Positions 1 to 64,000 of a stretch of DNA of 64,000 nucleotides are shown piece after piece. This stretch comes from Flavobacterium sp. MC2016-06. GTDB taxonomy: Bacteria > Bacteroidota > Bacteroidia > Flavobacteriales > Flavobacteriaceae. The notes under the pieces were generated by a model, which worked only from the letters and a program-made list of their open reading frames with translations, had not been told where the DNA came from and ran no database searches. The DNA lies in assembly GCF_009711165.2 (NCBI RefSeq), contig NZ_WMID02000004.1, forward strand, positions 124,001-188,000, given 5' to 3'. Position numbers and translations under genes: made by a program. The first letter of the stretch is position 1. The number at the start of each line of letters is the position of its first letter.

Positions 1-67
1 AATTAGAAGTGTAAGAAGAACAGTTGCAAGATTGGCTACAGAGTTAACTAAAAGAGAGTTACAATAA
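1..67 (+). CDS. rpmC: Ribosomal protein L29, 3' end only
   Basis: Only the last 21 codons are present, reading IRSVRRTVARLATELTKREL and a final Q before TAA at 65-67; the start lies outside the window. The sequence matches the C-terminal helix of L29, a small 50S protein near the tunnel exit. Its place just before rpsQ is the universal S10 operon order. Identification from a fragment, strengthened by position. Confidence 0.85.
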   Translation, partial: IRSVRRTVARLATELTKRELQ

Positions 68-84
68 TTGTATTCTGCTGAAAG

Positions 85-345
85 ATGGAAGAAAAAAGAA
101 ATTTAAGAAAAGAAAGAATTGGTGTTGTTACTTCAAATAAAATGGACAAGTCTATTGTTATTGCTGAAGTAAGAAAAGTAAAACACCCATTATACGGTAA
201 GTTCGTGTTGAAAACTAAGAAATACGTTGCACACGACGAAACAAACGACTGTAACATTGGAGATACTGTAAGAATTAGCGAAACGCGTCCTTTAAGTAAA
301 ACAAAATGTTGGAGATTAGTTGAAATCTTAGAAAGAGCTAAATAA
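85..345 (+). CDS. rpsQ: 30S ribosomal protein S17
   Basis: 86 residues, normal length for S17, a primary 16S rRNA-binding protein of the 30S body. Typical blocks are visible: [19 protein letters not shown] near the N-terminus and the [29 protein letters not shown] core with the OB-fold. The ATG follows the rpmC stop by 17 bases, and rplN begins 2 bases after its stop, so it is translated from the polycistronic S10-spc message. Confidence 0.97.
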
Positions 346-347
346 TT

Positions 348-716
348 ATGGTACAACAAGAATCAAGACTAAAAGTAGCAGATAACACGGGGGCAAAAGA
401 AGTTTTAACTATCCGTGTTTTAGGAGGTACCAAAAGAAGGTATGCCTCTGTTGGTGACAAGATTGTAGTTTCTATCAAAGATGCAACTCCAAACGGAAAC
501 GTTAAAAAAGGAGCTGTTTCAACTGCAGTTGTTGTACGTACCAAAAAAGAAGTGAGAAGAGCTGATGGTTCTTATATCCGTTTCGATGACAATGCATGTG
601 TTCTTTTGAACGCTGCAGGGGAAATGAGAGGAACTCGTGTTTTTGGTCCGGTAGCAAGAGAACTTCGTGAAAAACAATTCATGAAAATTGTATCATTAGC
701 ACCAGAAGTGCTTTAA
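348..716 (+). CDS. rplN: 50S ribosomal protein L14
   Basis: 122 residues, standard length. The start [19 protein letters not shown], the [12 protein letters not shown] turn and the C-terminal [23 protein letters not shown] segment are all diagnostic of L14, which binds 23S rRNA at the intersubunit bridge with L19. First gene of the classical spc segment. Two bases separate it from rpsQ and 11 from rplX. Confidence 0.98.
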
Positions 717-727
717 TTCGTTTTAAG

Positions 728-1042
728 ATGATAAAGCTAAAAATAAAATCAGGAGATATCGTAAGAGTAATTGCTGGAGACCATAAAGGTGCCGAAGGTA
801 AAGTGTTACGTGTTTACCGTGAGAAAAATAAAGCGATAGTTGAAGGTGTAAACATGGTTTCGAAACATACAAAACCAAGTGCTAAAAACCCTCAAGGTGG
901 TATCGTTAAGAAAGAAGCTTCTATACAAATATCTAACATTTCACTAATTGATCCTAAAACTAAGGAAACAACTAGAGTTGGTATTAGAGTAGAAGGAGAT
1001 AAGAAAGTAAGATTTTCAAAAAAATCTAATCAAGTACTATAG
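728..1042 (+). CDS. rplX: 50S ribosomal protein L24
   Basis: 104 residues with an N-terminal KOW motif ([22 protein letters not shown], about residues 8-29) and the downstream [12 protein letters not shown] segment typical of L24, an assembly initiator protein that contacts the 5' end of 23S rRNA. Two bases before rplE, which suggests translational coupling. Confidence 0.97.
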
Positions 1043-1044
1043 TA

Positions 1045-1596
1045 ATGGCATATACACCTAGACTAAAAGAAGAATATAAGAGTAGAGTAATCTCTGCTCT
1101 TAAAGAGGAATTCGGATATACAAACGTAATGCAAGTTCCAAAATTGGAAAAAATCGTTTTGAGCCGTGGAGTTGGTGCAGCTGTATCTGATAAAAAACTT
1201 ATTGACTATGCAGTTGATGAGTTGACAAAGATCACTGGACAAAAAGCAGTATCTACTATTTCAAAGAAAGACGTTGCGTCATTCAAATTGAGAAAAGGGA
1301 TGCCGATTGGAGCAAAAGTAACTTTGCGTGGAGAAAGAATGTATGAGTTTTTAGATAGACTTATTACTTCTGCTTTGCCACGTGTAAGAGATTTTAGTGG
1401 TATTAAAGCTACTGGATTTGATGGTAGAGGTAATTATAACCTTGGAGTTTTAGAGCAAATCATTTTCCCTGAAATTGATATTGACAAAGTAAACAAAATT
1501 TCAGGAATGGATATTACTTTTGTTACTACTGCTCAAACAGACAAAGAAGCAAAGTCGTTATTGGCTGAATTAGGTTTACCTTTTAAAAAGAATTAA
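1045..1596 (+). CDS. rplE: 50S ribosomal protein L5
   Basis: 183 residues. L5 signatures include the N-terminal [13 protein letters not shown] segment, the [11 protein letters not shown] block and the C-terminal [18 protein letters not shown] region. L5 binds 5S rRNA and contacts P-site tRNA in the central protuberance. Packed between rplX and rpsN with gaps of 2 and 3 bases. Confidence 0.98.
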
Positions 1597-1599
1597 GAC

Positions 1600-1869
1600 A
1601 TGGCTAAAGAATCAATGAAAGCCCGCGAGGTTAAGAGAGAAAAAACGGTAGCGAAGTATGCTGAGAAAAGAAAAGCTTTGAAAGAAGCTGGAGATTTTGA
1701 AGGTTTACAAAAATTACCTAAAAATGCTTCACCAGTTCGTTTACATAATCGTTGTAAATTAACAGGTAGACCAAGGGGGTATATCCGTCAATTCGGTATT
1801 TCACGTGTAACTTTCCGTGAAATGGCTAACAATGGGTTAATTCCTGGTGTAAAAAAAGCATCTTGGTAA
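1600..1869 (+). CDS. rpsN: 30S ribosomal protein S14, zinc-free long form
   Basis: 89 residues, the longer form of S14. The conserved [19 protein letters not shown] stretch is present, but only one cysteine remains, so the CxxC...CxxC zinc ribbon of the short form is absent. S14 sits in the 30S head near S3 and S10. An unusually long gap of 105 bases follows before rpsH. Confidence 0.97.
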
Positions 1870-1893
1870 TCTCGTAAAAAGTTAGTACTTTTG
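1862..1893 (+). promoter_or_regulatory. Candidate internal promoter before rpsH
   Basis: TACTTTTG at 1886-1893 is an exact match to the Bacteroidetes -7 consensus TAnnTTTG. A CTTGG stretch at 1862-1866 lies about 20 bases upstream, a suitable -33 position. The -33 part overlaps the rpsN stop. It would give rpsH and downstream genes an independent transcript. Sequence match only. Confidence 0.5.
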
Positions 1894-1925
1894 CAAACCA
1901 AAAAATAATTTTAATTGATTAAAGG

Positions 1926-1950
1926 TTCAGGAAGCATATTGCTTCCTGAA
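1926..1950 (+). promoter_or_regulatory. Perfect hairpin in the rpsH leader
   Basis: TTCAGGAAGC (1926-1935) pairs without mismatch to GCTTCCTGAA (1941-1950) around a 5-base ATATT loop. GG and CC just outside can add two pairs across an AA bulge. There is no T-run after it, so it is not an intrinsic terminator. It lies 24 bases before the rpsH ATG and could be a ribosomal-protein binding site or an mRNA stability element. Confidence 0.6.
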
Positions 1951-1974
1951 AACCATAATCGCAATCAAATACAT

Positions 1975-2373
1975 ATGTATACAGATCCTATTGCAGATTA
2001 TTTGACTAGAGTTCGTAACGCTGTGGCTGCAAACCACAAAGTTGTTGAAATTCCAGCTTCTAATCTAAAAAAAGAAATAACTAAGATCTTATTTGATCAA
2101 GGTTATATCTTGAGTTACAAATTTGAGGACAACACTGTTCAGGGTTCAATCAAAATTGCTTTGAAGTATGATAAAGATACTAAAGAGCCTGTAATTAAAG
2201 ATATCCAAAGAATTAGTAAACCTGGTTTACGTAAATACGCAGGTGCTGCCAAATTACCAAGAATCCTTAACGGATTAGGAATTGCTATTGTTTCTACATC
2301 AAAAGGTTTGATGACTGGAAAACAAGCTAAGCAATTGAATGTAGGTGGTGAAGTAATTTGTTACGTATACTAA
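1975..2373 (+). CDS. rpsH: 30S ribosomal protein S8
   Basis: 132 residues from ATG 1975, giving the family start MYTDPIADYLTRVRNA. An in-frame TTG at 1915 would add 20 residues unlike S8 and would translate through the hairpin, so it is not used here. The C-terminal signature STSKGLMTGKQAK and the NVGGEVICYVY end are clear. S8 binds the central domain of 16S rRNA; in E. coli it is the translational repressor of the spc operon. The promoter-like element and hairpin directly upstream are noteworthy in that light. Confidence 0.97.
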   Translation: MYTDPIADYLTRVRNAVAANHKVVEIPASNLKKEITKILFDQGYILSYKFEDNTVQGSIKIALKYDKDTKEPVIKDIQRISKPGLRKYAGAAKLPRILNGLGIAIVSTSKGLMTGKQAKQLNVGGEVICYVY

Positions 2374-2391
2374 TTTTAAAGACTAGATAAG

Positions 2392-2934
2392 ATGTCAAGA
2401 ATAGGTAAAAGCCCAATTGTAATCATTGCTGGAGTAACTGTAGAAGTTAAAGACGGTATTGTTACAGTAAAAGGAAAAAAAGGTCAACTAACTCAGGAGT
2501 TTTCGGACGTAACTGTAAAAGTTGAAGGCGATCAAGTTTTAGTAGAAAGATCGTCTGATCATAAAGACCAAAGAGCAAAACACGGATTATACAGATCATT
2601 AATCAATAACATGATTCTTGGTGTATCTGAAGGTTTTACAAAAGAACTTGAATTAGTTGGAGTTGGTTATAGAGCTTCAAACCAAGGTCAAAAGTTAGAT
2701 TTAGCTCTTGGATATTCTCACAATATTGTTTTAGAAATTGCTCCAGAAGTAGTTTTAGAAACAATATCTGAAAAAGGTAAAAACCCTATCGTAAAATTAA
2801 CATCATTTGATAAACAACTTTTAGGTCAAGTTGCTGCGAAAATCAGAGGTTTCCGTAAGCCTGAGCCATATAAAGGAAAAGGTGTTAAATTTGTGGGTGA
2901 AGTATTAAGAAGAAAAGCAGGTAAATCAGCTTAA
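2392..2934 (+). CDS. rplF: 50S ribosomal protein L6
   Basis: 180 residues, standard for L6, with two repeated alpha/beta domains. The start MSRIGKSPI and the C-terminal [13 protein letters not shown] motif are diagnostic. L6 binds 23S helix 97 near the factor-binding site. 18 bases after rpsH and 11 before rplR. Confidence 0.98.
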
Positions 2935-2945
2935 AAAATAAGATT

Positions 2946-3296
2946 ATGTCATTAACAAAATCTGATAGAAGACAGAGAATTAGATTCAGAATTAGAAAAT
3001 CGATTAGTGGTTCTGCTACTAACCCAAGACTATCTGTATTTAGAAGTAACAAAGAAATTTACGCTCAACTTATTGATGATGTAAATGGAGTTACTATATT
3101 AGCTGCATCTTCAAGAGAAAAAGAAATAGGAAAAGGTACTAACGTTGAAATCGCTGCTGCAGTTGGAAAACTTGTTGCTGAGAAAGCGTTAAAAGCTGGG
3201 ATTGATACCATCACTTTTGATAGAGGAGGTTATTTATATCACGGTCGTATTAAATCATTAGCAGAAGGCGCAAGAGCGGCTGGACTTAAATTCTAA
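2946..3296 (+). CDS. rplR: 50S ribosomal protein L18
   Basis: 116 residues with the basic N-terminal [15 protein letters not shown] segment, the [18 protein letters not shown] block and the C-terminal [20 protein letters not shown] motif, all typical of L18, which carries 5S rRNA into the 50S subunit together with L5. Six bases before rpsE. Confidence 0.98.
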
Positions 3297-3302
3297 TATA
3301 TT

Positions 3303-3824
3303 ATGTCTAAATACAAAAATGTAGAATTGGTAAAACCAAGTGGTCTTGAACTTAAAGATCGTCTGGTAAGTGTTAATCGTGTTACTAAAGTTACAAAAGG
3401 TGGTAGAGCTTTCGGTTTTTCTGCTATTGTAGTTGTAGGTGATGAAAATGGAGTAGTTGGTCACGGATTAGGAAAATCTAAAGACGTTTCTGAAGCAATT
3501 GCGAAAGCAGTAGAAGATGCTAAGAAAAATTTAGTAAAAATTCCTTTGAATGGTCAATCAGTTCCTCACGAACAAAAAGGTAAATTTGGTGGTGCACGTG
3601 TATTCTTAATTCCTGCTTCTCATGGTACAGGAGTTATTGCTGGTGGAGCTGTTCGTTCAGTTCTTGAATCAGTAGGTATTCATGATGTGTTATCAAAATC
3701 TCAAGGATCATCAAATCCTCATAATGTGGTAAAAGCAACTTTTGATGCTTTATTACAAATGAGAAGCGCTCATACTGTTGCAAAGCAAAGAGGTGTTTCT
3801 TTAGAAAAAGTTTTTAAAGGTTAA
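3303..3824 (+). CDS. rpsE: 30S ribosomal protein S5
   Basis: 173 residues. The double-stranded RNA-binding N-terminal half ([22 protein letters not shown]) and the C-terminal [20 protein letters not shown] motif identify S5, which contributes to decoding accuracy and the mRNA entry helicase together with S3 and S4. Standard length and position between rplR and rpmD. Confidence 0.98.
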
Positions 3825-3836
3825 TTCAAGGAAATT

Positions 3837-4019
3837 ATGGCTAAATTATTAGTAAAACAAGTAAGAAGCAAAATCAACTGTCCTCTTTCTCAAAAAAGAG
3901 GTTTGGAAGCTTTAGGTCTACGTAAAATGGGACAAGTTGTAGAGCATGATTCAAACCCTGCTATCCTTGGTATGATAAACAAAGTTAAACACTTAGTTTC
4001 TGTAGAAGAAGCTAAATAA
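3837..4019 (+). CDS. rpmD: 50S ribosomal protein L30
   Basis: 60 residues, the usual size. The [12 protein letters not shown] start and the [15 protein letters not shown] core match L30, a small globular 50S protein that is not universally conserved but is expected between rpsE and rplO. Twelve bases after rpsE. Confidence 0.96.
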
Positions 4020-4030
4020 CAAATACTGTT

Positions 4031-4483
4031 ATGAATTTAAGTAACTTACAACCAGCTGAAGGGTCAACACACAATCAAAATAAAAGATTAGGTAGAGGAG
4101 AAGGTTCAGGAAAAGGTGGTACTTCTGCAAGAGGTCACAAAGGAGCAAAATCTCGTTCTGGTTATTCTAAAAAGATTGGTTTTGAAGGAGGGCAAATGCC
4201 ACTTCAAAGACGTGTACCTAAGTTTGGTTTCACAAACATCAATCGTAAAGAATACGAAGGTGTTAATTTAGATACGCTTCAATTATTAGTAGATAATGGT
4301 GTAATTACTGATTCTGTTTCTATGACAGATTACGTAGCAAACCGTCTAGCTACCAAAAATGAAATCGTTAAGATTTTAGGTAGAGGAGAGTTGAAAGCAA
4401 AATTAAAAGTAACTGCCCACAAATTTACTGCTACTGCAAAAGCTGCTATTGAAGCTGCTGGTGGAGAAGCTGTAACTATATAA
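4031..4483 (+). CDS. rplO: 50S ribosomal protein L15
   Basis: 150 residues with the extended glycine- and arginine-rich N-terminal arm (RLGRGEGSGKGGTSARGHKG) that threads into 23S rRNA, the GFEGGQMPLQRRVPKFGF motif and the C-terminal globular domain. Late assembly protein. Located 13 bases upstream of secY, the usual order. Confidence 0.98.
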   Translation: MNLSNLQPAEGSTHNQNKRLGRGEGSGKGGTSARGHKGAKSRSGYSKKIGFEGGQMPLQRRVPKFGFTNINRKEYEGVNLDTLQLLVDNGVITDSVSMTDYVANRLATKNEIVKILGRGELKAKLKVTAHKFTATAKAAIEAAGGEAVTI

Positions 4484-4496
4484 CTTATCTATTAAG

Positions 4497-5843
4497 ATGA
4501 AGAAATTTATTGAATCAATAAGTAATGTTTGGAAAATCGAAGAACTGAAAAATAGAATCTTAATTACATTAGGATTGCTTTTGGTATATCGTTTTGGTGC
4601 ACACGTAACGCTTCCTGGAATTGACGCAACTCAATTAACAGGATTAGCGGGACAAACTAAACAAGGTTTAGGATCTATCCTAGATATGTTTACAGGAGGT
4701 GCTTTCTCTAAAGCTTCAGTTTTTGCTTTAGGTATTATGCCTTATATTTCTGCATCTATTGTTGTTCAGTTAATGGGAATTGCTATTCCTTATTTACAAA
4801 AACTTCAGAACGATGGAGAAAGTGGTAGAAAAAAGATTAATCAAATCACTCGTTGGTTGACTATAGCTATTACACTGGTTCAAGGTCCAACTTATATCTA
4901 TAATTTATACAGAACATTGCCTGGTAGTGCATTCTTACTAGGCTTTAATTCTCCTGAATTTTTGTTCTCGTCAGTAATCATCTTAGTTACAGGTACAATT
5001 TTTGCTATGTGGCTTGGTGAGAAAATTACAGATAAAGGTATTGGAAATGGAATTTCATTATTGATTATGGTTGGTATTTTGGCAAGATTACCTCAAGCAT
5101 TTATGCAAGAGTTTTCTTCAAGAGTTACCAATAACAATGGTGGTCCAATGTTATTAGTTATTGAAATTATTGTGTGGTTATTGGTAATCATTTCTTGTGT
5201 ATTGCTTACTATGGCAGTACGTAAAATTCCAGTTCAATACGCTCGTCGTACTACAACTGGTGATTATGAGCAAGATTTGGCAGGTGGTAATAGACAATGG
5301 ATTCCTCTTAAGCTTAACGCTTCTGGAGTAATGCCAATCATTTTTGCTCAGGCAATTATGTTTATACCTGCAGCAGTAGCTGGATTGTCTAAATCAGATA
5401 CATCACAATCTATCGTTGGAGCATTTAGTAATATGTTTGGTTTCTGGTATAATTTTGTTTTTGCAACTTTAATTATTGTATTTACATTCTTCTATACTGC
5501 AATCACTGTACCTACTAACAAAATGGCTGATGATTTAAAAAGAAGCGGTGGTTTTATCCCGGGCGTTCGTCCAGGTGCTGAAACTTCAGACTTTCTTGAT
5601 AAAGTGATGTCTTTAATAACTTTCCCAGGATCTTTATTCCTTGCTTTGATTGCTGTGTTCCCAGCTATTGTTGTAAGTATTATGGATGTACAACAATCTT
5701 GGGCAATGTTTTTTGGAGGTACCTCATTAATAATTATGGTTGGAGTTGCAATAGATACTATTCAACAAATCAATTCATACTTATTAAACAAACATTATGA
5801 TGGTTTAATGAAGACTGGTAAAAATAGAAAAGCGGTAGCTTAA
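4497..5843 (+). CDS. secY: Protein translocase subunit SecY
   Basis: 448 residues with about ten hydrophobic segments, the channel-forming subunit of the SecYEG translocon in the inner membrane. Recognisable features are the plug region after TM1, the [13 protein letters not shown] segment, the cytosolic PVQYARRTT loop used for ribosome and SecA contact, and the GFIPGVRPG motif with [10 protein letters not shown] at the end. It exports the outer-membrane proteins and lipoproteins encoded downstream, among others. Seven bases before infA. Confidence 0.98.
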
Positions 5844-5850
5844 TATATTT

Positions 5851-6066
5851 ATGGCAAAACAATCAGCAATAGAACAAGACGGATCAATCATCGAAGCATT
5901 GTCAAATGCGATGTTCCGTGTGGAGTTAGAAAATGGACATATTGTAATTGCTCATATTTCTGGTAAAATGCGTATGCATTACATCAAGTTATTACCTGGT
6001 GATAAAGTGAAACTAGAAATGAGTCCTTATGATTTGTCAAAAGCAAGAATTACTTATCGATATTAA
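5851..6066 (+). CDS. infA: Translation initiation factor IF-1
   Basis: 71 residues, the usual size. [20 protein letters not shown], the FRVELENGH strand and [19 protein letters not shown] form the S1-type OB fold that occupies the 30S A site during initiation. Position between secY and rpmJ is the common arrangement. Confidence 0.97.
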
Positions 6067-6078
6067 AGGATATTCACT

Positions 6079-6195
6079 ATGAAAGTTAGAGCATCAGTAA
6101 AAAAGAGAAGTCCCGAGTGCATTATTGTGCGTAGAAAAGGGAGATTGTACGTAATAAACAAAAAGAATCCTAGATTTAAACAAAGACAAGGATAA
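6079..6195 (+). CDS. rpmJ: 50S ribosomal protein L36, zinc-free form
   Basis: 38 residues, [20 protein letters not shown] and so on, ending FKQRQG. Of the zinc ligands in the C+ form (Cys11, Cys14, Cys27, His33), only Cys14 remains; the other positions are Ser, Asn and Phe. It is therefore a C- type L36. The preceding S14 is also zinc-free. Twelve bases after infA, 2 before rpsM. The gene is easy to miss because of its length. Confidence 0.95.
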
Positions 6196-6197
6196 TT

Positions 6198-6572
6198 ATG
6201 GCAAGAATAGCAGGGGTAGATATCCCAAAAAATAAGAGAGGTGTTATAGCACTTACCTATATCTTCGGATTAGGAAGAAGTAGAGCTATTGAGATTTTAG
6301 AGAAAGCTCAAGTTAGCCAAGATAAAAAAGTTCAAGATTGGAATGATGATGAGATCGGAGCAATTCGTGAGGCAGTATCAGCTTTCAAAATTGAAGGAGA
6401 ATTACGTTCTGAAGTTTCTTTGAACATCAAACGTTTAATGGATATTGGTTGTTATAGAGGTATCCGTCATAGATCTGGTCTTCCATTAAGAGGACAAAGA
6501 ACTAAAAACAACTCTAGAACAAGAAAAGGTAAAAGAAAAACTGTTGCTAACAAGAAAAAAGCAACTAAATAA
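6198..6572 (+). CDS. rpsM: 30S ribosomal protein S13
   Basis: 124 residues. Family features include [15 protein letters not shown], the helix-hairpin-helix [15 protein letters not shown], and the basic tail with [21 protein letters not shown]13 lies in the 30S head and bridges to L5. Opens the alpha operon portion, directly after rpmJ. Confidence 0.98.
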
Positions 6573-6580
6573 TAAGTAAT

Positions 6581-6964
6581 ATGGCTAAAGCAACTGCAAA
6601 AAAACGTAAAGTTATCGTTGAATCAACGGGTGAAGCTCATATTTCTGCGACTTTCAACAATATTATCATTTCTTTGACTAATAAGAAAGGTGAAGTTATT
6701 TCTTGGTCTTCAGCTGGTAAAATGGGTTTCAGAGGTTCTAAAAAGAATACTCCGTACGCAGCTCAAATGGCAGCAGAAGATTGTAGTAAAGTAGCTCTTG
6801 AGGCAGGACTTAAAAAAGTAAAAGTTTATGTAAAAGGACCAGGAAACGGACGTGAGTCTGCTATTCGTTCTATTCATAACGGTGGAATTGAAGTTACAGA
6901 GATTATCGATGTTACTCCAATGCCTCACAACGGATGTCGTCCTCCAAAAAGACGTAGAGTTTAA
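6581..6964 (+). CDS. rpsK: 30S ribosomal protein S11
   Basis: 127 residues with [33 protein letters not shown] and the C-terminal [18 protein letters not shown] signature. S11 lines the 30S platform near the E-site mRNA path. A 92-base gap to rpsD follows, longer than elsewhere in the operon. Confidence 0.98.
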
Positions 6965-6991
6965 TACTCAAATTTAATTATAGTATAACCT

Positions 6992-7043
6992 AGATAGAAC
7001 ATAGATTATCGAAGGATAAGACCTGAATTCATAATCTCTATCT
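6992..7043 (+). promoter_or_regulatory. Structured leader upstream of rpsD
   Basis: Two nested complementary blocks are visible. AGATTAT (7003-7009) pairs with ATAATCT (7031-7037), and AGATAG (6992-6997) pairs with CTATCT (7038-7043), separated on the 5' side by a 5-base bulge. This makes a long stem around the 21-base loop in front of the S4 start. S4 is a known autogenous regulator in both E. coli and Bacillus, so an S4-binding leader is a reasonable inference but is not shown. Confidence 0.45.
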
Positions 7044-7056
7044 TAAACAATTTAAA

Positions 7057-7662
7057 ATGGCAAGATATACTGGTCCTAGTACAAGAATCGCTCGTAAATT
7101 TGGCGAAGCAATCTTCGGAGATGATAAATCTTTCGAAAAAAGAAATTACCCACCTGGACAACACGGGATGGCTAAAAAAAGAGGAAAAAAATCTGAGTAC
7201 GCTGTTCAGTTAATGGAAAAGCAAAAAGCTAAATATTCTTACGGAATTTTAGAAAAACAATTCAGAAATTTATTCGAAAAAGCATCAGCTACTAAAGGAG
7301 TTACTGGTGAAGTTTTATTACAATTATGCGAAGCAAGATTGGATAACGTAGTTTTTAGAATGGGTATTGCTCCTTCTAGAAGAGGTGCTCGTCAAATTGT
7401 ATCTCACAGACACGTTACTGTAAATGGTGAAGTTGTTAATATTCCTTCTTACCACCTTAAGCCTGGTGATAAAGTTGCAGTTCGTGAAAAATCTAAATCT
7501 TTAGAAGCTATCGAACGTTCTTTATCAAATTCAAGTCATGTTTATGAATGGATTACTTGGAACAATGATCTTAAAGAAGGAACTTTCGTTTCTGTACCTG
7601 CAAGACTTCAAATTCCAGAAAACATTAAAGAACAATTAATCGTAGAGTTGTACAACAAATAA
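7057..7662 (+). CDS. rpsD: 30S ribosomal protein S4
   Basis: 201 residues. The motif [10 protein letters not shown], the LFEKAS segment and the S4 RNA-binding domain ([31 protein letters not shown] in two parts, about residues 92-122) are clear. S4 nucleates 30S assembly and, in well-studied bacteria, represses its own operon. The zinc-binding N-terminal cysteines of the C+ form are absent. Confidence 0.98.
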
Positions 7663-7683
7663 TAATTGACTTAGTCGAAATTT

Positions 7684-8676
7684 ATGGCAATATTTAATTT
7701 TCAAAAGCCCGATAAAGTTATCATGATCGATTCAACCGATTTTGAAGGTAAATTCGAATTTAGACCTTTAGAACCTGGTTATGGATTGACTGTTGGTAAT
7801 GCACTTAGAAGAGTTTTGCTTTCAGCATTAGAAGGTTATGCAATTACATCTGTTCGTATCGAGGGTGTAGATCATGAGTTTTCTACTATTTCAGGTGTTG
7901 TTGAAGATGTTACCGAAATTATCCTTAATCTTAAACAAGTACGTTTTAAACGTCAAATTGAAGATATCGATAATGAAGCAGTTACAATTTCTGTTTCAGG
8001 TAAAGATCAATTAACAGCAGGTGATTTTCAAAAATTTATTTCAGGTTTTCAAGTTTTGAATCCAGACCTTGTTATCTGTAATTTAGATTCTAAAATCAAA
8101 TTGAACTTCGATTTAACAATCGAAAAAGGTAGAGGATACGTTCCTGCTGAGGAGAACAAAAAACAAAATGCAGCAATTGGTACCATTTTTACAGATTCTA
8201 TTTTTACTCCGGTAAAAAATGTAAAATATGCAATTGAAAACTTCCGTGTGGAACAAAAGACAGATTACGAGAAATTAGTTTTTGAAATTAAAACTGATGG
8301 ATCGATTAATCCAAAAGATGCTCTTACTGAAGCTGCTAAAGTTTTAATTCACCACTTCATGTTATTTTCTGACGAAAGAATTACACTCGAGGCTGACGAA
8401 ATTGCACAAACAGAATCGTATGATGAAGAGTCATTGCATATGAGACAATTGCTTAAAACTAAGCTTGTTGATATGGATTTATCTGTGAGAGCATTAAATT
8501 GCTTGAAAGCGGCTGAAGTTGATACACTTGGTGATTTAGTATCGTTCAATAAAAATGACCTGATGAAATTCCGTAATTTTGGTAAAAAATCTTTAACTGA
8601 ACTTGATGAACTTGTTGCAGTTAAAAATTTGACTTTCGGAATGGATTTAGCTAAATACAAACTAGATAAAGAATAA
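7684..8676 (+). CDS. rpoA: RNA polymerase alpha subunit
   Basis: 330 residues, normal length. The N-terminal dimerisation domain carries [20 protein letters not shown]; the C-terminal domain (about residues 250-320) has [19 protein letters not shown] and the [12 protein letters not shown] helix that contacts UP elements and activators. It is cotranscribed with rpsD (21 bases) and followed by rplQ after a hairpin. In this phylum it works with an unusual primary sigma that reads TAnnTTTG promoters. Confidence 0.98.
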
Positions 8677-8679
8677 TTC

Positions 8680-8697
8680 AATCCCGCTTGCGGGATT
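8680..8697 (+). promoter_or_regulatory. GC-rich hairpin between rpoA and rplQ
   Basis: AATCCCGC (8680-8687) is perfectly complementary to GCGGGATT (8690-8697) with only TT between, so the folded form would probably open to a 4-base loop. It is the most GC-rich short stem in the area. The following bases are AAATTTAAA, not a T-run, so full termination is unlikely. It may be a processing or attenuation site. Confidence 0.55.
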
Positions 8698-8712
8698 AAA
8701 TTTAAAATAGCA

Positions 8713-9201
8713 ATGAGACACGGAAAAAAATTCAATCACTTAAGCAGACAGACTGGACATAGAAAAGCTATGTTAGCTAATATGGCTTGTTCTCTTATTG
8801 AGCACAAACGTATTAACACTACTGTTGCTAAAGCTAAAGCGCTTAAACAATTCGTTGAGCCTTTAATCACAAAATCAAAAGAAGATACGACTCACAATCG
8901 TCGTATTGTTTTTGCTTACTTACGTAGCAAATATGCTGTAACTGACTTGTTCAGAGACGTAGCTGCTAAAGTTGGAGACCGTCCAGGTGGATACACTCGT
9001 ATCATTAAAGTTGGAAATCGTTTAGGAGATAATGCTGATATGGCAATGATCGAACTTGTAGATTTCAATGAACTTTACAATGGTGGTAAAAAAGAAGTTA
9101 AAAAAGCTAAAAGCCGTCGTGGTGGTAAAGCAAAAAAAGCTGAAGAGACTTCTGAAGCTCCTGCTGCTGAATCAGAATCGACTACTGAAGCTTCTGAATA
9201 A
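8713..9201 (+). CDS. rplQ: 50S ribosomal protein L17 with acidic/basic tail
   Basis: 162 residues. The core (about 1-118) has [20 protein letters not shown], the [19 protein letters not shown] motif and [20 protein letters not shown], typical of L17 at the tunnel exit. The last 40 or so residues are a low-complexity Lys/Ala/Glu/Ser extension absent from the 127-residue E. coli protein but common in this phylum. Last gene of the operon, followed by a strong terminator. Confidence 0.97.
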
Positions 9202-9229
9202 TTATGAAAGTAATGATTCTATAGAAATC

Positions 9230-9265
9230 AAGGATAAACTAATTTTTAGTTTATCCTTTTTTTTT
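9230..9265 (+). terminator. Intrinsic terminator of the ribosomal operon
   Basis: AAGGATAAACTAA (9230-9242) pairs over all 13 bases with TTAGTTTATCCTT (9246-9258), loop of 3, then an uninterrupted T-run to 9265. It lies 28 bases after the rplQ stop. A textbook terminator and the strongest in the window. Confidence 0.92.
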
Positions 9266-9346
9266 GATTTTTTTTCTAATAGAATTGAAATTTAACTTAT
9301 TTGAAGAGTTAGGTTTTATTTTTATGGATGAAATTTTTAAAAAATC

Positions 9347-9377
9347 TTGGAAGCGCTATTTTAAAGAAGTAAATTTG
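9347..9377 (+). promoter_or_regulatory. Promoter upstream of carA
   Basis: TAAATTTG at 9370-9377 matches TAnnTTTG exactly, and TTG at 9347-9349 sits 20 bases upstream as the -33 element. The predicted leader to the carA ATG at 9451 is about 65-70 bases, with no obvious attenuator. Confidence 0.7.
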
Positions 9378-9450
9378 CAAAATATCTAATTACAATTGAA
9401 ACCAGTCTAACTTGTTTCATAAGACGATTAAAAACAATACAAATTAAAGA

Positions 9451-10569
9451 ATGAAATACACGACACGACAAAGCGCCATTTTATTACTAAGTGATGGAAC
9501 TATTTTTCATGGTAAATCTATTGGAATTAGCGGTAAAACTTTTGGAGAGGTTTGTTTTAACACTGGTATGACTGGATATCAAGAGATCTTTACAGATCCT
9601 TCTTATTTTGGACAAATTATGGTTGCTACAAATACACATATTGGAAATTATGGTGTTAATGATTTAGAAGTTGAATCTGACAGCATTAAGATTGCTGGTT
9701 TAGTTTGTAAAAACTTTAGCTTTAATTATTCTAGAGAAGACGCTTCTGGTAGTTTGGAAGATTATTTTATAAAACAAAATTTAATCTGTATTTCTGATGT
9801 CGATACTCGTGCTTTAGTAAGCTATATTCGCGATAATGGAGCTATGAATGCTGTTATTTGTACAGATGGGACTTCGATTGAAGATTTGAAAAAAGAATTG
9901 GCTAATGTGCCAAACATGGAAGGTTTAGAGTTGGCATCAAAAGTTTCAACTGCTGAGCCTTATTTTTTTGGCGACGAAAAAGCTACCTATAAAATATCAG
10001 CTTTAGATCTTGGAATAAAAAAGAATATTTTAAGAAATCTTGCTAAAAGAGATTGTTATATAAAAGTGTATCCGTATAACTCCACTTATAAAGATTTGGC
10101 AGAATTTAATCCAGACGGTTACTTCTTGTCAAACGGACCTGGTGATCCCGATCCGCTTTTTGGAGCTATTGAAGTTGCAAAAGAGATTTTAGCTGATGAC
10201 AAGCCATTATTTGGAATTTGTTTAGGTCATCAGGTAATTGCTTTAGCAAATGGAGTTCAGACTTATAAAATGTTTAACGGACACCGTGGTATTAACCACC
10301 CTGTAAAAAATATTATAACTGGTAAAGGTGAGATTACTTCTCAAAATCATGGTTTTGCTGTTAATAAAGAACAATTGGATAATCATCCAGATTTAGAGAT
10401 TACACATTTACACTTAAACGATGGAACTGTTGCGGGAATGCGTATGAAAAATAAGAATTGTTTTTCAGTACAATATCACCCAGAAGCAAGTCCAGGCCCA
10501 CATGATTCTTCTTATTTGTTCGATCAGTTTGTAGAGAACATTAAAGAGGCTTGTGCTAAAACGATGTAG
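9451..10569 (+). CDS. carA: Carbamoyl-phosphate synthase small subunit
   Basis: 372 residues. The N-terminal CarA domain (DGTIFHGKSIGISG onward, with NTGMTGYQEIFTDPSY) is followed by a class I glutamine amidotransferase domain. The nucleophile is in FGICLGHQV and the His/Glu pair in QYHPEASPGPHD. It hydrolyses glutamine and passes ammonia to CarB for carbamoyl phosphate, feeding arginine and pyrimidine synthesis. carB is not adjacent. It has its own promoter-like element, and eno follows after 102 bases. Confidence 0.97.
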   Translation: MKYTTRQSAILLLSDGTIFHGKSIGISGKTFGEVCFNTGMTGYQEIFTDPSYFGQIMVATNTHIGNYGVNDLEVESDSIKIAGLVCKNFSFNYSREDASGSLEDYFIKQNLICISDVDTRALVSYIRDNGAMNAVICTDGTSIEDLKKELANVPNMEGLELASKVSTAEPYFFGDEKATYKISALDLGIKKNILRNLAKRDCYIKVYPYNSTYKDLAEFNPDGYFLSNGPGDPDPLFGAIEVAKEILADDKPLFGICLGHQVIALANGVQTYKMFNGHRGINHPVKNIITGKGEITSQNHGFAVNKEQLDNHPDLEITHLHLNDGTVAGMRMKNKNCFSVQYHPEASPGPHDSSYLFDQFVENIKEACAKTM

Positions 10570-10588
10570 TTAATAAATAAAGGCTTTT

Positions 10589-10614
10589 AATAGTAGAAAT
10601 GCGTTTTTACTATT
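10589..10614 (+). terminator. Possible weak terminator after carA
   Basis: AATAGTA (10589-10595) pairs with TACTATT (10608-10614), and AAA/TTT inside can extend the stem across a bulge around TGCG. The following sequence GAATATTTTTAT is only partly T-rich. It may separate carA from eno. The remaining bases up to 10671 are AT-rich with no exact -7 match. Confidence 0.3.
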
Positions 10615-10647
10615 GAATATTTTTATAATTTCGGAAAAAAAATATAA

Positions 10648-11964
<1,317 letters not shown>

Positions 11965-11987
11965 TTGTAAGAGTTATATACAGATTT

Positions 11988-12020
11988 AAAACCATTCGTT
12001 TTTGCGAATGGTTTTTTTTT
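11988..12020 (+). terminator. Intrinsic terminator of eno
   Basis: AAAACCATTCG (11988-11998) pairs with CGAATGGTTTT (12005-12015), 6-base loop, and the T-run continues to 12020. Located 23 bases after the eno stop. Confidence 0.9.
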
Positions 12021-12074
12021 GGAGTTTTAACAAATTCATAGCAGGATTCTTTTTTTAATTAGTCTTAAATTCCT

Positions 12075-12082
12075 TAGATTTG
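12075..12082 (+). promoter_or_regulatory. -7 element upstream of gltA
   Basis: TAGATTTG is an exact TAnnTTTG match 37 bases before the gltA ATG. The expected -33 position is T-rich but lacks a clear TTG, so support rests on the -7 motif and on the terminator upstream. Confidence 0.5.
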
Positions 12083-12119
12083 ATAAATTATTATTTTAAA
12101 GATTTATTTCCGATATATT

Positions 12120-13397
12120 ATGTCAAAAATAGCTACATTAGAAGTAGATGGCCAAAAAATTGAACTTCCAGTTATTACAGGAAGCGAAAATGAGTCTGCT
12201 ATCGATATCAACAAATTACGTGATTTAACAGGTGTTATTACAATTGACCCAGGATATAAAAATTCTGGTTCTTGTACAAGTGAAATCACTTTCTTAGACG
12301 GAGAATTAGGAATTTTGCGTTACAGAGGATACTCAATTGAAGATTTAGCTGAAAAGGCTAGTTTTTTAGAAGTATCTTATTTATTAATTTTTGGTGAATT
12401 GCCAACTGCTCAGCAATTAGAGCAATTTGAAATTGATATTAAAAAACATACTTTGGTAAACGAAGAGATGAAAAATATCATTGACGGATTCCCAAAAACA
12501 GCTCATCCAATGGGAGTTTTGTCTGCCTTGACAAGTGCTTTAACAGCATTTAACCCTAAAGCTGTAAATGTAGATAATGAAAAAGAAATGTATGAAGCTA
12601 TTTGTAAAACAATGGCTAAGTTTCTTGTAATTGCTACTTGGACTTATAGAAAAACAATGGGTTATCCATTAAATTATTACGATAACACAAAAGGTTATGT
12701 AGAGAATTTTATGCAATTAATGTTTCAATTGCCTACAGGTCCTTACAAAGCAAATCCAACTGTTGTTAGCGCATTAGATAAATTATTTATTCTTCATGCA
12801 GATCACGAACAAAACTGTTCTACTTCTACAGTAAGAATGGTAGGATCTTCCCATGCTGGTTTATTTGCTTCTATTTCTGCAGGAGTTTCAGCTCTTTGGG
12901 GGCCACTTCATGGTGGTGCTAACCAAGCTGTTCTTGAAATGTTAGAAGAAATTAATAAAGATGGCGGGGATACTGATAAATTTTTAGCGAAAGCGAAAGA
13001 TAAAAACGATCCTTTCCGTTTAATGGGATTTGGTCATAGAGTTTATAAAAACTTCGATCCTAGAGCAAAAATTATTAAAAAAGCAGCTAAAGAAGTTTTA
13101 GAAACTTTAGGTGTTGAAGATCCAATTCTAGAAATTGCTAAAAAATTAGAATCAGCAGCTTTAGAAGATGAGTACTTTAAATCAAGAAACTTATATCCAA
13201 ATGTTGATTTCTACTCTGGAATTATTTACAGAGCATTAGGAATTCCAACAGACATGTTTACAGTAATGTTTGCTATTGGAAGACTACCGGGCTGGATCGC
13301 ACAATGGAAAGAAATGCGTGAGAACAAAGAGCCAATTGGAAGACCAAGACAGATTTACACTGGGCATCCGTTGAGAGACTTTAAGTCTAACAAATAA
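12120..13397 (+). CDS. gltA: Citrate synthase
   Basis: 425 residues, type II bacterial length. It condenses acetyl-CoA with oxaloacetate to open the TCA cycle. Catalytic blocks are visible: GPLHGGANQAVLEML (first His), MGFGHRVYKNFDPRAKI (second His) and NVDFYSGIIYRALGIP (Asp). N-terminal LDGELGILRYRGYSIEDLAE is the usual type II entry. Flanked by its own -7 element and terminator, so probably monocistronic. Confidence 0.97.
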   Translation: MSKIATLEVDGQKIELPVITGSENESAIDINKLRDLTGVITIDPGYKNSGSCTSEITFLDGELGILRYRGYSIEDLAEKASFLEVSYLLIFGELPTAQQLEQFEIDIKKHTLVNEEMKNIIDGFPKTAHPMGVLSALTSALTAFNPKAVNVDNEKEMYEAICKTMAKFLVIATWTYRKTMGYPLNYYDNTKGYVENFMQLMFQLPTGPYKANPTVVSALDKLFILHADHEQNCSTSTVRMVGSSHAGLFASISAGVSALWGPLHGGANQAVLEMLEEINKDGGDTDKFLAKAKDKNDPFRLMGFGHRVYKNFDPRAKIIKKAAKEVLETLGVEDPILEIAKKLESAALEDEYFKSRNLYPNVDFYSGIIYRALGIPTDMFTVMFAIGRLPGWIAQWKEMRENKEPIGRPRQIYTGHPLRDFKSNK

Positions 13398-13406
13398 AAA
13401 AAAACT

Positions 13407-13437
13407 AAAGCTTCACTTAACTGTGAAGCTTTTTTTA
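13407..13437 (+). terminator. Intrinsic terminator of gltA
   Basis: AAAGCTTCAC (13407-13416) pairs with GTGAAGCTTT (13423-13432), loop TTAACT, followed by T residues to 13436. The last bases of its T-run are shared with the -7 element of the next gene. Confidence 0.9.
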
Positions 13438-13443
13438 TCTTTG
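13436..13443 (+). promoter_or_regulatory. -7 element of the DDAH-like gene
   Basis: TATCTTTG matches TAnnTTTG exactly, 19 bases before ATG 13463. It begins inside the T-run of the gltA terminator, so terminator and promoter are fused. The predicted leader is only about 13-15 bases. Confidence 0.6.
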
Positions 13444-13462
13444 CCCAAAATATAATAAAGTT

Positions 13463-14377
13463 ATGTTGCAATTAAATGTAAAGAACGAAACGTCAAGATT
13501 ACGTGCTGTAGTTTTGGGTTCTGCTGTTCATAATGGGCCAACTCCATCATTAGATGAGGCTTATGATCCTAAATCATTGGAACATATTAAAGCAGGAACA
13601 TATCCGATTGAAAAAGATATGGTTGCTGAAATGGATGCTTTTAATGCTGTTTTTAAAAAGTATGATGTAACGGTTTATCGTCCGGAAATGATCGAAAATT
13701 ACAATCAGATTTTTGCCAGAGATATAGGTTTTGTTATTGATAATACTTTTATAAAATCGAACATTTTACCAGATAGAGAAAGAGAATTAGAAGCTATTCA
13801 GTATGTAATTGATCAAATAGATGTTCAAAAAGTGGTTCGTCCACCTGAAGAAGTTCATATTGAAGGAGGAGATGTCATGTTGTGGAATGATTATATTTTT
13901 GTAGGTACATACAAAGGAAGTGACTATAAAGATTATATTACTGCTAGAACTAACATGCATGGAGTAAATTTTCTAAAAGACTTATTCCCAAATAAAATAG
14001 TGAAAGAGTTTGATTTGGTTAAATCTAAACTTGAAGCTAGAGATAATGCATTACATCTTGATTGCTGTTTTCAGCCTGTTGGAAAAGGCAAAGGAATTAT
14101 TTATAAACGTGGTTTTCGTGAAGAAGCGGATTATTTATATTTAGTAAACCTTTTTGGAAAAGAAAATTTGTTTCATATCGAAAGAGAAGAAATGTATAAT
14201 ATGTTTTCGAATGTCTTTTCTATAGATACTAATGTGGTGGTGTCAGAAAAAAACTTTACTAGACTTAATAACTGGTTACGTGCAAATGGATTTACTGTTG
14301 AAGAAATTCCATATGCCGAAATTGCAAAGCAAGAAGGTTTATTAAGATGTTCAACTTTGCCATTAATAAGAGAATAA
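13463..14377 (+). CDS. DDAH/amidinotransferase-fold guanidino hydrolase
   Basis: 304 residues of the arginine deiminase/dimethylarginine dimethylaminohydrolase superfamily (five-bladed alpha-beta propeller). Visible features are FARDIGFVID, HIEGGDVML (catalytic Glu and substrate Asp), ARDNALHLDCCF (catalytic His) and the C-terminal GLLRCSTLPL (nucleophilic Cys). It would hydrolyse a free guanidine compound, releasing citrulline, ornithine or an amine. Substrate cannot be read from sequence; arginine, methylarginine or glycine amidino transfer are all possible. Another guanidino-family enzyme (CtlX) follows, separated by a long inverted repeat. Confidence 0.8.
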   Translation: MLQLNVKNETSRLRAVVLGSAVHNGPTPSLDEAYDPKSLEHIKAGTYPIEKDMVAEMDAFNAVFKKYDVTVYRPEMIENYNQIFARDIGFVIDNTFIKSNILPDRERELEAIQYVIDQIDVQKVVRPPEEVHIEGGDVMLWNDYIFVGTYKGSDYKDYITARTNMHGVNFLKDLFPNKIVKEFDLVKSKLEARDNALHLDCCFQPVGKGKGIIYKRGFREEADYLYLVNLFGKENLFHIEREEMYNMFSNVFSIDTNVVVSEKNFTRLNNWLRANGFTVEEIPYAEIAKQEGLLRCSTLPLIRE

Positions 14378-14388
14378 AAATTTTTTGT

Positions 14389-14433
14389 TTCAAGTTTCAG
14401 GTTCTAAGTTTTATGCTGAACCTGAAACTTGAA
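14389..14433. repeat. 16-base perfect inverted repeat between the two hydrolase genes
   Basis: TTCAAGTTTCAGGTTC (14389-14404) and GAACCTGAAACTTGAA (14418-14433) are perfect inverse copies with a 13-base spacer. Neither strand has a T-run straight after the stem (a poly-A follows on plus), so it does not look like a terminator. A related degenerate string, GAAACCTGATACTTTAAAG, occurs at about 27338-27356 between genes, which hints at a dispersed intergenic element. Confidence 0.75.
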
Positions 14434-14456
14434 GCTTTAAAAAAAAAAGATAGAAA

Positions 14457-15392
14457 ATGAAACAGACAACAAATGCAATCGTAATGATTCGCCCAGTTGC
14501 TTTTAGAATGAATGAGCAAACGGCTGTAAATAACTATTATCAAAAAGTACTTGATGGACTTTTGCCAAGTACTGTAAATGCAAAAGCGCAGCAAGAATTT
14601 GATGTTTTTGTAGAAAAGTTAAGAGATGTTGGAGTTGATGTTACCGTTATTGAAGATACTTTAGATACGGATACTCCAGATAGCGTTTTTCCAAACAATT
14701 GGGTTTCTTTTCATGAGAATGGAGATGTCGCTTTATATCCAATGTTTGCAGAAAATCGTCGTCAGGAGCGTCGCGAAGATATTTTAGATACTCTTGAAGA
14801 TAAAGGATTCGAAATTGCTGATATAATGGATTATACTTCTGCAGAAGAAGACGGTATTTTTCTTGAAGGAACTGGAAGTCTGCTTTTAGACCGTACAAAC
14901 GGAAAAGCTTATTGTGCTTTGTCTCCTCGTGCTGACGAAGAGTTGTTTATCGAGTTTTGTGAAGATTTTGATTATGCACCAGTAATTTTTGAAGCTTTTC
15001 AAACTGTTGATGGTGAACGTAAACTAATTTATCATACTAATGTTATGATGTGTTTAGGTGAAACTTTTGCTGTTATCTGTGCAGATTGTATCGATGATAA
15101 AAAAGAGCGCAAAATGGTTTTAGATAATCTGAAAGCAGATAAAAAAGAAATTATTTTGATTACTGAAGCTCAGGTGAATAATTTTGCAGGTAATATGTTA
15201 GAAGTTCGAGGAACAGATGACAAGAAATATATTGTCATGAGTGCATCGGCTCATCAGAGCTTGACTCCAAAGCAAATTGCTCAATTAGAAAATCATGCAG
15301 AAATTTTGAGTTCAAGTTTGGATACAATTGAAGCTTGCGGAGGTGGAAGTGCAAGATGTATGATGGCTGAAGTGTTTTTGCCAAGAAGTTAA
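14457..15392 (+). CDS. ctlX: Citrulline utilisation-type hydrolase CtlX
   Basis: 311 residues of the CtlX branch of the arginine deiminase superfamily. Motifs in order: TNAIVMIRPVAFRMNEQT, VFPNNWVSFHENG, FLEGTGSLLLDR (catalytic Glu), YHTNVMMCLGE (His), NNFAGNMLEV, and ACGGGSARCMMAEVFLP (Cys). Family members hydrolyse a ureido or guanidino group; the name comes from proposed citrulline breakdown. It follows the DDAH-like gene on the same strand, and the pair suggests arginine/citrulline or methylarginine salvage. A terminator follows. Confidence 0.85.
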   Translation: MKQTTNAIVMIRPVAFRMNEQTAVNNYYQKVLDGLLPSTVNAKAQQEFDVFVEKLRDVGVDVTVIEDTLDTDTPDSVFPNNWVSFHENGDVALYPMFAENRRQERREDILDTLEDKGFEIADIMDYTSAEEDGIFLEGTGSLLLDRTNGKAYCALSPRADEELFIEFCEDFDYAPVIFEAFQTVDGERKLIYHTNVMMCLGETFAVICADCIDDKKERKMVLDNLKADKKEIILITEAQVNNFAGNMLEVRGTDDKKYIVMSASAHQSLTPKQIAQLENHAEILSSSLDTIEACGGGSARCMMAEVFLPRS

Positions 15393-15418
15393 AAGTATAT
15401 TTTTAAAATATAAAAGGA

Positions 15419-15455
15419 AAGGGATAGAACTTGATGTTTTATCCCTTATTTTTTT
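15419..15455 (+). terminator. Intrinsic terminator of ctlX, between convergent genes
   Basis: AAGGGATA (15419-15426) pairs with TATCCCTT (15440-15447), 13-base loop, then A and seven T to 15455. It lies between ctlX and the convergent minus-strand MarC gene. On the minus strand the stem is followed by TCCTTTTATATTTT, so it may also work, less well, for MarC. Confidence 0.8.
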
Positions 15456-15477
15456 GCTTTAGCTGAATAGATTTAGA

Positions 15478-16104
15478 CTAGAAATTTCCTTTTATAATAT
15501 TAATAATTGAACTTACGATATATTGAATTCCGATTGAAATTACAATAAAGCCAACAATTCTAGAAATTGCTACAATTCCTGAGGCTCCTAATATCCGAGC
15601 TAAATAATGTGCGCTTTTAAGAATTACAAAAATAGCAACGGCAATCGCTAAAATGGCTAAACTAGAAATGATAATTTCCTCCATTTGGTGATGCTCTTGA
15701 TAGAAAGCAATCAGTAAAGAGATTGATCCTGGACCGGCCAGCATCGGAATTGCTAATGGAGTTAAAGCAATGTCGTTTCTATGTTGTGCTTCACTTTCTA
15801 TCTTTTTATTTATCCCACGTTTTTTATTGAATTTTCCTGAAAGCAAAGAAAATCCAGAATTTACAATTATAATTCCACCAGCAATTCGAAGTGCATCAAT
15901 ACTAATGCCGAAAAAAGTCAATACATATTGGCCAATAAAATAGGAGACCATTAAAATGATGAAAACATTTACTGCAGTCCATAATGAAATTCTAGAACGT
16001 TCTTTTTGAGAATCGTCTTGAGTCAATCCTACGAAAATAGGCACAGTGCCAATTGGATTTAATACTGAAAAAAGAGCGGCAAATAAATAAATAAATAAAT
16101 CCAT
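15478..16104 (-). CDS. MarC family integral membrane protein
   Basis: 208 residues with six predicted hydrophobic helices. MarC/YchE-family features are the N-terminal LFSVLNPIGTVPIFVGLT, the AGGIIIVNSGFSLLSG segment, the mid-protein TPLAIPMLAGPGSI motif and the C-terminal RIVGFIVISIGIQYIVSSI. The family sits in the inner membrane. Despite the name, no role in multiple antibiotic resistance has been confirmed; an amino-acid transport role has been suggested for some members. The only clear minus-strand gene in the window; no clean promoter was found upstream of it. Confidence 0.88.
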   Translation of the reverse strand: MDLFIYLFAALFSVLNPIGTVPIFVGLTQDDSQKERSRISLWTAVNVFIILMVSYFIGQYVLTFFGISIDALRIAGGIIIVNSGFSLLSGKFNKKRGINKKIESEAQHRNDIALTPLAIPMLAGPGSISLLIAFYQEHHQMEEIIISSLAILAIAVAIFVILKSAHYLARILGASGIVAISRIVGFIVISIGIQYIVSSIINIIKGNF

Positions 16105-16232
16105 ATTGTTTTTATGTTAGTAAAGTAAAAATAATCAAATTTTTATAGCCATAGACAAATTCAGGTTAGGATATTATTTTTATTGTTGTCAATTCTGTGT
16201 CAATAACTTAAAATAAGCTCGCCCTTTTTGAT

Positions 16233-16240
16233 TACTTTTG
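16233..16240 (+). promoter_or_regulatory. -7 element of the CoA-binding gene
   Basis: TACTTTTG matches TAnnTTTG, 17 bases before the chosen ATG at 16258. Predicted leader is around 10 bases. No convincing -33 element is visible. Confidence 0.5.
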
Positions 16241-16257
16241 CAGAATATTTTAAAATC

Positions 16258-16623
16258 ATGAAAAATAAAAAAACTTTAGTTCTGGGCGCTACCACAAAAC
16301 CAGATCGTTACGCTTTTAGAGCTGTAAATATGTTGGTTGAAAAAGGACATACAGTTTTGGCAATAGGTCAAAATGCAGGTGAGGTTGCAGGTGTAAAAAT
16401 TCACACAAAAGCTATTCCTGTAAAAAATATTGATACCGTAACTTTATATTTAAACCCCGCTCGTCAGCGTGATTATTATAATTATATCGTTGAAGCCCAG
16501 CCTAAAAGAGTAGTTTTTAATCCAGGAACTGAGAATCCTGAATTATATCAGTTATTAGAACTTAATAATATCAAAGCAGAAGTTGCATGTACTTTGGTTT
16601 TATTAGCGACAAATCAATATTAA
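16258..16623 (+). CDS. CoA-binding domain protein
   Basis: 121 residues, a single Rossmann-like CoA_binding_2 domain: KKTLVLGATTKPDRYAFRAV at the nucleotide loop, VKIHTKAIPVKNIDTVTLYL and VFNPGTENPEL. Such short proteins bind CoA in their best known structures, but no physiological role is established. ATG 16258 is preferred over an in-frame TTG at 16228, because a -7 promoter element lies inside that extension. Divergent from the MarC gene; recR follows after 130 bases. Confidence 0.8.
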   Translation: MKNKKTLVLGATTKPDRYAFRAVNMLVEKGHTVLAIGQNAGEVAGVKIHTKAIPVKNIDTVTLYLNPARQRDYYNYIVEAQPKRVVFNPGTENPELYQLLELNNIKAEVACTLVLLATNQY

Positions 16624-16740
16624 GTTCTTTAGCAGTTGTTTGTTGGTTTATACAGTAAAATGGAAATAATAAATAGTTTAGGAAAAGCTGTTATATGTGA
16701 CTTTTTAATTGTGCAAAGCCAAGTAAATCAATAAAAATGT

Positions 16741-16748
16741 TACTTTTG
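16741..16748 (+). promoter_or_regulatory. -7 element immediately before recR
   Basis: TACTTTTG matches TAnnTTTG and ends only 5 bases before the recR ATG (16754). If used, transcription would start at or within a few bases of the start codon, giving a leaderless or almost leaderless mRNA. The nearest TTG upstream (16709-16711) is too far for an ideal -33 spacing. Confidence 0.45.
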
Positions 16749-16753
16749 TCCCC

Positions 16754-17374
16754 ATGGAATTTTCATCAAAATTAATAGAAAAAGCTGTAAACGAAATGTC
16801 GCAATTACCTGGGATTGGTAAGCGTACAGCGTTGCGTTTGGTTTTACATTTATTAAAGCAACCAAAAGAGCAAACAGGCTTTTTGTCTCAAGCATTGTTA
16901 AACATGCGTGAGGATATTAAGTTTTGTGAAAATTGCCACAATATATCCGATACTAGAGTTTGTGAAATTTGTGCTAATTCGGTAAGAAATCATCAGCTTA
17001 TTTGTGTAGTAGAGGATATTCGAGATGTTATGGCTATTGAAAATACGGGACAATATAAAGGTATTTATCATGTGCTAGGTGGGAAAATTTCTCCAATAGA
17101 GGGAGTAGGTCCGAGTCAGTTAAATATTTCAAGTTTGGTCGAAAAAGTAAAATCAGGTAAAGCAGTAGAGATTATTTTTGCGCTAAGTTCTACAATGGAG
17201 GGTGATACTACAAATTTTTATATTTACAAACAAATTGCAGAATCAGAAATTATAATTTCCACAATAGCACGCGGAATTTCTGTTGGAGATGAGCTAGAAT
17301 ATGCAGATGAAGTTACACTGGGAAGAAGTATTCTGCATCGTGTTCCGTTCGAAAAAACTTTCAAAAACAACTAA
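16754..17374 (+). CDS. recR: Recombination mediator RecR
   Basis: 206 residues. Order of parts: N-terminal helix-hairpin-helix ([17 protein letters not shown]), four-cysteine zinc finger ([17 protein letters not shown], about residues 57-73), Toprim domain ([26 protein letters not shown]) and the C-terminal Walker-B-like tail. RecR works with RecO to load RecA on SSB-coated gaps. The start fits the family N-terminus. The next gene begins 71 bases later with its own -7 element. Confidence 0.96.
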
Positions 17375-17420
17375 ATAAACCCAAATAAAAGTTAGATTTC
17401 CTCAAGATTAAAGGAAAACC

Positions 17421-17428
17421 TATATTTG
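17421..17428 (+). promoter_or_regulatory. -7 element at the head of the polysaccharide locus
   Basis: TATATTTG matches TAnnTTTG, 17 bases before ATG 17446. A short dyad, TTTCCT (17397-17402) and AGGAAA (17412-17417), sits where a regulator could act. No clear -33 TTG. The whole plus-strand polysaccharide locus begins here. Confidence 0.55.
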
Positions 17429-17445
17429 CCGATAAAATTTAAGAA

Positions 17446-18234
17446 ATGACAAAGAACAGCTTTTATATCCTACTATTAATAAGTATGTTATTTACATCAT
17501 GTATTCCTATAAAAGACTTGGTGTATCTGCAAGATAAAAATACTTCCACAGAACAAAATTCAATTACAGAAGTAAGTTCAAAGCCTTATAGATTGCAAGT
17601 AGATGATGTTTTAAGCGTAAGTATAAAAGCAATAGATCCTAAATTAGTATCTATTTTTAATACAACTGAAAGTGGTACAACTGCAAAATCAGAATCAGGG
17701 TTATATTTTGATGGATTTACGATTGATGATCATGGAAATATTAGAATGCCAGTTTTGGGTGAGATAAATGTAATAGGTTTTACACTTGATGAAGTTAGAG
17801 TTAAAATAGAAAAAAAATTACTTGAAGAATATTTTAAAAGCGAAGCAAATATATTTGTGACAGTAAAATTAGCAGGATTTAGATATACTATAAATGGTGA
17901 GGTAGGAAGTACAGGTACAAAAACCTTGTTTCAGTCACACGTAAATATTTTAGAGGCTATTGCTAACGCAGGTGACATAACAATTGTAGGGAATAGAAAA
18001 GCAGTTACCATAATTCGTCAGACTTCAACTGGTGTTCAGATGAATGATATTGATCTTACAGATGTAAATGTAATGAAATCACCGTATTATAATTTACAGC
18101 CTAATGATTATATTTATATAAAACCATTGCGACAAAAAACTTGGGGAACCGGACAAACAGGTATACAATCTATAGGTACCATTATTACTTTGCTGTCGCT
18201 TGGAACAACAGTTTATTTACTTCTTAAAAATTAA
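17446..18234 (+). CDS. Wza-like outer-membrane polysaccharide export lipoprotein
   Basis: 262 residues. The N-terminus is a lipoprotein signal with lipobox LFTSC (Cys19). Then comes a Poly_export domain (YRLQVDDVLSVSI onward; DDHGNIRMPVLGEINVIG) and one SLBB-type beta-grasp domain (GFRYTINGEVGSTGTKTLF). The C-terminus is a single hydrophobic helix (IIGTIITLLSLGT region), as in OPX proteins that cross the outer membrane. Partner of the Wzc-like kinase 9 bases downstream. Much shorter than the second SLBB protein at 27376. Confidence 0.9.
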   Translation: MTKNSFYILLLISMLFTSCIPIKDLVYLQDKNTSTEQNSITEVSSKPYRLQVDDVLSVSIKAIDPKLVSIFNTTESGTTAKSESGLYFDGFTIDDHGNIRMPVLGEINVIGFTLDEVRVKIEKKLLEEYFKSEANIFVTVKLAGFRYTINGEVGSTGTKTLFQSHVNILEAIANAGDITIVGNRKAVTIIRQTSTGVQMNDIDLTDVNVMKSPYYNLQPNDYIYIKPLRQKTWGTGQTGIQSIGTIITLLSLGTTVYLLLKN

Positions 18235-18243
18235 ATTCAAAAG

Positions 18244-20694
18244 ATGTTAGATATAAAAGATTTCTCGATTTTTGAAAATCATTCAAATTTTGATTTTAAA
18301 GGATTTTTATTAAAAATTGCCAGTTACTGGAAATGGTTTTTAGTTAGTTTGATAATATCATTTACGATCGCATATCAAGTAAATATTCGAAAAGAAAAAA
18401 TTTACGGCATGCAGACATTGATTTCTATTAAAGAAGAGAGTAATCCGTTTTTTACTTCAAATACTAGTCTAGTATTTAACTGGGGAGGGACTTCTGATCA
18501 AGTAAACGGAATCTCTACGATTATACAATCAAGATCACACAACGAATTGGTTGTTGATAAACTTCAATTTTATATTGATTATCTTGTACAAGGAAAGTAT
18601 AATTTGGAAGACTCTTACGGTGCAGTTCCTTTTTATATAGACATTGATAAATCTAGAGGTCAAATTGCAAATACTTTAATAGGAATTAAATTTTTAAGTG
18701 AAAGTGAATATGAAATACGAATTCCTTTTGTAGCTAACTCAGTTTCTATATTAACTTACTCTAATAATTCATATTCTAATACAGCAGTTCAGCCCGTAGA
18801 ATTTATAAAAAAGTATAAAGTTGGTGAACAGGTTTTGCTGCCTTTTTTAGCATGGAAGCTTCAGATAAATGATAATCCAGGTTTTTATAAAGGTAATGAG
18901 TACTTTGTGAGATTTAATGATTTTGATGGTACAGTATCGCGTTATAGAGGAATAAATGTTAGTTCTGAGGACAAAGGAGGTTCTATCTTAACTTTAGGGA
19001 TGCAAGGAACAAATAAAGCGAGGATGGTTGAGTATTTAAATTCAACTGTCAAAATGCTTGTGAAAATTCAACTTGATGGGAAAAATCAATTTGCTACTAA
19101 TACCATAAAATTTATTGATAGTACACTTGTTAATATGGAGTCTCAGCTGAAACAGACTGGGAACGAATTGAAAACTTTTAGAAAAGATAAAAATATTTAC
19201 GAGATAGAAGGTGGAGGAACTAAGTTTTCTGACAAAATAACTGATTTTGATGTTGAAAAGGATTTGGTTGCTAGAAAAATTACTTATTATAATTCTTTAA
19301 AATCATATTTAAATAATAGTGTAGATTATTCCCGATTGCCTGCTCCATCAGTTGCAGGGATTGACGATCCAAATATTGTCGCTAATGTCTCAAAATTAAT
19401 TACTCTTTCTACTCAAAGGTCAGAAATGGCTTACGCTGTAAAAAGTGATAAAATTTTTAAGGATTTTGATAATCAAATGCGAGCTGTTAAGGACGTTTTA
19501 TTAGAAAATATAGTCACTGCTAAATCATCATTATTATATGATCTGTCATTGGTGAATGCTAAAATAGGTCAAGCGGAAAGTGTTGTTAAAAGACTTCCTG
19601 AGGAACAGCAGGAGTTGCTGAAAATTAAAAGGAAGTATGATTTAAGTGATAATATTTACAATGAATTTCTTAAAAAACGTAATGAAGCAGAAATTGTAAA
19701 AGCTTCTAATTTGTCTGATATACATTTTATTGACTCGGCAAAAGATATTGGAGGAGGGTTGATTGGACCCAAAACATCTGTAAATTATGTATTGGCACTT
19801 TTTTTAGGAATATTGATTCCTTTGATATTTGTTTTTGGAATATTTTTTATCAATAATTCAATTCAAAATGCAGATGACATTAATAAATTGACACAAATAC
19901 CATTAATTGGTGTGATTGGTATTAATAAAGATTCTTTGAGTTTGGCAGTATTTGATAAACCAAAATCTGCACTATCAGAAGCCTTTAGAGGAATTCGTTC
20001 TTCGTTGCAGTTTTTGTATAAAAAACAGCAAGTGAGCGGTTCTAAAACCTTAATGATTACTTCTTCTATAAGTGGAGAAGGAAAAACATTTTGTTCAATA
20101 AATATTGCTACAGTTTTTGCTTTAAGTGAAAAGAAAACGGTTATAGTTGGATTAGATTTGAGAAAGCCAAGATTGGCAGATGAGTTTAATTTGACAACAC
20201 AATTAGGAGTTGTGAATTACCTTATTAAACAAAATAGCTTGGCTGAAATTACTAATTCAACTGATATTGCAAATTTAGATGTTATACTCTCAGGACCAGT
20301 GCCTCCAAATCCATCAGAGCTTATTTTAAGTGAAGCAATGAGAGAGTTAATTGAAGAGTTGAAACAAAAATATGATTACGTTATTCTTGATACACCCCCT
20401 GTAGGTCTTGTTTCTGATGCATTAGAATTAGCTCAATATGCAGATGTTACTTTGTATATTGTTAGGCAGAACTATACGAAAAAGGACATGATCACGTTGT
20501 TAAACACTAGAGTTAAAAGAGGTGAATTAAACAATGCAAGTGTTGTTCTGAATGGTTATGAAAATAAGGCAAAGTATGGTTCGACTTATGGTTACGGCTA
20601 TGGTTATGGAGCATATTCAAATGGATATCATGATGAAGATGAAAAACATGGTTTATGGAAAACGATTTTTAATAAATTCAAAAAAAATAATTAG
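18244..20694 (+). CDS. Wzc-like chain-length regulator and tyrosine autokinase
   Basis: 816 residues. A Wzz domain spans two membrane helices (about 29-48 and 515-537) with a large periplasmic coiled-coil region between. The cytoplasmic BY-kinase has Walker A SISGEGKTFC (about 605-614), Walker A' VGLDLRKPRL and Walker B YVILDTPPVGLV, and ends in a tyrosine-rich tail (about 779-800) for autophosphorylation. It controls polymer length and export in Wzy-dependent systems. It lies between the Wza-like lipoprotein and nucleotide-sugar genes, 6 bases before the epimerase. Confidence 0.95.
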   Translation: MLDIKDFSIFENHSNFDFKGFLLKIASYWKWFLVSLIISFTIAYQVNIRKEKIYGMQTLISIKEESNPFFTSNTSLVFNWGGTSDQVNGISTIIQSRSHNELVVDKLQFYIDYLVQGKYNLEDSYGAVPFYIDIDKSRGQIANTLIGIKFLSESEYEIRIPFVANSVSILTYSNNSYSNTAVQPVEFIKKYKVGEQVLLPFLAWKLQINDNPGFYKGNEYFVRFNDFDGTVSRYRGINVSSEDKGGSILTLGMQGTNKARMVEYLNSTVKMLVKIQLDGKNQFATNTIKFIDSTLVNMESQLKQTGNELKTFRKDKNIYEIEGGGTKFSDKITDFDVEKDLVARKITYYNSLKSYLNNSVDYSRLPAPSVAGIDDPNIVANVSKLITLSTQRSEMAYAVKSDKIFKDFDNQMRAVKDVLLENIVTAKSSLLYDLSLVNAKIGQAESVVKRLPEEQQELLKIKRKYDLSDNIYNEFLKKRNEAEIVKASNLSDIHFIDSAKDIGGGLIGPKTSVNYVLALFLGILIPLIFVFGIFFINNSIQNADDINKLTQIPLIGVIGINKDSLSLAVFDKPKSALSEAFRGIRSSLQFLYKKQQVSGSKTLMITSSISGEGKTFCSINIATVFALSEKKTVIVGLDLRKPRLADEFNLTTQLGVVNYLIKQNSLAEITNSTDIANLDVILSGPVPPNPSELILSEAMRELIEELKQKYDYVILDTPPVGLVSDALELAQYADVTLYIVRQNYTKKDMITLLNTRVKRGELNNASVVLNGYENKAKYGSTYGYGYGYGAYSNGYHDEDEKHGLWKTIFNKFKKNN

Positions 20695-20700
20695 AAATAA

Positions 20701-21684
20701 ATGGATAATTCAATAAAAAATACAATTTTAATAACGGGTGGAGCTGGCTTTATTGGTTCGAACTTATCGGAGTATTTTTTAGGATTAGGACATAAAATAG
20801 TTTGTTTAGATAATTTCTCTACAGGACATCATCATAATTTGAAGGATTTTATAGAGAATCCTAATTTTAAATTAATTGAAGGAGATATTCGAAATATTGC
20901 AGATTGTGTTTTGGCAGTTCAAGGCGTCGACTATGTTTTACATCAAGCTGCATTAGGCTCGGTTCCTAGGTCTATAAATGACCCAATTACTACTAATGAT
21001 GTGAATGTTTCTGGTTTTTTGAATATGCTTACTGCATCTCGAGATGAAAAAGTAAAACGTTTTGTGTATGCAGCAAGTTCATCTACTTATGGAGATTCAC
21101 AAGGCTTACCAAAAATTGAAGATGTTATAGGGAAACCATTGTCACCTTACGCTATTACAAAATATGTAAACGAATTGTATGCAGATATTTTTAGTAAAAC
21201 TTACGGATTAGAGACAATAGGATTACGTTATTTTAATGTTTTTGGAAGAAAACAAGATCCTAATGGAGCTTACGCGGCAGTAATTCCAAAATTTGTAATG
21301 CAGTTGATGAATTATGAAAGTCCTATTATTAATGGAGATGGAAATTATTCTCGAGACTTTACTTATATAGATAATGTTATTCAGATGAATGAATTAGCAA
21401 TAACAAGTCAAAATCCAGAAGCGATAAATACAGTTTACAATACGGCATTTGGAGATCGAAATACTTTAAATGATTTAGTTGGGTATTTAAAAAAATATTT
21501 GGTCGAATTTGATTCGAAAATTAATGATGTGCCTGTTGTTTATGGAGCAAATAGAGTTGGAGATATTCCCCATTCACTTGCCAGTATTAATAAAGCAAAA
21601 ACAATATTAGGTTATAATCCGAAATATTCTTTAGAAGAAGGATTAAAAGAAGCGGTAAGCTGGTATTGGAATAATTTAAAATAA
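20701..21684 (+). CDS. UDP-N-acetylglucosamine 4-epimerase (WbpP/TviC type)
   Basis: 327 residues, extended SDR: GGAGFIGSNL near the N-terminus, LHQAALGSVPRSINDP, SSSTYGD, catalytic YAITK at about residue 151, and the LRYFNVFGRKQDPNGAYAAVIPKF substrate loop typical of C4-epimerases of N-acetylated UDP-hexoses. Likely interconverts UDP-GlcNAc with UDP-GalNAc, or their uronic acids. A TviB/WbpO-like dehydrogenase at 23946 would complete UDP-GalNAcA synthesis. Substrate preference is inferred from the family. Confidence 0.85.
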   Translation: MDNSIKNTILITGGAGFIGSNLSEYFLGLGHKIVCLDNFSTGHHHNLKDFIENPNFKLIEGDIRNIADCVLAVQGVDYVLHQAALGSVPRSINDPITTNDVNVSGFLNMLTASRDEKVKRFVYAASSSTYGDSQGLPKIEDVIGKPLSPYAITKYVNELYADIFSKTYGLETIGLRYFNVFGRKQDPNGAYAAVIPKFVMQLMNYESPIINGDGNYSRDFTYIDNVIQMNELAITSQNPEAINTVYNTAFGDRNTLNDLVGYLKKYLVEFDSKINDVPVVYGANRVGDIPHSLASINKAKTILGYNPKYSLEEGLKEAVSWYWNNLK

Positions 21685-21707
21685 AAATTAAGATAATAAT
21701 AGATTAA

Positions 21708-23099
21708 ATGGAAATTACAAAAATTTGCTGCATTGGTGCAGGTTATGTTGGAGGTCCAACAATGGCCGTTATAGCGCAGAAATGCCCGCATATACAAGTG
21801 ACTGTTGTTGATCTAAATGAACAGAGAATTAAAGATTGGAATGATCCAAATACAGATAATATACCAATTTACGAACCGGGTCTTTCAGAAATTGTATCAG
21901 AAGCAAGAGGTCGAAATCTTTTCTTTTCAACAGAAGTAGATAAGGCAATTGATGAGGCTCAGATAATTTTTATCTCAGTAAATACACCAACTAAAACCTA
22001 TGGTAAAGGTAAAGGTATGGCGGCTGATTTAAAATATATTGAATTATGTGCTAGACAAATTGCAAAGGTTTCGAAGCAGAATAAAATTGTGGTTGAAAAG
22101 TCAACATTACCAGTTCGAACCGCAGAAGCTATAAAAAGTATTCTAGATAATACTGGAAACGGTGTACAGTTTCAAATTTTGTCTAACCCAGAATTTTTGG
22201 CTGAGGGAACTGCAGTAACAGATTTGTTAAATCCTGATAGGATTTTGATTGGTGGAGATACCTCGCCAGAGGGAGAGGTTGCAATTAATGCTTTGGTCAA
22301 TGTTTACGCAAATTGGGTAGAAAAAGATAGAATTTTAACTACAAATGTTTGGTCGTCAGAATTGTCGAAGCTTACAGCAAATGCCTTTTTAGCACAGCGT
22401 ATATCATCTATAAATGCGATGTCTGAATTGTGTGAAAAGACAGGAGCAGATGTAAATGAAGTAGCAAGGGCAATAGGTATGGACAGCAGGATTGGTTCAA
22501 AATTTCTAAAAGCGTCAGTTGGCTTTGGAGGTTCTTGCTTTCAAAAAGATATTTTGAATTTAGTTTATATTGCGAAATCATATGGACTTAATGAGGTGGC
22601 AGATTATTGGGAACAAGTTATTATAATGAATGATCATCAAAAAAGAAGATTTTCTAATAAAATTGTTCAGACGTTATATAATACAGTTGCTGATAAAAAA
22701 ATCACTTTCTTAGGATGGGCTTTCAAAAAAGATACAAATGATACAAGAGAATCTGCAGCGATATATGTAGCAGATGACTTAATCAATGAACAGGCAAAAA
22801 TTTCTGTTTATGATCCGAAAGTTTCAAGGTATAAAATGCTAAGTGATTTAGATTATTTAGGAACACGTACTGCTGAAGAAAACAGCAATGCCTTAGAAAT
22901 ATTTGAAGACCCATATGAGTCTTGTAAAGGAGCTCATGCTATTGCAATTTTAACGGAATGGGACGTATTCACTACTTATGATTGGCAAAAAATTTATGAT
23001 TCGATGCATAAACCAGCCTTTCTTTTTGATGGGAGAAATATTTTAAATGCAAAAGAATTAGAGTCAATAGGGTTTATCTATAAAGGGATAGGCTCTTAA
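21708..23099 (+). CDS. ugd: UDP-glucose 6-dehydrogenase, animal-like type
   Basis: 463 residues. N-terminal NAD site [17 protein letters not shown], then [30 protein letters not shown], the catalytic Cys in [10 protein letters not shown] (Cys277) and a C-terminal domain with [14 protein letters not shown]. Oxidises UDP-glucose to UDP-glucuronate. The sequence follows the longer eukaryote-like branch (for example [18 protein letters not shown] and [14 protein letters not shown]) rather than the 390-residue bacterial type. A second, dissimilar dehydrogenase is at 23946. Confidence 0.93.
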
Positions 23100-23185
23100 A
23101 TTAAAGATTTTGTTGAAGTAAGATTTGGTAGGAAAAGGATTAGAGAGGTGGTTTTAAAAGTTTTATTTCATATAAGTGAGAAATT

Positions 23186-23656
23186 ATGAATTGGTATGTG
23201 GTTTATACAAAGCCTAAGTGGGAGAAAAAAGTTGCAGAAAAGCTTAGTCAGATAGGTATTGAATGTTATTGTCCAATAGTTACTCAGGTTAAACAATGGT
23301 CAGATAGAAAAAAGAAAATAGAAGTCCCTCTTTTTAATTCTTATGTATTTGTTCAATTACCTGAGAATGATCGAAATTCTGTTTTTCAAATTGCAGGTGT
23401 AGTTAGATATCTGTTTTGGCTTGGAAAGCCGGCAATAGTTAGAGATGAAGAAATTAATATAATAAAAACAAGTTTAAAAGCTGATAATATAAGTGATGTT
23501 TCAGTAGCTTCAATTAAAGTTGGAGATAAAATTAAACTTGAATCAGGAGTTTTTAGTAATCAAAGTGCAATAGTTCAAGAAGTGTCTAAAACTTATTGTA
23601 TTTTAGTTTTAGAATCTTTAGGATGCGTTTTGAAAATTAAATATAACTCAATTTAG
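23186..23656 (+). CDS. UpxY-family transcription antiterminator (NusG paralogue)
   Basis: 156 residues: NGN domain (MNWYVVYTKPKWEKKVAEKL, PLFNSYVFVQL, VVRYLFWLGKPAIV) followed by a KOW-like C-terminal part (IKVGDKIKLESGVFSNQSAIVQEV). Proteins of this group in Bacteroides act on the 5' leader of their own capsule operon to prevent premature termination. Here the gene follows ugd and precedes a terminator, a strong promoter and a structured leader, which is where it would be expected to act. The 86 bases upstream show no exact -7 motif. Confidence 0.85.
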   Translation: MNWYVVYTKPKWEKKVAEKLSQIGIECYCPIVTQVKQWSDRKKKIEVPLFNSYVFVQLPENDRNSVFQIAGVVRYLFWLGKPAIVRDEEINIIKTSLKADNISDVSVASIKVGDKIKLESGVFSNQSAIVQEVSKTYCILVLESLGCVLKIKYNSI

Positions 23657-23678
23657 ATAAGTTTTAAGAATAAAATTT

Positions 23679-23733
23679 AAAAACGGAAAGTAAAACTTCA
23701 ATTATTTTGAATTTTATTTTCCGTTTTTTTTTT
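23679..23733 (+). terminator. Terminator after the UpxY-family gene
   Basis: AAAACGGAAA (from 23680) faces TTTCCGTTTT with the arms extended by TAAAA and TTTTA across a single-base bulge, followed by ten T from 23724 to 23733. The AT-rich inner region can also pair (TTCAAT/ATTTTGAA). It ends the first transcript of the polysaccharide locus unless antitermination occurs. Confidence 0.8.
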
Positions 23734-23809
23734 AAAGTAAATTATTACATACTGATAAATAGGGGGTTGGTGTTTTTTTAGCTTGTTAAGGTTCTGATTT
23801 TTGTAGGAT

Positions 23810-23823
23810 TACGGGAAACCGTA
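23810..23823 (+). promoter_or_regulatory. Dyad TACGG-GAAA-CCGTA, candidate operator
   Basis: A perfect 5+5 inverted repeat with a 4-base GAAA spacer directly abuts the -33 region of the downstream promoter (TTG at 23824-23826). The placement suits a regulator binding next to RNA polymerase. Unlike the surrounding AT-rich DNA it is GC-rich. The regulator is unknown. Confidence 0.5.
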
Positions 23824-23854
23824 TTGAATAAATTGACTTTAAATGCTATATTTG
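23824..23854 (+). promoter_or_regulatory. Promoter of the second polysaccharide transcript
   Basis: TATATTTG (23847-23854) matches TAnnTTTG and TTG (23824-23826) lies exactly 20 bases upstream. One of the best complete promoters in the window. It predicts a leader of about 85 bases before ATG 23946. Confidence 0.75.
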
Positions 23855-23876
23855 CCGAGATTATACTTTTTAATAA

Positions 23877-23920
23877 CCGAGACAAATAAATGTGACTCGG
23901 AATGGCGAAGCCGTGTGCTG
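23877..23920 (+). promoter_or_regulatory. Structured 5' leader with ops-like mini-hairpin
   Basis: CCGAG (23877-23881) pairs with CTCGG (23896-23900), with ACA/TGT inside extending the stem. An earlier CCGAG at 23855-23859 could compete for the same CTCGG, so alternative folds are possible. Right after it, GGCGAAGCC (23904-23912) makes a 3-pair hairpin with a GAA loop, followed by GTGTGCTG. This loosely resembles the E. coli ops element GGCGGTAGCGTGC recognised by the NusG paralogue RfaH. The leader lies immediately downstream of the upxY-type gene. Confidence 0.45.
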
Positions 23921-23945
23921 TTATGATTAAAGTAAATATTTTTAA

Positions 23946-25229
23946 ATGAAAGAAGATATAAAAATAGCAATTATAGGATTAGGTTATGTAGGATTGCCTT
24001 TGGCTAGATTATTTGCTACAAAATATCCTGTTGTTGGTTTTGACATAAACGAATCTAGAGTAGAAAGCCTAAAAGCAGGTGTTGATTCTACATTAGAAGT
24101 TGAAGATGATGTTTTGAAAAAAGTATTAGTTGATAGTCCAAATGTTAAAAACGGATTATTCTGCACTACATCTTTAAATGATATAACAAACTGTAATTAT
24201 TTTATAATAACGGTTCCTACTCCAGTTGATAGAAATAATCGTCCAGATTTAACACCTTTATATAAATCAAGCGAATCAGTTGGTAAAGTGTTGAAAAAAG
24301 GAGATATTGTAATTTATGAATCTACGGTTTATCCAGGTGTTACAGAAGAACAATGTGTCCCAGTTTTAGAAAAATTTTCAGGATTAAAATTCAACGAGGA
24401 TTTTTTCGCGGGTTATTCTCCAGAAAGAATAAATCCAGGAGATAAAGAGCATACGGTTGAGAAAATTTTAAAAGTGACTTCAGGTTCAACCCCTGAAATT
24501 GGTTTAAAAGTAGATTCATTATATAAATCGGTAATCACAGCAGGAACTCATTTGGCACCTTCAATTAAAGTAGCAGAAGCGGCAAAAGTTATTGAGAATT
24601 CACAAAGGGATATTAATATAGCTTTTGTAAACGAATTAGCAAAAATATTCAACCTAATGAATATTGATACTCAAGAGGTATTAACTGCAGCTGCTACAAA
24701 ATGGAATTTTCTACCATTCAAACCAGGTTTAGTTGGTGGACATTGTATAGGTGTCGATCCTTATTATTTAGCACAAAGAGCACAAGAATTTGGATATCAT
24801 CCTGAAATAATTTTGGCTGGAAGACGTTTAAATGATAGTATGGGAGAATATGTAGCTTCGCAAGTTGTGAAATTGATGATAAAAAAAGGGATTTCAGTTA
24901 ATGGTGCCAATTTGTTAATGCTTGGGATTACTTTTAAAGAAAACTGCCCTGACGTGCGAAATACAAAGATTGTTGATGTTGTAAAAGCATTAAAGGAATA
25001 TGGTATTTCAGTTACTATTTACGATCCGCTTGCGAATGTAGAAGAGGTGAAAAAAGAATATAAATTGATAACAATAAATTCAGTTCCTAATGAAAAATTT
25101 GATGCCGTCGTTTTAGGAGTTGCCCATGCTGAATTTTTAAAACTGAATTTTTCAGAATTACAAAAAACAAATAGTTTATTATACGATGTAAAAGGAGTTC
25201 TAGGTACTATAGCTGACAATAGGCTGTAA
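23946..25229 (+). CDS. UDP-GlcNAc 6-dehydrogenase, TviB/WbpO type
   Basis: 427 residues: NAD loop IAIIGLGYVGLPLARLF, TVPTPVDRNNRPDLTPL, YESTVYPGVTEEQCVPVL, AGYSPERINPGD, catalytic Cys267 in GGHCIGVDPYYL, and GITFKENCPDVRNTK. The TVPTPVD and YSPERINPGD blocks are typical of the Vi-antigen TviB branch, which oxidises UDP-GlcNAc or UDP-GalNAc to the uronic acid. With the epimerase at 20701 it supports UDP-GalNAcA formation. First gene of the transcript that starts at 23847. Confidence 0.9.
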   Translation: MKEDIKIAIIGLGYVGLPLARLFATKYPVVGFDINESRVESLKAGVDSTLEVEDDVLKKVLVDSPNVKNGLFCTTSLNDITNCNYFIITVPTPVDRNNRPDLTPLYKSSESVGKVLKKGDIVIYESTVYPGVTEEQCVPVLEKFSGLKFNEDFFAGYSPERINPGDKEHTVEKILKVTSGSTPEIGLKVDSLYKSVITAGTHLAPSIKVAEAAKVIENSQRDINIAFVNELAKIFNLMNIDTQEVLTAAATKWNFLPFKPGLVGGHCIGVDPYYLAQRAQEFGYHPEIILAGRRLNDSMGEYVASQVVKLMIKKGISVNGANLLMLGITFKENCPDVRNTKIVDVVKALKEYGISVTIYDPLANVEEVKKEYKLITINSVPNEKFDAVVLGVAHAEFLKLNFSELQKTNSLLYDVKGVLGTIADNRL

Positions 25230-25262
25230 TAAAATTAGAAATTCTTTTTTTATTTAGAAAAA

Positions 25263-26270
25263 ATGAGTACAAACAAATCAATCACACATGTAATTTTAAC
25301 AGGTGGAGTAGGCAGTAGATTGTGGCCACTTTCTCGTAAGAGCCTGCCAAAACAATATTTAGAGATATTCGAAGGTAAATCTTTGTTTGAAATGACAGTT
25401 GATCGCAATAGTCATTTGGCTAATAAAGTTATGGTAATCGGGAATGTAGATAATCATCATTTAAGCGAAAAAGTGATGAGTAAGTCTAATACAGATTATA
25501 TTAATGTAATAGAAGCGACACCTAGAAATACAGCGGCAGCAATTGCTTTTGCTGCATTTGCTTCTGATCCAGATGATATTTTAATTATTACACCTTCTGA
25601 TCATATAATTGATCAAATGGAGAATTACAATGAAGCAATTAATGAGGCTGTTCTAAAAGCCAAAGAAGGTTTTATTGTTACATTTGGAGTAATACCTATT
25701 AAACCAGAGACAGGATATGGCTATATAGAAGCAAAAGGTGATAAAGTTATTTCATTTCGTGAAAAACCTAATGAAACTACTGCAAAAGAGTTTATAGCAA
25801 GAGGTAATTTTTTATGGAATAGTGGTATGTTTTGTTTTAAAGCAAGTGTTCTTTTAGAAGAACTGAAACAATTTCAGCCAGATGTTTACGAAAAATCCAA
25901 AGCTGTCTGGGAGTCCAGTAAAGAAGGCTTTTTAGATTTAGAATTATCTTTAGAGATTCCATCAATTAGTATTGATTATGCTGTTATGGAGCGTAGTAAA
26001 AAAATTAAGGTAGTTCCTGCTTCATTTTCATGGTCAGATTTAGGTTCATTTGAATCCGTTTATGATTATCTAGTTTCAAAAGGACATCCTGTTGATCGAA
26101 ATGGGAATATGGTTATTGGATGTAATAAACATACCGTTTTCCTTGGATTAAAAAATACCATTTTTGTTTATACAGATACAGCTAATTTAATTTTGCAAAA
26201 ACAGAATTCACAAGACGTAAAAGATGTATATACTGAATTAGAAAGACAAAATTCTGATTTATTAAATTAA
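25263..26270 (+). CDS. manC: Mannose-1-phosphate guanylyltransferase
   Basis: 335 residues, only the nucleotidyltransferase part; the phosphomannose isomerase domain of long ManC/AlgA proteins is absent. Motifs: ILTGGVGSRLWPLSRKSLPKQ (pyrophosphorylase signature), EATPRNTAAAIAFAA, ITPSDHII and FREKPNETTAKEF. Makes GDP-mannose from mannose-1-P and GTP for mannosyl or GDP-deoxyhexose residues. No gmd/fcl is seen, so GDP-mannose itself is the likely donor. 33 bases after the dehydrogenase. Confidence 0.92.
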   Translation: MSTNKSITHVILTGGVGSRLWPLSRKSLPKQYLEIFEGKSLFEMTVDRNSHLANKVMVIGNVDNHHLSEKVMSKSNTDYINVIEATPRNTAAAIAFAAFASDPDDILIITPSDHIIDQMENYNEAINEAVLKAKEGFIVTFGVIPIKPETGYGYIEAKGDKVISFREKPNETTAKEFIARGNFLWNSGMFCFKASVLLEELKQFQPDVYEKSKAVWESSKEGFLDLELSLEIPSISIDYAVMERSKKIKVVPASFSWSDLGSFESVYDYLVSKGHPVDRNGNMVIGCNKHTVFLGLKNTIFVYTDTANLILQKQNSQDVKDVYTELERQNSDLLN

Positions 26271-26282
26271 AAAGAAATTAAA

Positions 26283-27329
26283 ATGAAAAAGATTCTTATA
26301 ACAGGAGGAGCAGGTTTTATTGGTTCACACGTAGTAAGACGTTTTGTGAATAAATACCCAGAGTATCAAATTTTTAATTTAGATGCTTTAACTTATGCAG
26401 GAAATTTAGAAAACATTAAAGATATTCAAAATCAGCCAAATTATACTTTCATAAAAGGTGATATTGTGGATGAAACTTTTATAAATGAACTTTTTTCAAT
26501 TCATAATTTTGATGGTGTTTTACATTTAGCTGCAGAATCTCATGTAGATCGTTCTATTGAAGATCCTTTAGCTTTTGTACGTACGAATGTTATTGGCACG
26601 ATGAATTTGTTGAATGCAGCAAAAAATCAATGGAAAAATAATTTTGAAGGAAAGCGATTTTATCATATAAGTACTGATGAAGTGTATGGTTCACTAGGAG
26701 CTGAAGGTCTTTTTACTGAGACTACTCCTTATGATCCAAACTCTCCTTATTCAGCTTCAAAAGCAAGCTCTGATCATTTTGTGAGAGCATATGGAGAAAC
26801 TTACGGATTACCTTATGTATTGACTAATTGTTCAAATAATTATGGTTCTTATCATTTTCCTGAAAAGTTAATACCACTATTTATAAATAATATTATAAAT
26901 AATAAACCTTTACCAGTTTATGGTGATGGAAACTATACAAGAGACTGGCTATTTGTTGAAGATCATGCAATTGCAATTGATTTGGTTTTTCATGAAGGAA
27001 AAAATCATGAAACTTATAACATTGGAGGATTTAATGAATGGAAGAATATTGATTTGGTTAAATTATTATGCCAAATAATGGATCAGAAATTACATAGAAC
27101 TGCAGGTACTTCTCAGGCGTTAATTACTTATGTAAAAGATAGACCTGGACATGATTTACGTTATGCTATTGATGCATCAAAAATTAATAAAGAATTAGGT
27201 TGGAAACCTTCAGTTACTTTTGAACAAGGATTGGAAAAAACTATAAATTGGTATTTAGATAACGAAGAGTGGTTGCAAAATGTAACTTCAGGTGCTTATA
27301 AAGAATATTACCAAAAACAATACTCATAA
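26283..27329 (+). CDS. rfbB: dTDP-glucose 4,6-dehydratase
   Basis: 348 residues, extended SDR. GGAGFIGSHVVRRF, HLAAESHVDRSI, the STDEVYGSL and YSASKASSDH catalytic blocks, and NCSNNYGSYHFPEKLIPL are characteristic of RmlB. It forms dTDP-4-keto-6-deoxyglucose for rhamnose or amino-deoxy sugars. The partner genes rfbC, rfbD and rfbA lie about 26 kb away at 52.2-54.5 kb. Confidence 0.96.
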   Translation: MKKILITGGAGFIGSHVVRRFVNKYPEYQIFNLDALTYAGNLENIKDIQNQPNYTFIKGDIVDETFINELFSIHNFDGVLHLAAESHVDRSIEDPLAFVRTNVIGTMNLLNAAKNQWKNNFEGKRFYHISTDEVYGSLGAEGLFTETTPYDPNSPYSASKASSDHFVRAYGETYGLPYVLTNCSNNYGSYHFPEKLIPLFINNIINNKPLPVYGDGNYTRDWLFVEDHAIAIDLVFHEGKNHETYNIGGFNEWKNIDLVKLLCQIMDQKLHRTAGTSQALITYVKDRPGHDLRYAIDASKINKELGWKPSVTFEQGLEKTINWYLDNEEWLQNVTSGAYKEYYQKQYS

Positions 27330-27375
27330 AATTTATGAAACCTGATACTTTAAAGTTTAATCTTTAATATTTAAT

Positions 27376-29844
27376 ATGAAAAAAATAACATACGTTCTTA
27401 TTCTGTTTTTTGTTTTATTAATATCATTTAATGCAAATGCTCAAGATATTCTTAAATCTAAAGATTTAAGTACAATAAAAGTAGATTATTTGTCTGATGA
27501 TGACTTATCTAAAATTAGTGCTCAATTAAAAAGTAACAATACTACTATTGATGGAGTAGAGTCAATGGCTATCTCAAAAGGAATGAGTCAGGCCGAGTTT
27601 AATAAATTGAGAATAAAACTTAGTGATTATGAGAAAAAAAACAGCAAAAACGATCCGAAAGATAAGAATAGTAAGCTAAAAACATCAGATAAAGATTCTG
27701 GAAGAAAACAGGAAAAAATAAAAAATGAAAAAGTAAAAGATTCTGCTAATGCTTTGATTTTTGGATCTGAATTATTTGATAATCCAACATTAAATTTTGA
27801 GCCTGATTTAAAATTAGCGACTCCAATGAACTATGTTTTAGGTCCAGGTGATGAATTGCAAGTAAGTGTGTTTGGAGTTCAAGAATATAATGCAAGTATT
27901 CCAGTAAGTGTTGAAGGTAAAGTTACAATTGATTATGTCGGGCAAATTGCAGTTTCGGGGATGTCTATTGAGGCAGCTACTCAAAAAATTAAAACAGCAA
28001 TTGCCAGAGTCTATAGTACTGTTCGATCTGGACAATCGCAAGTTAGTGTGAGTTTAAGTCAAATACGTACCATTAAAGTTACTATTGTAGGGGGGAAACA
28101 ACCTGGGAATTATTCTATTTCATCATTATCTACAGTTTATAATGCTTTGCATTTGGCTGGAGGACCAGGTAAAAATGGAAGTTATAGAAATATAGAATTA
28201 ATCAGAAATAATAAGGTTTATAAAAACATTGATATTTACAGATTCCTTGTAAAAGGAGATCAATCGGATAATGTTAGTTTGAAAGAGAATGATGTTATTC
28301 GAATTCCAGCCTACAGTCAAAGAGTTACTGTTGAAGGTGAAGTAAAGCGACCAGGTATTTTTGAGATGAAAAAAGGAGAAACTTTTTCTGATTTATTAAA
28401 TTTTGCTTCAGGATTTAACGAATTTGCTTATACAGCTTCAGTTAATGTTATGCAAAAAACAGGAAAAGAATTTAAGATTCAAGATATTAATGAAAGTGAA
28501 TTTAGTACATATCAACCACAATCTGGAGACGTTGTTAAAGTAGCTAAAATTTTGAATCGATTTGCAAATCGTATTAAAATTGATGGAGCAGTTTTTAGAC
28601 CAGATTACTATTCTTTTAGTGAAGGAATGAGAATTTCGGATCTTATTACTAGAGCTGAAGGTCTTAAAGAAGATGCTTATAGCAAACGTGCAAGAATTAT
28701 TCGTTTAAAAACAGACTTAACAACAGAAATAGTAAATGTAGATTTAGCGAGCGCTTTATCAGGAGATTTAAATGCTGATATTGAGTTAAAAAGAGAAGAT
28801 ATTGTTACAGTATATTCTATTCTTGATTTCAGAGAAGAGTATAAAGTCACTATAGATGGAGAAGTGAAAAATCCAGGTGAATATGAATATGTTGAGAATT
28901 TAACTTTAAACGATTTAGTGGTACAAGTTGGAGGATTAACAGGATCAGCTTCAAAAAGAGTTGAAATTGCTAGAATGGTTAAGTCTGATGTAATTGATGA
29001 TGCAGATCCGAAACGTATTGAATTAGTGGAGCTTGAAATCACCGCTGATAATAATGAACAAGTTAAAAATTTTATTCTAAAACCTTTTGATGTTATTAAT
29101 ATCCGTAAAATGGCAGTTTATGAAAAGCCTCAAATGGTTATAGTTAGTGGAGCAGTCACTTATCCAGGAAAATATGTTTTAGCTAATAAAAAAGAAACCG
29201 TTTATAACGTTGTAATGAGAGCTGGAGGATTGACTTCAATTGCTAATTTGGATGGTATGAAAATTAAAAGGCCAATTAAAGAAGAGCAGATAGAACAATT
29301 AGAAAGTATCAATCTTAACTTAGATAAAAAACAGACATCAGATGAAGAATCTAATTTAAAACAAAAGGATACACTTAAGGGGAAATTATCTAAAAAGCTT
29401 AGAGATGAATTGAAATATGCTACAATTCCTGTGAATTGGGAAAAAATTGTCAATGACAAAAATCATTATTCTAATGTTACATTGTTTCCAGGCGATGAGA
29501 TTGAAGTAGCTGTTTATAATGAAGGAGTTAAAGTTACTGGTAATGTATTATTAACCTCTGAAATACCTTATAGAAGTGGAAAAGGATTTAAGTATTATAT
29601 CAATTCTGTAGGAGGTGTTGATAATAAAGGATGGAAAAAGAAAGCTTATATAATATATCCAAATGGAAAAGCCGCTGTAACAGGTTCTTTTTTGTTTTTT
29701 AGATCATATCCTAAGGTTGAGCCAGACTCGCAGATAGTTGTTCCTGAGAAGCCTGAAAAGAAAAAAATGACTGCTGGTGAATGGGTAGGTATTGGAAGTG
29801 TAATTTCTAGTTTAGCATTATTGATCGTTACCGCTTTTAAATAA
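27376..29844 (+). CDS. Long multi-SLBB outer-membrane polysaccharide export protein
   Basis: 822 residues. Signal peptide about 1-22 (ends NANAQ, no lipobox Cys), a charged Lys-rich linker (about 85-120), a Poly_export domain starting YVLGPGDELQVSVFG (about 153), then repeated SLBB beta-grasp units. Their tell-tale strands are VTVEGEVKRPGIFEM, IKIDGAVFRPDYYSF, VTIDGEVKNPGEYEY, VIVSGAVTYPGKYVL and VKVTGNVLLTSEIP. A C-terminal hydrophobic helix (WVGIGSVISSLALLIVTAF) may cross the outer membrane. Second Wza-like protein in the locus, paired with the Wzz-like protein 10 bases on. Confidence 0.9.
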   Translation: MKKITYVLILFFVLLISFNANAQDILKSKDLSTIKVDYLSDDDLSKISAQLKSNNTTIDGVESMAISKGMSQAEFNKLRIKLSDYEKKNSKNDPKDKNSKLKTSDKDSGRKQEKIKNEKVKDSANALIFGSELFDNPTLNFEPDLKLATPMNYVLGPGDELQVSVFGVQEYNASIPVSVEGKVTIDYVGQIAVSGMSIEAATQKIKTAIARVYSTVRSGQSQVSVSLSQIRTIKVTIVGGKQPGNYSISSLSTVYNALHLAGGPGKNGSYRNIELIRNNKVYKNIDIYRFLVKGDQSDNVSLKENDVIRIPAYSQRVTVEGEVKRPGIFEMKKGETFSDLLNFASGFNEFAYTASVNVMQKTGKEFKIQDINESEFSTYQPQSGDVVKVAKILNRFANRIKIDGAVFRPDYYSFSEGMRISDLITRAEGLKEDAYSKRARIIRLKTDLTTEIVNVDLASALSGDLNADIELKREDIVTVYSILDFREEYKVTIDGEVKNPGEYEYVENLTLNDLVVQVGGLTGSASKRVEIARMVKSDVIDDADPKRIELVELEITADNNEQVKNFILKPFDVINIRKMAVYEKPQMVIVSGAVTYPGKYVLANKKETVYNVVMRAGGLTSIANLDGMKIKRPIKEEQIEQLESINLNLDKKQTSDEESNLKQKDTLKGKLSKKLRDELKYATIPVNWEKIVNDKNHYSNVTLFPGDEIEVAVYNEGVKVTGNVLLTSEIPYRSGKGFKYYINSVGGVDNKGWKKKAYIIYPNGKAAVTGSFLFFRSYPKVEPDSQIVVPEKPEKKKMTAGEWVGIGSVISSLALLIVTAFK

Positions 29845-29854
29845 TAAAGTATAG

Positions 29855-30925
29855 ATGGAAAAAAAAAATGTTGAAAGGGATGAGATTTCTTTAAAGGAAT
29901 TAATAGAAAAAGTAAAAGAATGGTATCGTTATTTGCTTACTCAATGGAAAATAATTTTGATTGCAGGATTAATTGGTGCAATTTTAGGATTGGCTTATTC
30001 TCTTACCCAAAAACCTATCTATACTGCAACTTTAAAATTTGCCTTGGAAGATGAGAAATCTGGCGGAGGATTAGGAGGAGCGTTAGGTTTAGCCAGTTCA
30101 TTTGGGATTGATGTAGGCGGCGGCGGCGGAAGTATATTTTCGGGTTCTAATTTAACAGAATTGTTTAAATCCCGTTTAATGGTAGAACAAACTTTAATGA
30201 CACCAGTTAGTGTAAATGGAAAAGTAATTTCTTTAGCAGAAATGTACATTCAAAACAATAAGTGGAGAGATAGCTGGAATGATAGTCCTAAATTTAAAAA
30301 TATTCAATTTTTGCCAAAGGCAGAGCATAAATATTTTACACGAGTACATGATAGTATTTTGGGAGTAATTTACGAAAATCTTTCTAAGTCTTCTTTGTCT
30401 GTTGCCCAAAAGGATAAAGAAATTGCGATCACATCGATGGATGTAGTTTCAAATAATGAATTATTTTCTCTTTATTTTTGTGAGGCTCTTGCTAGACAGG
30501 TTGGTAAATTTTATGTGGATACCAAAAGTAAAAAGGCACGTGAAAATATGAGAATTTTAGAACATCAAGTAGATTCTGTTCGTTCTGAATTAAATAGTGC
30601 TATTACTGGTGTGGCTGTAGCCAATGACAATACTTTTAATTTAAATCCAGCTCTTAATGTACGTAGAGCACCTTCAGTCAGAAGACAAGTAGATGTTCAG
30701 GCAAATACAGCTATACTTACGGAGTTGGTAAAACAATCCGAATTAGCTAAGGTAACTTTACGAAAAGAAACGCCTTTAATACAGGTTATTGATAGACCAA
30801 TTTTACCATTAAAAAAAGAACGTTTTGGTAAGGTAAAAGGATTGATATTAGGAAGTTTTTTGTTTGGATTTTTAACCGTTTTGTTTATAATAGCAAGAAG
30901 ATTGTTAAAGGGTTTGACTGTATAA
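29855..30925 (+). CDS. Wzz-like polysaccharide co-polymerase
   Basis: 356 residues, two membrane helices: about 31-51 (WKIILIAGLIGAILGLAYSLT) and near the end (ILGSFLFGFLTVLFIIARRLL), with a periplasmic region between containing a Gly-rich GIDVGGGGGSIF stretch and helical segments. No kinase domain follows, unlike the Wzc-like protein at 18244. Expected to set chain length together with the long SLBB protein and a Wzy polymerase. A 39-base T-rich gap separates it from the nonulosonate block. Confidence 0.85.
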   Translation: MEKKNVERDEISLKELIEKVKEWYRYLLTQWKIILIAGLIGAILGLAYSLTQKPIYTATLKFALEDEKSGGGLGGALGLASSFGIDVGGGGGSIFSGSNLTELFKSRLMVEQTLMTPVSVNGKVISLAEMYIQNNKWRDSWNDSPKFKNIQFLPKAEHKYFTRVHDSILGVIYENLSKSSLSVAQKDKEIAITSMDVVSNNELFSLYFCEALARQVGKFYVDTKSKKARENMRILEHQVDSVRSELNSAITGVAVANDNTFNLNPALNVRRAPSVRRQVDVQANTAILTELVKQSELAKVTLRKETPLIQVIDRPILPLKKERFGKVKGLILGSFLFGFLTVLFIIARRLLKGLTV

Positions 30926-30964
30926 TTTTTTGCTGATTTTTAATTTTAAAACTAATTTTTTTTA

Positions 30965-32152
30965 ATGAATATTCTGAAATTAATAGGAAGAGAAGAAGAA
31001 ATATTTGAAAAAGACATTTCGATACATGAAGTTGAGTTAAACGAAATAATTAAAGTTTCTAAATTTTTAGTGGTTGGTGGCGCTGGTTCAATAGGGCAAG
31101 CAGTAACTAAAGAAATATTTAAAAGAAATCCTTCTAAATTGCATGTTGTTGATATTAGTGAAAATAATATGGTAGAGCTTGTAAGGGATATTAGAAGCTC
31201 TTTTGGTTACATTGATGGCGATTTTCAAACATTTGCATTAGATATTGGATCAATTGAATATGATGCCTTTATTAAATCTGATGGGCAATTTGACTACGTT
31301 TTAAATCTTTCAGCTTTGAAACATGTTCGAAGTGAAAAAGATCCCTTTACTTTAATGCGGATGATTGATGTTAATGTTTTTAATACAGAAAAAACATTAC
31401 ATCAGTCAATAGAAAATGGTACGAAAAAATATTTTTGTGTTTCTACCGATAAAGCTGCTAATCCGGTTAATATGATGGGAGCTTCAAAAAGAATAATGGA
31501 AATGTATTTAATGCGTGAGAGCAAACAAATTAAAATTTCAACAGCTCGTTTTGCAAATGTTGCTTTTTCAGATGGATCATTGTTACATGGGTTTAATCAA
31601 CGAATAATAAAAAAACAACCTATTGTAGCACCAAACGATATTAAAAGATATTTTGTTACACCTAAAGAATCTGGGGAGCTTTGTTTAATGTCGTGTATTT
31701 TTGGAGAGAATCGGGATGTTTTCTTTCCTAAATTAAGTGAAAATTTACATTTAATTTCATTTGCAGATATTGCAATTAAATATTTAGCAGAGTTAGGTTA
31801 TGAAGCTTATCCTTGTGCTTCCGAAGAAGAAGCTAGAGATAAGTCTGAAGCATTAATTAGAGAGAAACAATGGCCGTGTCTATTTGGTACTAGTGATACT
31901 ACTGGTGAAAAAGATTTTGAGGAGTTTTTTACAGAAAATGAAATACTTGATATGCAACGTTTCGAGAATTTGGGTGTCATAAAAAATGATGCTAATTTCG
32001 AACAAGATAAGTTGAGAAATTTTTCAGAAAAAATATCTGAAATGAAATTTAATAAAACATGGAAAAAGGATGATATAGTTGATTTATTTCATACAATGAT
32101 TCCTAATTTCGGACATAAAGAAACTGGTAAGTATTTAGATTCAAAAATGTAA
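30965..32152 (+). CDS. NDP-GlcNAc 4,6-dehydratase (LegB-like), first nonulosonate gene
   Basis: 395 residues, SDR of the polysaccharide biosynthesis (CapD_N) family without membrane segments. Visible: FLVVGGAGSIGQAV (about 33-46), LNLSALKHVRSEKDPF, VSTDKAANPVNMMGASKRIMEMY (catalytic), TARFANVAFSDGSLL and RYFVTPKESGELCL. A C-terminal extension of about 130 residues follows. In Campylobacter legionaminic acid synthesis, LegB acts on GDP-GlcNAc to give the 4-keto-6-deoxy sugar. Assignment to that pathway rests on the following genes. Confidence 0.8.
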   Translation: MNILKLIGREEEIFEKDISIHEVELNEIIKVSKFLVVGGAGSIGQAVTKEIFKRNPSKLHVVDISENNMVELVRDIRSSFGYIDGDFQTFALDIGSIEYDAFIKSDGQFDYVLNLSALKHVRSEKDPFTLMRMIDVNVFNTEKTLHQSIENGTKKYFCVSTDKAANPVNMMGASKRIMEMYLMRESKQIKISTARFANVAFSDGSLLHGFNQRIIKKQPIVAPNDIKRYFVTPKESGELCLMSCIFGENRDVFFPKLSENLHLISFADIAIKYLAELGYEAYPCASEEEARDKSEALIREKQWPCLFGTSDTTGEKDFEEFFTENEILDMQRFENLGVIKNDANFEQDKLRNFSEKISEMKFNKTWKKDDIVDLFHTMIPNFGHKETGKYLDSKM

Positions 32153-32154
32153 TT

Positions 32155-33300
32155 ATGGATAATGCTATTAACGCTACGATTTCTTTTATAAAGGAACAAT
32201 ATAAAACAGAAAATTTCATACCTCTTCATATTCCTCACTTTGGTGGTAATGAGAAAAAATATTTAATTGAGACGATAGATTCTACTTTTGTTTCTTCAGT
32301 TGGTGCATATGTTGATCAGTTTGAAAAAATGATGCAAAAAATTACAGATACTCAAAAAGCAGTTGCAGTTGTTAACGGTACGGCTGCTATTCAAGTAGCT
32401 TTACGTTTAATTGGTGTTAAGAGTGGAGACGAAGTTTTAACACAGGCTTTAACTTTTGTTGCTACAGCTAACTCTATAAGTTATCTACATGCTACCCCCG
32501 TTTTTTTAGATGTTGATTTAGATACCATGGGCTTGTCGCCACATTCTGTCGCACTTTTTTTGGAAGAATTTGGAGATTTAAAAGAAGATGGTTGTTATAA
32601 TAAAAAAACTGGAAAAAGAATAAGTGCATGTCTGCCTATGCATACTTTTGGCTTTCCTGTTCATTTAGATGAATTAATTGAAGTTTGCGATAAGTGGAAA
32701 ATTCCGGTAGTTGAAGATGCTGCGGAATCTTTAGGAAGTAAATACAAAGGAAAATCGACAGGAAGTTTTGGTAAACTTGGCGCATTTTCATTCAACGGAA
32801 ATAAAATAGTAACATGTGGCGGTGGTGGAGCAATTGTTACAAATGATTTTAAATTAGGAGAAAAAGGTAAATACCTAACTACTACGGCAAAGGTTCCACA
32901 TCCTTATGAGTATGTTCATGATGAAATGGGTTACAATTTTAGAATGCCAAATCTAAACGCTGCTCTTGCGTGTGCTCAATTAGAGCAATTGAATAGTTTT
33001 CTTGAAAACAAAAGAAAATTAGCGAAAGAGTATGAATCTTTTTTTGCTTCAAATGGAATAAAATTCAGAACTGAAACACCAGACACTAAGGCTAATTATT
33101 GGTTAATGTGTATTGAGTTTGGAAACAAAATTGAGAGAGATTTGTTTTTAAAAGAGACAAATAAAAAATCAGTTATGACTCGTCCAATTTGGCAGTTAAT
33201 GTATCGACTGCCAATGTATGCAAATTGCCAAAAAGATAAACAGATCAATGCTGAATTTTTAGAAGAAAGAATTGTAAATATACCAAGCAGTGTCAGATAA
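32155..33300 (+). CDS. PLP aminotransferase (LegC-like, DegT/DnrJ family)
   Basis: 381 residues. DegT fold with VNGTAAIQVALRLIGVKSGDEV, VEDAAESLGSKYKGKSTG, and SFNGNKIVTCGGGG with the PLP lysine. NYWLMCIEF and TRPIWQLMYRLPMY are typical of LegC/PglE-type sugar 4-aminotransferases. It would aminate C4 of the LegB product. Two bases after LegB, and it overlaps the next gene by 11 bases. Confidence 0.85.
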   Translation: MDNAINATISFIKEQYKTENFIPLHIPHFGGNEKKYLIETIDSTFVSSVGAYVDQFEKMMQKITDTQKAVAVVNGTAAIQVALRLIGVKSGDEVLTQALTFVATANSISYLHATPVFLDVDLDTMGLSPHSVALFLEEFGDLKEDGCYNKKTGKRISACLPMHTFGFPVHLDELIEVCDKWKIPVVEDAAESLGSKYKGKSTGSFGKLGAFSFNGNKIVTCGGGGAIVTNDFKLGEKGKYLTTTAKVPHPYEYVHDEMGYNFRMPNLNAALACAQLEQLNSFLENKRKLAKEYESFFASNGIKFRTETPDTKANYWLMCIEFGNKIERDLFLKETNKKSVMTRPIWQLMYRLPMYANCQKDKQINAEFLEERIVNIPSSVR

Positions 33301-33913
33301 ATCGGTAATTCTTATTGGATATTCAGGGCATGCATATGTAGTAGCAGAAACTGTTTTAGAAAATGGTTTTGAGATTATTGGGTATTCAGATAAAGAAGTA
33401 GCTCAATCAAATCCATTTGACTTGCCTTATCTAGGATTAGAAAGTGATAAAGATTTTATCGGCTGGTCTAATGAAGTGTCTTTCATACTTGGAATAGGGG
33501 ATAATAAATTAAGACAAAGTATAGCAAATTTGATAGAAAATAAAGGTAAAATAGTTCAAAGAACAATACATAAAACAGCTAATGTTTCAAAAAATGTTGA
33601 AGTAGGTTCAGGTACTTTTATCAATAAAAATGTAATGGTTAATTCGCTTGCACAAATTGGTAAGAATGTAATACTTAACACAAGTTGTATTATTGAACAC
33701 GAATGTATATTGCATAATGCTGTGCACATAGGACCTGGTGCTGTTTTGACAGGTAATGTTACTGTTGGTGAAAGAACATTTGTGGGGGCTAATTCTGTAA
33801 TAAAGCAGGGAGTTGTTATTGGCAAAGATGTTATAATAGGAGCTGGATCTGTTATTATTCATGATGTTGCAGACGGAACAAAAGTTGTAGGGAATCCAGG
33901 TAAAATAATATAA
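33290..33913 (+). CDS. NeuD/PglD-family sugar N-acetyltransferase (LegH-like)
   Basis: 207 residues starting at GTG 33290 inside the aminotransferase gene (11-base overlap). The N-terminal Rossmann-like PglD_N domain (VILIGYSGHAYVVAETVLENGFEIIGYSD) is followed by left-handed beta-helix hexapeptide repeats (GSGTFINKNVMVN, IGPGAVLTGNVTVG, VGANSVIKQGVVIG). It would transfer acetyl to the new 4-amino group. O-acetylation as in NeuD is the alternative, but the position between LegC- and LegI-like genes favours N-acetylation. Confidence 0.8.
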   Translation: MSDKSVILIGYSGHAYVVAETVLENGFEIIGYSDKEVAQSNPFDLPYLGLESDKDFIGWSNEVSFILGIGDNKLRQSIANLIENKGKIVQRTIHKTANVSKNVEVGSGTFINKNVMVNSLAQIGKNVILNTSCIIEHECILHNAVHIGPGAVLTGNVTVGERTFVGANSVIKQGVVIGKDVIIGAGSVIIHDVADGTKVVGNPGKII

Positions 33914-33915
33914 AA

Positions 33916-34938
33916 ATGAGCAAAGTAATTATTATTGCAGAAGCTGGTGTAAATCACAATGGTGATATTAATATAGCTAAAAAATTAATTGATGTAGCTG
34001 TTGATGCTGGCGTAGATTATGTGAAATTTCAAACATTTAAAGCTGATAACTTAGTAAGTAAATTTGCTAAAAAGGCTGAATATCAAAATGTGAATATTAA
34101 TGATGGTGATGATTCTCAATATGCAATGTTAAAAAATTTAGAATTAAGTCATGAAAATCATGTTGAGCTAATGTCTTATTGTTCTGAAAAAAATATTAAA
34201 TTTTTCTCTACTGCATTTGATGTCGAAGGAGTGAAGTATTTAAATGATCTTGGACTTTCTTTTTTTAAGATCCCAAGCGGTGAAATAACAAATTATCCTT
34301 ATTTGAAAGCTGTGGCTTTATGCAAAAAGCCTATTATAATGTCTACAGGAATGTGTTCTGAAAAAGATATTGAAAATGCTTTGGTCGTACTAATTAAATT
34401 TGGATTATCAAAAGAAATGATTTCAATTTTACATTGTAATACTGAATATCCAACTCCAATGAAGGACGTTAACCTTAAAGCAATGCTTTTTATAAAAGAA
34501 AAATTCCAAACTCAAATTGGATATTCAGATCATACCCTTGGTATTGAAGTCTCTATAGCAGCTGTTGCCCTGGGAGCAAAAATTATAGAGAAACATTTTA
34601 CTTTAGATAAAACTTTACCTGGACCAGATCACGTTGCGTCATTAGAGCCAGAGGAATTGAAAAAGATGGTTATGGCAATTCGTAATATAGAATTGGCTAT
34701 AAGTGGTAATGGAGAAAAAGTTCCAAGTGAGAGTGAAACAAAAAATATTGCAATTGCAAGAAAAAGTATTCACTTAAATAAGAATCTACAAATAGGACAT
34801 ATCATTACTGATGATGATCTGATTCCATTACGTCCAGGAGATGGAATTTCTCCAATGGAGTGGGAAAAAATCATTGGAAAAAAACTAATTAAAGATAAAA
34901 TCGAATTTGATAAACTTTCATTTTCTGATATCCAATGA
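33916..34938 (+). CDS. Nonulosonic acid synthase (NeuB/LegI-like)
   Basis: 340 residues: NeuB TIM barrel (IIAEAGVNHNGDINIAKKLIDVA, YVKFQTFKAD, STAFDVEGVKYL, FKIPSGEITNYPYL, STGMCSEKDI, LHCNTEYPTP, GYSDHTLGIEV, IEKHFTLDKTLPGPDH) plus a C-terminal SAF domain (RKSIHLNKNLQIGHIITDDDLIPLRPG). Condenses phosphoenolpyruvate with a 6-carbon diamino or N-acetylated sugar to make a nine-carbon sialic-like acid. Its last bases overlap the next start by 4 (ATGA). Confidence 0.93.
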   Translation: MSKVIIIAEAGVNHNGDINIAKKLIDVAVDAGVDYVKFQTFKADNLVSKFAKKAEYQNVNINDGDDSQYAMLKNLELSHENHVELMSYCSEKNIKFFSTAFDVEGVKYLNDLGLSFFKIPSGEITNYPYLKAVALCKKPIIMSTGMCSEKDIENALVVLIKFGLSKEMISILHCNTEYPTPMKDVNLKAMLFIKEKFQTQIGYSDHTLGIEVSIAAVALGAKIIEKHFTLDKTLPGPDHVASLEPEELKKMVMAIRNIELAISGNGEKVPSESETKNIAIARKSIHLNKNLQIGHIITDDDLIPLRPGDGISPMEWEKIIGKKLIKDKIEFDKLSFSDIQ

Positions 34939-36038
34939 AAATAGGTGTTTTAACTAGTTCACGCGCTGATTATGGAATATACCTTCCACTACTTAATAAA
35001 ATTAAAAAAGATGAATTTTTTGAGTTAGAAATTATTGCGTTTGGAACACATTTATCCAGAAACCACGGTTATACATTAAAAGATATAGAAAAGGATACCT
35101 ATAATTGCATTCATACTGTATCATCTCTGATTTCAAACGACAGTGAAGAATCTATTGCCTCATCTTACGGTTTGACTGTTCTTAAATTTGCAGATTTTTG
35201 GAATATGCATAAATATGATTTAGTTTTTTGCTTAGGAGATCGTTTTGAAATGAGTGCAGCCATCCAGGGAGGAATTCCTTTTGGGGTTAAATTTGCACAC
35301 TTACATGGTGGAGAAACAACATTAGGAGCGATTGATAATATATATCGCCATCAAATTACTTTGGCTTCGGTACTTCATTTTACAGCCACAGATATATTTA
35401 CCGAAAAAGTTTGCACGCTTATTGATTCTTCACAAAATGTTTTTACGACAGGATCTTTGAGCTTAAATGATATTAAAAGTTTTAGTCCAATAGAAAGGCA
35501 AACATTTTTTGAGAAATTCGGAATACCAGAAGAAGAATTTATTCTAGTTACTTTTCATCCTGAAACTATTTCTTCTCAGGATAATTTTCAGTATGCAGAG
35601 GAAATGAAAAAAGCTTTAAAAAAGATTTCGAAAAATCAATTTGTTGTTATTACAATGCCGAATGCTGATACACAAGGATCAATTTTTAGAAAAGCTATTG
35701 AAGAATTAAAATTAGAGATTTCGAATAGAATTTTACTAATTGAAAATTTTGGAAAAATTAATTATTTTTCAGCAATGTTTTATGCTTCAATATTATTAGG
35801 AAATACTTCTAGTGGAATTTTGGAAGCTGCTTCATTTGGGAAATATGTTGTTAATGTTGGAGATAGGCAAAAAGGACGAGCACAGAGCAAAAATATTATA
35901 AATTGTGAATTTGAAGAAAAAGCAATCGTTTCGTCTGTTACAAAAGCCATAGAATCGAATATTTATGCTGGCGGAAATATTTATTTTAAATTAGAAACAG
36001 CAGATAACATTATTAAAATCATTAAGAAATTTACATGA
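34935..36038 (+). CDS. Hydrolysing NDP-sugar 2-epimerase (NeuC/LegG-like)
   Basis: 367 residues, GT-B-like epimerase fold: TSSRADYGIYLPLLNKI at the N-terminus, FCLGDRFEMSAAIQGGIPF, HLHGGETTLGAIDNIYRHQITLAS, FHPETISSQDNF and GNTSSGILEAASFGKYVVNVGDRQKGR. Releases the nucleotide while inverting C2, giving the free hexose for the synthase. Whether it uses UDP- or GDP-linked diacetylbacillosamine is not visible, but PtmE next door suggests GDP. ATGA overlaps on both sides. Confidence 0.9.
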   Translation: MKIGVLTSSRADYGIYLPLLNKIKKDEFFELEIIAFGTHLSRNHGYTLKDIEKDTYNCIHTVSSLISNDSEESIASSYGLTVLKFADFWNMHKYDLVFCLGDRFEMSAAIQGGIPFGVKFAHLHGGETTLGAIDNIYRHQITLASVLHFTATDIFTEKVCTLIDSSQNVFTTGSLSLNDIKSFSPIERQTFFEKFGIPEEEFILVTFHPETISSQDNFQYAEEMKKALKKISKNQFVVITMPNADTQGSIFRKAIEELKLEISNRILLIENFGKINYFSAMFYASILLGNTSSGILEAASFGKYVVNVGDRQKGRAQSKNIINCEFEEKAIVSSVTKAIESNIYAGGNIYFKLETADNIIKIIKKFT

Positions 36039-37081
36039 GAATTTACAAAGACCATTTAATTCTTTCAGGGAGTAAGGTGAAAGAAGCTCTATTTGCATTG
36101 AATGAGTTATCGCAAGATGCTATTCTTTTTGTAGTTGATAGTAATGACAAATTAATAGGAGCACTTACGGATGGTGATGTAAGACGAGGACTTTTGAAAG
36201 GATTTACAATTGATAGTCTTATTAATGAAATAATTCAGGATAACCCAAGATATATTACAAAAGGAGAAAATAATTTGAACAAAATTATAGAATATCGTGA
36301 AGGTGATTTCAGAATTGTTCCAATAGTAGATGAAAATCATAGAGTTGTTAATGTCATTAATTTTAGAAATATTAAATCATATTTACCAATAGATACGGTG
36401 ATTATGGCTGGTGGTAGAGGGCAAAGATTGCAACCTCTTACTGATACAATACCTAAACCTCTTCTAAAGGTGGGAGATAAAGCTATTATCGAACATAATC
36501 TAGATCGATTGGCTTTGTTTGGTATAGATGATTTTTGGATCTCTGTAAAGTATTTGGGAGAACAAATTCAAAATCATTTTGGTGATGGAAAAGAAAAAAA
36601 TGTTAAAATAGAATATGTTTGGGAAAATGAACCGTTAGGAACTATTGGTGCAGTATCTCAAATTAAAAATTTTGACCATGACTATATTCTTGTTACAAAT
36701 TCCGACTTATTAACCAATATTGATTACGAACAGTTTTTTCTTGAGTTTATAAAACAAGATGCCGATTTAGCGGTATTAACAATTCCTTACCAAGTTAGTA
36801 TCCCTTATGCTGTTTTAGAAACAAATGATGGTTTTGTCAAAAGTTTTAAAGAAAAGCCGACATATACATATTATTCTAACGGTGGTATTTATTTAATTAA
36901 GAAAGAGATGCTTAAACATATACCTGCTGATACTTTTTTTAATGCAACTGATTTTATGGAGCAACTGATTAAAGATGAGCGTAAAGTAATATCATTCCCT
37001 TTTTCAGGATATTGGTTGGATGTAGGTAAACATGAAGATTTTGAGAAAGCTCAAATTGATATTAAGAATATAAAAATGTAA
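36035..37081 (+). CDS. CBS-domain sugar-1-P nucleotidyltransferase (PtmE-like)
   Basis: 348 residues in two parts. A tandem CBS pair fills residues 1 to about 118 (LIGALTDGDVRRGLLKG; RIVPIVDENHRVVNV). A nucleotidyltransferase follows, with VIMAGGRGQRLQPLTDTIPKPLLKVG, VTNSDLLTNIDYEQF, FKEKPTYTYYSNGGIYLI and YWLDVGKHEDFEKAQ. In Campylobacter, PtmE makes GDP-glucosamine for legionaminic acid. The CBS pair may sense a nucleotide. Overlaps neighbours by 4 and 1 bases. Confidence 0.85.
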   Translation: MRIYKDHLILSGSKVKEALFALNELSQDAILFVVDSNDKLIGALTDGDVRRGLLKGFTIDSLINEIIQDNPRYITKGENNLNKIIEYREGDFRIVPIVDENHRVVNVINFRNIKSYLPIDTVIMAGGRGQRLQPLTDTIPKPLLKVGDKAIIEHNLDRLALFGIDDFWISVKYLGEQIQNHFGDGKEKNVKIEYVWENEPLGTIGAVSQIKNFDHDYILVTNSDLLTNIDYEQFFLEFIKQDADLAVLTIPYQVSIPYAVLETNDGFVKSFKEKPTYTYYSNGGIYLIKKEMLKHIPADTFFNATDFMEQLIKDERKVISFPFSGYWLDVGKHEDFEKAQIDIKNIKM

Positions 37082-37764
37082 TGAGAATATTGTATTTAAT
37101 TCCTGCTAGGTCTGGCTCTAAGGGACTTCCAGGTAAAAATGTCAAATTATTAGGAAATAAACCATTAGTAACTTATTCTATTGACTTTGCACTGCAAAAT
37201 ATGAAAGAAGACGATGAATTATGTATATCTACTAATGATCAAGATGTAATTAAAATTGCTAATGATTTAGGAATAGACTTGCCATTTGTAAGGCCAGATG
37301 AGTTAGCGGCTGATGCTTCATCTTCATACGACGTTATAATGCATGCCTTAAAGCATTATGAAGAGAATAGAAAAAATTTTGATTTTGTATTGCTTTTGCA
37401 ACCAACTTCACCTTTTAGAAATAATGAAGATATTGAAAATCTTTTTTTAAACTATAGTGATGATACTGAAATGGTTGTTACTGTGAAGAATTCAAAAGAA
37501 AATCCATATTTTACTCTTTTTGAAGAAAATGAATTTGGCTTTCTGGATAAAAGTAAAATTGGAGATTTTCAAAGACGTCAAGATTGTCCTGAAGTTTTTG
37601 CTTTTAATGGCTCCATGTATTTGTTCAAAGTGAGTGCATTACTGGAGAAAAAAATTAGCGAATTTAAGAAGATAAAAAAAGTAGTTATGCCAGAAGAAAG
37701 AAGCATTGATATTGATACAATAGCAGATTGGACTTTGGCGGAATTTTATTTAGATAAACAATGA
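37081..37764 (+). CDS. CMP-nonulosonate synthetase (NeuA/LegF-like)
   Basis: 227 residues: IPARSGSKGLPGKNVKLLGNK (CTP-binding signature), ISTNDQDVIKIANDLGID, LLQPTSPFRNNEDIENL, and the RRQDCPEVFAFNGSMYLFK and ERSIDIDTIADWTLAEF motifs. Activates the nine-carbon acid with CTP, the last soluble step before transfer. Overlaps PtmE-like by 1 base and the HisF-like gene by 4. Confidence 0.93.
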   Translation: MRILYLIPARSGSKGLPGKNVKLLGNKPLVTYSIDFALQNMKEDDELCISTNDQDVIKIANDLGIDLPFVRPDELAADASSSYDVIMHALKHYEENRKNFDFVLLLQPTSPFRNNEDIENLFLNYSDDTEMVVTVKNSKENPYFTLFEENEFGFLDKSKIGDFQRRQDCPEVFAFNGSMYLFKVSALLEKKISEFKKIKKVVMPEERSIDIDTIADWTLAEFYLDKQ

Positions 37765-38606
37765 AAACAGTAAGAATAATACCTAGATTAGACATTAAAG
37801 GTCCGAATCTAGTTAAAGGAATTCATTTAGAAGGATTAAGAGTATTAGGTAAGCCATCTGATTTTGCTAAATATTATTACGAACAGGGTGCAGATGAATT
37901 AATGTTTATGGATGTAGTAGCTTCTTTATATGAAAGAAACAGTCTTCATGATATTATCTCAGAAACAGCAAAAAAAATATTTATTCCAATTACTGTTGGT
38001 GGAGGTTTGCGTTCAATTTCTGACATCAAAGAGGTATTAAGAGTGGGTGCTGATAAAGTGTGTTTAAATACTGCAGCAATAAAAAACCCTCAATTGATAA
38101 AAGATGCTTCAAGAATGTTTGGTTCTTCAACAATTGTTGTTGCCATAGAAGCAATAAAAGAAAATGACGGAAGATATTTGGCATACACAGATAATGGCAG
38201 AGAACATACTGGTGTTGATGTTTTTGAATGGGCTCAAAAAGTTGACGAATTAGGAGCTGGTGAAATAGTTATTACTTCTGTAGATAGAGAAGGAACAGGT
38301 CAGGGTTACGACTTAGATTTAATTTCTAAACTAACAAAATTAGTGAGTATTCCTGTAATTGCTCATGGTGGAGCAGGAAAACAAGATCATGTAGTTGATG
38401 TTCTTAAAGATGGAAATATAAGTTCTGCAATGATATCATCAATGTTTCATTATCATTTTATAAAAGAAAATGAGTCAAATGCCTCTTCTTTAGAAGGAAA
38501 TGTGGAGTTTCTTAATCAAAAAAGAAATTTTCATACATTCGAACCTTGTACTATTGAGGAAGTGAAAAAAAGGTTAATTAGCAACCAAATAGAGTGTAGA
38601 TTGTAA
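37761..38606 (+). CDS. HisF-like ammonia-channel subunit with D130E change
   Basis: 281 residues, (beta/alpha)8 barrel of HisF: IIPRLDIKG (Asp11), ITVGGGLRSISDIKEVL, LNTAAIKNP, TSVDREGTGQGYDLDLI and IPVIAHGGAGK. The second catalytic Asp of imidazole glycerol phosphate synthase (position 130, usually AID) is Glu here (VVAIEAIK), and a C-terminal extension of about 25 residues is added. Likely passes ammonia from the HisH-like partner to the amidotransferase rather than making histidine. 4-base overlap upstream, 1-base downstream. Confidence 0.85.
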   Translation: MKTVRIIPRLDIKGPNLVKGIHLEGLRVLGKPSDFAKYYYEQGADELMFMDVVASLYERNSLHDIISETAKKIFIPITVGGGLRSISDIKEVLRVGADKVCLNTAAIKNPQLIKDASRMFGSSTIVVAIEAIKENDGRYLAYTDNGREHTGVDVFEWAQKVDELGAGEIVITSVDREGTGQGYDLDLISKLTKLVSIPVIAHGGAGKQDHVVDVLKDGNISSAMISSMFHYHFIKENESNASSLEGNVEFLNQKRNFHTFEPCTIEEVKKRLISNQIECRL

Positions 38607-39262
38607 TGGGAGATATTAAAAAAAATGTGATAATTATAGATTATCAATTGGGTAATCTGTTTAGTGTTAAGCAAGCTTGCGATACTATAGGAATTAATGC
38701 TAAAATTAGTTCCGATAAAGATGATGTTTTAAATGCAGATGCTTTAATTCTTCCTGGAGTTGGTGCATTTATCGAAGCAATGAACAATTTAAAGAAATTT
38801 GAGCTTGATACAGCAATACAGCAGAAAGTTAAAAGTGGAACACCAATTTTCGGGATTTGTCTTGGGCAGCAATTGCTTTTTACAGAAAGTGAAGAGTTTG
38901 GAGCTGGTAAAGGATTGGATTTGATTTCAGGAGTGATTAAGAGATTTCCTGAGACATTAGAAGAGAGAATGATAAAAGTGCCACATATAGCATGGAATAC
39001 CATATATAAATCTCAACAGGATTGGAATCAATCGGCATTATCTGAACTAGATAATAATGATTTTATGTACTTTATTCATTCGTATTATGTAAAACCAGCT
39101 GATGATTCCTGCATCTTAACAAAAACAAACTATGATGGTATAGAGTTTTGCTCATCTATTTTGAGAGATAATATTTTTGCAACTCAATTTCATCCTGAAA
39201 AAAGTGCTACCAAAGGAATATCAATATATAAAAATTGGGCTTTAATTAATAACTTATTATAA
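38606..39262 (+). CDS. HisH-like glutaminase subunit
   Basis: 218 residues, class I glutamine amidotransferase with an intact triad: Cys85 in GICLGQQLL, His196 and Glu198 in TQFHPEKSATKG. VIIIDYQLGNLFSV and LILPGVGAF are HisH-type. In P. aeruginosa O-antigen and Campylobacter flagellin-glycan loci, HisH2/HisF2 supply ammonia to a WbpG/PseA enzyme. Here the three genes sit in the same order and overlap by single bases. Confidence 0.88.
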   Translation: MGDIKKNVIIIDYQLGNLFSVKQACDTIGINAKISSDKDDVLNADALILPGVGAFIEAMNNLKKFELDTAIQQKVKSGTPIFGICLGQQLLFTESEEFGAGKGLDLISGVIKRFPETLEERMIKVPHIAWNTIYKSQQDWNQSALSELDNNDFMYFIHSYYVKPADDSCILTKTNYDGIEFCSSILRDNIFATQFHPEKSATKGISIYKNWALINNLL

Positions 39263-40494
39263 TGTCAGAAAAGAAAAAATTAGAGGCATATTACGGATTG
39301 CCTGAAGAAGTATCATTTTGTACTAAGTGTGTAATGTCTAATCAGCGTCCAACGTCAACGGTTGAATTTAAGCACACAAAAGACAGCAGAAAAACAACCA
39401 TGAACTTTGATGAGCAAGGAGTGTGCGATGCTTGTAGAACTGCCGAAATAAAAGATAATATTGACTGGGGTATGCGTGAAGAGGAGTTGGTCAAACTTTT
39501 AGATAAATACCGTAAAAATGATGGATCATATGATTGTTTAGTTCCTGGTAGTGGAGGTAAAGATAGTGCTTACCAAGCCCATGTGTTAAAATATAAGTAT
39601 AATATGAATCCGTTAACGGTTACATGGCCACCTATTTTATACACTGATTATGGCTTAAAAAACTGGAAAAACTGGTTGGATAGCGGTTTTGATAATATTT
39701 CTTTTTATCGTAATGGTAAAGTTATGAAATTATTGACGAAATTATCAATTGAGAATTTATTACATCCATTTCAGACTTTTATTCTTGGTCAAAAAAATTT
39801 AGCTCCAAAAATTGCTGCTCAACATGGAATTAATTTGATTTTTTATGGTGAAAATGAAGCTGAATACGGAAATCCTTTAGCTGATAATATGACATCTTTA
39901 AGAGATAAATCTTATTTTAGTTTTGAGCATTTAGATGAAATATTTTTAGCAGGTGTTTCAATAAAGGAATTAATGGAAAAATATGATGTTAGATTAAGTG
40001 ATTTGATGGCTTATTTACCTCCCAAGGCAGAAGAACTTGAAAAAGCAAATATCGAAGTACATTATTTGGGTTATTATTTAAAATGGACTCCACAAGAAGT
40101 GTACTACTATGCTGTTGAAAATACTGGATTTAAAGCAAGGCCTCATAGAACGCAAGGTACTTTCAGTAAATATAGCGGAATAGATGATAAAATTGACGAC
40201 TTACATTTCTATACGACATTTATAAAATTTGGTATTGGTAGAGCGACATATGATGCTTCACAAGAAATAAGAAACAGACATCTTACTAGAGAAGAAGGTC
40301 AAGCTTTAGTTAGCCGTTTTGATGGAGAATTTCCAGATAGATACTTTAATGATGTAATGGAATACATTGGTATGGAATCAGAATATTTCCATGAATTATG
40401 CGATAAATTCAGATCACCGCATTTATGGGGTAAAGATGAAGAAGGAAATTGGAAATTGAGACATAATGTAGCTGGTAAGGGACTGGAGGACTAA
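39262..40494 (+). CDS. N-acetyl sugar amidotransferase (WbpG/PseA/PtmG family)
   Basis: 410 residues. A zinc-ligand pair (FCTKC, Cys20/Cys23; VCDAC, Cys55/Cys58) precedes the ATP-PPase P-loop SGGKDS at 97-102. HYLGYYLKWTPQEVYYYAVE and the C-terminal half match the family, which converts an acetamido group to acetamidino using ammonia from HisH/HisF. Being last in the nonulosonate block, its likely substrate is a legionaminic acid or its CMP form; a diacetamido uronic acid cannot be excluded. A 16-base hairpin follows its stop. Confidence 0.88.
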   Translation: MSEKKKLEAYYGLPEEVSFCTKCVMSNQRPTSTVEFKHTKDSRKTTMNFDEQGVCDACRTAEIKDNIDWGMREEELVKLLDKYRKNDGSYDCLVPGSGGKDSAYQAHVLKYKYNMNPLTVTWPPILYTDYGLKNWKNWLDSGFDNISFYRNGKVMKLLTKLSIENLLHPFQTFILGQKNLAPKIAAQHGINLIFYGENEAEYGNPLADNMTSLRDKSYFSFEHLDEIFLAGVSIKELMEKYDVRLSDLMAYLPPKAEELEKANIEVHYLGYYLKWTPQEVYYYAVENTGFKARPHRTQGTFSKYSGIDDKIDDLHFYTTFIKFGIGRATYDASQEIRNRHLTREEGQALVSRFDGEFPDRYFNDVMEYIGMESEYFHELCDKFRSPHLWGKDEEGNWKLRHNVAGKGLED

Positions 40495-40502
40495 TTATAT
40501 AA

Positions 40503-40564
40503 TAAGAAATGGAATAATTTTTCATAAGTTGAAATTATTATTCCATTTCTTAATCAATTTTTTT
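40503..40564 (+). terminator. Long hairpin with delayed T-run after the nonulosonate block
   Basis: TAAGAAATGGAATAAT (40503-40518) is perfectly complementary to ATTATTCCATTTCTTA (40537-40552), with an 18-base loop. ATCAA and then a run of T follow, so the T-run starts 5 bases from the stem. It may be a leaky terminator or a processing hairpin between the sugar-synthesis block and the Wzx gene. Confidence 0.55.
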
Positions 40565-40594
40565 TCTATACTTTTAAACATTACAAAATTCATA

Positions 40595-41857
40595 ATGAAT
40601 TTATACAAGTCATTTTCCTTATATACTGTAGCTTCTTTTATTGAAAGGGGATTAGCTTTTTTTCTTTTACCAATATTTACTTTTTATTTAACAACAAAAG
40701 ATTTTGGAATCTTATCACTAGTAACCTCTATTTTTAGTTTTAGCTTGCCCTTAGTAACTCTTGGTATACAAGGTGCAATATCAGTCGCTTATTTTAATGG
40801 AGATAAAAGAAATTACCCTAGTTATTTTACTTCTTCAATTGTAACTCCTTTCATTATAACAATATTTTTGACTTTGGTTATTTTGATTTTTAAAACACCA
40901 ATTGAGAACTATCTAGAAATACCAATCCTTTGGGTTTTAACTATTCCAATCTTTTGTTTTTTGTCTTTTTTTAATTCATTATTACTTATTGATTATCAAA
41001 TAAAAAATGAACCAACAAAATATATTACATATAGCCTTTCTAATTCATGTTTAAATATTTTAATCTCTCTCTTACTAGTAATTCTTTTTAAATTAGGTTA
41101 TCAGGGTAGATTGACTGGGCAGTACTTCTCTATTATTATTTTCTCTATTGTTGGTTTTTATATTTTGTATAAAAAAAGAGAGCTTCTAGTAAAAAAAATT
41201 AATTGGGTAAACGTTAAAGATTCTCTCTCATATGGCTTACCTCTTGTTCCACATATATTAGGGGCGATGGTAATAAATATGTCTGATAGAATGTTTATAG
41301 ATTATTTTTGCGGTAAGGAAGAACTTGGAATTTACAATATTGGGTATGTTATTGGATCTGCTATTTCAATTCTTTGTGCTGCATTTGCAAATGCAATAAT
41401 TCCATTTAGCTACGAATTATTTGCAATAGGTACTTTTGAGGCAAAAGCAAAGGTTGTAAAAGTATATTGGTTATTTGTATTAGTAATGATTGTTGCAGGT
41501 TTGAGTGTTTGGGGATTAACGCCTTTAATTTTTAAGTATTTTATTGATGCAAAATTTTTGGGTGGTATAAAATATGTGCCTTGGATTGTATTAGGTTATT
41601 TTTTCCAAGGAATGTATCTGTTGTTTGCCAACATTATATTTTATCTTAAAAAAACTAAAATACTATTTTATTTATCATTTGTGAATATTATAATAAACTT
41701 CAGTCTTAATTATTTTTTAATTCCAGTTCTTGGGCCAATGGGGGCAGCATATGCAACTTGCGTGAGTTTTTTTCTCTTTTTTATTATGATTGCATTCAGT
41801 TGTAATAGAATTTATCCTTTACCTTGGATGAGTATTTTAATTAAGACAAATAAATAA
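40595..41857 (+). CDS. Wzx-type polysaccharide flippase
   Basis: 420 residues from ATG 40595 (MNLYKSFSLYTVASFIERGL), the usual family N-terminus. An in-frame TTG at 40529 would put a hydrophobic extension over the upstream hairpin and is not preferred. About 12 membrane helices. Motifs such as LPIFTFYLTTKDFGILSLV, DRMFIDYFCGKEELGIYNIGYVIG and NYFLIPVLGPMGAAYATC are typical. It would flip the lipid-linked repeat unit to the periplasm for the Wzy-like polymerase at 48995. Confidence 0.88.
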   Translation: MNLYKSFSLYTVASFIERGLAFFLLPIFTFYLTTKDFGILSLVTSIFSFSLPLVTLGIQGAISVAYFNGDKRNYPSYFTSSIVTPFIITIFLTLVILIFKTPIENYLEIPILWVLTIPIFCFLSFFNSLLLIDYQIKNEPTKYITYSLSNSCLNILISLLLVILFKLGYQGRLTGQYFSIIIFSIVGFYILYKKRELLVKKINWVNVKDSLSYGLPLVPHILGAMVINMSDRMFIDYFCGKEELGIYNIGYVIGSAISILCAAFANAIIPFSYELFAIGTFEAKAKVVKVYWLFVLVMIVAGLSVWGLTPLIFKYFIDAKFLGGIKYVPWIVLGYFFQGMYLLFANIIFYLKKTKILFYLSFVNIIINFSLNYFLIPVLGPMGAAYATCVSFFLFFIMIAFSCNRIYPLPWMSILIKTNK

Positions 41858-41862
41858 TACAA

Positions 41863-42366
41863 ATGAGATTATTGAATAAGATTTTAGGAAAAATATTTTC
41901 TTTGTTTAAAGAGGGTTATCAGCAAAATATTTATGATAATTATCTTCGAATCTATAATATACACCCATCTTTTCACTTTAATGGAGAGGGAATTAAGATG
42001 TATGGTACAGGGAAGATTAGTTTAGGAGAAAATAGTTATATAGGAAGATTCTCTTTACTTCAGTCTTCTGAAGGAAGTGAAATCAAAGTTGGTAAAAATT
42101 GTAGCATTGGCCCTTTTTTTAGTATTTGGACACAGTCTTCAGAAGTTGATTGCGATTACAATTTAAAAGACGGAGTAAAGCCAAAGATTGGAAATGTTAT
42201 AATTAAAGACGCAGTTTGGATTGGCGTAAATGTTTTAATCTCTCCAGGTGTTACTGTGGGAACAAATGCAATTGTTGGGGCTAATTCAGTAGTTACTAAA
42301 GATGTCCCTGATAATGCAATAGTGGGTGGAATACCGGCTAAAATCTTAAGGTATAAAAATATATAG
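41863..42366 (+). CDS. Hexapeptide-repeat acyltransferase
   Basis: 167 residues, left-handed beta-helix repeats (GTGKISLGENSYIGRF, IKVGKNCSIGPFFSIW, IKDAVWIGVNVLISPGVTVGTNAIVGANSVVTKDVPDNAIVGGIPAKIL). This is the WbbJ/CatB-like O-acetyltransferase pattern. It probably decorates a sugar with acetyl from acetyl-CoA. Six bases after Wzx; acceptor unknown. Confidence 0.82.
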   Translation: MRLLNKILGKIFSLFKEGYQQNIYDNYLRIYNIHPSFHFNGEGIKMYGTGKISLGENSYIGRFSLLQSSEGSEIKVGKNCSIGPFFSIWTQSSEVDCDYNLKDGVKPKIGNVIIKDAVWIGVNVLISPGVTVGTNAIVGANSVVTKDVPDNAIVGGIPAKILRYKNI

Positions 42367-42373
42367 CTTTAAG

Positions 42374-43729
42374 ATGGACATATTAGACTTTACAGACAAG
42401 TTTCAGAAAATTGAGGCTGAAAATAACTTTTTTACTGAAAAAGACAGCGAAGGAATATTGTATTGGGATGTTGTGAGACATGATGTTTTTTACTTATTAT
42501 ATTATATAGTTTGTGATACTAAGCTTTTACCTTCTTTAAATGCCAGAAAATCTAAAATGGCTCTGCTTTCTACTTTGTTAAATAACGTTTTGGGATATAT
42601 AAATTTTAAACTAAAAACTTCGTATAAATACAAATACATATGTTTTACTACTTCAAGAAACAAAGAAGCTGATAAAAATGTAGATTTTATATTGGATGAT
42701 ATATTAAGTAATATTCATCAGGATTCTTTAGTAATTGAGAGTTTTAATAAAAACACATCAGAAAATCGATATAAATCAGTTTTTAATTATGGTCTATTGA
42801 TGAGTTCTTATAAGTGGAGATTAAAGTATAAGTTTTCTAAAAAAATGCTCGATAGATATAGGATTGCCGAGATTTTAAAGCACGAATTTAATGTTGATCT
42901 TACAAGTGATATAGATGCGATAATCACTAATTATAAAATATCTAAATCTCATTATTTGCTATTGTTTGCCAAAGTGAAGCCTAAAGCTATATTTTTAGTG
43001 CAAAATGGTATCCAGAAAGGATTGTTTGAAGCAGCACATAAACTTAATATTCGGGTTATTGAACTTCAGCACGGACTCATAGGATATATACATCCGGCAT
43101 ATTCTTACCCAAGTATTATTCGATCAGGAGAATTGGAAACTTTACCTGATACATTTTTCTCTTTTTCCGATTTTTGGACCAATAATTTAAACTTTCCTGT
43201 TAAAAATATCATTCCACTAGGTAATAATTTTTATTCAAATAGAATAGTCAATAAATCAAAAGAATATGATCTTACCTTTATATTCGCAAATATTTATAGT
43301 ACTGATTTATTACAATTTGTAGATAACTTATTGAAAAATGACTATAAAGGCAAGATATGCATAAAATTACACCCCAACCAACTTGATGAGTTTAATGTTA
43401 TAACATCACAGTATGAGGCATATGATACTATCGACGTAATCGCTTCGCAGAGATCCATGGGGGAAATACTTTCTGTTTCAAAAGCAATTTTTGCTATACA
43501 ATCAACAGCAGTATACGAGGCACTTCATTACAAAGTTAAGGTATATCTTTATAAAATTAAAGATTACCTCACACATCAGGATGTTATAGGTAATCCAAAT
43601 GTATATTTGGTAGACAATGTTGCAGATTTAGATAAGTATGATGCAAATAATTTTGTAGATTCTGAAGTATCTGCCATGTTTGAGCCGTTTAATGACCTAG
43701 TGTTTAATGATTTTATAAAAAATCTATAA
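42374..43729 (+). CDS. Unrecognised GT-B-like protein, candidate nonulosonate transferase
   Basis: 451 residues, no signal peptide or clear membrane segment. No family could be named with confidence. Three spaced motifs stand out: LQHGLIG (Gln232-His233-Gly234), IKLHPNQ (His333-Pro334) and IQSTAVYEAL (Ser377-Thr378). An HP motif followed by an S-S/T motif is characteristic of bacterial sialyltransferases (GT38/GT52/GT80) and also occurs in capsule KpsS-like enzymes. Its place just behind the CMP-nonulosonate block makes it a candidate legionaminyl transferase. Function is inference. Confidence 0.55.
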   Translation: MDILDFTDKFQKIEAENNFFTEKDSEGILYWDVVRHDVFYLLYYIVCDTKLLPSLNARKSKMALLSTLLNNVLGYINFKLKTSYKYKYICFTTSRNKEADKNVDFILDDILSNIHQDSLVIESFNKNTSENRYKSVFNYGLLMSSYKWRLKYKFSKKMLDRYRIAEILKHEFNVDLTSDIDAIITNYKISKSHYLLLFAKVKPKAIFLVQNGIQKGLFEAAHKLNIRVIELQHGLIGYIHPAYSYPSIIRSGELETLPDTFFSFSDFWTNNLNFPVKNIIPLGNNFYSNRIVNKSKEYDLTFIFANIYSTDLLQFVDNLLKNDYKGKICIKLHPNQLDEFNVITSQYEAYDTIDVIASQRSMGEILSVSKAIFAIQSTAVYEALHYKVKVYLYKIKDYLTHQDVIGNPNVYLVDNVADLDKYDANNFVDSEVSAMFEPFNDLVFNDFIKNL

Positions 43730-43737
43730 TAATAAAT

Positions 43738-44316
43738 ATGCTTAAAAGAATTTATTTATCTCTACGCTGGCGTATATGGTACGTTATTAACAAATCTAAA
43801 TTCAAACACTTAGGTACAAAATCTTTTATACATAAGCCTCTTTCTATTGAAGGTATAAAAAATATAAGCGTTGGAAATAATGTGTATGTTGCTTACAAAA
43901 CTTGGCTTGCAGCTATGCCACATACAGGTTTTAAGGATTGTGAGCTTATAATTGGAGATGGATGTAAGATAGGTAATTTTAATCATATTTATGCAACAAA
44001 ATCAATAATATTTGGTAACAATGTACTTACTGCAGATAAAGTATATATCTCAGATAATTTGCATAGTTACGAAGATATTTCAATACCTATTTTACACCAA
44101 CCTGTAAAACAGATAGGTACAGTTACAATTGGCGAAAATTCTTGGATAGGCGAAAATGTATGCATAATGGGAGCAAATATTGGCAAACATTGCGTAATAG
44201 GAGCCAATTCAGTTGTGATAAAAGATATTCCGGATTACTGTGTTGCCGTGGGAACTCCCGCAAATGTTATTAAGCAATATTGCTTTCAGACCAATACTTG
44301 GATAAAAACTAATTAA
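43738..44316 (+). CDS. Hexapeptide-repeat acyltransferase (second)
   Basis: 192 residues with an N-terminal helix and beta-helix repeats (ISVGNNVYVAYKTWL, IGDGCKIGNFNHIYATKS, IGENSWIGENVCIMGANIG, IGANSVVIKDIPDYCVAVGTPANVI). The catalytic-type His is in SDNLHSYEDIS. Likely a sugar O- or N-acetyltransferase, distinct from the one at 41863. Eight bases after the GT-B-like gene. Confidence 0.82.
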   Translation: MLKRIYLSLRWRIWYVINKSKFKHLGTKSFIHKPLSIEGIKNISVGNNVYVAYKTWLAAMPHTGFKDCELIIGDGCKIGNFNHIYATKSIIFGNNVLTADKVYISDNLHSYEDISIPILHQPVKQIGTVTIGENSWIGENVCIMGANIGKHCVIGANSVVIKDIPDYCVAVGTPANVIKQYCFQTNTWIKTN

Positions 44317-44326
44317 CAATCATAAA

Positions 44327-45763
44327 ATGCTCTTTAATTCATTAAATTTTGCTTTCTTTTTGCCAATTATATTTGCTTTATATTGGATGCTGAATAAGAC
44401 TAGAAAATACCAAAATATCCTGTTATTAATTTCAAGTTATTTTTTTTACGCTTGTTGGGATTGGAGGTTTTTATTCCTACTCATATTTTCTACGCTTTTA
44501 GATTATTATACAGGAATTAAAATGTCTGAGTCTAAAACAGTTCAGTCTAAAAAAGTGTGGTTTTGGCTTAGTGTAATAATAAATCTTGGTTTTTTAGGTG
44601 TTTTTAAATACTATAATTTTTTCGCAACATCTTTTGGTGAATTATTATCTGGTTTTGGACTACAGGTAAATGTTTGGACTTTAAATGTGATATTACCTGT
44701 GGGAATTTCGTTTTATACATTTCATGGATTATCATATGTTATTGATATTTATAACGATAAAATAAAAGCTGAAAGAGACTTTATCGATTACTCGCTTTTT
44801 GTTAGTTTTTTTCCTCTATTGGTAGCTGGGCCAATCGAGCGTGCAACGCATTTATTGCCTCAGGTAAAAAATGACAGAACATTTAATTACTATAATGCAG
44901 TCGATGGATTAAGGCAGATTTTGTGGGGACTTTTTAAGAAAGTTGTTATTGCAGATCAATGTGCAATTTATGCTAATACAATTTTCAACAGTTCTTCTGA
45001 TCAATCAGGAAGTACTTTGGCATTAGGTGCAGTTTTCTTTACAATTCAGATCTATGGTGATTTTTCGGGTTATTCAGATATTGCTTTAGGAACTGCCAGA
45101 CTTTTTGGTTTTGACCTTCTACGAAATTTTGCTTATCCTTATTTTTCCCGTGATATAGCTGAATTTTGGAGGAGATGGCATATTTCATTGTCATCTTGGT
45201 TTAAGGATTACTTATATATTCCTTTAGGAGGTAGTAAGGGAGGTATGTGGTTAAAAATTAGAAATACATTTATAATTTTTTTAGTTAGTGGTTTTTGGCA
45301 CGGTGCTAACTGGACTTTTATTGCTTGGGGATTATTAAATGCATTATACATAATGCCATCTATTATTTTTAATAGTAACAGGAATAATCTTGATACTGTA
45401 GCTCAGGGACGATTTTTACCTACTTTTAAAGAGTTTTTTAGCATAGCAATTACGTTTTCTCTTACAGTTATTGCATGGATATTTTTCAGGGCTAATAATA
45501 TAACACATGCTCTGTCATATATTTCAAATATGTTTTCCAAACAGCTTTTGTCGGTTCCGACAATTATGCCTCCAAAACTGATATTATTTATAATCCTTTT
45601 TATGCTTATTGAATGGTTAGGACGTGAGAATAAATTTGCTATTGAAAAACTGTTTTTAAGGTTTTCGCCTTTATTCAGATGGGTTTTTTATATAGTTATA
45701 ATTTTTATGATATTCAATTATACATTACAGGATAAGCCACAATTTATTTATTTTCAATTTTAA
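44327..45763 (+). CDS. MBOAT-family O-acyltransferase (AlgI-like)
   Basis: 478 residues, about 10 membrane helices. MBOAT hallmarks are FFPLLVAGPIERATHLLPQ, IYGDFSGYSDIALGTARLFGF, FWRRWHISLSSWFKDYLYIPLGGS and the catalytic His325 in SGFWHGANW. Such proteins move acyl groups across the inner membrane onto periplasmic glycans, usually with an SGNH/AlgJ-like partner, which is the next gene. Confidence 0.92.
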   Translation: MLFNSLNFAFFLPIIFALYWMLNKTRKYQNILLLISSYFFYACWDWRFLFLLIFSTLLDYYTGIKMSESKTVQSKKVWFWLSVIINLGFLGVFKYYNFFATSFGELLSGFGLQVNVWTLNVILPVGISFYTFHGLSYVIDIYNDKIKAERDFIDYSLFVSFFPLLVAGPIERATHLLPQVKNDRTFNYYNAVDGLRQILWGLFKKVVIADQCAIYANTIFNSSSDQSGSTLALGAVFFTIQIYGDFSGYSDIALGTARLFGFDLLRNFAYPYFSRDIAEFWRRWHISLSSWFKDYLYIPLGGSKGGMWLKIRNTFIIFLVSGFWHGANWTFIAWGLLNALYIMPSIIFNSNRNNLDTVAQGRFLPTFKEFFSIAITFSLTVIAWIFFRANNITHALSYISNMFSKQLLSVPTIMPPKLILFIILFMLIEWLGRENKFAIEKLFLRFSPLFRWVFYIVIIFMIFNYTLQDKPQFIYFQF

Positions 45764-45781
45764 ACCCAGATAGAAATTAAT

Positions 45782-46750
45782 ATGAAAAAATTTATTCAGA
45801 GACTATCTATATTTACAGGTATAATCGTGCTTATTTTGGTTGTAGGAGCACTCACGCCGCCTACTCCTCGATCTAAAACATCTCTTTTATTTTCAAAATT
45901 AGATAAAGATTCTTTAATGAAAAATGTTAAGAGCGATAGGCTTATACTTATTGGGGGGTCTAATTTATCTTTTGGTATAAACAGTCAGATGTTAAAAGAC
46001 TCTTTGAAAGTTAATCCAATTAATAATGGTATTCATGCTGCTTTAGGGCTTGAATATTTGTTGAATGAAGCTGCTCCATATATTAAGAAAGGTGATGTGA
46101 TTATAATATCTCCGGAGTATACTCATTTCTATGGTAACACTGCCTATGGATCTGAGGTTTTATGCAGAATGTTTTTTGATGTTGATTTTAGGAAAGGAAA
46201 TGAGGCCTCTAGAAAAATGAGCTTTAAACAATGGCAGCAAATATTAATGTATTGCCCTAAATATGTGGCTTCAAAGTTTGATCTGTTAGAGTATTTTCCC
46301 CTAAGTCATGATCCTGTTTACAGCCGAGATTCTTTTAATCAATATGGTGATGCAGTCGCTCATTATAATCTTCCTCCTGTAGATTATTTGCCTTTGGATG
46401 TCATAGATGGAAAATTCAATGAAGATATAGTAACGAAGCTGAAAGAATTCAGAGACCATGTATTGGAAAAAAAAGCAAGATTATTTATTACCTTTCCTGC
46501 AGTGGATAAAAAATCTTATCAAAATAATAAAACCCAAATAAACAAAATTTATCAAAAACTACAAGATGATAAGTTTTTAATCTTAGGGACACAGTTAGAA
46601 TTTGTAGTATCGAATGACATGATATTTAATGCTTATTGTCATCTTAATAAAAAAGGAACAGATCAGAGGACAAAATTATTGATTAAAGAATTACAAAAAA
46701 ATTATGAAAAATATACTAATAACCGGTGGAGCAGGTTTTATAGGCTCTAA
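45782..46750 (+). CDS. SGNH/AlgJ-like partner of the MBOAT protein
   Basis: 322 residues with an N-terminal membrane anchor (about 8-24) and a periplasmic domain. IGGSNLSFGIN (Ser60) looks like SGNH block I, and NAYCHLNKKG near residue 283-292 looks like the catalytic DxxxH block, but Asn283 stands where related proteins usually have Asp. It probably completes acyl transfer for the MBOAT protein. Its last 47 bases overlap the next gene, and the C-terminal residues (NNRWSRFYRL) come from that overlap. Confidence 0.7.
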   Translation: MKKFIQRLSIFTGIIVLILVVGALTPPTPRSKTSLLFSKLDKDSLMKNVKSDRLILIGGSNLSFGINSQMLKDSLKVNPINNGIHAALGLEYLLNEAAPYIKKGDVIIISPEYTHFYGNTAYGSEVLCRMFFDVDFRKGNEASRKMSFKQWQQILMYCPKYVASKFDLLEYFPLSHDPVYSRDSFNQYGDAVAHYNLPPVDYLPLDVIDGKFNEDIVTKLKEFRDHVLEKKARLFITFPAVDKKSYQNNKTQINKIYQKLQDDKFLILGTQLEFVVSNDMIFNAYCHLNKKGTDQRTKLLIKELQKNYEKYTNNRWSRFYRL

Positions 46751-47843
46751 TTTAGCTTTAAAACTAATTGACAAGGGATACAATGTAACTGTTTTGGATA
46801 ATTTATCAACTCAGATTCACGGTGATAATCCTGAAGAAAACTCTTTTCTATTCTTAAAGATAAAAGATAAAGTTAAGTTTATCAACGGTACCGTTACTTC
46901 AAAAGAAGATTGGAAAACTGCCATTGCAGAACAGGATGCTATTGTACATTTTGCCGCCGAAACAGGAACAGGGCAATCAATGTATGAAATTGAAAAATAT
47001 ACAGATGTTAACATAGGCGGTACTGCCATGATGTTGGATTTACTTGCAAATGGACAACATTCAATTAAAAAAGTTGTAGTTGCTTCTTCAAGATCTATTT
47101 ATGGTGAGGGAAGGTACTGGTCTGACGATTTAAATGCGTACGTATATCCGAAACACAGGACTGATGATTATATGTCTGCGGGAGACTTTGAAGTAAAATA
47201 TAAAGACATAGCAAAACCTTTACAGCTTGTAGCTACAGATGAAGAGTCTAAAATTCATCCATCTTCTGTATATGGCATTACAAAGCAAAATCAAGAACAA
47301 ATGATTATGACTGTATGTCCTACAATAGGAATAGCACCAGTAGCCTTTAGATATCAAAATGTTTATGGACCAGGGCAGTCATTGTCAAATCCTTATACTG
47401 GTATTCTGTCTATTTTCTCTACTCTTATCAAAAACGGTAAGGACATAAACATCTTTGAAGATGGTAAAGAAACACGTGACTTCGTTTACATTGACGATAT
47501 CGTTGCAGCAACAATTCTTGGACTTGAAAAAGAAGAAGCTAACGGAGAAGTATTTAACGTAGGAACGGGAGAAGCAACTGATGTTATAACTGTAGCTAAC
47601 ACGCTTATAAAAAATTATGATGCAGATACTAATATCAAGATTTCAGGAAATTATAGACTTGGAGATATACGCCATAATTATGCAGATCTTACAAAAATAA
47701 AAGCGTTGTTAGGTTTTGAACCCAAATATAATTTTGAAATAGGCATAAGGAAATTTACAGAGTGGGTACTTACTCAGGAAATCAAAGAGAGCAAATACGA
47801 AGACAGTATTGCAGAAATGAAAGAAAAGGGTTTGTTTAAATAA
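46704..47843 (+). CDS. NAD-dependent nucleotide-sugar epimerase/dehydratase
   Basis: 379 residues, extended SDR: ILITGGAGFIGSNLALKL, VHFAAETGTGQSMYEI, SSRSIYGEGRYW, catalytic YGITK (about residue 190), FRYQNVYGPGQSLSNPYTGILSIF, DFVYIDDIVAATI and NVGTGEATDV. The long insertion and GQSLSNPYTG loop resemble dTDP-L-rhamnose 4-epimerase-like proteins, which would fit the rfb genes here, but the substrate is uncertain. The overlap with the upstream gene (47 bases) is unusually long. Confidence 0.82.
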   Translation: MKNILITGGAGFIGSNLALKLIDKGYNVTVLDNLSTQIHGDNPEENSFLFLKIKDKVKFINGTVTSKEDWKTAIAEQDAIVHFAAETGTGQSMYEIEKYTDVNIGGTAMMLDLLANGQHSIKKVVVASSRSIYGEGRYWSDDLNAYVYPKHRTDDYMSAGDFEVKYKDIAKPLQLVATDEESKIHPSSVYGITKQNQEQMIMTVCPTIGIAPVAFRYQNVYGPGQSLSNPYTGILSIFSTLIKNGKDINIFEDGKETRDFVYIDDIVAATILGLEKEEANGEVFNVGTGEATDVITVANTLIKNYDADTNIKISGNYRLGDIRHNYADLTKIKALLGFEPKYNFEIGIRKFTEWVLTQEIKESKYEDSIAEMKEKGLFK

Positions 47844-47861
47844 TGATTAAATTTTAGAATA

Positions 47862-48836
47862 ATGTCAAGGCAAAAAGCTTTATTTATAGGAATCGGTTTT
47901 TATGATTATGATCAAGCAATAATTAGCGAATTTAATTCGTTAGGTTATGATGTTGATTATTTTTCCGAATTTCCTGCGGGAATCCCTTATAGGTATTATT
48001 TAAGAAGAAATAATAAGGATAAGATAGAATCATATAAAGAAAAGACGAGCATGGATATAGCAAATTCCTGCAAATCCAACTATGATCTTATATTTGTGAT
48101 AAAAGGTGAATGCCTTTCTCAGCGTGCAATAGATAAAATTAAAAGCAAGAATCCAAACTGTAAATGGGTTTTATATCTATGGGATTCTATTGTAAGAATA
48201 CCTCAAAGTAAAATAACAGCTAAAAATTTTGACAAAGTTTATTCGTTTGACAGAGCAGATTGTCTGGAAAATAAAGAATTTATTTTCAATCCTCTTTTTT
48301 TTAGAAGAGAGTACGATAGAAGTCTACATGGAAAGATGGAACTCAAATTTGATCTTTATTTTTTAGGCTGGTACCATTCTGACAGGTTAAAACTGGCAAA
48401 GAAAATTGTCAATTTTTGCAAAAAGGAAGGATTAAGTCATAAGGTAATTCTTTATACAGGGTATATGAATTATCTCTTACATAAGGTGGTTGGTAAAGAA
48501 TTAAAAGGTAATAAAGAGTACCTTGTCTTTAAATCTATTACTGCGAAAATGAATTTGGACTTAATTATGAAGTCAAAAGCTACGCTGGATATAGCTCATC
48601 CGGAACAGACTGGTTTGACAATGAGAACTATAGAGCTTTTAGGGGCGCAAAAGAAAATCATTACTACAAATAGCGATATTGTAAATTATGATTTTTATGA
48701 CCCAAAAAATATATTAGTGATAGATAGGGAAAATCCAGATTTTGACACTAATTTTTTTAAAATTGAATTTAATCCTACTCCTGAGCATATATTGCGTAAG
48801 TATTCTATAAACGAATGGCTTAAGAGAATGCTTTAA
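47862..48836 (+). CDS. Putative GT-B glycosyltransferase (CgeB-like)
   Basis: 324 residues. N-terminal KALFIGIGFYDYDQAIISEF and YDLIFVIKGECLSQRAI give a Rossmann-like half. The C-terminal part has LDIAHPEQTGLTMRTIELLGAQKKIITTN, the acceptor/donor pattern of CgeB-type glycosyltransferases (E-L-G with T-x-R-T-I-E). Cytoplasmic; sugar unknown. A gap with a terminator-like hairpin follows. Confidence 0.65.
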   Translation: MSRQKALFIGIGFYDYDQAIISEFNSLGYDVDYFSEFPAGIPYRYYLRRNNKDKIESYKEKTSMDIANSCKSNYDLIFVIKGECLSQRAIDKIKSKNPNCKWVLYLWDSIVRIPQSKITAKNFDKVYSFDRADCLENKEFIFNPLFFRREYDRSLHGKMELKFDLYFLGWYHSDRLKLAKKIVNFCKKEGLSHKVILYTGYMNYLLHKVVGKELKGNKEYLVFKSITAKMNLDLIMKSKATLDIAHPEQTGLTMRTIELLGAQKKIITTNSDIVNYDFYDPKNILVIDRENPDFDTNFFKIEFNPTPEHILRKYSINEWLKRML

Positions 48837-48956
48837 ATGAATTTATGAATGTTGCTAAAATGTTATAATATGTTAACAAAATATTTGTAATTGTATTATA
48901 TTGTGCATTTTAAATAATGTCTATTTTTTAATATTTATTCTGTTAAAGATAAATTT

Positions 48957-48986
48957 TGTAAAACCGTGTTTTACAGCTATTTTTTT
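48957..48986 (+). terminator. Terminator-like hairpin just before the Wzy gene
   Basis: TGTAAAAC (48957-48964) pairs perfectly with GTTTTACA (48968-48975), loop CGT. GCTA and seven T (48980-48986) follow, and the ATG of the next gene is at 48995. The remainder of the 158-base gap (48837-48956) is AT-rich without an exact -7 match. A terminator so close to a start codon inside an operon suggests regulated read-through. Confidence 0.65.
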
Positions 48987-48994
48987 AAATTATT

Positions 48995-50182
48995 ATGATT
49001 TTTCGGGTTGTTAAATTTTTATTGTCGCTTCTTGTATTGATTCTGTTAATGGACCCGACAGACCGCATTTTTCATTTAAAAATGCCTTTATTCGTTCTGG
49101 TACTATTTGTATGGATTATTTCAAAGTCAAGATCAAAAATAAAATATTATAAAGAATATCTGATAATTATATTTTTTTTGCTATTTATAACTGTTTTTGG
49201 GATTAGTACTGCGGTTGTTCAGGGTGATACTGATTACGCATTTGCATTTGGATTTTTAAAATCTATGCTTATCTTAATTCTATTAATAGTTGTAGTGGAT
49301 ACTGATCTTGATATTGGGAAGTATATAATTAAGTATTCAATTCTTATACCCATAATTACATTTTTTATCTATTGTCTTCCGATTTATAATGTAGTCCTTT
49401 TTGGGGAAATTTACAATTATATTGTTGTGGGGACAGAGACTATGATGATAGCTCAGAGGAATTTTTATGGATATGACGTTTTTATGATTTATTATAAAAC
49501 AAGCCCAATGCTTATTTTTCCTTTATCTTATTATGGCTCAATGACTGTAAGATATGGTTTTACAGTAAAAAGGCTAATTTTAATCTTAATGTTTTTTCTT
49601 TGTTTAGTTATATCTGGTACGAGGGCAAACATGCTTGCGGGTCTAGGAGTTATTATTTATTGGGTTTATATTTTTTTGAAAGAAAGAAAAAATGCTTTTT
49701 ATTCTATTATGGTTTTTATATCTGCATTTACGGCTATAATAATGTTTGCTCTGAGTTTGTCATTTGAAAAAAAGGAAGCATCGGCAGAGACTAAATATGG
49801 TCACTTTATCTCTATTATTGATACTTTTGAAGATCATCCACAATATTTATTATGGGGTCAAGGACTAGGGAGTACATTTTATTCAATAGGGGGTAAGAGA
49901 ATTGTTTCACAAGTTGAACTTACATATATTGAGCTAATACGCTATTTTGGTATACCTCTTGGATTATTTTTTATAATAATGATGGCGTATCCAATAATTA
50001 ATATTACAATTAACAAAAAAGTTAATATTTATAATCAATATGTAATTCCTGCTTTTTGGAGTTATCTATTTATTTGCGGAACCAATCCATTACTAGTTAG
50101 TTCAACGGGGATGCTTGTAATGATTTTAATGTATTCTTATATTCACAAGGATTTTGCCAAGTATAACAGAGAATTAGAATAA
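48995..50182 (+). CDS. Wzy-like polysaccharide polymerase
   Basis: 395 residues, about 10-11 membrane helices and a large periplasmic loop near residues 255-300. The helix-loop with SGTRANMLAGLGVIIYWV is the O-antigen polymerase/ligase (Wzy_C-like) hallmark, as is the GQGLGSTFYS region. Low sequence conservation makes Wzy and WaaL-type ligases hard to separate, but the Wzx, Wzz and Wza neighbours favour polymerase. Confidence 0.78.
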   Translation: MIFRVVKFLLSLLVLILLMDPTDRIFHLKMPLFVLVLFVWIISKSRSKIKYYKEYLIIIFFLLFITVFGISTAVVQGDTDYAFAFGFLKSMLILILLIVVVDTDLDIGKYIIKYSILIPIITFFIYCLPIYNVVLFGEIYNYIVVGTETMMIAQRNFYGYDVFMIYYKTSPMLIFPLSYYGSMTVRYGFTVKRLILILMFFLCLVISGTRANMLAGLGVIIYWVYIFLKERKNAFYSIMVFISAFTAIIMFALSLSFEKKEASAETKYGHFISIIDTFEDHPQYLLWGQGLGSTFYSIGGKRIVSQVELTYIELIRYFGIPLGLFFIIMMAYPIINITINKKVNIYNQYVIPAFWSYLFICGTNPLLVSSTGMLVMILMYSYIHKDFAKYNRELE

Positions 50183-50188
50183 CTTATT

Positions 50189-50902
50189 ATGATTTCAGTC
50201 TGCATAGCAACATATAATGGGGAAAAATACATTAAAGAGCAGTTAGATTCTATACTTTGTCAATTAAGTATGGTTGATGAGGTAGTACTGTCAGATGATA
50301 ATTCATCAGACAGTACTTTGGACATTATTCAAAATTATAATGATAATAGAATTAAAATTTTTAAAAACAAAGGAAAAGGTTTAATTGAAAATTTTGAAAA
50401 TGCATTATTAAATTCCTCGGGTGATTATATTTTTCTTTCAGATCAAGATGATATTTGGGAAGAAAATAAGATTAAAGAATGTCTAAATGACTTTGAGAAA
50501 GGATATCAATTAATTCTGTCGGATTGTTCAGTTTTTGATTCAGAATCCAAAGCGGTAATTCATAATTCTTTTTTTGAATTTAATAAATCAAAAAAAGGAA
50601 TAATGAATAATATAATAAACAACAGCTATATCGGATGTTGTATGGCTTTCAAAAAGGATCTTAAAGATAAAATATTACCGTTTCCTAAAAATATCCCTAT
50701 GCATGACAGTTGGATAGGCATTATTGGAGAATTGTTTTTCAAAGTAAGTTTCAATAAAAATAAGTTAATTAAATATAGATTGCATTCTAAAAATGCTTCT
50801 TATACTGGCGTTGGGAAAAGCAAATACAGCTTCTTTGAAAAAATTTCATTTAGAATTTTCCTTTCTTTTGTATTATTTCAAAAGTTTTTCTTTGGAAAGT
50901 AA
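50189..50902 (+). CDS. Family 2 glycosyltransferase
   Basis: 237 residues, GT-A fold: ISVCIATYNGEKYIKEQLDSIL, VVLSDDNSSDSTLDII, FLSDQDDIWEENKI (DxD-like) and PMHDSWIGIIGELF. The short length lacks C-terminal extras but shows no sign of truncation. The DDxSxDxT and SDQDDIW blocks resemble rhamnosyltransferase-type GT2 enzymes. Six bases after the Wzy-like gene. The following 146-base gap has a short 7-pair hairpin at 50898-50919 and T-rich DNA. Confidence 0.85.
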   Translation: MISVCIATYNGEKYIKEQLDSILCQLSMVDEVVLSDDNSSDSTLDIIQNYNDNRIKIFKNKGKGLIENFENALLNSSGDYIFLSDQDDIWEENKIKECLNDFEKGYQLILSDCSVFDSESKAVIHNSFFEFNKSKKGIMNNIINNSYIGCCMAFKKDLKDKILPFPKNIPMHDSWIGIIGELFFKVSFNKNKLIKYRLHSKNASYTGVGKSKYSFFEKISFRIFLSFVLFQKFFFGK

Positions 50903-51048
50903 ATGAAGTTTTATTTACTCTTCAAATTTTTTATTTCAACTACATTATTATCGTTCTAGTTTTTTTAAGTTAACATGTAGTTTATATAAAGAGCAAGTTC
51001 GATTTTAGGGTAAGGCTAGTTGATGTTTATTAAATAATTAATTTAAAT

Positions 51049-51876
51049 ATGTATAATGTAGTTTGTAGTTTAGTAATTTATAAAAATGATAAAAAGCAGC
51101 TTTTAGACGCTATAGACAGTTTTCTTAATACAGATTTAAAAGTTAAACTGATGTTGATTGATAATTCTCCAGAGGATGATTTAAAAAACATCAAAATAGA
51201 CGATAGGGTTGAGTATATTCATAACCCATCAAATCCAGGATATGGTACTTCACATAACATTGCAATTAAAAAATACGCTGAGTTTTCAAATTATCATCTT
51301 GTTTTAAATCCTGATATATATTATGGTCAAGGCGTATTAGAAAATATTCTTTCATACATGGAAAGTGATAAAAGAATTGGATTGGTAATGCCAAAGGTTC
51401 TTTATCCAAATGGTGAAATTCAATATTTAGCCAAATTGATACCAAGCCCATTTGATTTTTTTGCGAGAAGATTTTTGCCATTTAAAAAACTTAAAAAGAA
51501 GCTTTCAGATAAATTTGAATTGAAATTTAGTGGATATAACATAACAATGGATGTTCCTTATTTATCAGGATGTTTTATGGTTTTTAACACTGAAGCCTTA
51601 AAGAAAATAAATGGTTTCGATGAAAAAATATTTATGCATATGGAAGATTTAGATATTACACGAAGGTGTAATGAAGCTGGTTTTAAGACAGTTTTTTTTC
51701 CGCATGAATTTGTTTATCATGATCATCTTTATAAAACTTTTTTAACTTTTTCTAACTTGAAAATGTATTTTTTATCCGCCTTTTACTATTTTAATAAATG
51801 GGGATGGATCTTCGATAAAAACAGAAAAAGTATAAATAAATTTACGGTTGATAATATAATACTTTTAAAAAAATAA
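51049..51876 (+). CDS. Family 2 glycosyltransferase, WbbL/rhamnosyltransferase-like
   Basis: 275 residues: VVCSLVIYKNDKKQLLDAIDSFL, LMLIDNSPEDDL, HNPSNPGYGTSHNIAIKK, LVLNPDIYYGQGVLENIL (DxD-like NPD), VPYLSGCFMVFNTEALKKINGFDEKIFMHMEDLDITRRC. The NPGYG, NPD and MEDLD blocks match rhamnosyltransferases of the WbbL type, consistent with the rfb genes that follow after the decayed fragment. Confidence 0.86.
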   Translation: MYNVVCSLVIYKNDKKQLLDAIDSFLNTDLKVKLMLIDNSPEDDLKNIKIDDRVEYIHNPSNPGYGTSHNIAIKKYAEFSNYHLVLNPDIYYGQGVLENILSYMESDKRIGLVMPKVLYPNGEIQYLAKLIPSPFDFFARRFLPFKKLKKKLSDKFELKFSGYNITMDVPYLSGCFMVFNTEALKKINGFDEKIFMHMEDLDITRRCNEAGFKTVFFPHEFVYHDHLYKTFLTFSNLKMYFLSAFYYFNKWGWIFDKNRKSINKFTVDNIILLKK

Positions 51877-51940
51877 TTGCTTAAAATTGAATAAAGATAA
51901 ATTTAACAGTGATGTTTTAAAATTAAATGTCTAATAAATA

Positions 51941-52130
51941 AAGTTGGAAACTTTTCAGGTTATCGAAGTATTATATCATATAGGATGAAGTAATAATATG
52001 TCAAAGTATAACATTTTTGGAATTAGCAAATCACATATTTTGTATCAAAAAGATCCAGTATATGTTGGCAGAGAAATTGAGATATGTAATTGCTGAAAGG
52101 TTGTTCGGAAAAGAATTATGTTTGTCATAA
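51941..52130 (+). pseudogene. Decayed fragment of a DegT-type sugar aminotransferase
   Basis: The 334-base gap 51877-52210 has no open gene. Reading 51983 onward gives DEVIICQSITFLELANHI and then, after a frame change, ILYQKDPVYVGREIEIC. These line up with DEVICQSMTFSASANPI and ILYQGAIPIFVDSESETWNIC in the intact aminotransferase at 55933. The DNA keeps runs such as TGTCAAAGTAT and AGCAAATC in both. Stops, frame changes and missing ends make it a remnant. The rest of the gap is AT-rich and empty. Confidence 0.75.
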
Positions 52131-52210
52131 GAATCTAATTTAAGGAATAAATATAGAATTAAAATTTAAAAAAGTTGTTTACTTTTTTAAGTAAAATATA
52201 AAATTAAAAT

Positions 52211-52759
52211 ATGAAAATTGAAAAAACATTTATAAAAGACTTGGTAATAATTGAACCAACAGTTTTTGGAGACGAAAGAGGTTATTTTTTTGAATCATAC
52301 AGTAAAACTAAATTTGAAGATTTAGGAATCAATATTGATTTTGTTCAAGACAATCAATCCTATTCTAAAAAAGGAACATTAAGAGGTTTGCATTATCAAA
52401 ATCCACCTTTTGCACAAACCAAATTAGTTCGTGTTTTAGAAGGAGAAATTATTGATGTAGCAGTAGACTTGAGAAAAGATTCTCCTACTTACGGAAAGGC
52501 TTTTAGTGTTTTATTATCAGCAGAAAATAAAAAGCAATTATTAGTGCCGCAAGGTTTTGCACATGGTTTCTCGGTTATTAGCGAGACTGCATCTGTAATG
52601 TACAAATGTGATCAGTTTTATAATAAAGCTTCAGAAGGTGGGATTAAATTTGATGATCCATCTTTAAATATTGATTGGGGAATGGATTTAAATGATGCTA
52701 TTGTTTCAGAAAAAGATCAGATTCTTCCGTTTATTGAAAATTGCAATAGTTTATTCTAA
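52211..52759 (+). CDS. rfbC: dTDP-4-dehydrorhamnose 3,5-epimerase
   Basis: 182 residues, cupin fold RmlC: EPTVFGDERGYFFESY, QDNQSYSKKGTLRGLHYQ (catalytic His region), VRVLEGEIIDVAVDLRKDSPTYG, LLVPQGFAHGFSVIS and YKCDQFYNKASEGGI. Epimerises dTDP-4-keto-6-deoxyglucose at C3 and C5. Overlaps rfbD by 1 base; rfbB is distant. Confidence 0.96.
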   Translation: MKIEKTFIKDLVIIEPTVFGDERGYFFESYSKTKFEDLGINIDFVQDNQSYSKKGTLRGLHYQNPPFAQTKLVRVLEGEIIDVAVDLRKDSPTYGKAFSVLLSAENKKQLLVPQGFAHGFSVISETASVMYKCDQFYNKASEGGIKFDDPSLNIDWGMDLNDAIVSEKDQILPFIENCNSLF

Positions 52760-53607
52760 TGGAAAAGATATTAGTTACGGGTTCAAACGGACAATTAGGT
52801 TCGGAATTAAAAGTTTTGTCTGAAAATTATTCTCAATTCGAATGGGTTTTTGCAGATAGAAATCAGGTTTCATTAGATAATTTGGCAGATTTAGAAAACC
52901 AGTTGGAGTTAATCAATCCAAATGTTGTTATAAATTGTGCGGCTTATACTGCAGTCGATAAAGCAGAATCTGAAGAAGAATTTGCTGATATAATAAATCA
53001 TTTAGCTGTTGGTGTTTTGGCTGATTGGTCTCATGAAAACAATGCTAAATTAATACACATATCAACGGATTATGTTTTTGACGGAACTTCTTCATTTGCA
53101 TTAAATGAAGATTCTCCAACAAAACCAATAAATGTTTACGGGGCAACTAAATTATTAGGAGAAATTTTTTGTTTAAAAAATAATCCAAATGCAGTAATTA
53201 TCAGAACATCTTGGGTTTATTCAAGTTTTGGAAATAATTTTGTAAAAACAATGTCTCGATTGATGCAGGAAAGGGATAGTTTGAATGTAGTTAATGATCA
53301 GATTGGAAGTCCAACGTATGCGGCTGATTTAGCAAAAGCGATTGTTGATATAATTACACATTCAGATTGGAAATCTGGAATTTATAATTTTTCTAATGAA
53401 GGCGAAATTAGCTGGTATGAATTTGCTTTAGCAATAAAAGAAATTGGAGATTATAATTGTGAAGTAAGCGGTATACCTTCTTCGGCATATCCCACTCCAG
53501 CAAAACGTCCAGCTTATTCATTACTGGATAAGTCAAAAATTAAAGATAGTTACAATGTAATTGTTCCAAATTATAAAGAAAGTTTAAAAAAGATGATGAG
53601 TTTATAA
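52759..53607 (+). CDS. rfbD: dTDP-4-dehydrorhamnose reductase
   Basis: 282 residues, RmlD SDR: ILVTGSNGQLGSELKVL, NCAAYTAVDKAESEEE, HISTDYVFDGTS, catalytic YGATKLLGE, RTSWVYSSFGNNFVKTM, VNDQIGSPTYAADLA and CEVSGIPSSAYPTPAKRPAYS. Last step of dTDP-L-rhamnose synthesis. 35 bases before rfbA. Confidence 0.96.
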   Translation: MEKILVTGSNGQLGSELKVLSENYSQFEWVFADRNQVSLDNLADLENQLELINPNVVINCAAYTAVDKAESEEEFADIINHLAVGVLADWSHENNAKLIHISTDYVFDGTSSFALNEDSPTKPINVYGATKLLGEIFCLKNNPNAVIIRTSWVYSSFGNNFVKTMSRLMQERDSLNVVNDQIGSPTYAADLAKAIVDIITHSDWKSGIYNFSNEGEISWYEFALAIKEIGDYNCEVSGIPSSAYPTPAKRPAYSLLDKSKIKDSYNVIVPNYKESLKKMMSL

Positions 53608-53642
53608 AATATAAATTTCATTTACTAAAAAAATAAAAAAAT

Positions 53643-54512
53643 ATGAAAGGAATTATATTAGCAGGAGGTTCAGGAACTAGATTACATCCTTTAACTTTAG
53701 CAGTAAGTAAACAATTAATGCCGGTTTACGATAAACCAATGATTTATTACCCGCTTTCAACTTTAATGATGGCAGGAATTAATGAGATTTTAATTATTTC
53801 TACCCCGCATGATTTACCTCACTTTAAAAAATTACTTGGTGACGGAAGTGCTATTGGCTGTAAGTTTAGTTATGCAGAACAGCCTAATCCAAATGGATTG
53901 GCGCAAGCATTTGTAATTGGTGAAGAATTTATTGGGAATGATAAGGTAGCTCTTGTTTTAGGAGATAATATTTTCTTTGGAACCAATATGCAACAGTTAT
54001 TAAAAGATAATGCAAATCCTGAAGGAGGAGTAGTCTTTGCTTATCATGTCTCTGATCCAGAACGTTATGGTGTTGTAGAGTTTGATGATGCTAAAAATGC
54101 AATTTCTATTGAAGAAAAACCATTAGTTCCTAAATCAAATTTTGCAGTTCCGGGCCTATATTTTTATGATAATTCAGTTGTTGAAATTGCAAAAAACATT
54201 AAACCAAGTGCTAGAGGAGAATACGAAATTACAGATGTTAATAAAGTATATTTAGAAAAAGGGAAATTAAAAGTTGGAATATTAAGCAGAGGAACAGCTT
54301 GGCTTGATACAGGGACATTTAATAGTTTAATGCAAGCCGGACAATTTGTTCAGGTACTTGAAGAACGTCAAGGATTAAAAGTAGGTTGTATTGAAGAAAT
54401 TGCTTGGAGACAAGGATTTATAACTTCAGAAGAATTAAAAGCTTTAGCAGAACCATTAAAGAAATCTGGTTACGGTGAATATCTTTTAAATATTTTGAAA
54501 TTTAAAATATAA
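53643..54512 (+). CDS. rfbA: Glucose-1-phosphate thymidylyltransferase
   Basis: 289 residues, Rml[103 protein letters not shown]. Makes dTDP-glucose, the first step of the pathway continued by rfbB, rfbC and rfbD. Order here is C-D-A with B elsewhere. Confidence 0.97.
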
Positions 54513-54549
54513 TACTGGAAAGTTTCAATTTTTAATTCTAATCTAATTT

Positions 54550-55515
54550 ATGATTTACTACGTCATATTATTTTTTATATTATTCATAATCGAGTTACTT
54601 TATTTTAAGGTTGCAGATCGGTTTAACATTATTGACAAACCTAATTTAAGAAGCTCACATACAGAGATAACTTTAAGAGGGGGAGGTATTATTTTTTGGT
54701 TTTCTGCTTTACTTTATTTCGTTCAGAATATAAAATATAACTATTTGTTTTTTATTGGAATTACGGTTGTCAGCTTGGTTAGTTTTTGGGATGATATACA
54801 GAGTTTGTCTAATAAAATTAGAATATCAGCACATTTTTTGGCGATTACCTTAATTTTTTATGATTTAGATGTTTTTAATAGTATAAATATTTTTTGGATA
54901 GTTGGTGCTTATATTTTAGCGATAGGAACTATCAATGCCTATAATTTCATGGATGGTATAAATGGAATTACAGGTTTATACACTTTAAGTGTTTTGGGTT
55001 CCTTATGGTTTGTAAATAAAAATGTGCAACTATTTATAGATGCTGATTTTATTATTTATGGAATAATTGCGAGTCTGGTTTTCTTATTCTTTAACTATAG
55101 GAAAAGAGCAAAATGCTTTGCAGGTGATGTGGGAAGCATTGCAATTGCTTTTTGGATTATTTATTTGATCCTGAAATTAATTTTAGTTACAAATTCGATT
55201 ATTTGGTTTTTATTTTTGGCTGTTTATGGAGTTGATGCAATGTGTACAATTCTGCATAGACTTTATCTAAAACAAAATATTTTTGAAGCACATAGATTGC
55301 ATTTTTATCAAATATTAAGTAATGAGTATAAAATACAACATAGAGTTGTTGCTTTGATCTATGCAATTATGCAAACCATTATCTCAATTGTTGTTATTTT
55401 GTTATATCCAAAAATGGATACAATAGTGCTTTTGGTATTAATTACGCTTCCGTTAATTTTAATATACTCATTGAAGTTTTATATGATTCGTAGCGTAAAT
55501 CTAAAAATAAGCTAA
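54550..55515 (+). CDS. WecA/WbpL-like undecaprenyl-phosphate glycosyl-1-P transferase
   Basis: 321 residues, about 10 membrane helices, MraY/WecA superfamily (GT4-type). Catalytic pattern: FWDDIQSLSNKIR (DD), AYNFMDGINGITGLY, FAGDVGSIAIAFW and the basic cytosolic EAHRLHFYQIL loop. DKPNLRSSHTEITLRGGG at the start is typical. It would begin repeat-unit synthesis on the lipid carrier, using a UDP-N-acetyl-6-deoxyhexose or UDP-HexNAc. Overlaps the next start by 1 base. Confidence 0.9.
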   Translation: MIYYVILFFILFIIELLYFKVADRFNIIDKPNLRSSHTEITLRGGGIIFWFSALLYFVQNIKYNYLFFIGITVVSLVSFWDDIQSLSNKIRISAHFLAITLIFYDLDVFNSINIFWIVGAYILAIGTINAYNFMDGINGITGLYTLSVLGSLWFVNKNVQLFIDADFIIYGIIASLVFLFFNYRKRAKCFAGDVGSIAIAFWIIYLILKLILVTNSIIWFLFLAVYGVDAMCTILHRLYLKQNIFEAHRLHFYQILSNEYKIQHRVVALIYAIMQTIISIVVILLYPKMDTIVLLVLITLPLILIYSLKFYMIRSVNLKIS

Positions 55516-55940
55516 TGAAGCCTAAAATAATTCAAGGAGGAAGCTTTTCAGATCATAGAGGTGTTATTTCGTATGTCAACGATTTTAATTTTAAAGACAT
55601 AGAACGCTTTTATATTATTAGTAATGCAGAAACGAACCCTATACGAGCCTGGCAGGGACATAAATTGGATGCCAAGAATTTTTATTGTATTGCTGGTTCT
55701 TTTAAAATTCATTTTGTAAAAATTGATAATTGGGAAAGGCCATCAAAAGATTTAGCTGTGGAAACTATTATTGTAAATGTTTCTGATAGTAAAATTATAC
55801 ATATACCTGCAGGTTATGCTAATGCTATCGAATCTTTGGAGAAAGATTCTAAATTAATTTCTTTTTCGACATTGCCATTGTCAAATGTGAGCGATGATGA
55901 TGTTCGTTATGAATCAAACTATTGGAAAATTAATGAGTGA
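55515..55940 (+). CDS. WxcM/FdtA-like cupin sugar isomerase
   Basis: 141 residues, small cupin related to RmlC and the WxcM-like domain: IQGGSFSDHRGVISYVNDF, RFYIISNAETNPIRAWQGHKL, IHIPAGYANAIESLEKDSKL. FdtA proteins isomerise the 4-keto to a 3-keto deoxysugar before amination. The aminotransferase next door (8-base overlap) fits such a route, but 3- versus 4-keto chemistry cannot be told from sequence. Confidence 0.68.
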   Translation: MKPKIIQGGSFSDHRGVISYVNDFNFKDIERFYIISNAETNPIRAWQGHKLDAKNFYCIAGSFKIHFVKIDNWERPSKDLAVETIIVNVSDSKIIHIPAGYANAIESLEKDSKLISFSTLPLSNVSDDDVRYESNYWKINE

Positions 55941-57060
55941 GAGTAGGATTTTTCTATCATTGCCAAAGTTAAGTGGGGAAGAACAAAAGTATATTCAAAA
56001 TGCATTAAATGATAATTGGATTACTTCTGGAGGGCCTAATGTCGATGACTTTGAAAAAGATTTAGAAGAATACTTAGATGAAGATGTTTCAATAGCCGCA
56101 TTAAATTCAGGAACTTCAGCAATACATTTAGCTTTGATTTTGCTTGGAGTTAAATCTGGAGATGAGGTTATTTGTCAAAGTATGACATTTTCTGCATCAG
56201 CAAATCCAATTTTATATCAAGGAGCGATTCCTATTTTTGTAGACAGCGAATCTGAAACATGGAATATTTGTCCTGAAAATCTTGAAACAGCAATTAAAGA
56301 TAGAATTTCTAAAGGAAAAAAACCTAAAGCAATAATAACTGTTCATCTATATGGAATGCCTTATAAAATTGATGAAGTTCATGCAGTTGCTGATAAATTT
56401 GAAATCCCTATAGTTGAAGATAGTGCTGAAGCTTTAGGTAGTAGCTATAAGGGAAAAAAATGCGGAACTTTTGGTGATTTTGGAATTTTTTCGTTCAATG
56501 GAAATAAAATTATTACAACTTCTAGTGGTGGCGTATTAATATCACATTCTAAAAAATCAAAAGATAAGGCCATTTTTTATGCTACCCAATCAAAAGATAA
56601 AGCGGTACATTATCAACATAGCGAAATTGGCTATAATTATAGAATGAGTAATGTTTGTGCAGGAATAGGACGTGGTCAGATGAAAATTTTAAATGAAAAT
56701 TTAAAGATAAAAAAAGAGAATCATAATTTTTATTGTAATGCTTTTAAAGATACGGAAGGAATTACTGTTTTCAGAAATTTAAACAAAGATTATGATTCGA
56801 ATTATTGGTTGACTACTATTCTTACGGAACCTACAAGCGCAAATAGCAGAGATATTTTATTAGAGATTTTTGAAAATGCAAATATTGAAACCAGACCTTT
56901 GTGGAAACCAATGCATTTACAGCCTTTATTTCGAGAATTCCCTTATTATGGGAATGGAATATCAGAAGATTTATTCGAAAGAGGTTTGTGTATGCCATCA
57001 GGATCTAGTCTTACCGATTATGAAAAATCTAGAATTAAGGTAGTAATAGACAAATTATAG
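55933..57060 (+). CDS. DegT/DnrJ/EryC1 sugar aminotransferase
   Basis: 375 residues from ATG 55933 (MSESRIFLSLPKLSGEEQ). An in-frame ATG at 55894 would lengthen the overlap with the upstream gene to 47 bases with unconserved residues. Motifs: LNSGTSAIHLALILLGVKSGDEV, VEDSAEALGSSYKGKKCG, SFNGNKIITTSSGG (PLP lysine), YNYRMSNVCAGIGRGQ and TRPLWKPMHLQPLF. PglE/LegC-like branch; with the dehydratase at 57256 it could make a UDP-4-amino-4,6-dideoxy sugar. A decayed relative is at 51.94-52.13 kb. Confidence 0.88.
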   Translation: MSESRIFLSLPKLSGEEQKYIQNALNDNWITSGGPNVDDFEKDLEEYLDEDVSIAALNSGTSAIHLALILLGVKSGDEVICQSMTFSASANPILYQGAIPIFVDSESETWNICPENLETAIKDRISKGKKPKAIITVHLYGMPYKIDEVHAVADKFEIPIVEDSAEALGSSYKGKKCGTFGDFGIFSFNGNKIITTSSGGVLISHSKKSKDKAIFYATQSKDKAVHYQHSEIGYNYRMSNVCAGIGRGQMKILNENLKIKKENHNFYCNAFKDTEGITVFRNLNKDYDSNYWLTTILTEPTSANSRDILLEIFENANIETRPLWKPMHLQPLFREFPYYGNGISEDLFERGLCMPSGSSLTDYEKSRIKVVIDKL

Positions 57061-57209
57061 ACAGTATAAATTTCTTCGCTAGATGATTTTATTATTCTTG
57101 AATTCAAATAATATATTTTGTATACATAATTAAATTAAAATTTTACAGTTATGTAATATAAAAAAAACAAGTTAAGTTTAAAAAAAAGTACTTTTTAACC
57201 TTTAATTTG

Positions 57210-57217
57210 TATTTTTG
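57210..57217 (+). promoter_or_regulatory. -7 element upstream of the WbpM/CapD-like gene
   Basis: TATTTTTG matches TAnnTTTG, 38 bases before the chosen TTG start. The 195-base gap (57061-57255) is otherwise AT-rich, with no clear terminator. No TTG at the ideal -33 distance, so support is partial. Confidence 0.45.
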
Positions 57218-57255
57218 TAAGACATACGAAGTTTACAGACTCAAACTCAATTGAA

Positions 57256-59223
57256 TTGAATACAGACAAACAAACAAGAGCAAGCTCTTTACTATATAAT
57301 ACTTTCTCTCCTAGGAATCTAAAGGCTAATATCAATAATCTTAGTTATTTGCCTAGATGGGTTATTGTTGCTATTGATGTAATGGTTTTGGTTTTTTCTT
57401 TTTCATTTACTTATTTACTGTTTGAAGGAACAGCAATTGGTTATATTATTACACCACATCATTCTTATATTGTTTCGGGTTTAATCATAGTAAATGTTTT
57501 TTTCTTTTGGTTATTTAGAACCTATTCAGGAATTATTAGACACTCATCTTATATTGATGCCATAAAACTGCTATTTTCTCAAATGTCAGTTTTAGTGTTT
57601 TTTTTATTTTTCAACTTAGTTTTTGAGCTTTATACAGGACATAAAGCTTTTTTAAATACGGCATTATTTATCAATTTAGTATTGTCGTTTTGTGGTTTGT
57701 TTTTATATCGAGTAGTGGTAAAACAAACTTTTGAGATGTATTTTTCCGAGAAAGCCAATTCTAAGTTAATCAGAACTGTAATATATGGTACAGATGCTAA
57801 TGCAATTTCGGTTGCTAATGCTTTAAAATTTGAAACTCCATCCCGTTTTAAAATTGTTGGTTTTGTAGATAAAAATAATCAGAATGCATCTAAACGTATG
57901 CTAGATTTGCCTATTCTGATTTTAAGAAAAAAATTGCCAGCATTAATGCGTTCTGTTGCGGCAGAAGGAGTTATTATAGCCGATAAAAGCTTAACAAAAG
58001 AAGAACAACTATTAATAGTTGATCAATGTTTAGAATTTAACTATAGAGTTTATACTGTTCCCCTTATTTCAGATTGGGAAAATCAAAAAGAAATTTCTCA
58101 GAAAGTAAAGAACATTCAAATTGAAGATTTATTAGAAAGAAAACCTATTGTCTTAGATAGTAAATCTATTTCTAAACAATTAAAAGATAAAACAATTCTT
58201 ATTACTGGAGCCGCTGGATCTATAGGAAGTGAAATAGTTCGACAAGTTTTGGGCTTCAATCCAAAAAGAGTCATTATGTTGGATCATGCAGAAACACCAC
58301 TTCATAATTTATGTTTAGAAACATTGGCTATGAATTCGTCAACTCAAATAGTGGCAGTAATTGGAGATGTGAGAAGTAAAAAAGCATTAGAGAAAACTTT
58401 TAAAAACTATAATCCACATGTTGTTTTTCATGCTGCGGCATACAAACATGTGCCTTTGATGGAAGAAAACCCAGCTCAAGCTATATTAACTAATATTAAA
58501 GGAACTAAAAACTTAGCAGATTTAGCATGCAAATATCATGTAAAAAAGTTTGTTATGGTATCTACTGATAAAGCTGTTAACCCAAGTAATGTTATGGGAG
58601 CCAGTAAGCGAATCGCAGAAAAATACGTACAGTCTTTATTTTTAAAAAATCAAAGAGAAAATGTTGAAGGCGAAACAAAATTTATTACAACTCGTTTTGG
58701 AAATGTTTTAGGTTCAAATGGTTCTGTTGTACCGCTATTTACTAAACAGATTGCTGAGGGAGGGCCGGTTACAATTACACATCAGGATATTATTCGATAT
58801 TTCATGACTATTCCCGAAGCCTGTCAGCTGGTTTTGGAAGCTGGAGCAATGGGTAATGGTGGTGAAATTTATATTTTTGATATGGGAAAACCAGTTAGAA
58901 TTATTGATTTAGCAAAAAAAATGATTAAACTTGCAGGCTTTATCCCAGATAAAGAAATAAAAATAAAAATTGTTGGTTTAAGACCTGGTGAAAAACTGTA
59001 TGAAGAATTATTAAATGATAATTCCAAAACATTACCAACCTATCATAATAAAATCATGATTGCTCAGGAAATACAAGATGAGTATGAGAATCTTCATATT
59101 GATATTGATGAGCTTATTGGGATTGCTGATTTTTATGATAATGATGATATTGTGGCAAAGATGAAAAAAATCGTTCCAGAATTTAAAAGTATGAATTCAG
59201 CTTTTGAAGTTTTGGATAATTAA
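57256..59223 (+). CDS. Membrane-bound UDP-sugar 4,6-dehydratase (WbpM/CapD/FlaA1 family)
   Basis: 655 residues from TTG 57256; no in-frame ATG occurs before the first membrane helix, so a TTG start is chosen. Four membrane helices within residues 30-140, a CoA-binding-like Rossmann domain (about 175-270), then the SDR catalytic domain: ITGAAGSIGSEIVRQVL (about 315), AAAYKHVPLMEENPAQA, STDKAVNPSNVMGASKRIAE and TTRFGNVLGSNGSVVPLF. Converts UDP-GlcNAc to its 4-keto-6-deoxy derivative. A terminator follows. Confidence 0.93.
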   Translation: MNTDKQTRASSLLYNTFSPRNLKANINNLSYLPRWVIVAIDVMVLVFSFSFTYLLFEGTAIGYIITPHHSYIVSGLIIVNVFFFWLFRTYSGIIRHSSYIDAIKLLFSQMSVLVFFLFFNLVFELYTGHKAFLNTALFINLVLSFCGLFLYRVVVKQTFEMYFSEKANSKLIRTVIYGTDANAISVANALKFETPSRFKIVGFVDKNNQNASKRMLDLPILILRKKLPALMRSVAAEGVIIADKSLTKEEQLLIVDQCLEFNYRVYTVPLISDWENQKEISQKVKNIQIEDLLERKPIVLDSKSISKQLKDKTILITGAAGSIGSEIVRQVLGFNPKRVIMLDHAETPLHNLCLETLAMNSSTQIVAVIGDVRSKKALEKTFKNYNPHVVFHAAAYKHVPLMEENPAQAILTNIKGTKNLADLACKYHVKKFVMVSTDKAVNPSNVMGASKRIAEKYVQSLFLKNQRENVEGETKFITTRFGNVLGSNGSVVPLFTKQIAEGGPVTITHQDIIRYFMTIPEACQLVLEAGAMGNGGEIYIFDMGKPVRIIDLAKKMIKLAGFIPDKEIKIKIVGLRPGEKLYEELLNDNSKTLPTYHNKIMIAQEIQDEYENLHIDIDELIGIADFYDNDDIVAKMKKIVPEFKSMNSAFEVLDN

Positions 59224-59259
59224 TTTTTTGAAATTAATTTTAATTCTTATGATATAGAG

Positions 59260-59286
59260 AAAAGGTGTTTTTTTAAACGCCTTTTT
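59260..59286 (+). terminator. Terminator after the WbpM/CapD-like gene
   Basis: AAAAGGTGTTT (59260-59270) pairs with AAACGCCTTTT (59275-59285) with one G-U pair and a TTTT loop, then more T, and ACTTTTT shortly after. It divides the Wzx/Wzy part of the locus from the ABC-transporter part. The rest of the gap to 59405 shows no exact promoter motif. Confidence 0.75.
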
Positions 59287-59405
59287 ACTTTTTAAATAAT
59301 TTTTAAAAGAATAAAAATCTTGTTAATTCAATAAGATACTAATGAAGATTCGTCTTTTTAAATTTTAAAATAATATTATTACAGCTTAATTGTAGTAGAA
59401 ATAAA

Positions 59406-60272
59406 ATGAATAATAAAAATACCCCAAATGAATGGTTGTTTGAATTAACACCAAAAAATAAATTTTTCACGCTTAACCTTAAGGAAGTTTGGCAGTATCG
59501 AGATTTATTATTTCTTTTTGTAAAACGAGATATTGTTACAGTTTATAAGCAAACCGTTTTAGGGCCGCTTTGGTATTTAATACAGCCTTTATTTACTTCA
59601 ATTACTTTTACTATCATATTCAATAATGTTGCAGGAATTAATACAGGAACTGTACCTCCATTTTTATTCAATTTGGCTGGAATTACCGTTTGGAATTATT
59701 TTACTGCCTGTCTAACAGGGACATCTGATACCTTTAAAGCTAATGCCGCAATATTTGGTAAAGTATATTTTCCACGTATTATTACACCTATATCTGTTGT
59801 AATTTCCAATTTGATTAAGTTCGGAATCCAATTTCTAATTTTCATTGTATTTTATATTTTCTATTATTTTCAAGGGGCACCTTTAAGTGTTAATATTTTA
59901 GTGTTATTTTTCCCAATTTTGATTATAATAATGGGGGTTTTAGGACTTGGACTAGGAATGCTAATTTCTGCAATGGTTACAAAATATAGAGATTTTAGTT
60001 ATTTGATTGGTTTTGGTATACAATTACTGATGTATTTATCGGCAGTAATGTATCCGATGGAGTTAATAAAAGAAAAATTACCTAAGTATGGCTGGATTGT
60101 CGAGTATAACCCGTTGGCTTATGTTATAGAAACAGCTCGTTATATGCTTCTAGATGTTGGGAGCATTTCTATTTTAGGTTTGTGCTTTACTTTGGGCGTA
60201 ACTGTAGTTGTCTTTTTTATTAGCCTTTTAGTTTTTAATAGGACTGAGAAGAATTTTATAGACACAGTTTAA
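59406..60272 (+). CDS. ABC-2 polysaccharide exporter permease (Wzm)
   Basis: 288 residues, six membrane helices. Wzm/TagG family features: LLFLFVKRDIVTVYKQTVLGPLWYLIQPLFTSI, the AGITVWNYFTACLTGT segment, KVYFPRIITPIS, and YNPLAYVIETARYMLLD. Exports a completed lipid-linked glycan across the inner membrane with the ATPase encoded next. This is a separate export mechanism from Wzx/Wzy. Confidence 0.93.
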   Translation: MNNKNTPNEWLFELTPKNKFFTLNLKEVWQYRDLLFLFVKRDIVTVYKQTVLGPLWYLIQPLFTSITFTIIFNNVAGINTGTVPPFLFNLAGITVWNYFTACLTGTSDTFKANAAIFGKVYFPRIITPISVVISNLIKFGIQFLIFIVFYIFYYFQGAPLSVNILVLFFPILIIIMGVLGLGLGMLISAMVTKYRDFSYLIGFGIQLLMYLSAVMYPMELIKEKLPKYGWIVEYNPLAYVIETARYMLLDVGSISILGLCFTLGVTVVVFFISLLVFNRTEKNFIDTV

Positions 60273-60319
60273 AACAGGATTTATTAGATAATTTATTGCT
60301 CACAGTTTATAATTTACAA

Positions 60320-61582
60320 TTGGAAAAAGATATAATATTAAAAGCAGAAAATATTTCTAAACAATATCGTTTAGGACAAGTTGGTACTGGGACTTTAAGT
60401 CATGATTTGAATCGTTGGTGGCATTCTGTACGAGGAAAAGAAAATCCGTATTTAAAAATTGGTGAAACCAATGATCGGTCTACTAAGGGAACTTCAGATT
60501 ATGTATGGGCATTACAGGATATAAATTTTGAAGTAGAACGTGGTGAGGTTCTAGGTATTATTGGTAAAAATGGTGCAGGGAAATCAACACTTTTAAAAAT
60601 ACTTTCTAAAGTAACCGCTCCAACAACGGGTAGTATAAAATCTCGCGGACGTATTGCCTCTTTACTTGAAGTAGGTACAGGATTTAATGGAGAAATGACG
60701 GGTCGAGAAAATATCTTTTTAAATGGGGCTATTCTAGGAATGACCAAAAAAGAAATTACCTCAAAATTAGATGAGATTATTGAATTTTCGGGATGCGAAC
60801 GTTACATCGATACACCAGTAAAAAGATACAGTTCTGGTATGACCGTTCGTTTGGCTTTTGCAGTTGCCGCTTTTTTAGAGCCTGAAATATTAGTAGTTGA
60901 TGAGGTTTTGGCTGTAGGTGATGCTGAGTTTCAGAAAAAGGCAATTGGAAAAATGAAAGATATTTCTCTTTCTCAAGGTCGTACAGTATTATTTGTAAGT
61001 CATGATTTAAGTGCAATTAGTACTTTGGCGACAAGAACGGTAGTTTTAGCTAATGGTAAAATATTAGCAATTGAAGAAACAAATAAAGCAATTGCAATAT
61101 ATTCTTCTGTAGAAAATAGTGAATCTATTTTTATTCAAGAGCCTTCGTTAAATAATCCATCAGTTACAAAAGTTGAAATAATTACTTCAGAGGGAGGGGT
61201 TTTGCAAGGGAGTAGTAAACCATTTAAAATAAATTTTGGGGTGAGCATGCCTTTTGAAAATTTTGAGAACATGTCGCTTTCTTTTCAGATATTGAATCAT
61301 TTAGAGGTTCCAGTTTTATTTGAATATGTATTTGATATTGATACCACAATATGTAGAAATAAAGGATTAAACCAACTTTCATTTGTTTATGATGAGTTAC
61401 TTCTTTATAGAGGTAATTATAATATTAGAGTACATTTAGCGGAAACAAAAACAAAGCAAAAATTTCAAACAATTGATTGTTGCTCTTTTGAAGTTGAAAT
61501 GATTGGATTTAAGGAGCCTGAATGGGGATGGCAGAAAAATGTTTGTCAATATATAGATAAAGGAAAATGGGAGCAAATATAA
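60320..61582 (+). CDS. ABC exporter ATPase with glycan-recognition tail (Wzt)
   Basis: 420 residues from TTG 60320, which gives MEKDIILKAENISKQYRLG, the usual family start; an in-frame TTG at 60296 is the alternative and no ATG is available. ATPase: Walker A GKNGAGKST (about 82-90), signature YSSGMTVRLAFAVA, Walker B EILVVDEVLAVGD, switch His in FVSHDLSA. From about residue 260 a beta-sandwich Wzt C-terminal domain follows, which in E. coli O8/O9a recognises the modified chain end. Overlaps the methyltransferase by 16 bases. Confidence 0.92.
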   Translation: MEKDIILKAENISKQYRLGQVGTGTLSHDLNRWWHSVRGKENPYLKIGETNDRSTKGTSDYVWALQDINFEVERGEVLGIIGKNGAGKSTLLKILSKVTAPTTGSIKSRGRIASLLEVGTGFNGEMTGRENIFLNGAILGMTKKEITSKLDEIIEFSGCERYIDTPVKRYSSGMTVRLAFAVAAFLEPEILVVDEVLAVGDAEFQKKAIGKMKDISLSQGRTVLFVSHDLSAISTLATRTVVLANGKILAIEETNKAIAIYSSVENSESIFIQEPSLNNPSVTKVEIITSEGGVLQGSSKPFKINFGVSMPFENFENMSLSFQILNHLEVPVLFEYVFDIDTTICRNKGLNQLSFVYDELLLYRGNYNIRVHLAETKTKQKFQTIDCCSFEVEMIGFKEPEWGWQKNVCQYIDKGKWEQI

Positions 61583-62286
61583 GAACTGAAAATGTTGGGA
61601 GGCTAAGTTCAGTAAATATCGATAGAAATAACATATATTATTTACACTACAAAAGTTATCATGATGAATTGTTTAAGGCTATTAAAAAGTATGCAAAAGG
61701 AGATGTTTTAGATATAGGATGTGGTAATAAACCTTATGAAGATTTTTTTTCGAGTTCATGTACAAGTTATATCGGGTGTGATATAATTCAATCAAATTTA
61801 AATAAAGTTGATATTTTATCTCCAGCTGATAATATACCACTAGAGGACAATAGTTTTGATACCGTTTTTTCAACCCAAACAATTGAACATGTTGAAAATT
61901 ATCAAGGATTAGTAGATGAAGCATATAGGTTATTAAAAAAAGGTGGATTCTTAATTTTATCTGGTCCATTTAATTGGCAGCTTCATGAAGAACCATATGA
62001 TTTTTTTAGATTTTCTAAACATGGATTTACACATGTTGTTAATAAATCTGGTTTCGAATTAGTAGAATTGAATGAAAATGGAGGTATGTGGTCGGTTGTA
62101 GGACAGTATTTGTTAAAGAGTATATATAACGATCATCGTGGAAGAAGCAAGAAACTTAGATTTTTATTTAAAATTGTTACAAGATTAAAAGGGGTTAATG
62201 TATTAAATCGAATTTTTGAATATTTGGATAAAAAAGATTATAATTCAGTCAATACGATTAATTATGTTGTAATCGCAAGAAAATAA
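61567..62286 (+). CDS. SAM-dependent methyltransferase, class I
   Basis: 239 residues. Motif I VLDIGCGNKPYEDFF (about 46-60), acidic YIGCDI, SPADNIPLEDNSFDTVFSTQTIEHV (motif II/post) and LLKKGGFLILSGPFNWQLHE. Methyltransf_11-like. The 16-base overlap with wzt suggests it modifies the exported glycan, possibly at its non-reducing end. Acceptor unknown. Confidence 0.85.
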   Translation: MGANIRTENVGRLSSVNIDRNNIYYLHYKSYHDELFKAIKKYAKGDVLDIGCGNKPYEDFFSSSCTSYIGCDIIQSNLNKVDILSPADNIPLEDNSFDTVFSTQTIEHVENYQGLVDEAYRLLKKGGFLILSGPFNWQLHEEPYDFFRFSKHGFTHVVNKSGFELVELNENGGMWSVVGQYLLKSIYNDHRGRSKKLRFLFKIVTRLKGVNVLNRIFEYLDKKDYNSVNTINYVVIARK

Positions 62287-62314
62287 TTCTTTATAATGTT
62301 TTAGAATTTTGATA

Positions 62315-63136
62315 ATGAAATTAAAAAAATTAAAAAAAATATACCGCATTTTATTTCCTTTAAAGATTTCAGTTCACGAATCTTTTGTAAATAATTTATT
62401 GTCAAATCATTTAATTAAAGAGGTCCAAAAAAATGATAACCTATTCTTCTTAAAAATAAAGAATGATTTACAACTTTATCTTAGAGATGAAAATCACAGT
62501 GATTATTCTGTTTTTAATCAAATTTTCAAGGATGAAGAATATAAAACGGTTTCTTCTATTTTAAAAAATAATGAAGAGTCTTCAATATATAAGACCGTTC
62601 TAATTGATGCAGGCGCAAATGTGGGTTATGCAACAATATATTTAAATCATATTTTTAATTTTGATAAGATAATTTGTATAGAACCATCAAAATCAAATTT
62701 TGAACTTCTAAAAAAGAATATAGACTTATTAAATTCTTCCAAAACTAATGAGATAGTATTGCTTGAAAATGCTCTAGCGGCAAGAAAAGACCTTAGTTTT
62801 ACGATAGCAAATGATTTTAGAGATGGAAAAGATTGGTCTATTACAACATTAGAGAATAAAGTTGGTAATATTAAGGGGATTACTTTAAATGAAATTATAG
62901 AAAAAAATAATCTTGATGAGATCACAATATTAAAAATTGATATTGAAGGAGCTGAAAGATTTATTTTTGAAAAAACTACCAATTTATCATTCTTAAATAT
63001 GACAAAAATTATTGTTATAGAAATACATGATGAATTTAATATTAGAAAAGAAATTTATCAAATTCTGAGAGATAATAATTTTCTATTAATCGAATCGGGA
63101 GAAGTAACAATCGGGGTGAATAAAAATTTATACTAA
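62315..63136 (+). CDS. FkbM-family methyltransferase
   Basis: 273 residues from ATG 62315 (an in-frame TTG two codons earlier is possible). Contains LIDAGANVGYATIYLN (SAM loop, about 94-109), CIEPSKSNFELLKKNI, TLNEIIEKNNLDEITILKIDIEGAERFIFE and VIEIHDEF, the FkbM pattern. FkbM enzymes O-methylate sugars in O-antigens and other glycans. Second methyltransferase in tandem after Wzt. Confidence 0.85.
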   Translation: MKLKKLKKIYRILFPLKISVHESFVNNLLSNHLIKEVQKNDNLFFLKIKNDLQLYLRDENHSDYSVFNQIFKDEEYKTVSSILKNNEESSIYKTVLIDAGANVGYATIYLNHIFNFDKIICIEPSKSNFELLKKNIDLLNSSKTNEIVLLENALAARKDLSFTIANDFRDGKDWSITTLENKVGNIKGITLNEIIEKNNLDEITILKIDIEGAERFIFEKTTNLSFLNMTKIIVIEIHDEFNIRKEIYQILRDNNFLLIESGEVTIGVNKNLY

Positions 63137-63149
63137 ATTTTATATTAAA

Positions 63150-63995
63150 ATGAATATAATTCCAAGATTAAGTATAATTACACCATGCTACAATTCTGAA
63201 GCAACCCTTCACTTAACATTAGAGTCTGTATTCAAACAGAAATTCCAAGATTGGGAAGTTATAATTGTTAATGATGGATCTGCTGACAGAACAGAAGAGA
63301 TTGCATTAGATTGGGTTAAAAAAGATAAGCGCTTTAAATATTTTTCAAAAGAAAATGAAGGTTTAGGTAAAACTAGAAATTTTGGTATAAGCAAAGCCAA
63401 TGGTACTTATATTTTGCCCTTAGATTCAGATAATCTTATAGAAAGCGATTTTACACTAAATGCACTTAAAATTTTTGAAGATAATCCTGATGTTGGTGTT
63501 GTACATGGCTATGCAGAATTTTTTGGAGAAAGGGAAGGATTATGGAAAATTGATGATTTTGATATTCAGAAAATGTTAGTTCACAACTATATTGATGCTT
63601 GTGCAGTTTTTAAAAAGGAGTTATGGCAAAAGGTAGGAGGTTATGATCAAAACATGCCTTATCAAGGTCATGAAGATTGGGAATTTTGGGTCTCGTTAGC
63701 CAGCATAAATACAGTTTTTTATAATTTACATCTAATAACTTTTAAATATTTTGTTTCTAGCAAATCAATGATTCATTCCTTTAATAATGAAATGGTTTTT
63801 TTAAATCAAGATTATATTATGAAAAAACATAGTAAATTGTTTCATGAGGAATACTCCAAAATATTTTCGTCTAGAGAAAAAATGGATAAACAAATAATGA
63901 AAAAATTGAAAAGTAAAAAATTTGTAGTTGATTTATTTTGCAGTACCTTCTTTGGATTCAAAGTTTTTAATAGATCGATAAATTTAAAAGATTAA
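63150..63995 (+). CDS. Family 2 glycosyltransferase
   Basis: 281 residues, GT-A: LSIITPCYNSEATLHLTLESVFKQ, WEVIIVNDGSADRTEEIA, ENEGLGKTRNFGISKANGTYILPLDSDNLI (DxD) and AVFKKELWQKVGGYDQNMPYQGHEDWEFWVSL. Complete, with its stop 5 bases before the window end. Probably builds the glycan exported by Wzm/Wzt; more genes of this locus are likely beyond the window. Confidence 0.88.
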   Translation: MNIIPRLSIITPCYNSEATLHLTLESVFKQKFQDWEVIIVNDGSADRTEEIALDWVKKDKRFKYFSKENEGLGKTRNFGISKANGTYILPLDSDNLIESDFTLNALKIFEDNPDVGVVHGYAEFFGEREGLWKIDDFDIQKMLVHNYIDACAVFKKELWQKVGGYDQNMPYQGHEDWEFWVSLASINTVFYNLHLITFKYFVSSKSMIHSFNNEMVFLNQDYIMKKHSKLFHEEYSKIFSSREKMDKQIMKKLKSKKFVVDLFCSTFFGFKVFNRSINLKD

Positions 63996-64000
63996 TAAAT

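Follow-up and report, generated by a model that had tools for sequence, protein, structure and literature searches.

The window analysed here is a 64,000-nucleotide stretch of the genome of Flavobacterium sp. MC2016-06. Between positions 30965 and 40494 of its forward strand, the ORF list of the window displayed ten open reading frames coding for 207 to 410 amino acids, which fill the stretch (Table 1). Their nine junctions measured, in order, +2, -11, +2, -4, -4, -1, -4, -1 and -1 bases; this recalculation reproduced exactly the layout described in an earlier note on this DNA (ten genes with overlaps of 1-11 bases or gaps of 2 bases). Profile searches with NCBIfam (TIGR models, curated cut-offs) and Pfam supported in substance nine of the ten family labels proposed there, the exception being gene 1, labelled LegB. 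The same ten genes recurred in identical order in two other genomes, a Flavobacterium MAG (L017) and that of an uncultured member of the Flavobacteriaceae (L026), and a matching run without a NeuD match was found in two Pedobacter loci (L032 and L035, the latter from Pedobacter frigoris), so that the arrangement exceeds chance. The flippase gene directly downstream also had a homologue, 69% identical, at the same place in L032. For the GT-B protein further on, the fold was recovered but a search for its sugar donor found none.

Table 1. Features of the ten-gene run and of the genes downstream (positions in the window; scores in bits).
Feature	Predicted product	Position	Strand	Evidence
Gene 1	4,6-dehydratase, PF02719	30965..32152	+	PF02719 152; no TIGR04180 match
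Gene 2	LegC aminotransferase (PLP)	32155..33300	+	TIGR04181 536, cut-off 420
Gene 3	LegH-type N-acetyltransferase (NeuD/PglD family)	33290..33913	+	TIGR03570 192, cut-off 161; PF17836
Gene 4	LegI nonulosonate synthase (NeuB family)	33916..34938	+	TIGR03569 467, cut-off 400
Gene 5	LegG hydrolysing 2-epimerase (NeuC family)	34935..36038	+	TIGR03568 365, cut-off 236
Gene 6	PtmE-like CBS + nucleotidyltransferase	36035..37081	+	PF00571 + PF00483
Gene 7	LegF CMP-nonulosonate cytidylyltransferase, branch without MocA/SDR	37081..37764	+	PF02348; tree, 68 rows
Gene 8	HisF-like subunit	37761..38606	+	WbuZ 278, hisF 270, both under cut-off
Gene 9	HisH-like glutaminase	38606..39262	+	TIGR01855 207, cut-off 105
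Gene 10	WbuX/NASAT N-acetyl sugar amidotransferase	39262..40494	+	TIGR03573 351, cut-off 203
Flippase	Wzx-type flippase, directly 3' of the cassette	40529..41857	+	PF01943 86
GT-B protein	GT-B-fold protein, candidate glycosyltransferase	42374..43729	+	

Gene 3 starts with GTG and gene 4 carries the motif KIPSGE. Position 184 of the synthase, reported as Tyr in Leg and Ser in Pse enzymes (PMC7371886), was set aside as a marker, Thr occupying it in gene 4, in its E. coli O161 homologue and in 69 of 75 rows overall, which fits neither class; the lack of the Leg-type Tyr in gene 4 counts against the Leg reading, though the O161 homologue shares it. Gene 6 exceeded the cut-off of no equivalog model. 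Among the best 80 of at least 558 relatives of gene 1, 69 loci offered 8 kb or more of sequence on the right-hand side of that gene, and a homologue of gene 6 lay there in all but one of them (68); since this sample is the best-scoring part, counts over it are not prevalences. The earlier note found no PtmF homologue in the window; in the genome, a search detected a single glmS over cut-off (C28) and no second copy of that kind.

Gene 1 proved not to be LegB, as its family is PF02719. Nor did the genome search for TIGR04180 yield a LegB over cut-off (best score 136 bits, against 475). The protein matched PDB 3PVZ over its full length (699 bits over residues 2-395) and was 74% and 76% identical to its homologues from E. 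coli O161 and O108, respectively. Its T-D-K ... M-x3-K motif, read off the sequence, is listed for WbpM/PglF (PMC8987622). Yet Met in place of Tyr is not decisive between retaining and inverting dehydratases, because inverting enzymes of the CapE type may share it (PMC7439481). Three further Bacteroidota loci whose WbuX is of the window's type (L121, L125 and L126) have a LegB over cut-off immediately upstream of LegC, and gene 1 is best read as filling the slot of LegB, as it appears to do in E. coli O161. A precursor linked to GDP and made by PtmE belongs to the CMP-legionaminic acid pathway; the PtmE-like gene accompanies gene 1 in the loci counted above, but B. subtilis uses UDP with the dehydratase SpsM (PMC7439481). 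Among 390 genomes, in each of which the top few candidates were scored, LegB over cut-off occurred in 24 and gene 1 in 11 (at least 70% identity) or 17 (E <= 1e-80), with no genome in common; zero overlap is expected about half the time (P 0.49), and we therefore make no claim of mutual exclusion.

The three last genes form a HisF-HisH-WbuX trio. Gene 8 scored best of all models with WbuZ TIGR03572, yet at 277.6 bits against a cut-off of 299.7, so that a WbuZ-like function is suggested by its position and residue pattern. We take Asp11 and Asp130 to be the catalytic residues of the HisF imidazole glycerol phosphate synthase. Gene 8 keeps Asp11 and displays Glu instead of Asp130, whereas both Asp are present in the genome's own housekeeping HisF, encoded elsewhere (C1:470712). 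This pattern holds for the HisF of the window's module type (Asp11 in 21 of 21 and Glu at position 130 in 20 of 21), while HisF proteins beside other WbuX types lacked Asp11 in 12 of 12 cases; several rows of these counts are near copies of each other. These contrasting residue patterns, Asp130 replaced with the window's WbuX type and Asp11 lacking with the others, are newly seen here. Gene 9 contains the glutaminase motifs GICLGQ and ATQFHPEKS. Gene 10, the sole WbuX match of the genome, displays the SGGxDS PP-loop and two CxxC pairs, that is, the PP-loop and tetracysteine by which WbuX/NASAT enzymes are defined (PMC10607449), and matched the L. pneumophila enzyme LpNASAT (8WEX) with 536 bits. 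In the WbuX tree it fell, with a support of 100/100, in a clade of 12 of the 27 rows that includes the L. pneumophila enzyme, to which it is 55.5% identical, as against 25-33% for the rows outside the clade. Long branches meet below this clade, which makes its join to the other types unsure, and the rows of L053 and L078 are partial.

WbuX by itself does not specify legionaminic acid, since the window's type also occurs with MocA and SDR genes and with distant synthases. The trio of that type adjoins a MocA-SDR pair in five loci (L038, L053 of Chryseobacterium aahli, L054, L078 and L129), and it is also found in regions whose NeuB is just 35-37% identical to gene 4 (L124, L128 and L130). In L119, such a WbuX was recorded with no HisF or HisH match in the region. 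The trio alone cannot serve as a legionaminic sign. A reading of the L124 synthase (NeuB 364 and PseI 215 bits, both under cut-off) as a Pse enzyme found no support, the PseI score being the lower. The other WbuX types were not retained as enzymes for other sugars either, because they too adjoin Leg-type cores with MocA and SDR (L010, L016, L018, L040, L046, L060 and L073).

The gene 7 tree contained only relatives from gene-1 loci and from E. coli: 67 loci, namely 63 of the best 80 (of at least 558) gene-1 loci and four from E. coli, the other 17 of these 80 having no row. The window's ten-gene run contains no MocA-SDR pair, and its gene 7 was placed outside the clade of cytidylyltransferases linked to that pair. 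MocA or SDR was found nearby in none of the 16 loci whose gene 7 homologue is at least 45% identical to that of the window, and both occurred in 27 of the 51 loci below this identity (Fisher p 7e-5, kinship being ignored and the loci drawn from the best 80 of at least 558 and E. coli). The linked clade comprised 29 rows, 27 with the pair, at an SH-aLRT of 94, below the starred level. Along the tree, the MocA/SDR label changed three times against a shuffle mean of 21, a low count that near-copies ease. Exceptions were recorded: an SDR match without MocA in L015, L020, L030, L055 and L066, and both genes without a gene 7 homologue in L014, L036 and L089. Inside the clade, L085 has MocA without SDR, and the pair of L061 lies distant from the counted homologue. 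A further novel observation concerns the congener G206 (L129), which has genes like 1-6 and 8-10 and in which gene 7 is replaced by a block of three genes (another cytidylyltransferase, MocA and SDR). This suggests that Leg-type operons may alter one stereocentre of their sugar by exchanging a small middle gene block.

Amidinated legionaminic acid occurs in the LPS of Legionella and in the flagellin of Campylobacter. The pathway to the CMP-legionaminic acid of Campylobacter, which we take to consist of LegB, LegC, LegH, LegG, LegI, LegF, PtmE and PtmG, matches the window step by step at the family level, including a PtmE-like gene, but with LegB instead of the PF02719 dehydratase, and the window has HisF and HisH in the same run. 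The L. pneumophila O-chain is based on Leg5Am7Ac (PMC3766260). Its locus shares with the window the Leg core and a WbuX/NASAT-type amidotransferase (neuABCD, an aminotransferase and ORF 28/PtmG). However, its dehydratase lpg0966 lies outside the locus, with precursors given as UDP-linked (PMC3766260), whereas the window holds everything in one run together with a PtmE-like gene and a PF02719 dehydratase. The clusters of E. coli O161 and O108 are both headed by the gene-1 type of dehydratase and share LegC, NeuB, NeuC, the PtmE-like gene and a cytidylyltransferase; in contrast to the window, the stretches read yielded no amidination trio. In O161, a FemAB-type gene is present and a NeuD match is lacking, and MocA and SDR were absent by annotation and blastp from the 23 kb read, while O108 adds both. 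O161 contains Leg5NAc7NR according to a table in PMC10609480, and O108 contains 8eLeg according to a title cited in PMC3628348. As wzy is frameshifted in the genome used, the O161 anchor is the published structure of the serotype and not that of the strain. Since the same core goes without MocA/SDR in O161 and with them in O108, the window, which lacks the pair, more probably reads as Leg than as 8eLeg. The WbuXYZ and WbpG-HisH2-HisF2 modules comprise the same three enzyme families; the other WbuX types of our loci, which are not these E. coli and P. aeruginosa modules, are 25-33% like NASAT and go with a HisF lacking Asp11. Compared by its published sugar, Aliivibrio salmonicida also places an amidinated Leg-type sugar, 8eLeg5Am7Ac, in a Gram-negative surface polysaccharide, but in the 8-epi configuration.

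Taken together, the ten-gene run, situated in a surface-polysaccharide locus, very probably makes acetamidino-legionaminic acid. What was observed are gene content, order, families, tree placements and residue patterns; all reactions are inferred from them, as are the configuration at C8, the placing of the amidine at N5 and amidination at the level of the CMP sugar. Gene 6 would activate an amino sugar phosphate, gene 1 would carry out 4,6-dehydration with C5 retained, LegC would transfer an amino group onto C4 and NeuD would acetylate it. Cleavage of the nucleotide with 2-epimerisation (gene 5), addition of pyruvate (gene 4) and formation of the CMP sugar (gene 7) would then yield CMP-5,7-di-N-acetyl-legionaminic acid. 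HisH is predicted to release ammonia from glutamine and the HisF-like barrel to relay it without its histidine-pathway chemistry, while the PP-loop enzyme WbuX would spend ATP on activating the carbonyl of an acetamido group, which it would turn into the acetamidino group, most likely at N5. The (CMP-)Leg5Am7Ac would finally enter a surface polysaccharide exported via Wzx. That the ten genes form one cassette, making CMP-Leg5Ac7Ac and then amidinating it, probably at N5, to give Leg5Am7Ac, is thus a likely reading; the D-glycero-D-galacto configuration is deduced from the absence of MocA/SDR and from the branch of gene 7. The acetamidino-legionaminic-type acid that the earlier note had predicted for a surface polysaccharide survived the sequence tests run, the product itself and its N5 position being deductions. 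Whether acetamidino and similar groups of Bacteroidota O-glycans are formed on the activated sugar or after assembly is given as unknown in a 2025 review (PMC12871550), which counts against the preferred reading.

The C8 epimer, 8eLeg5Am7Ac, is a serious rival that was absent from the considerations of the earlier note. It supposes the same core and epimerising enzymes encoded elsewhere, an arrangement documented for 8ePse (PMC12053666), and it is a real natural sugar of the A. salmonicida LPS (PMC7371886); the MocA and SDR of the closely similar G206 run also speak for it. Yet a search of the window's genome, run without a positive control, retrieved no MocA homologue at E <= 1e-5, the SDR search found 18 SDRs of at most 38% identity and gene 7 lies outside the linked clade, which leaves this product unlikely. 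Still less likely is that Leg5Ac7Ac is made while the trio amidinates another acetamido sugar of the same polysaccharide, for example one comparable to ManNAc3NAmA, an amidinated sugar of P. aeruginosa. The O-chain of F. columnare does contain L-FucNAm (PMC3210612) and several sugars serve as substrates of WbuX-type enzymes (PMC10607449), but overlaps of 1-4 bases join the trio to the Leg run and internally, its WbuX sides with the Legionella enzyme, and 10 of 13 regions selected by WbuX alone contained a NeuB-family gene.

A silent or partly inactive cassette, displaying Leg5Ac7Ac or nothing, seems very improbable given ten open frames and intact PP-loop, CxxC pairs and glutaminase motifs. 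The least probable alternative, to which we give hardly any credence, is a pseudaminic or neuraminic acid derivative. Its one indication is that the best named model of gene 7 is PseF, at 140 bits under a cut-off of 206. The neuraminic pathway requires neither a dehydratase nor LegC, the latter being over cut-off here, and a separate cytidylyltransferase-NeuB-NeuC set is present in the genome about 33 kb downstream. The earlier note would have counted itself refuted by trees that put the synthase and the CMP-transferase firmly among pseudaminic or neuraminic acid enzymes. The model scores and residues compared here gave no such placement: gene 4 exceeded the NeuB cut-off, stayed below that of PseI (282 against 340 bits) and displays Gly at the site where Neu/Leg-type synthases have Gly and Pse enzymes Phe (PMC7371886).

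If the preferred reading, Leg5Am7Ac, is true, amidinated legionaminic acid extends to a flavobacterial polysaccharide. Its acetamidino group would be a basic centre on an otherwise acidic sugar and may alter recognition by phages or grazers. Beyond this, we tentatively propose a joint reading that, as a whole, is somewhat more apt to fail than to stand. A fixed joint between gene 6 and the trio would hold either LegF or another LegF with MocA and SDR, and this middle block would set C8; epimerisation would therefore occur before or with CMP activation, through an epimer-specific cytidylyltransferase, contrary to the published scheme, in which CMP-Leg5Ac7Ac itself is reportedly epimerised. In the same joint reading, dehydratases of the gene-1 type, whose annotation names UDP-GlcNAc, would act on the PtmE product, and the amidination HisF would be a cyclase-dead ammonia conduit, inactivated on two or more occasions by different changes (loss of Asp130 in modules of the window's WbuX clade, of Asp11 in the others). 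The window and G206 differ mainly by one block, with Leg5Am7Ac and 8eLeg5Am7Ac as predicted products, and thus constitute a natural experiment that makes the timing of C8 epimerisation testable. Likewise, the cytidylyltransferase is a candidate sequence marker for separating Leg epimers in genomes, and the Asp11/Asp130 pattern offers a residue test of the remaining role of HisF in amidination modules.

The compact ten-gene run described in the earlier note was borne out: ten plus-strand ORFs fill the interval, with successive junctions of +2, -11, +2, -4, -4, -1, -4, -1 and -1 bases. With junctions this tight and a G+C content of the genes (0.30-0.33) in line with that of the window (0.31), the ten genes form a compact, operon-like unit whose composition gives no visible foreign sign. 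The draft genome has a size of 6.17 Mb and a completeness of 99.97%, and the window is part of its contig 4. The closest named relative of gene 1, among the best 80 of 558, belongs to Flavobacterium seoulense (90% identity), and the genus was accordingly taken to be Flavobacterium.

NCBIfam and Pfam agreed with the labels proposed earlier for genes 2 to 10, namely LegC, NeuD, NeuB-type synthase, NeuC, CBS-nucleotidyltransferase, cytidylyltransferase, HisF-like, HisH and WbuX. WbuX gave a single match in the whole genome, one glmS exceeded its cut-off and a separate housekeeping HisF was found on contig 1 (348 bits). The LegB label of gene 1 was wrong. This PF02719 protein matched PDB 3PVZ ('UDP-N-acetylglucosamine 4,6-dehydratase') over its full length (699 bits) and gave no match to the LegB model TIGR04180, for which the best score in the genome was 136 bits against a cut-off of 475. 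In loci fetched from named genomes for the best 80 of the 558 gene-1 relatives, LegC followed gene 1 in 76 of the 80 (in two of the remaining four, L052 and L079, the sequence stops inside 1.7 kb). Of the 69 loci with at least 8 kb on the right-hand side, 68 have a PtmE homologue there. A true LegB was located immediately upstream of LegC in three Bacteroidota loci chosen through WbuX: L121, otherwise window-like, L125, without a gene-7 match, and L126, which differs in downstream order. Because LegC and PtmE accompany gene 1 and LegB precedes LegC in these three loci, our reading is that one dehydratase family may have been swapped for another ahead of the same PtmE-fed pathway. The precursor nucleotide is reported to be GDP in C. 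jejuni and UDP in B. subtilis, where legB did not fully restore Leg (PMC7439481).

Coordinates of the features and DNA matches discussed in the text
Feature	Sequence	Coordinates	Remarks
Ten-gene run	window	30965-40494	plus strand
DNA match to congener G206 (locus L129)	window	30965-37146	83% identity
DNA match to congener G206 (locus L129)	window	37761-40472	78% identity
End of DNA match to F. seoulense (locus L010)	window	37187	early in gene 7
MBOAT acyltransferase, then 322 aa protein	window	44327-46750	PF03062; DltB model 154 bits, below cut-off
RmlC, RmlD and nucleotidyltransferase families	window	52211-54512	dTDP-rhamnose-type genes
Second PF02719 protein	window	57256-59223	655 aa; longer than gene 1, length like WbpM/PglF
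Second nonulosonate set	L138 (contig 4 of the window's own genome, G000)	9864-13802 (contig 197864-201802)	9.9 kb beyond the window's end
Truncated-looking WbuX (locus L130)	G347, C1	1563684-1564208	82% identical; aligns over residues 4-178 of 410 only

The product of the run is probably Leg5Am7Ac (acetamidino-legionaminic acid), which is known in Legionella (PMC3766260). The earlier note read the run well overall, apart from gene 1, and missed one rival, the C8 epimer 8eLeg5Am7Ac known in A. salmonicida (PMC7371886). The gene-1 dehydratase is the first gene of two E. coli O-antigen clusters that bear on this choice. One carries the O161 wzx/wzy and a 74% identical gene-1 homologue, the O161 repeat being reported to contain Leg5NAc7NR (PMC10609480); the other carries the O108 wzx, and O108 contains 8-epilegionaminic acid according to a title cited in PMC3628348. 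The place of the O108 acetyltransferase is taken in O161 by a FemAB-type gene, and O108 additionally possesses a Gfo/Idh/MocA oxidoreductase and an SDR, neither of which had a match in the O161 cluster. The same logic, Leg genes plus additional ones, was described for Acinetobacter (PMC5595891). The ten-gene run lacks both MocA and SDR. A search of the window's genome at E <= 1e-5, made without positive control, gave no MocA homologue, and the SDR search of that genome gave 18 proteins of at most 38% identity.

A relationship was observed between these oxidoreductases and the cytidylyltransferase (gene 7). The gene-7 tree held 68 homologues: that of the window, those from 63 of the 80 loci around gene 1, and four from E. 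coli. In 27 rows both MocA and SDR occur within 3.5 kb, and every one of these fell into a single 29-row fork (SH-aLRT 94) that includes O108, the window and O161 lying outside; the label required 3 changes on the tree, compared with an average of 21 after shuffling. Among the 67 loci of this tree (63 from the best 80 of 558, and four of E. coli), MocA or SDR occurred in none of the 16 with a gene 7 at least 45% identical to the window's; below 45%, both occurred in 27 of 51 and one or both in 30. The rule has exceptions among the loci. The CYTIDYLYLTRANSFERASE appears to mark the branch, with or without MocA and SDR. Between the two stretches of G206 that match the window lie a different cytidylyltransferase, MocA and SDR, and beyond the end of its match F. 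seoulense displays the same kind of block, followed by a WbuX trio of another type. These comparisons suggest that such operons exchange the stretch lying between genes 6 and 8 and keep the remainder. As the cytidylyltransferase is swapped together with the oxidoreductases, the epimer would be formed before CMP addition, which differs from the published proposal, in which epimerisation acts on CMP-Leg5Ac7Ac (PMC5595891).

The window's WbuX and the L. pneumophila enzyme NASAT grouped in one clade (12 of 27 rows, support 100/100), with 55.5% identity between them and 25-33% to NASAT for rows outside. L. pneumophila ORF 28 was described as a homologue of ptmG, maker of CMP-Leg5Am7Ac (PMC3766260); NASAT was presented as an enzyme with both zinc and a PP-loop, probably converting ATP to AMP (PMC10607449). 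WbuX homologues of any type occurred in 17 of the 80 gene-1 loci (best 80 of 558), nine of them in the window's clade. In whole-genome searches, full-length window-type WbuX (at least 48% identity, the window's genome counted in each set) was present in 10/395 Bacteroidota genomes, 3/397 of the family and 2/249 of the genus. Thirteen regions with such a WbuX were fetched, including the truncated G347 copy; ten held a NeuB-family gene, two had none within reach and one was cut short where its contig stops. L119, counted among the ten, had WbuX with no match for HisF or HisH.

A group of WbuX proteins (L010, L016, L018, L060 and the short locus L095) has no exact SGGxDS PP-loop, stated to be a feature of NASAT enzymes (PMC10607449), and keeps both CxxC pairs; the first four adjoin Leg-type cores with MocA and SDR. 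L065 (a Sulfuricurvum MAG) and genomes G243, G949, G909, G323 and G461 each carry two dissimilar WbuX copies a short distance apart, perhaps for amidinating one sugar twice or two different sugars. In G347, a second, unlike WbuX is found about 5 kb from the truncated copy.

The catalytic pair of bona fide HisF is Asp11 and Asp130, both present in the genome's own HisF and in HisF-LUCA. HisF proteins of the window's module type (the window and nine loci in one set, eleven in a second) displayed Asp11 in 21/21 and Glu at position 130 in 20/21, L128 having Val; L112, which repeats the window, and L094, which is the L129 locus with its N-terminus missing, were left out. In HisF adjoining other WbuX types (ten plus two loci), Asp130 was kept in 12/12 and Asp11 absent in 12/12. 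By these counts, one catalytic acid is missing in both groups of HisF, a different one in each, a pattern that fits HisF retained as glutaminase partner and ammonia conduit. Asp to Glu being a mild change, loss of HisF activity in the window's module type is something we infer.

The pathway as such belongs to an already known type, of which this cassette is a further example; the mid-operon swap and the HisF residue pattern are the parts specialists would wish to test. Our literature search, made largely from listings and with subscription journals thinly covered, found no report of amidinated legionaminic acid in Flavobacteriia or of a mid-operon cytidylyltransferase/MocA/SDR swap, nor did the HisF residue pattern turn up in the papers gathered for these other topics. 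Reported relatives are L-FucNAm in F. columnare (PMC3210612) and, in Tannerella, an acetamidino-Pse whose amidine was proposed to come from an AsnB-type gene (PMC6120980). Acetamidino groups are listed as rare, and their stage of addition as unknown, in a review on O-glycans of Bacteroidota (PMC12871550).

Downstream of the run are a Wzx flippase, two hexapeptide transferases, a GT-B-fold protein, an MBOAT acyltransferase and a WaaS/CpsH-family glycosyltransferase, as well as a weak, sub-threshold Wzy match. The GT-B protein, modelled with confidence (pLDDT 94), was assigned no donor, since the solved structures closest to it in fold comprise 2-epimerases and GT-B enzymes of various kinds. The 322 aa protein following the MBOAT gene had no family match; as a guess, the two possibly form a pair O-acylating polysaccharide outside the membrane. 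The second PF02719 protein lies near the dTDP-rhamnose-type genes. The second nonulosonate set comprises a cytidylyltransferase, an acyltransferase (PF01757), NeuB (398.3 bits, a narrow miss of the 399.65 cut-off) and NeuC. Ten of the 17 ORFs there that reach 150 aa were scanned, and neither a dehydratase nor LegC was among them. Judged from its genes, this set beside the Leg run looks like a Neu5Ac pathway.
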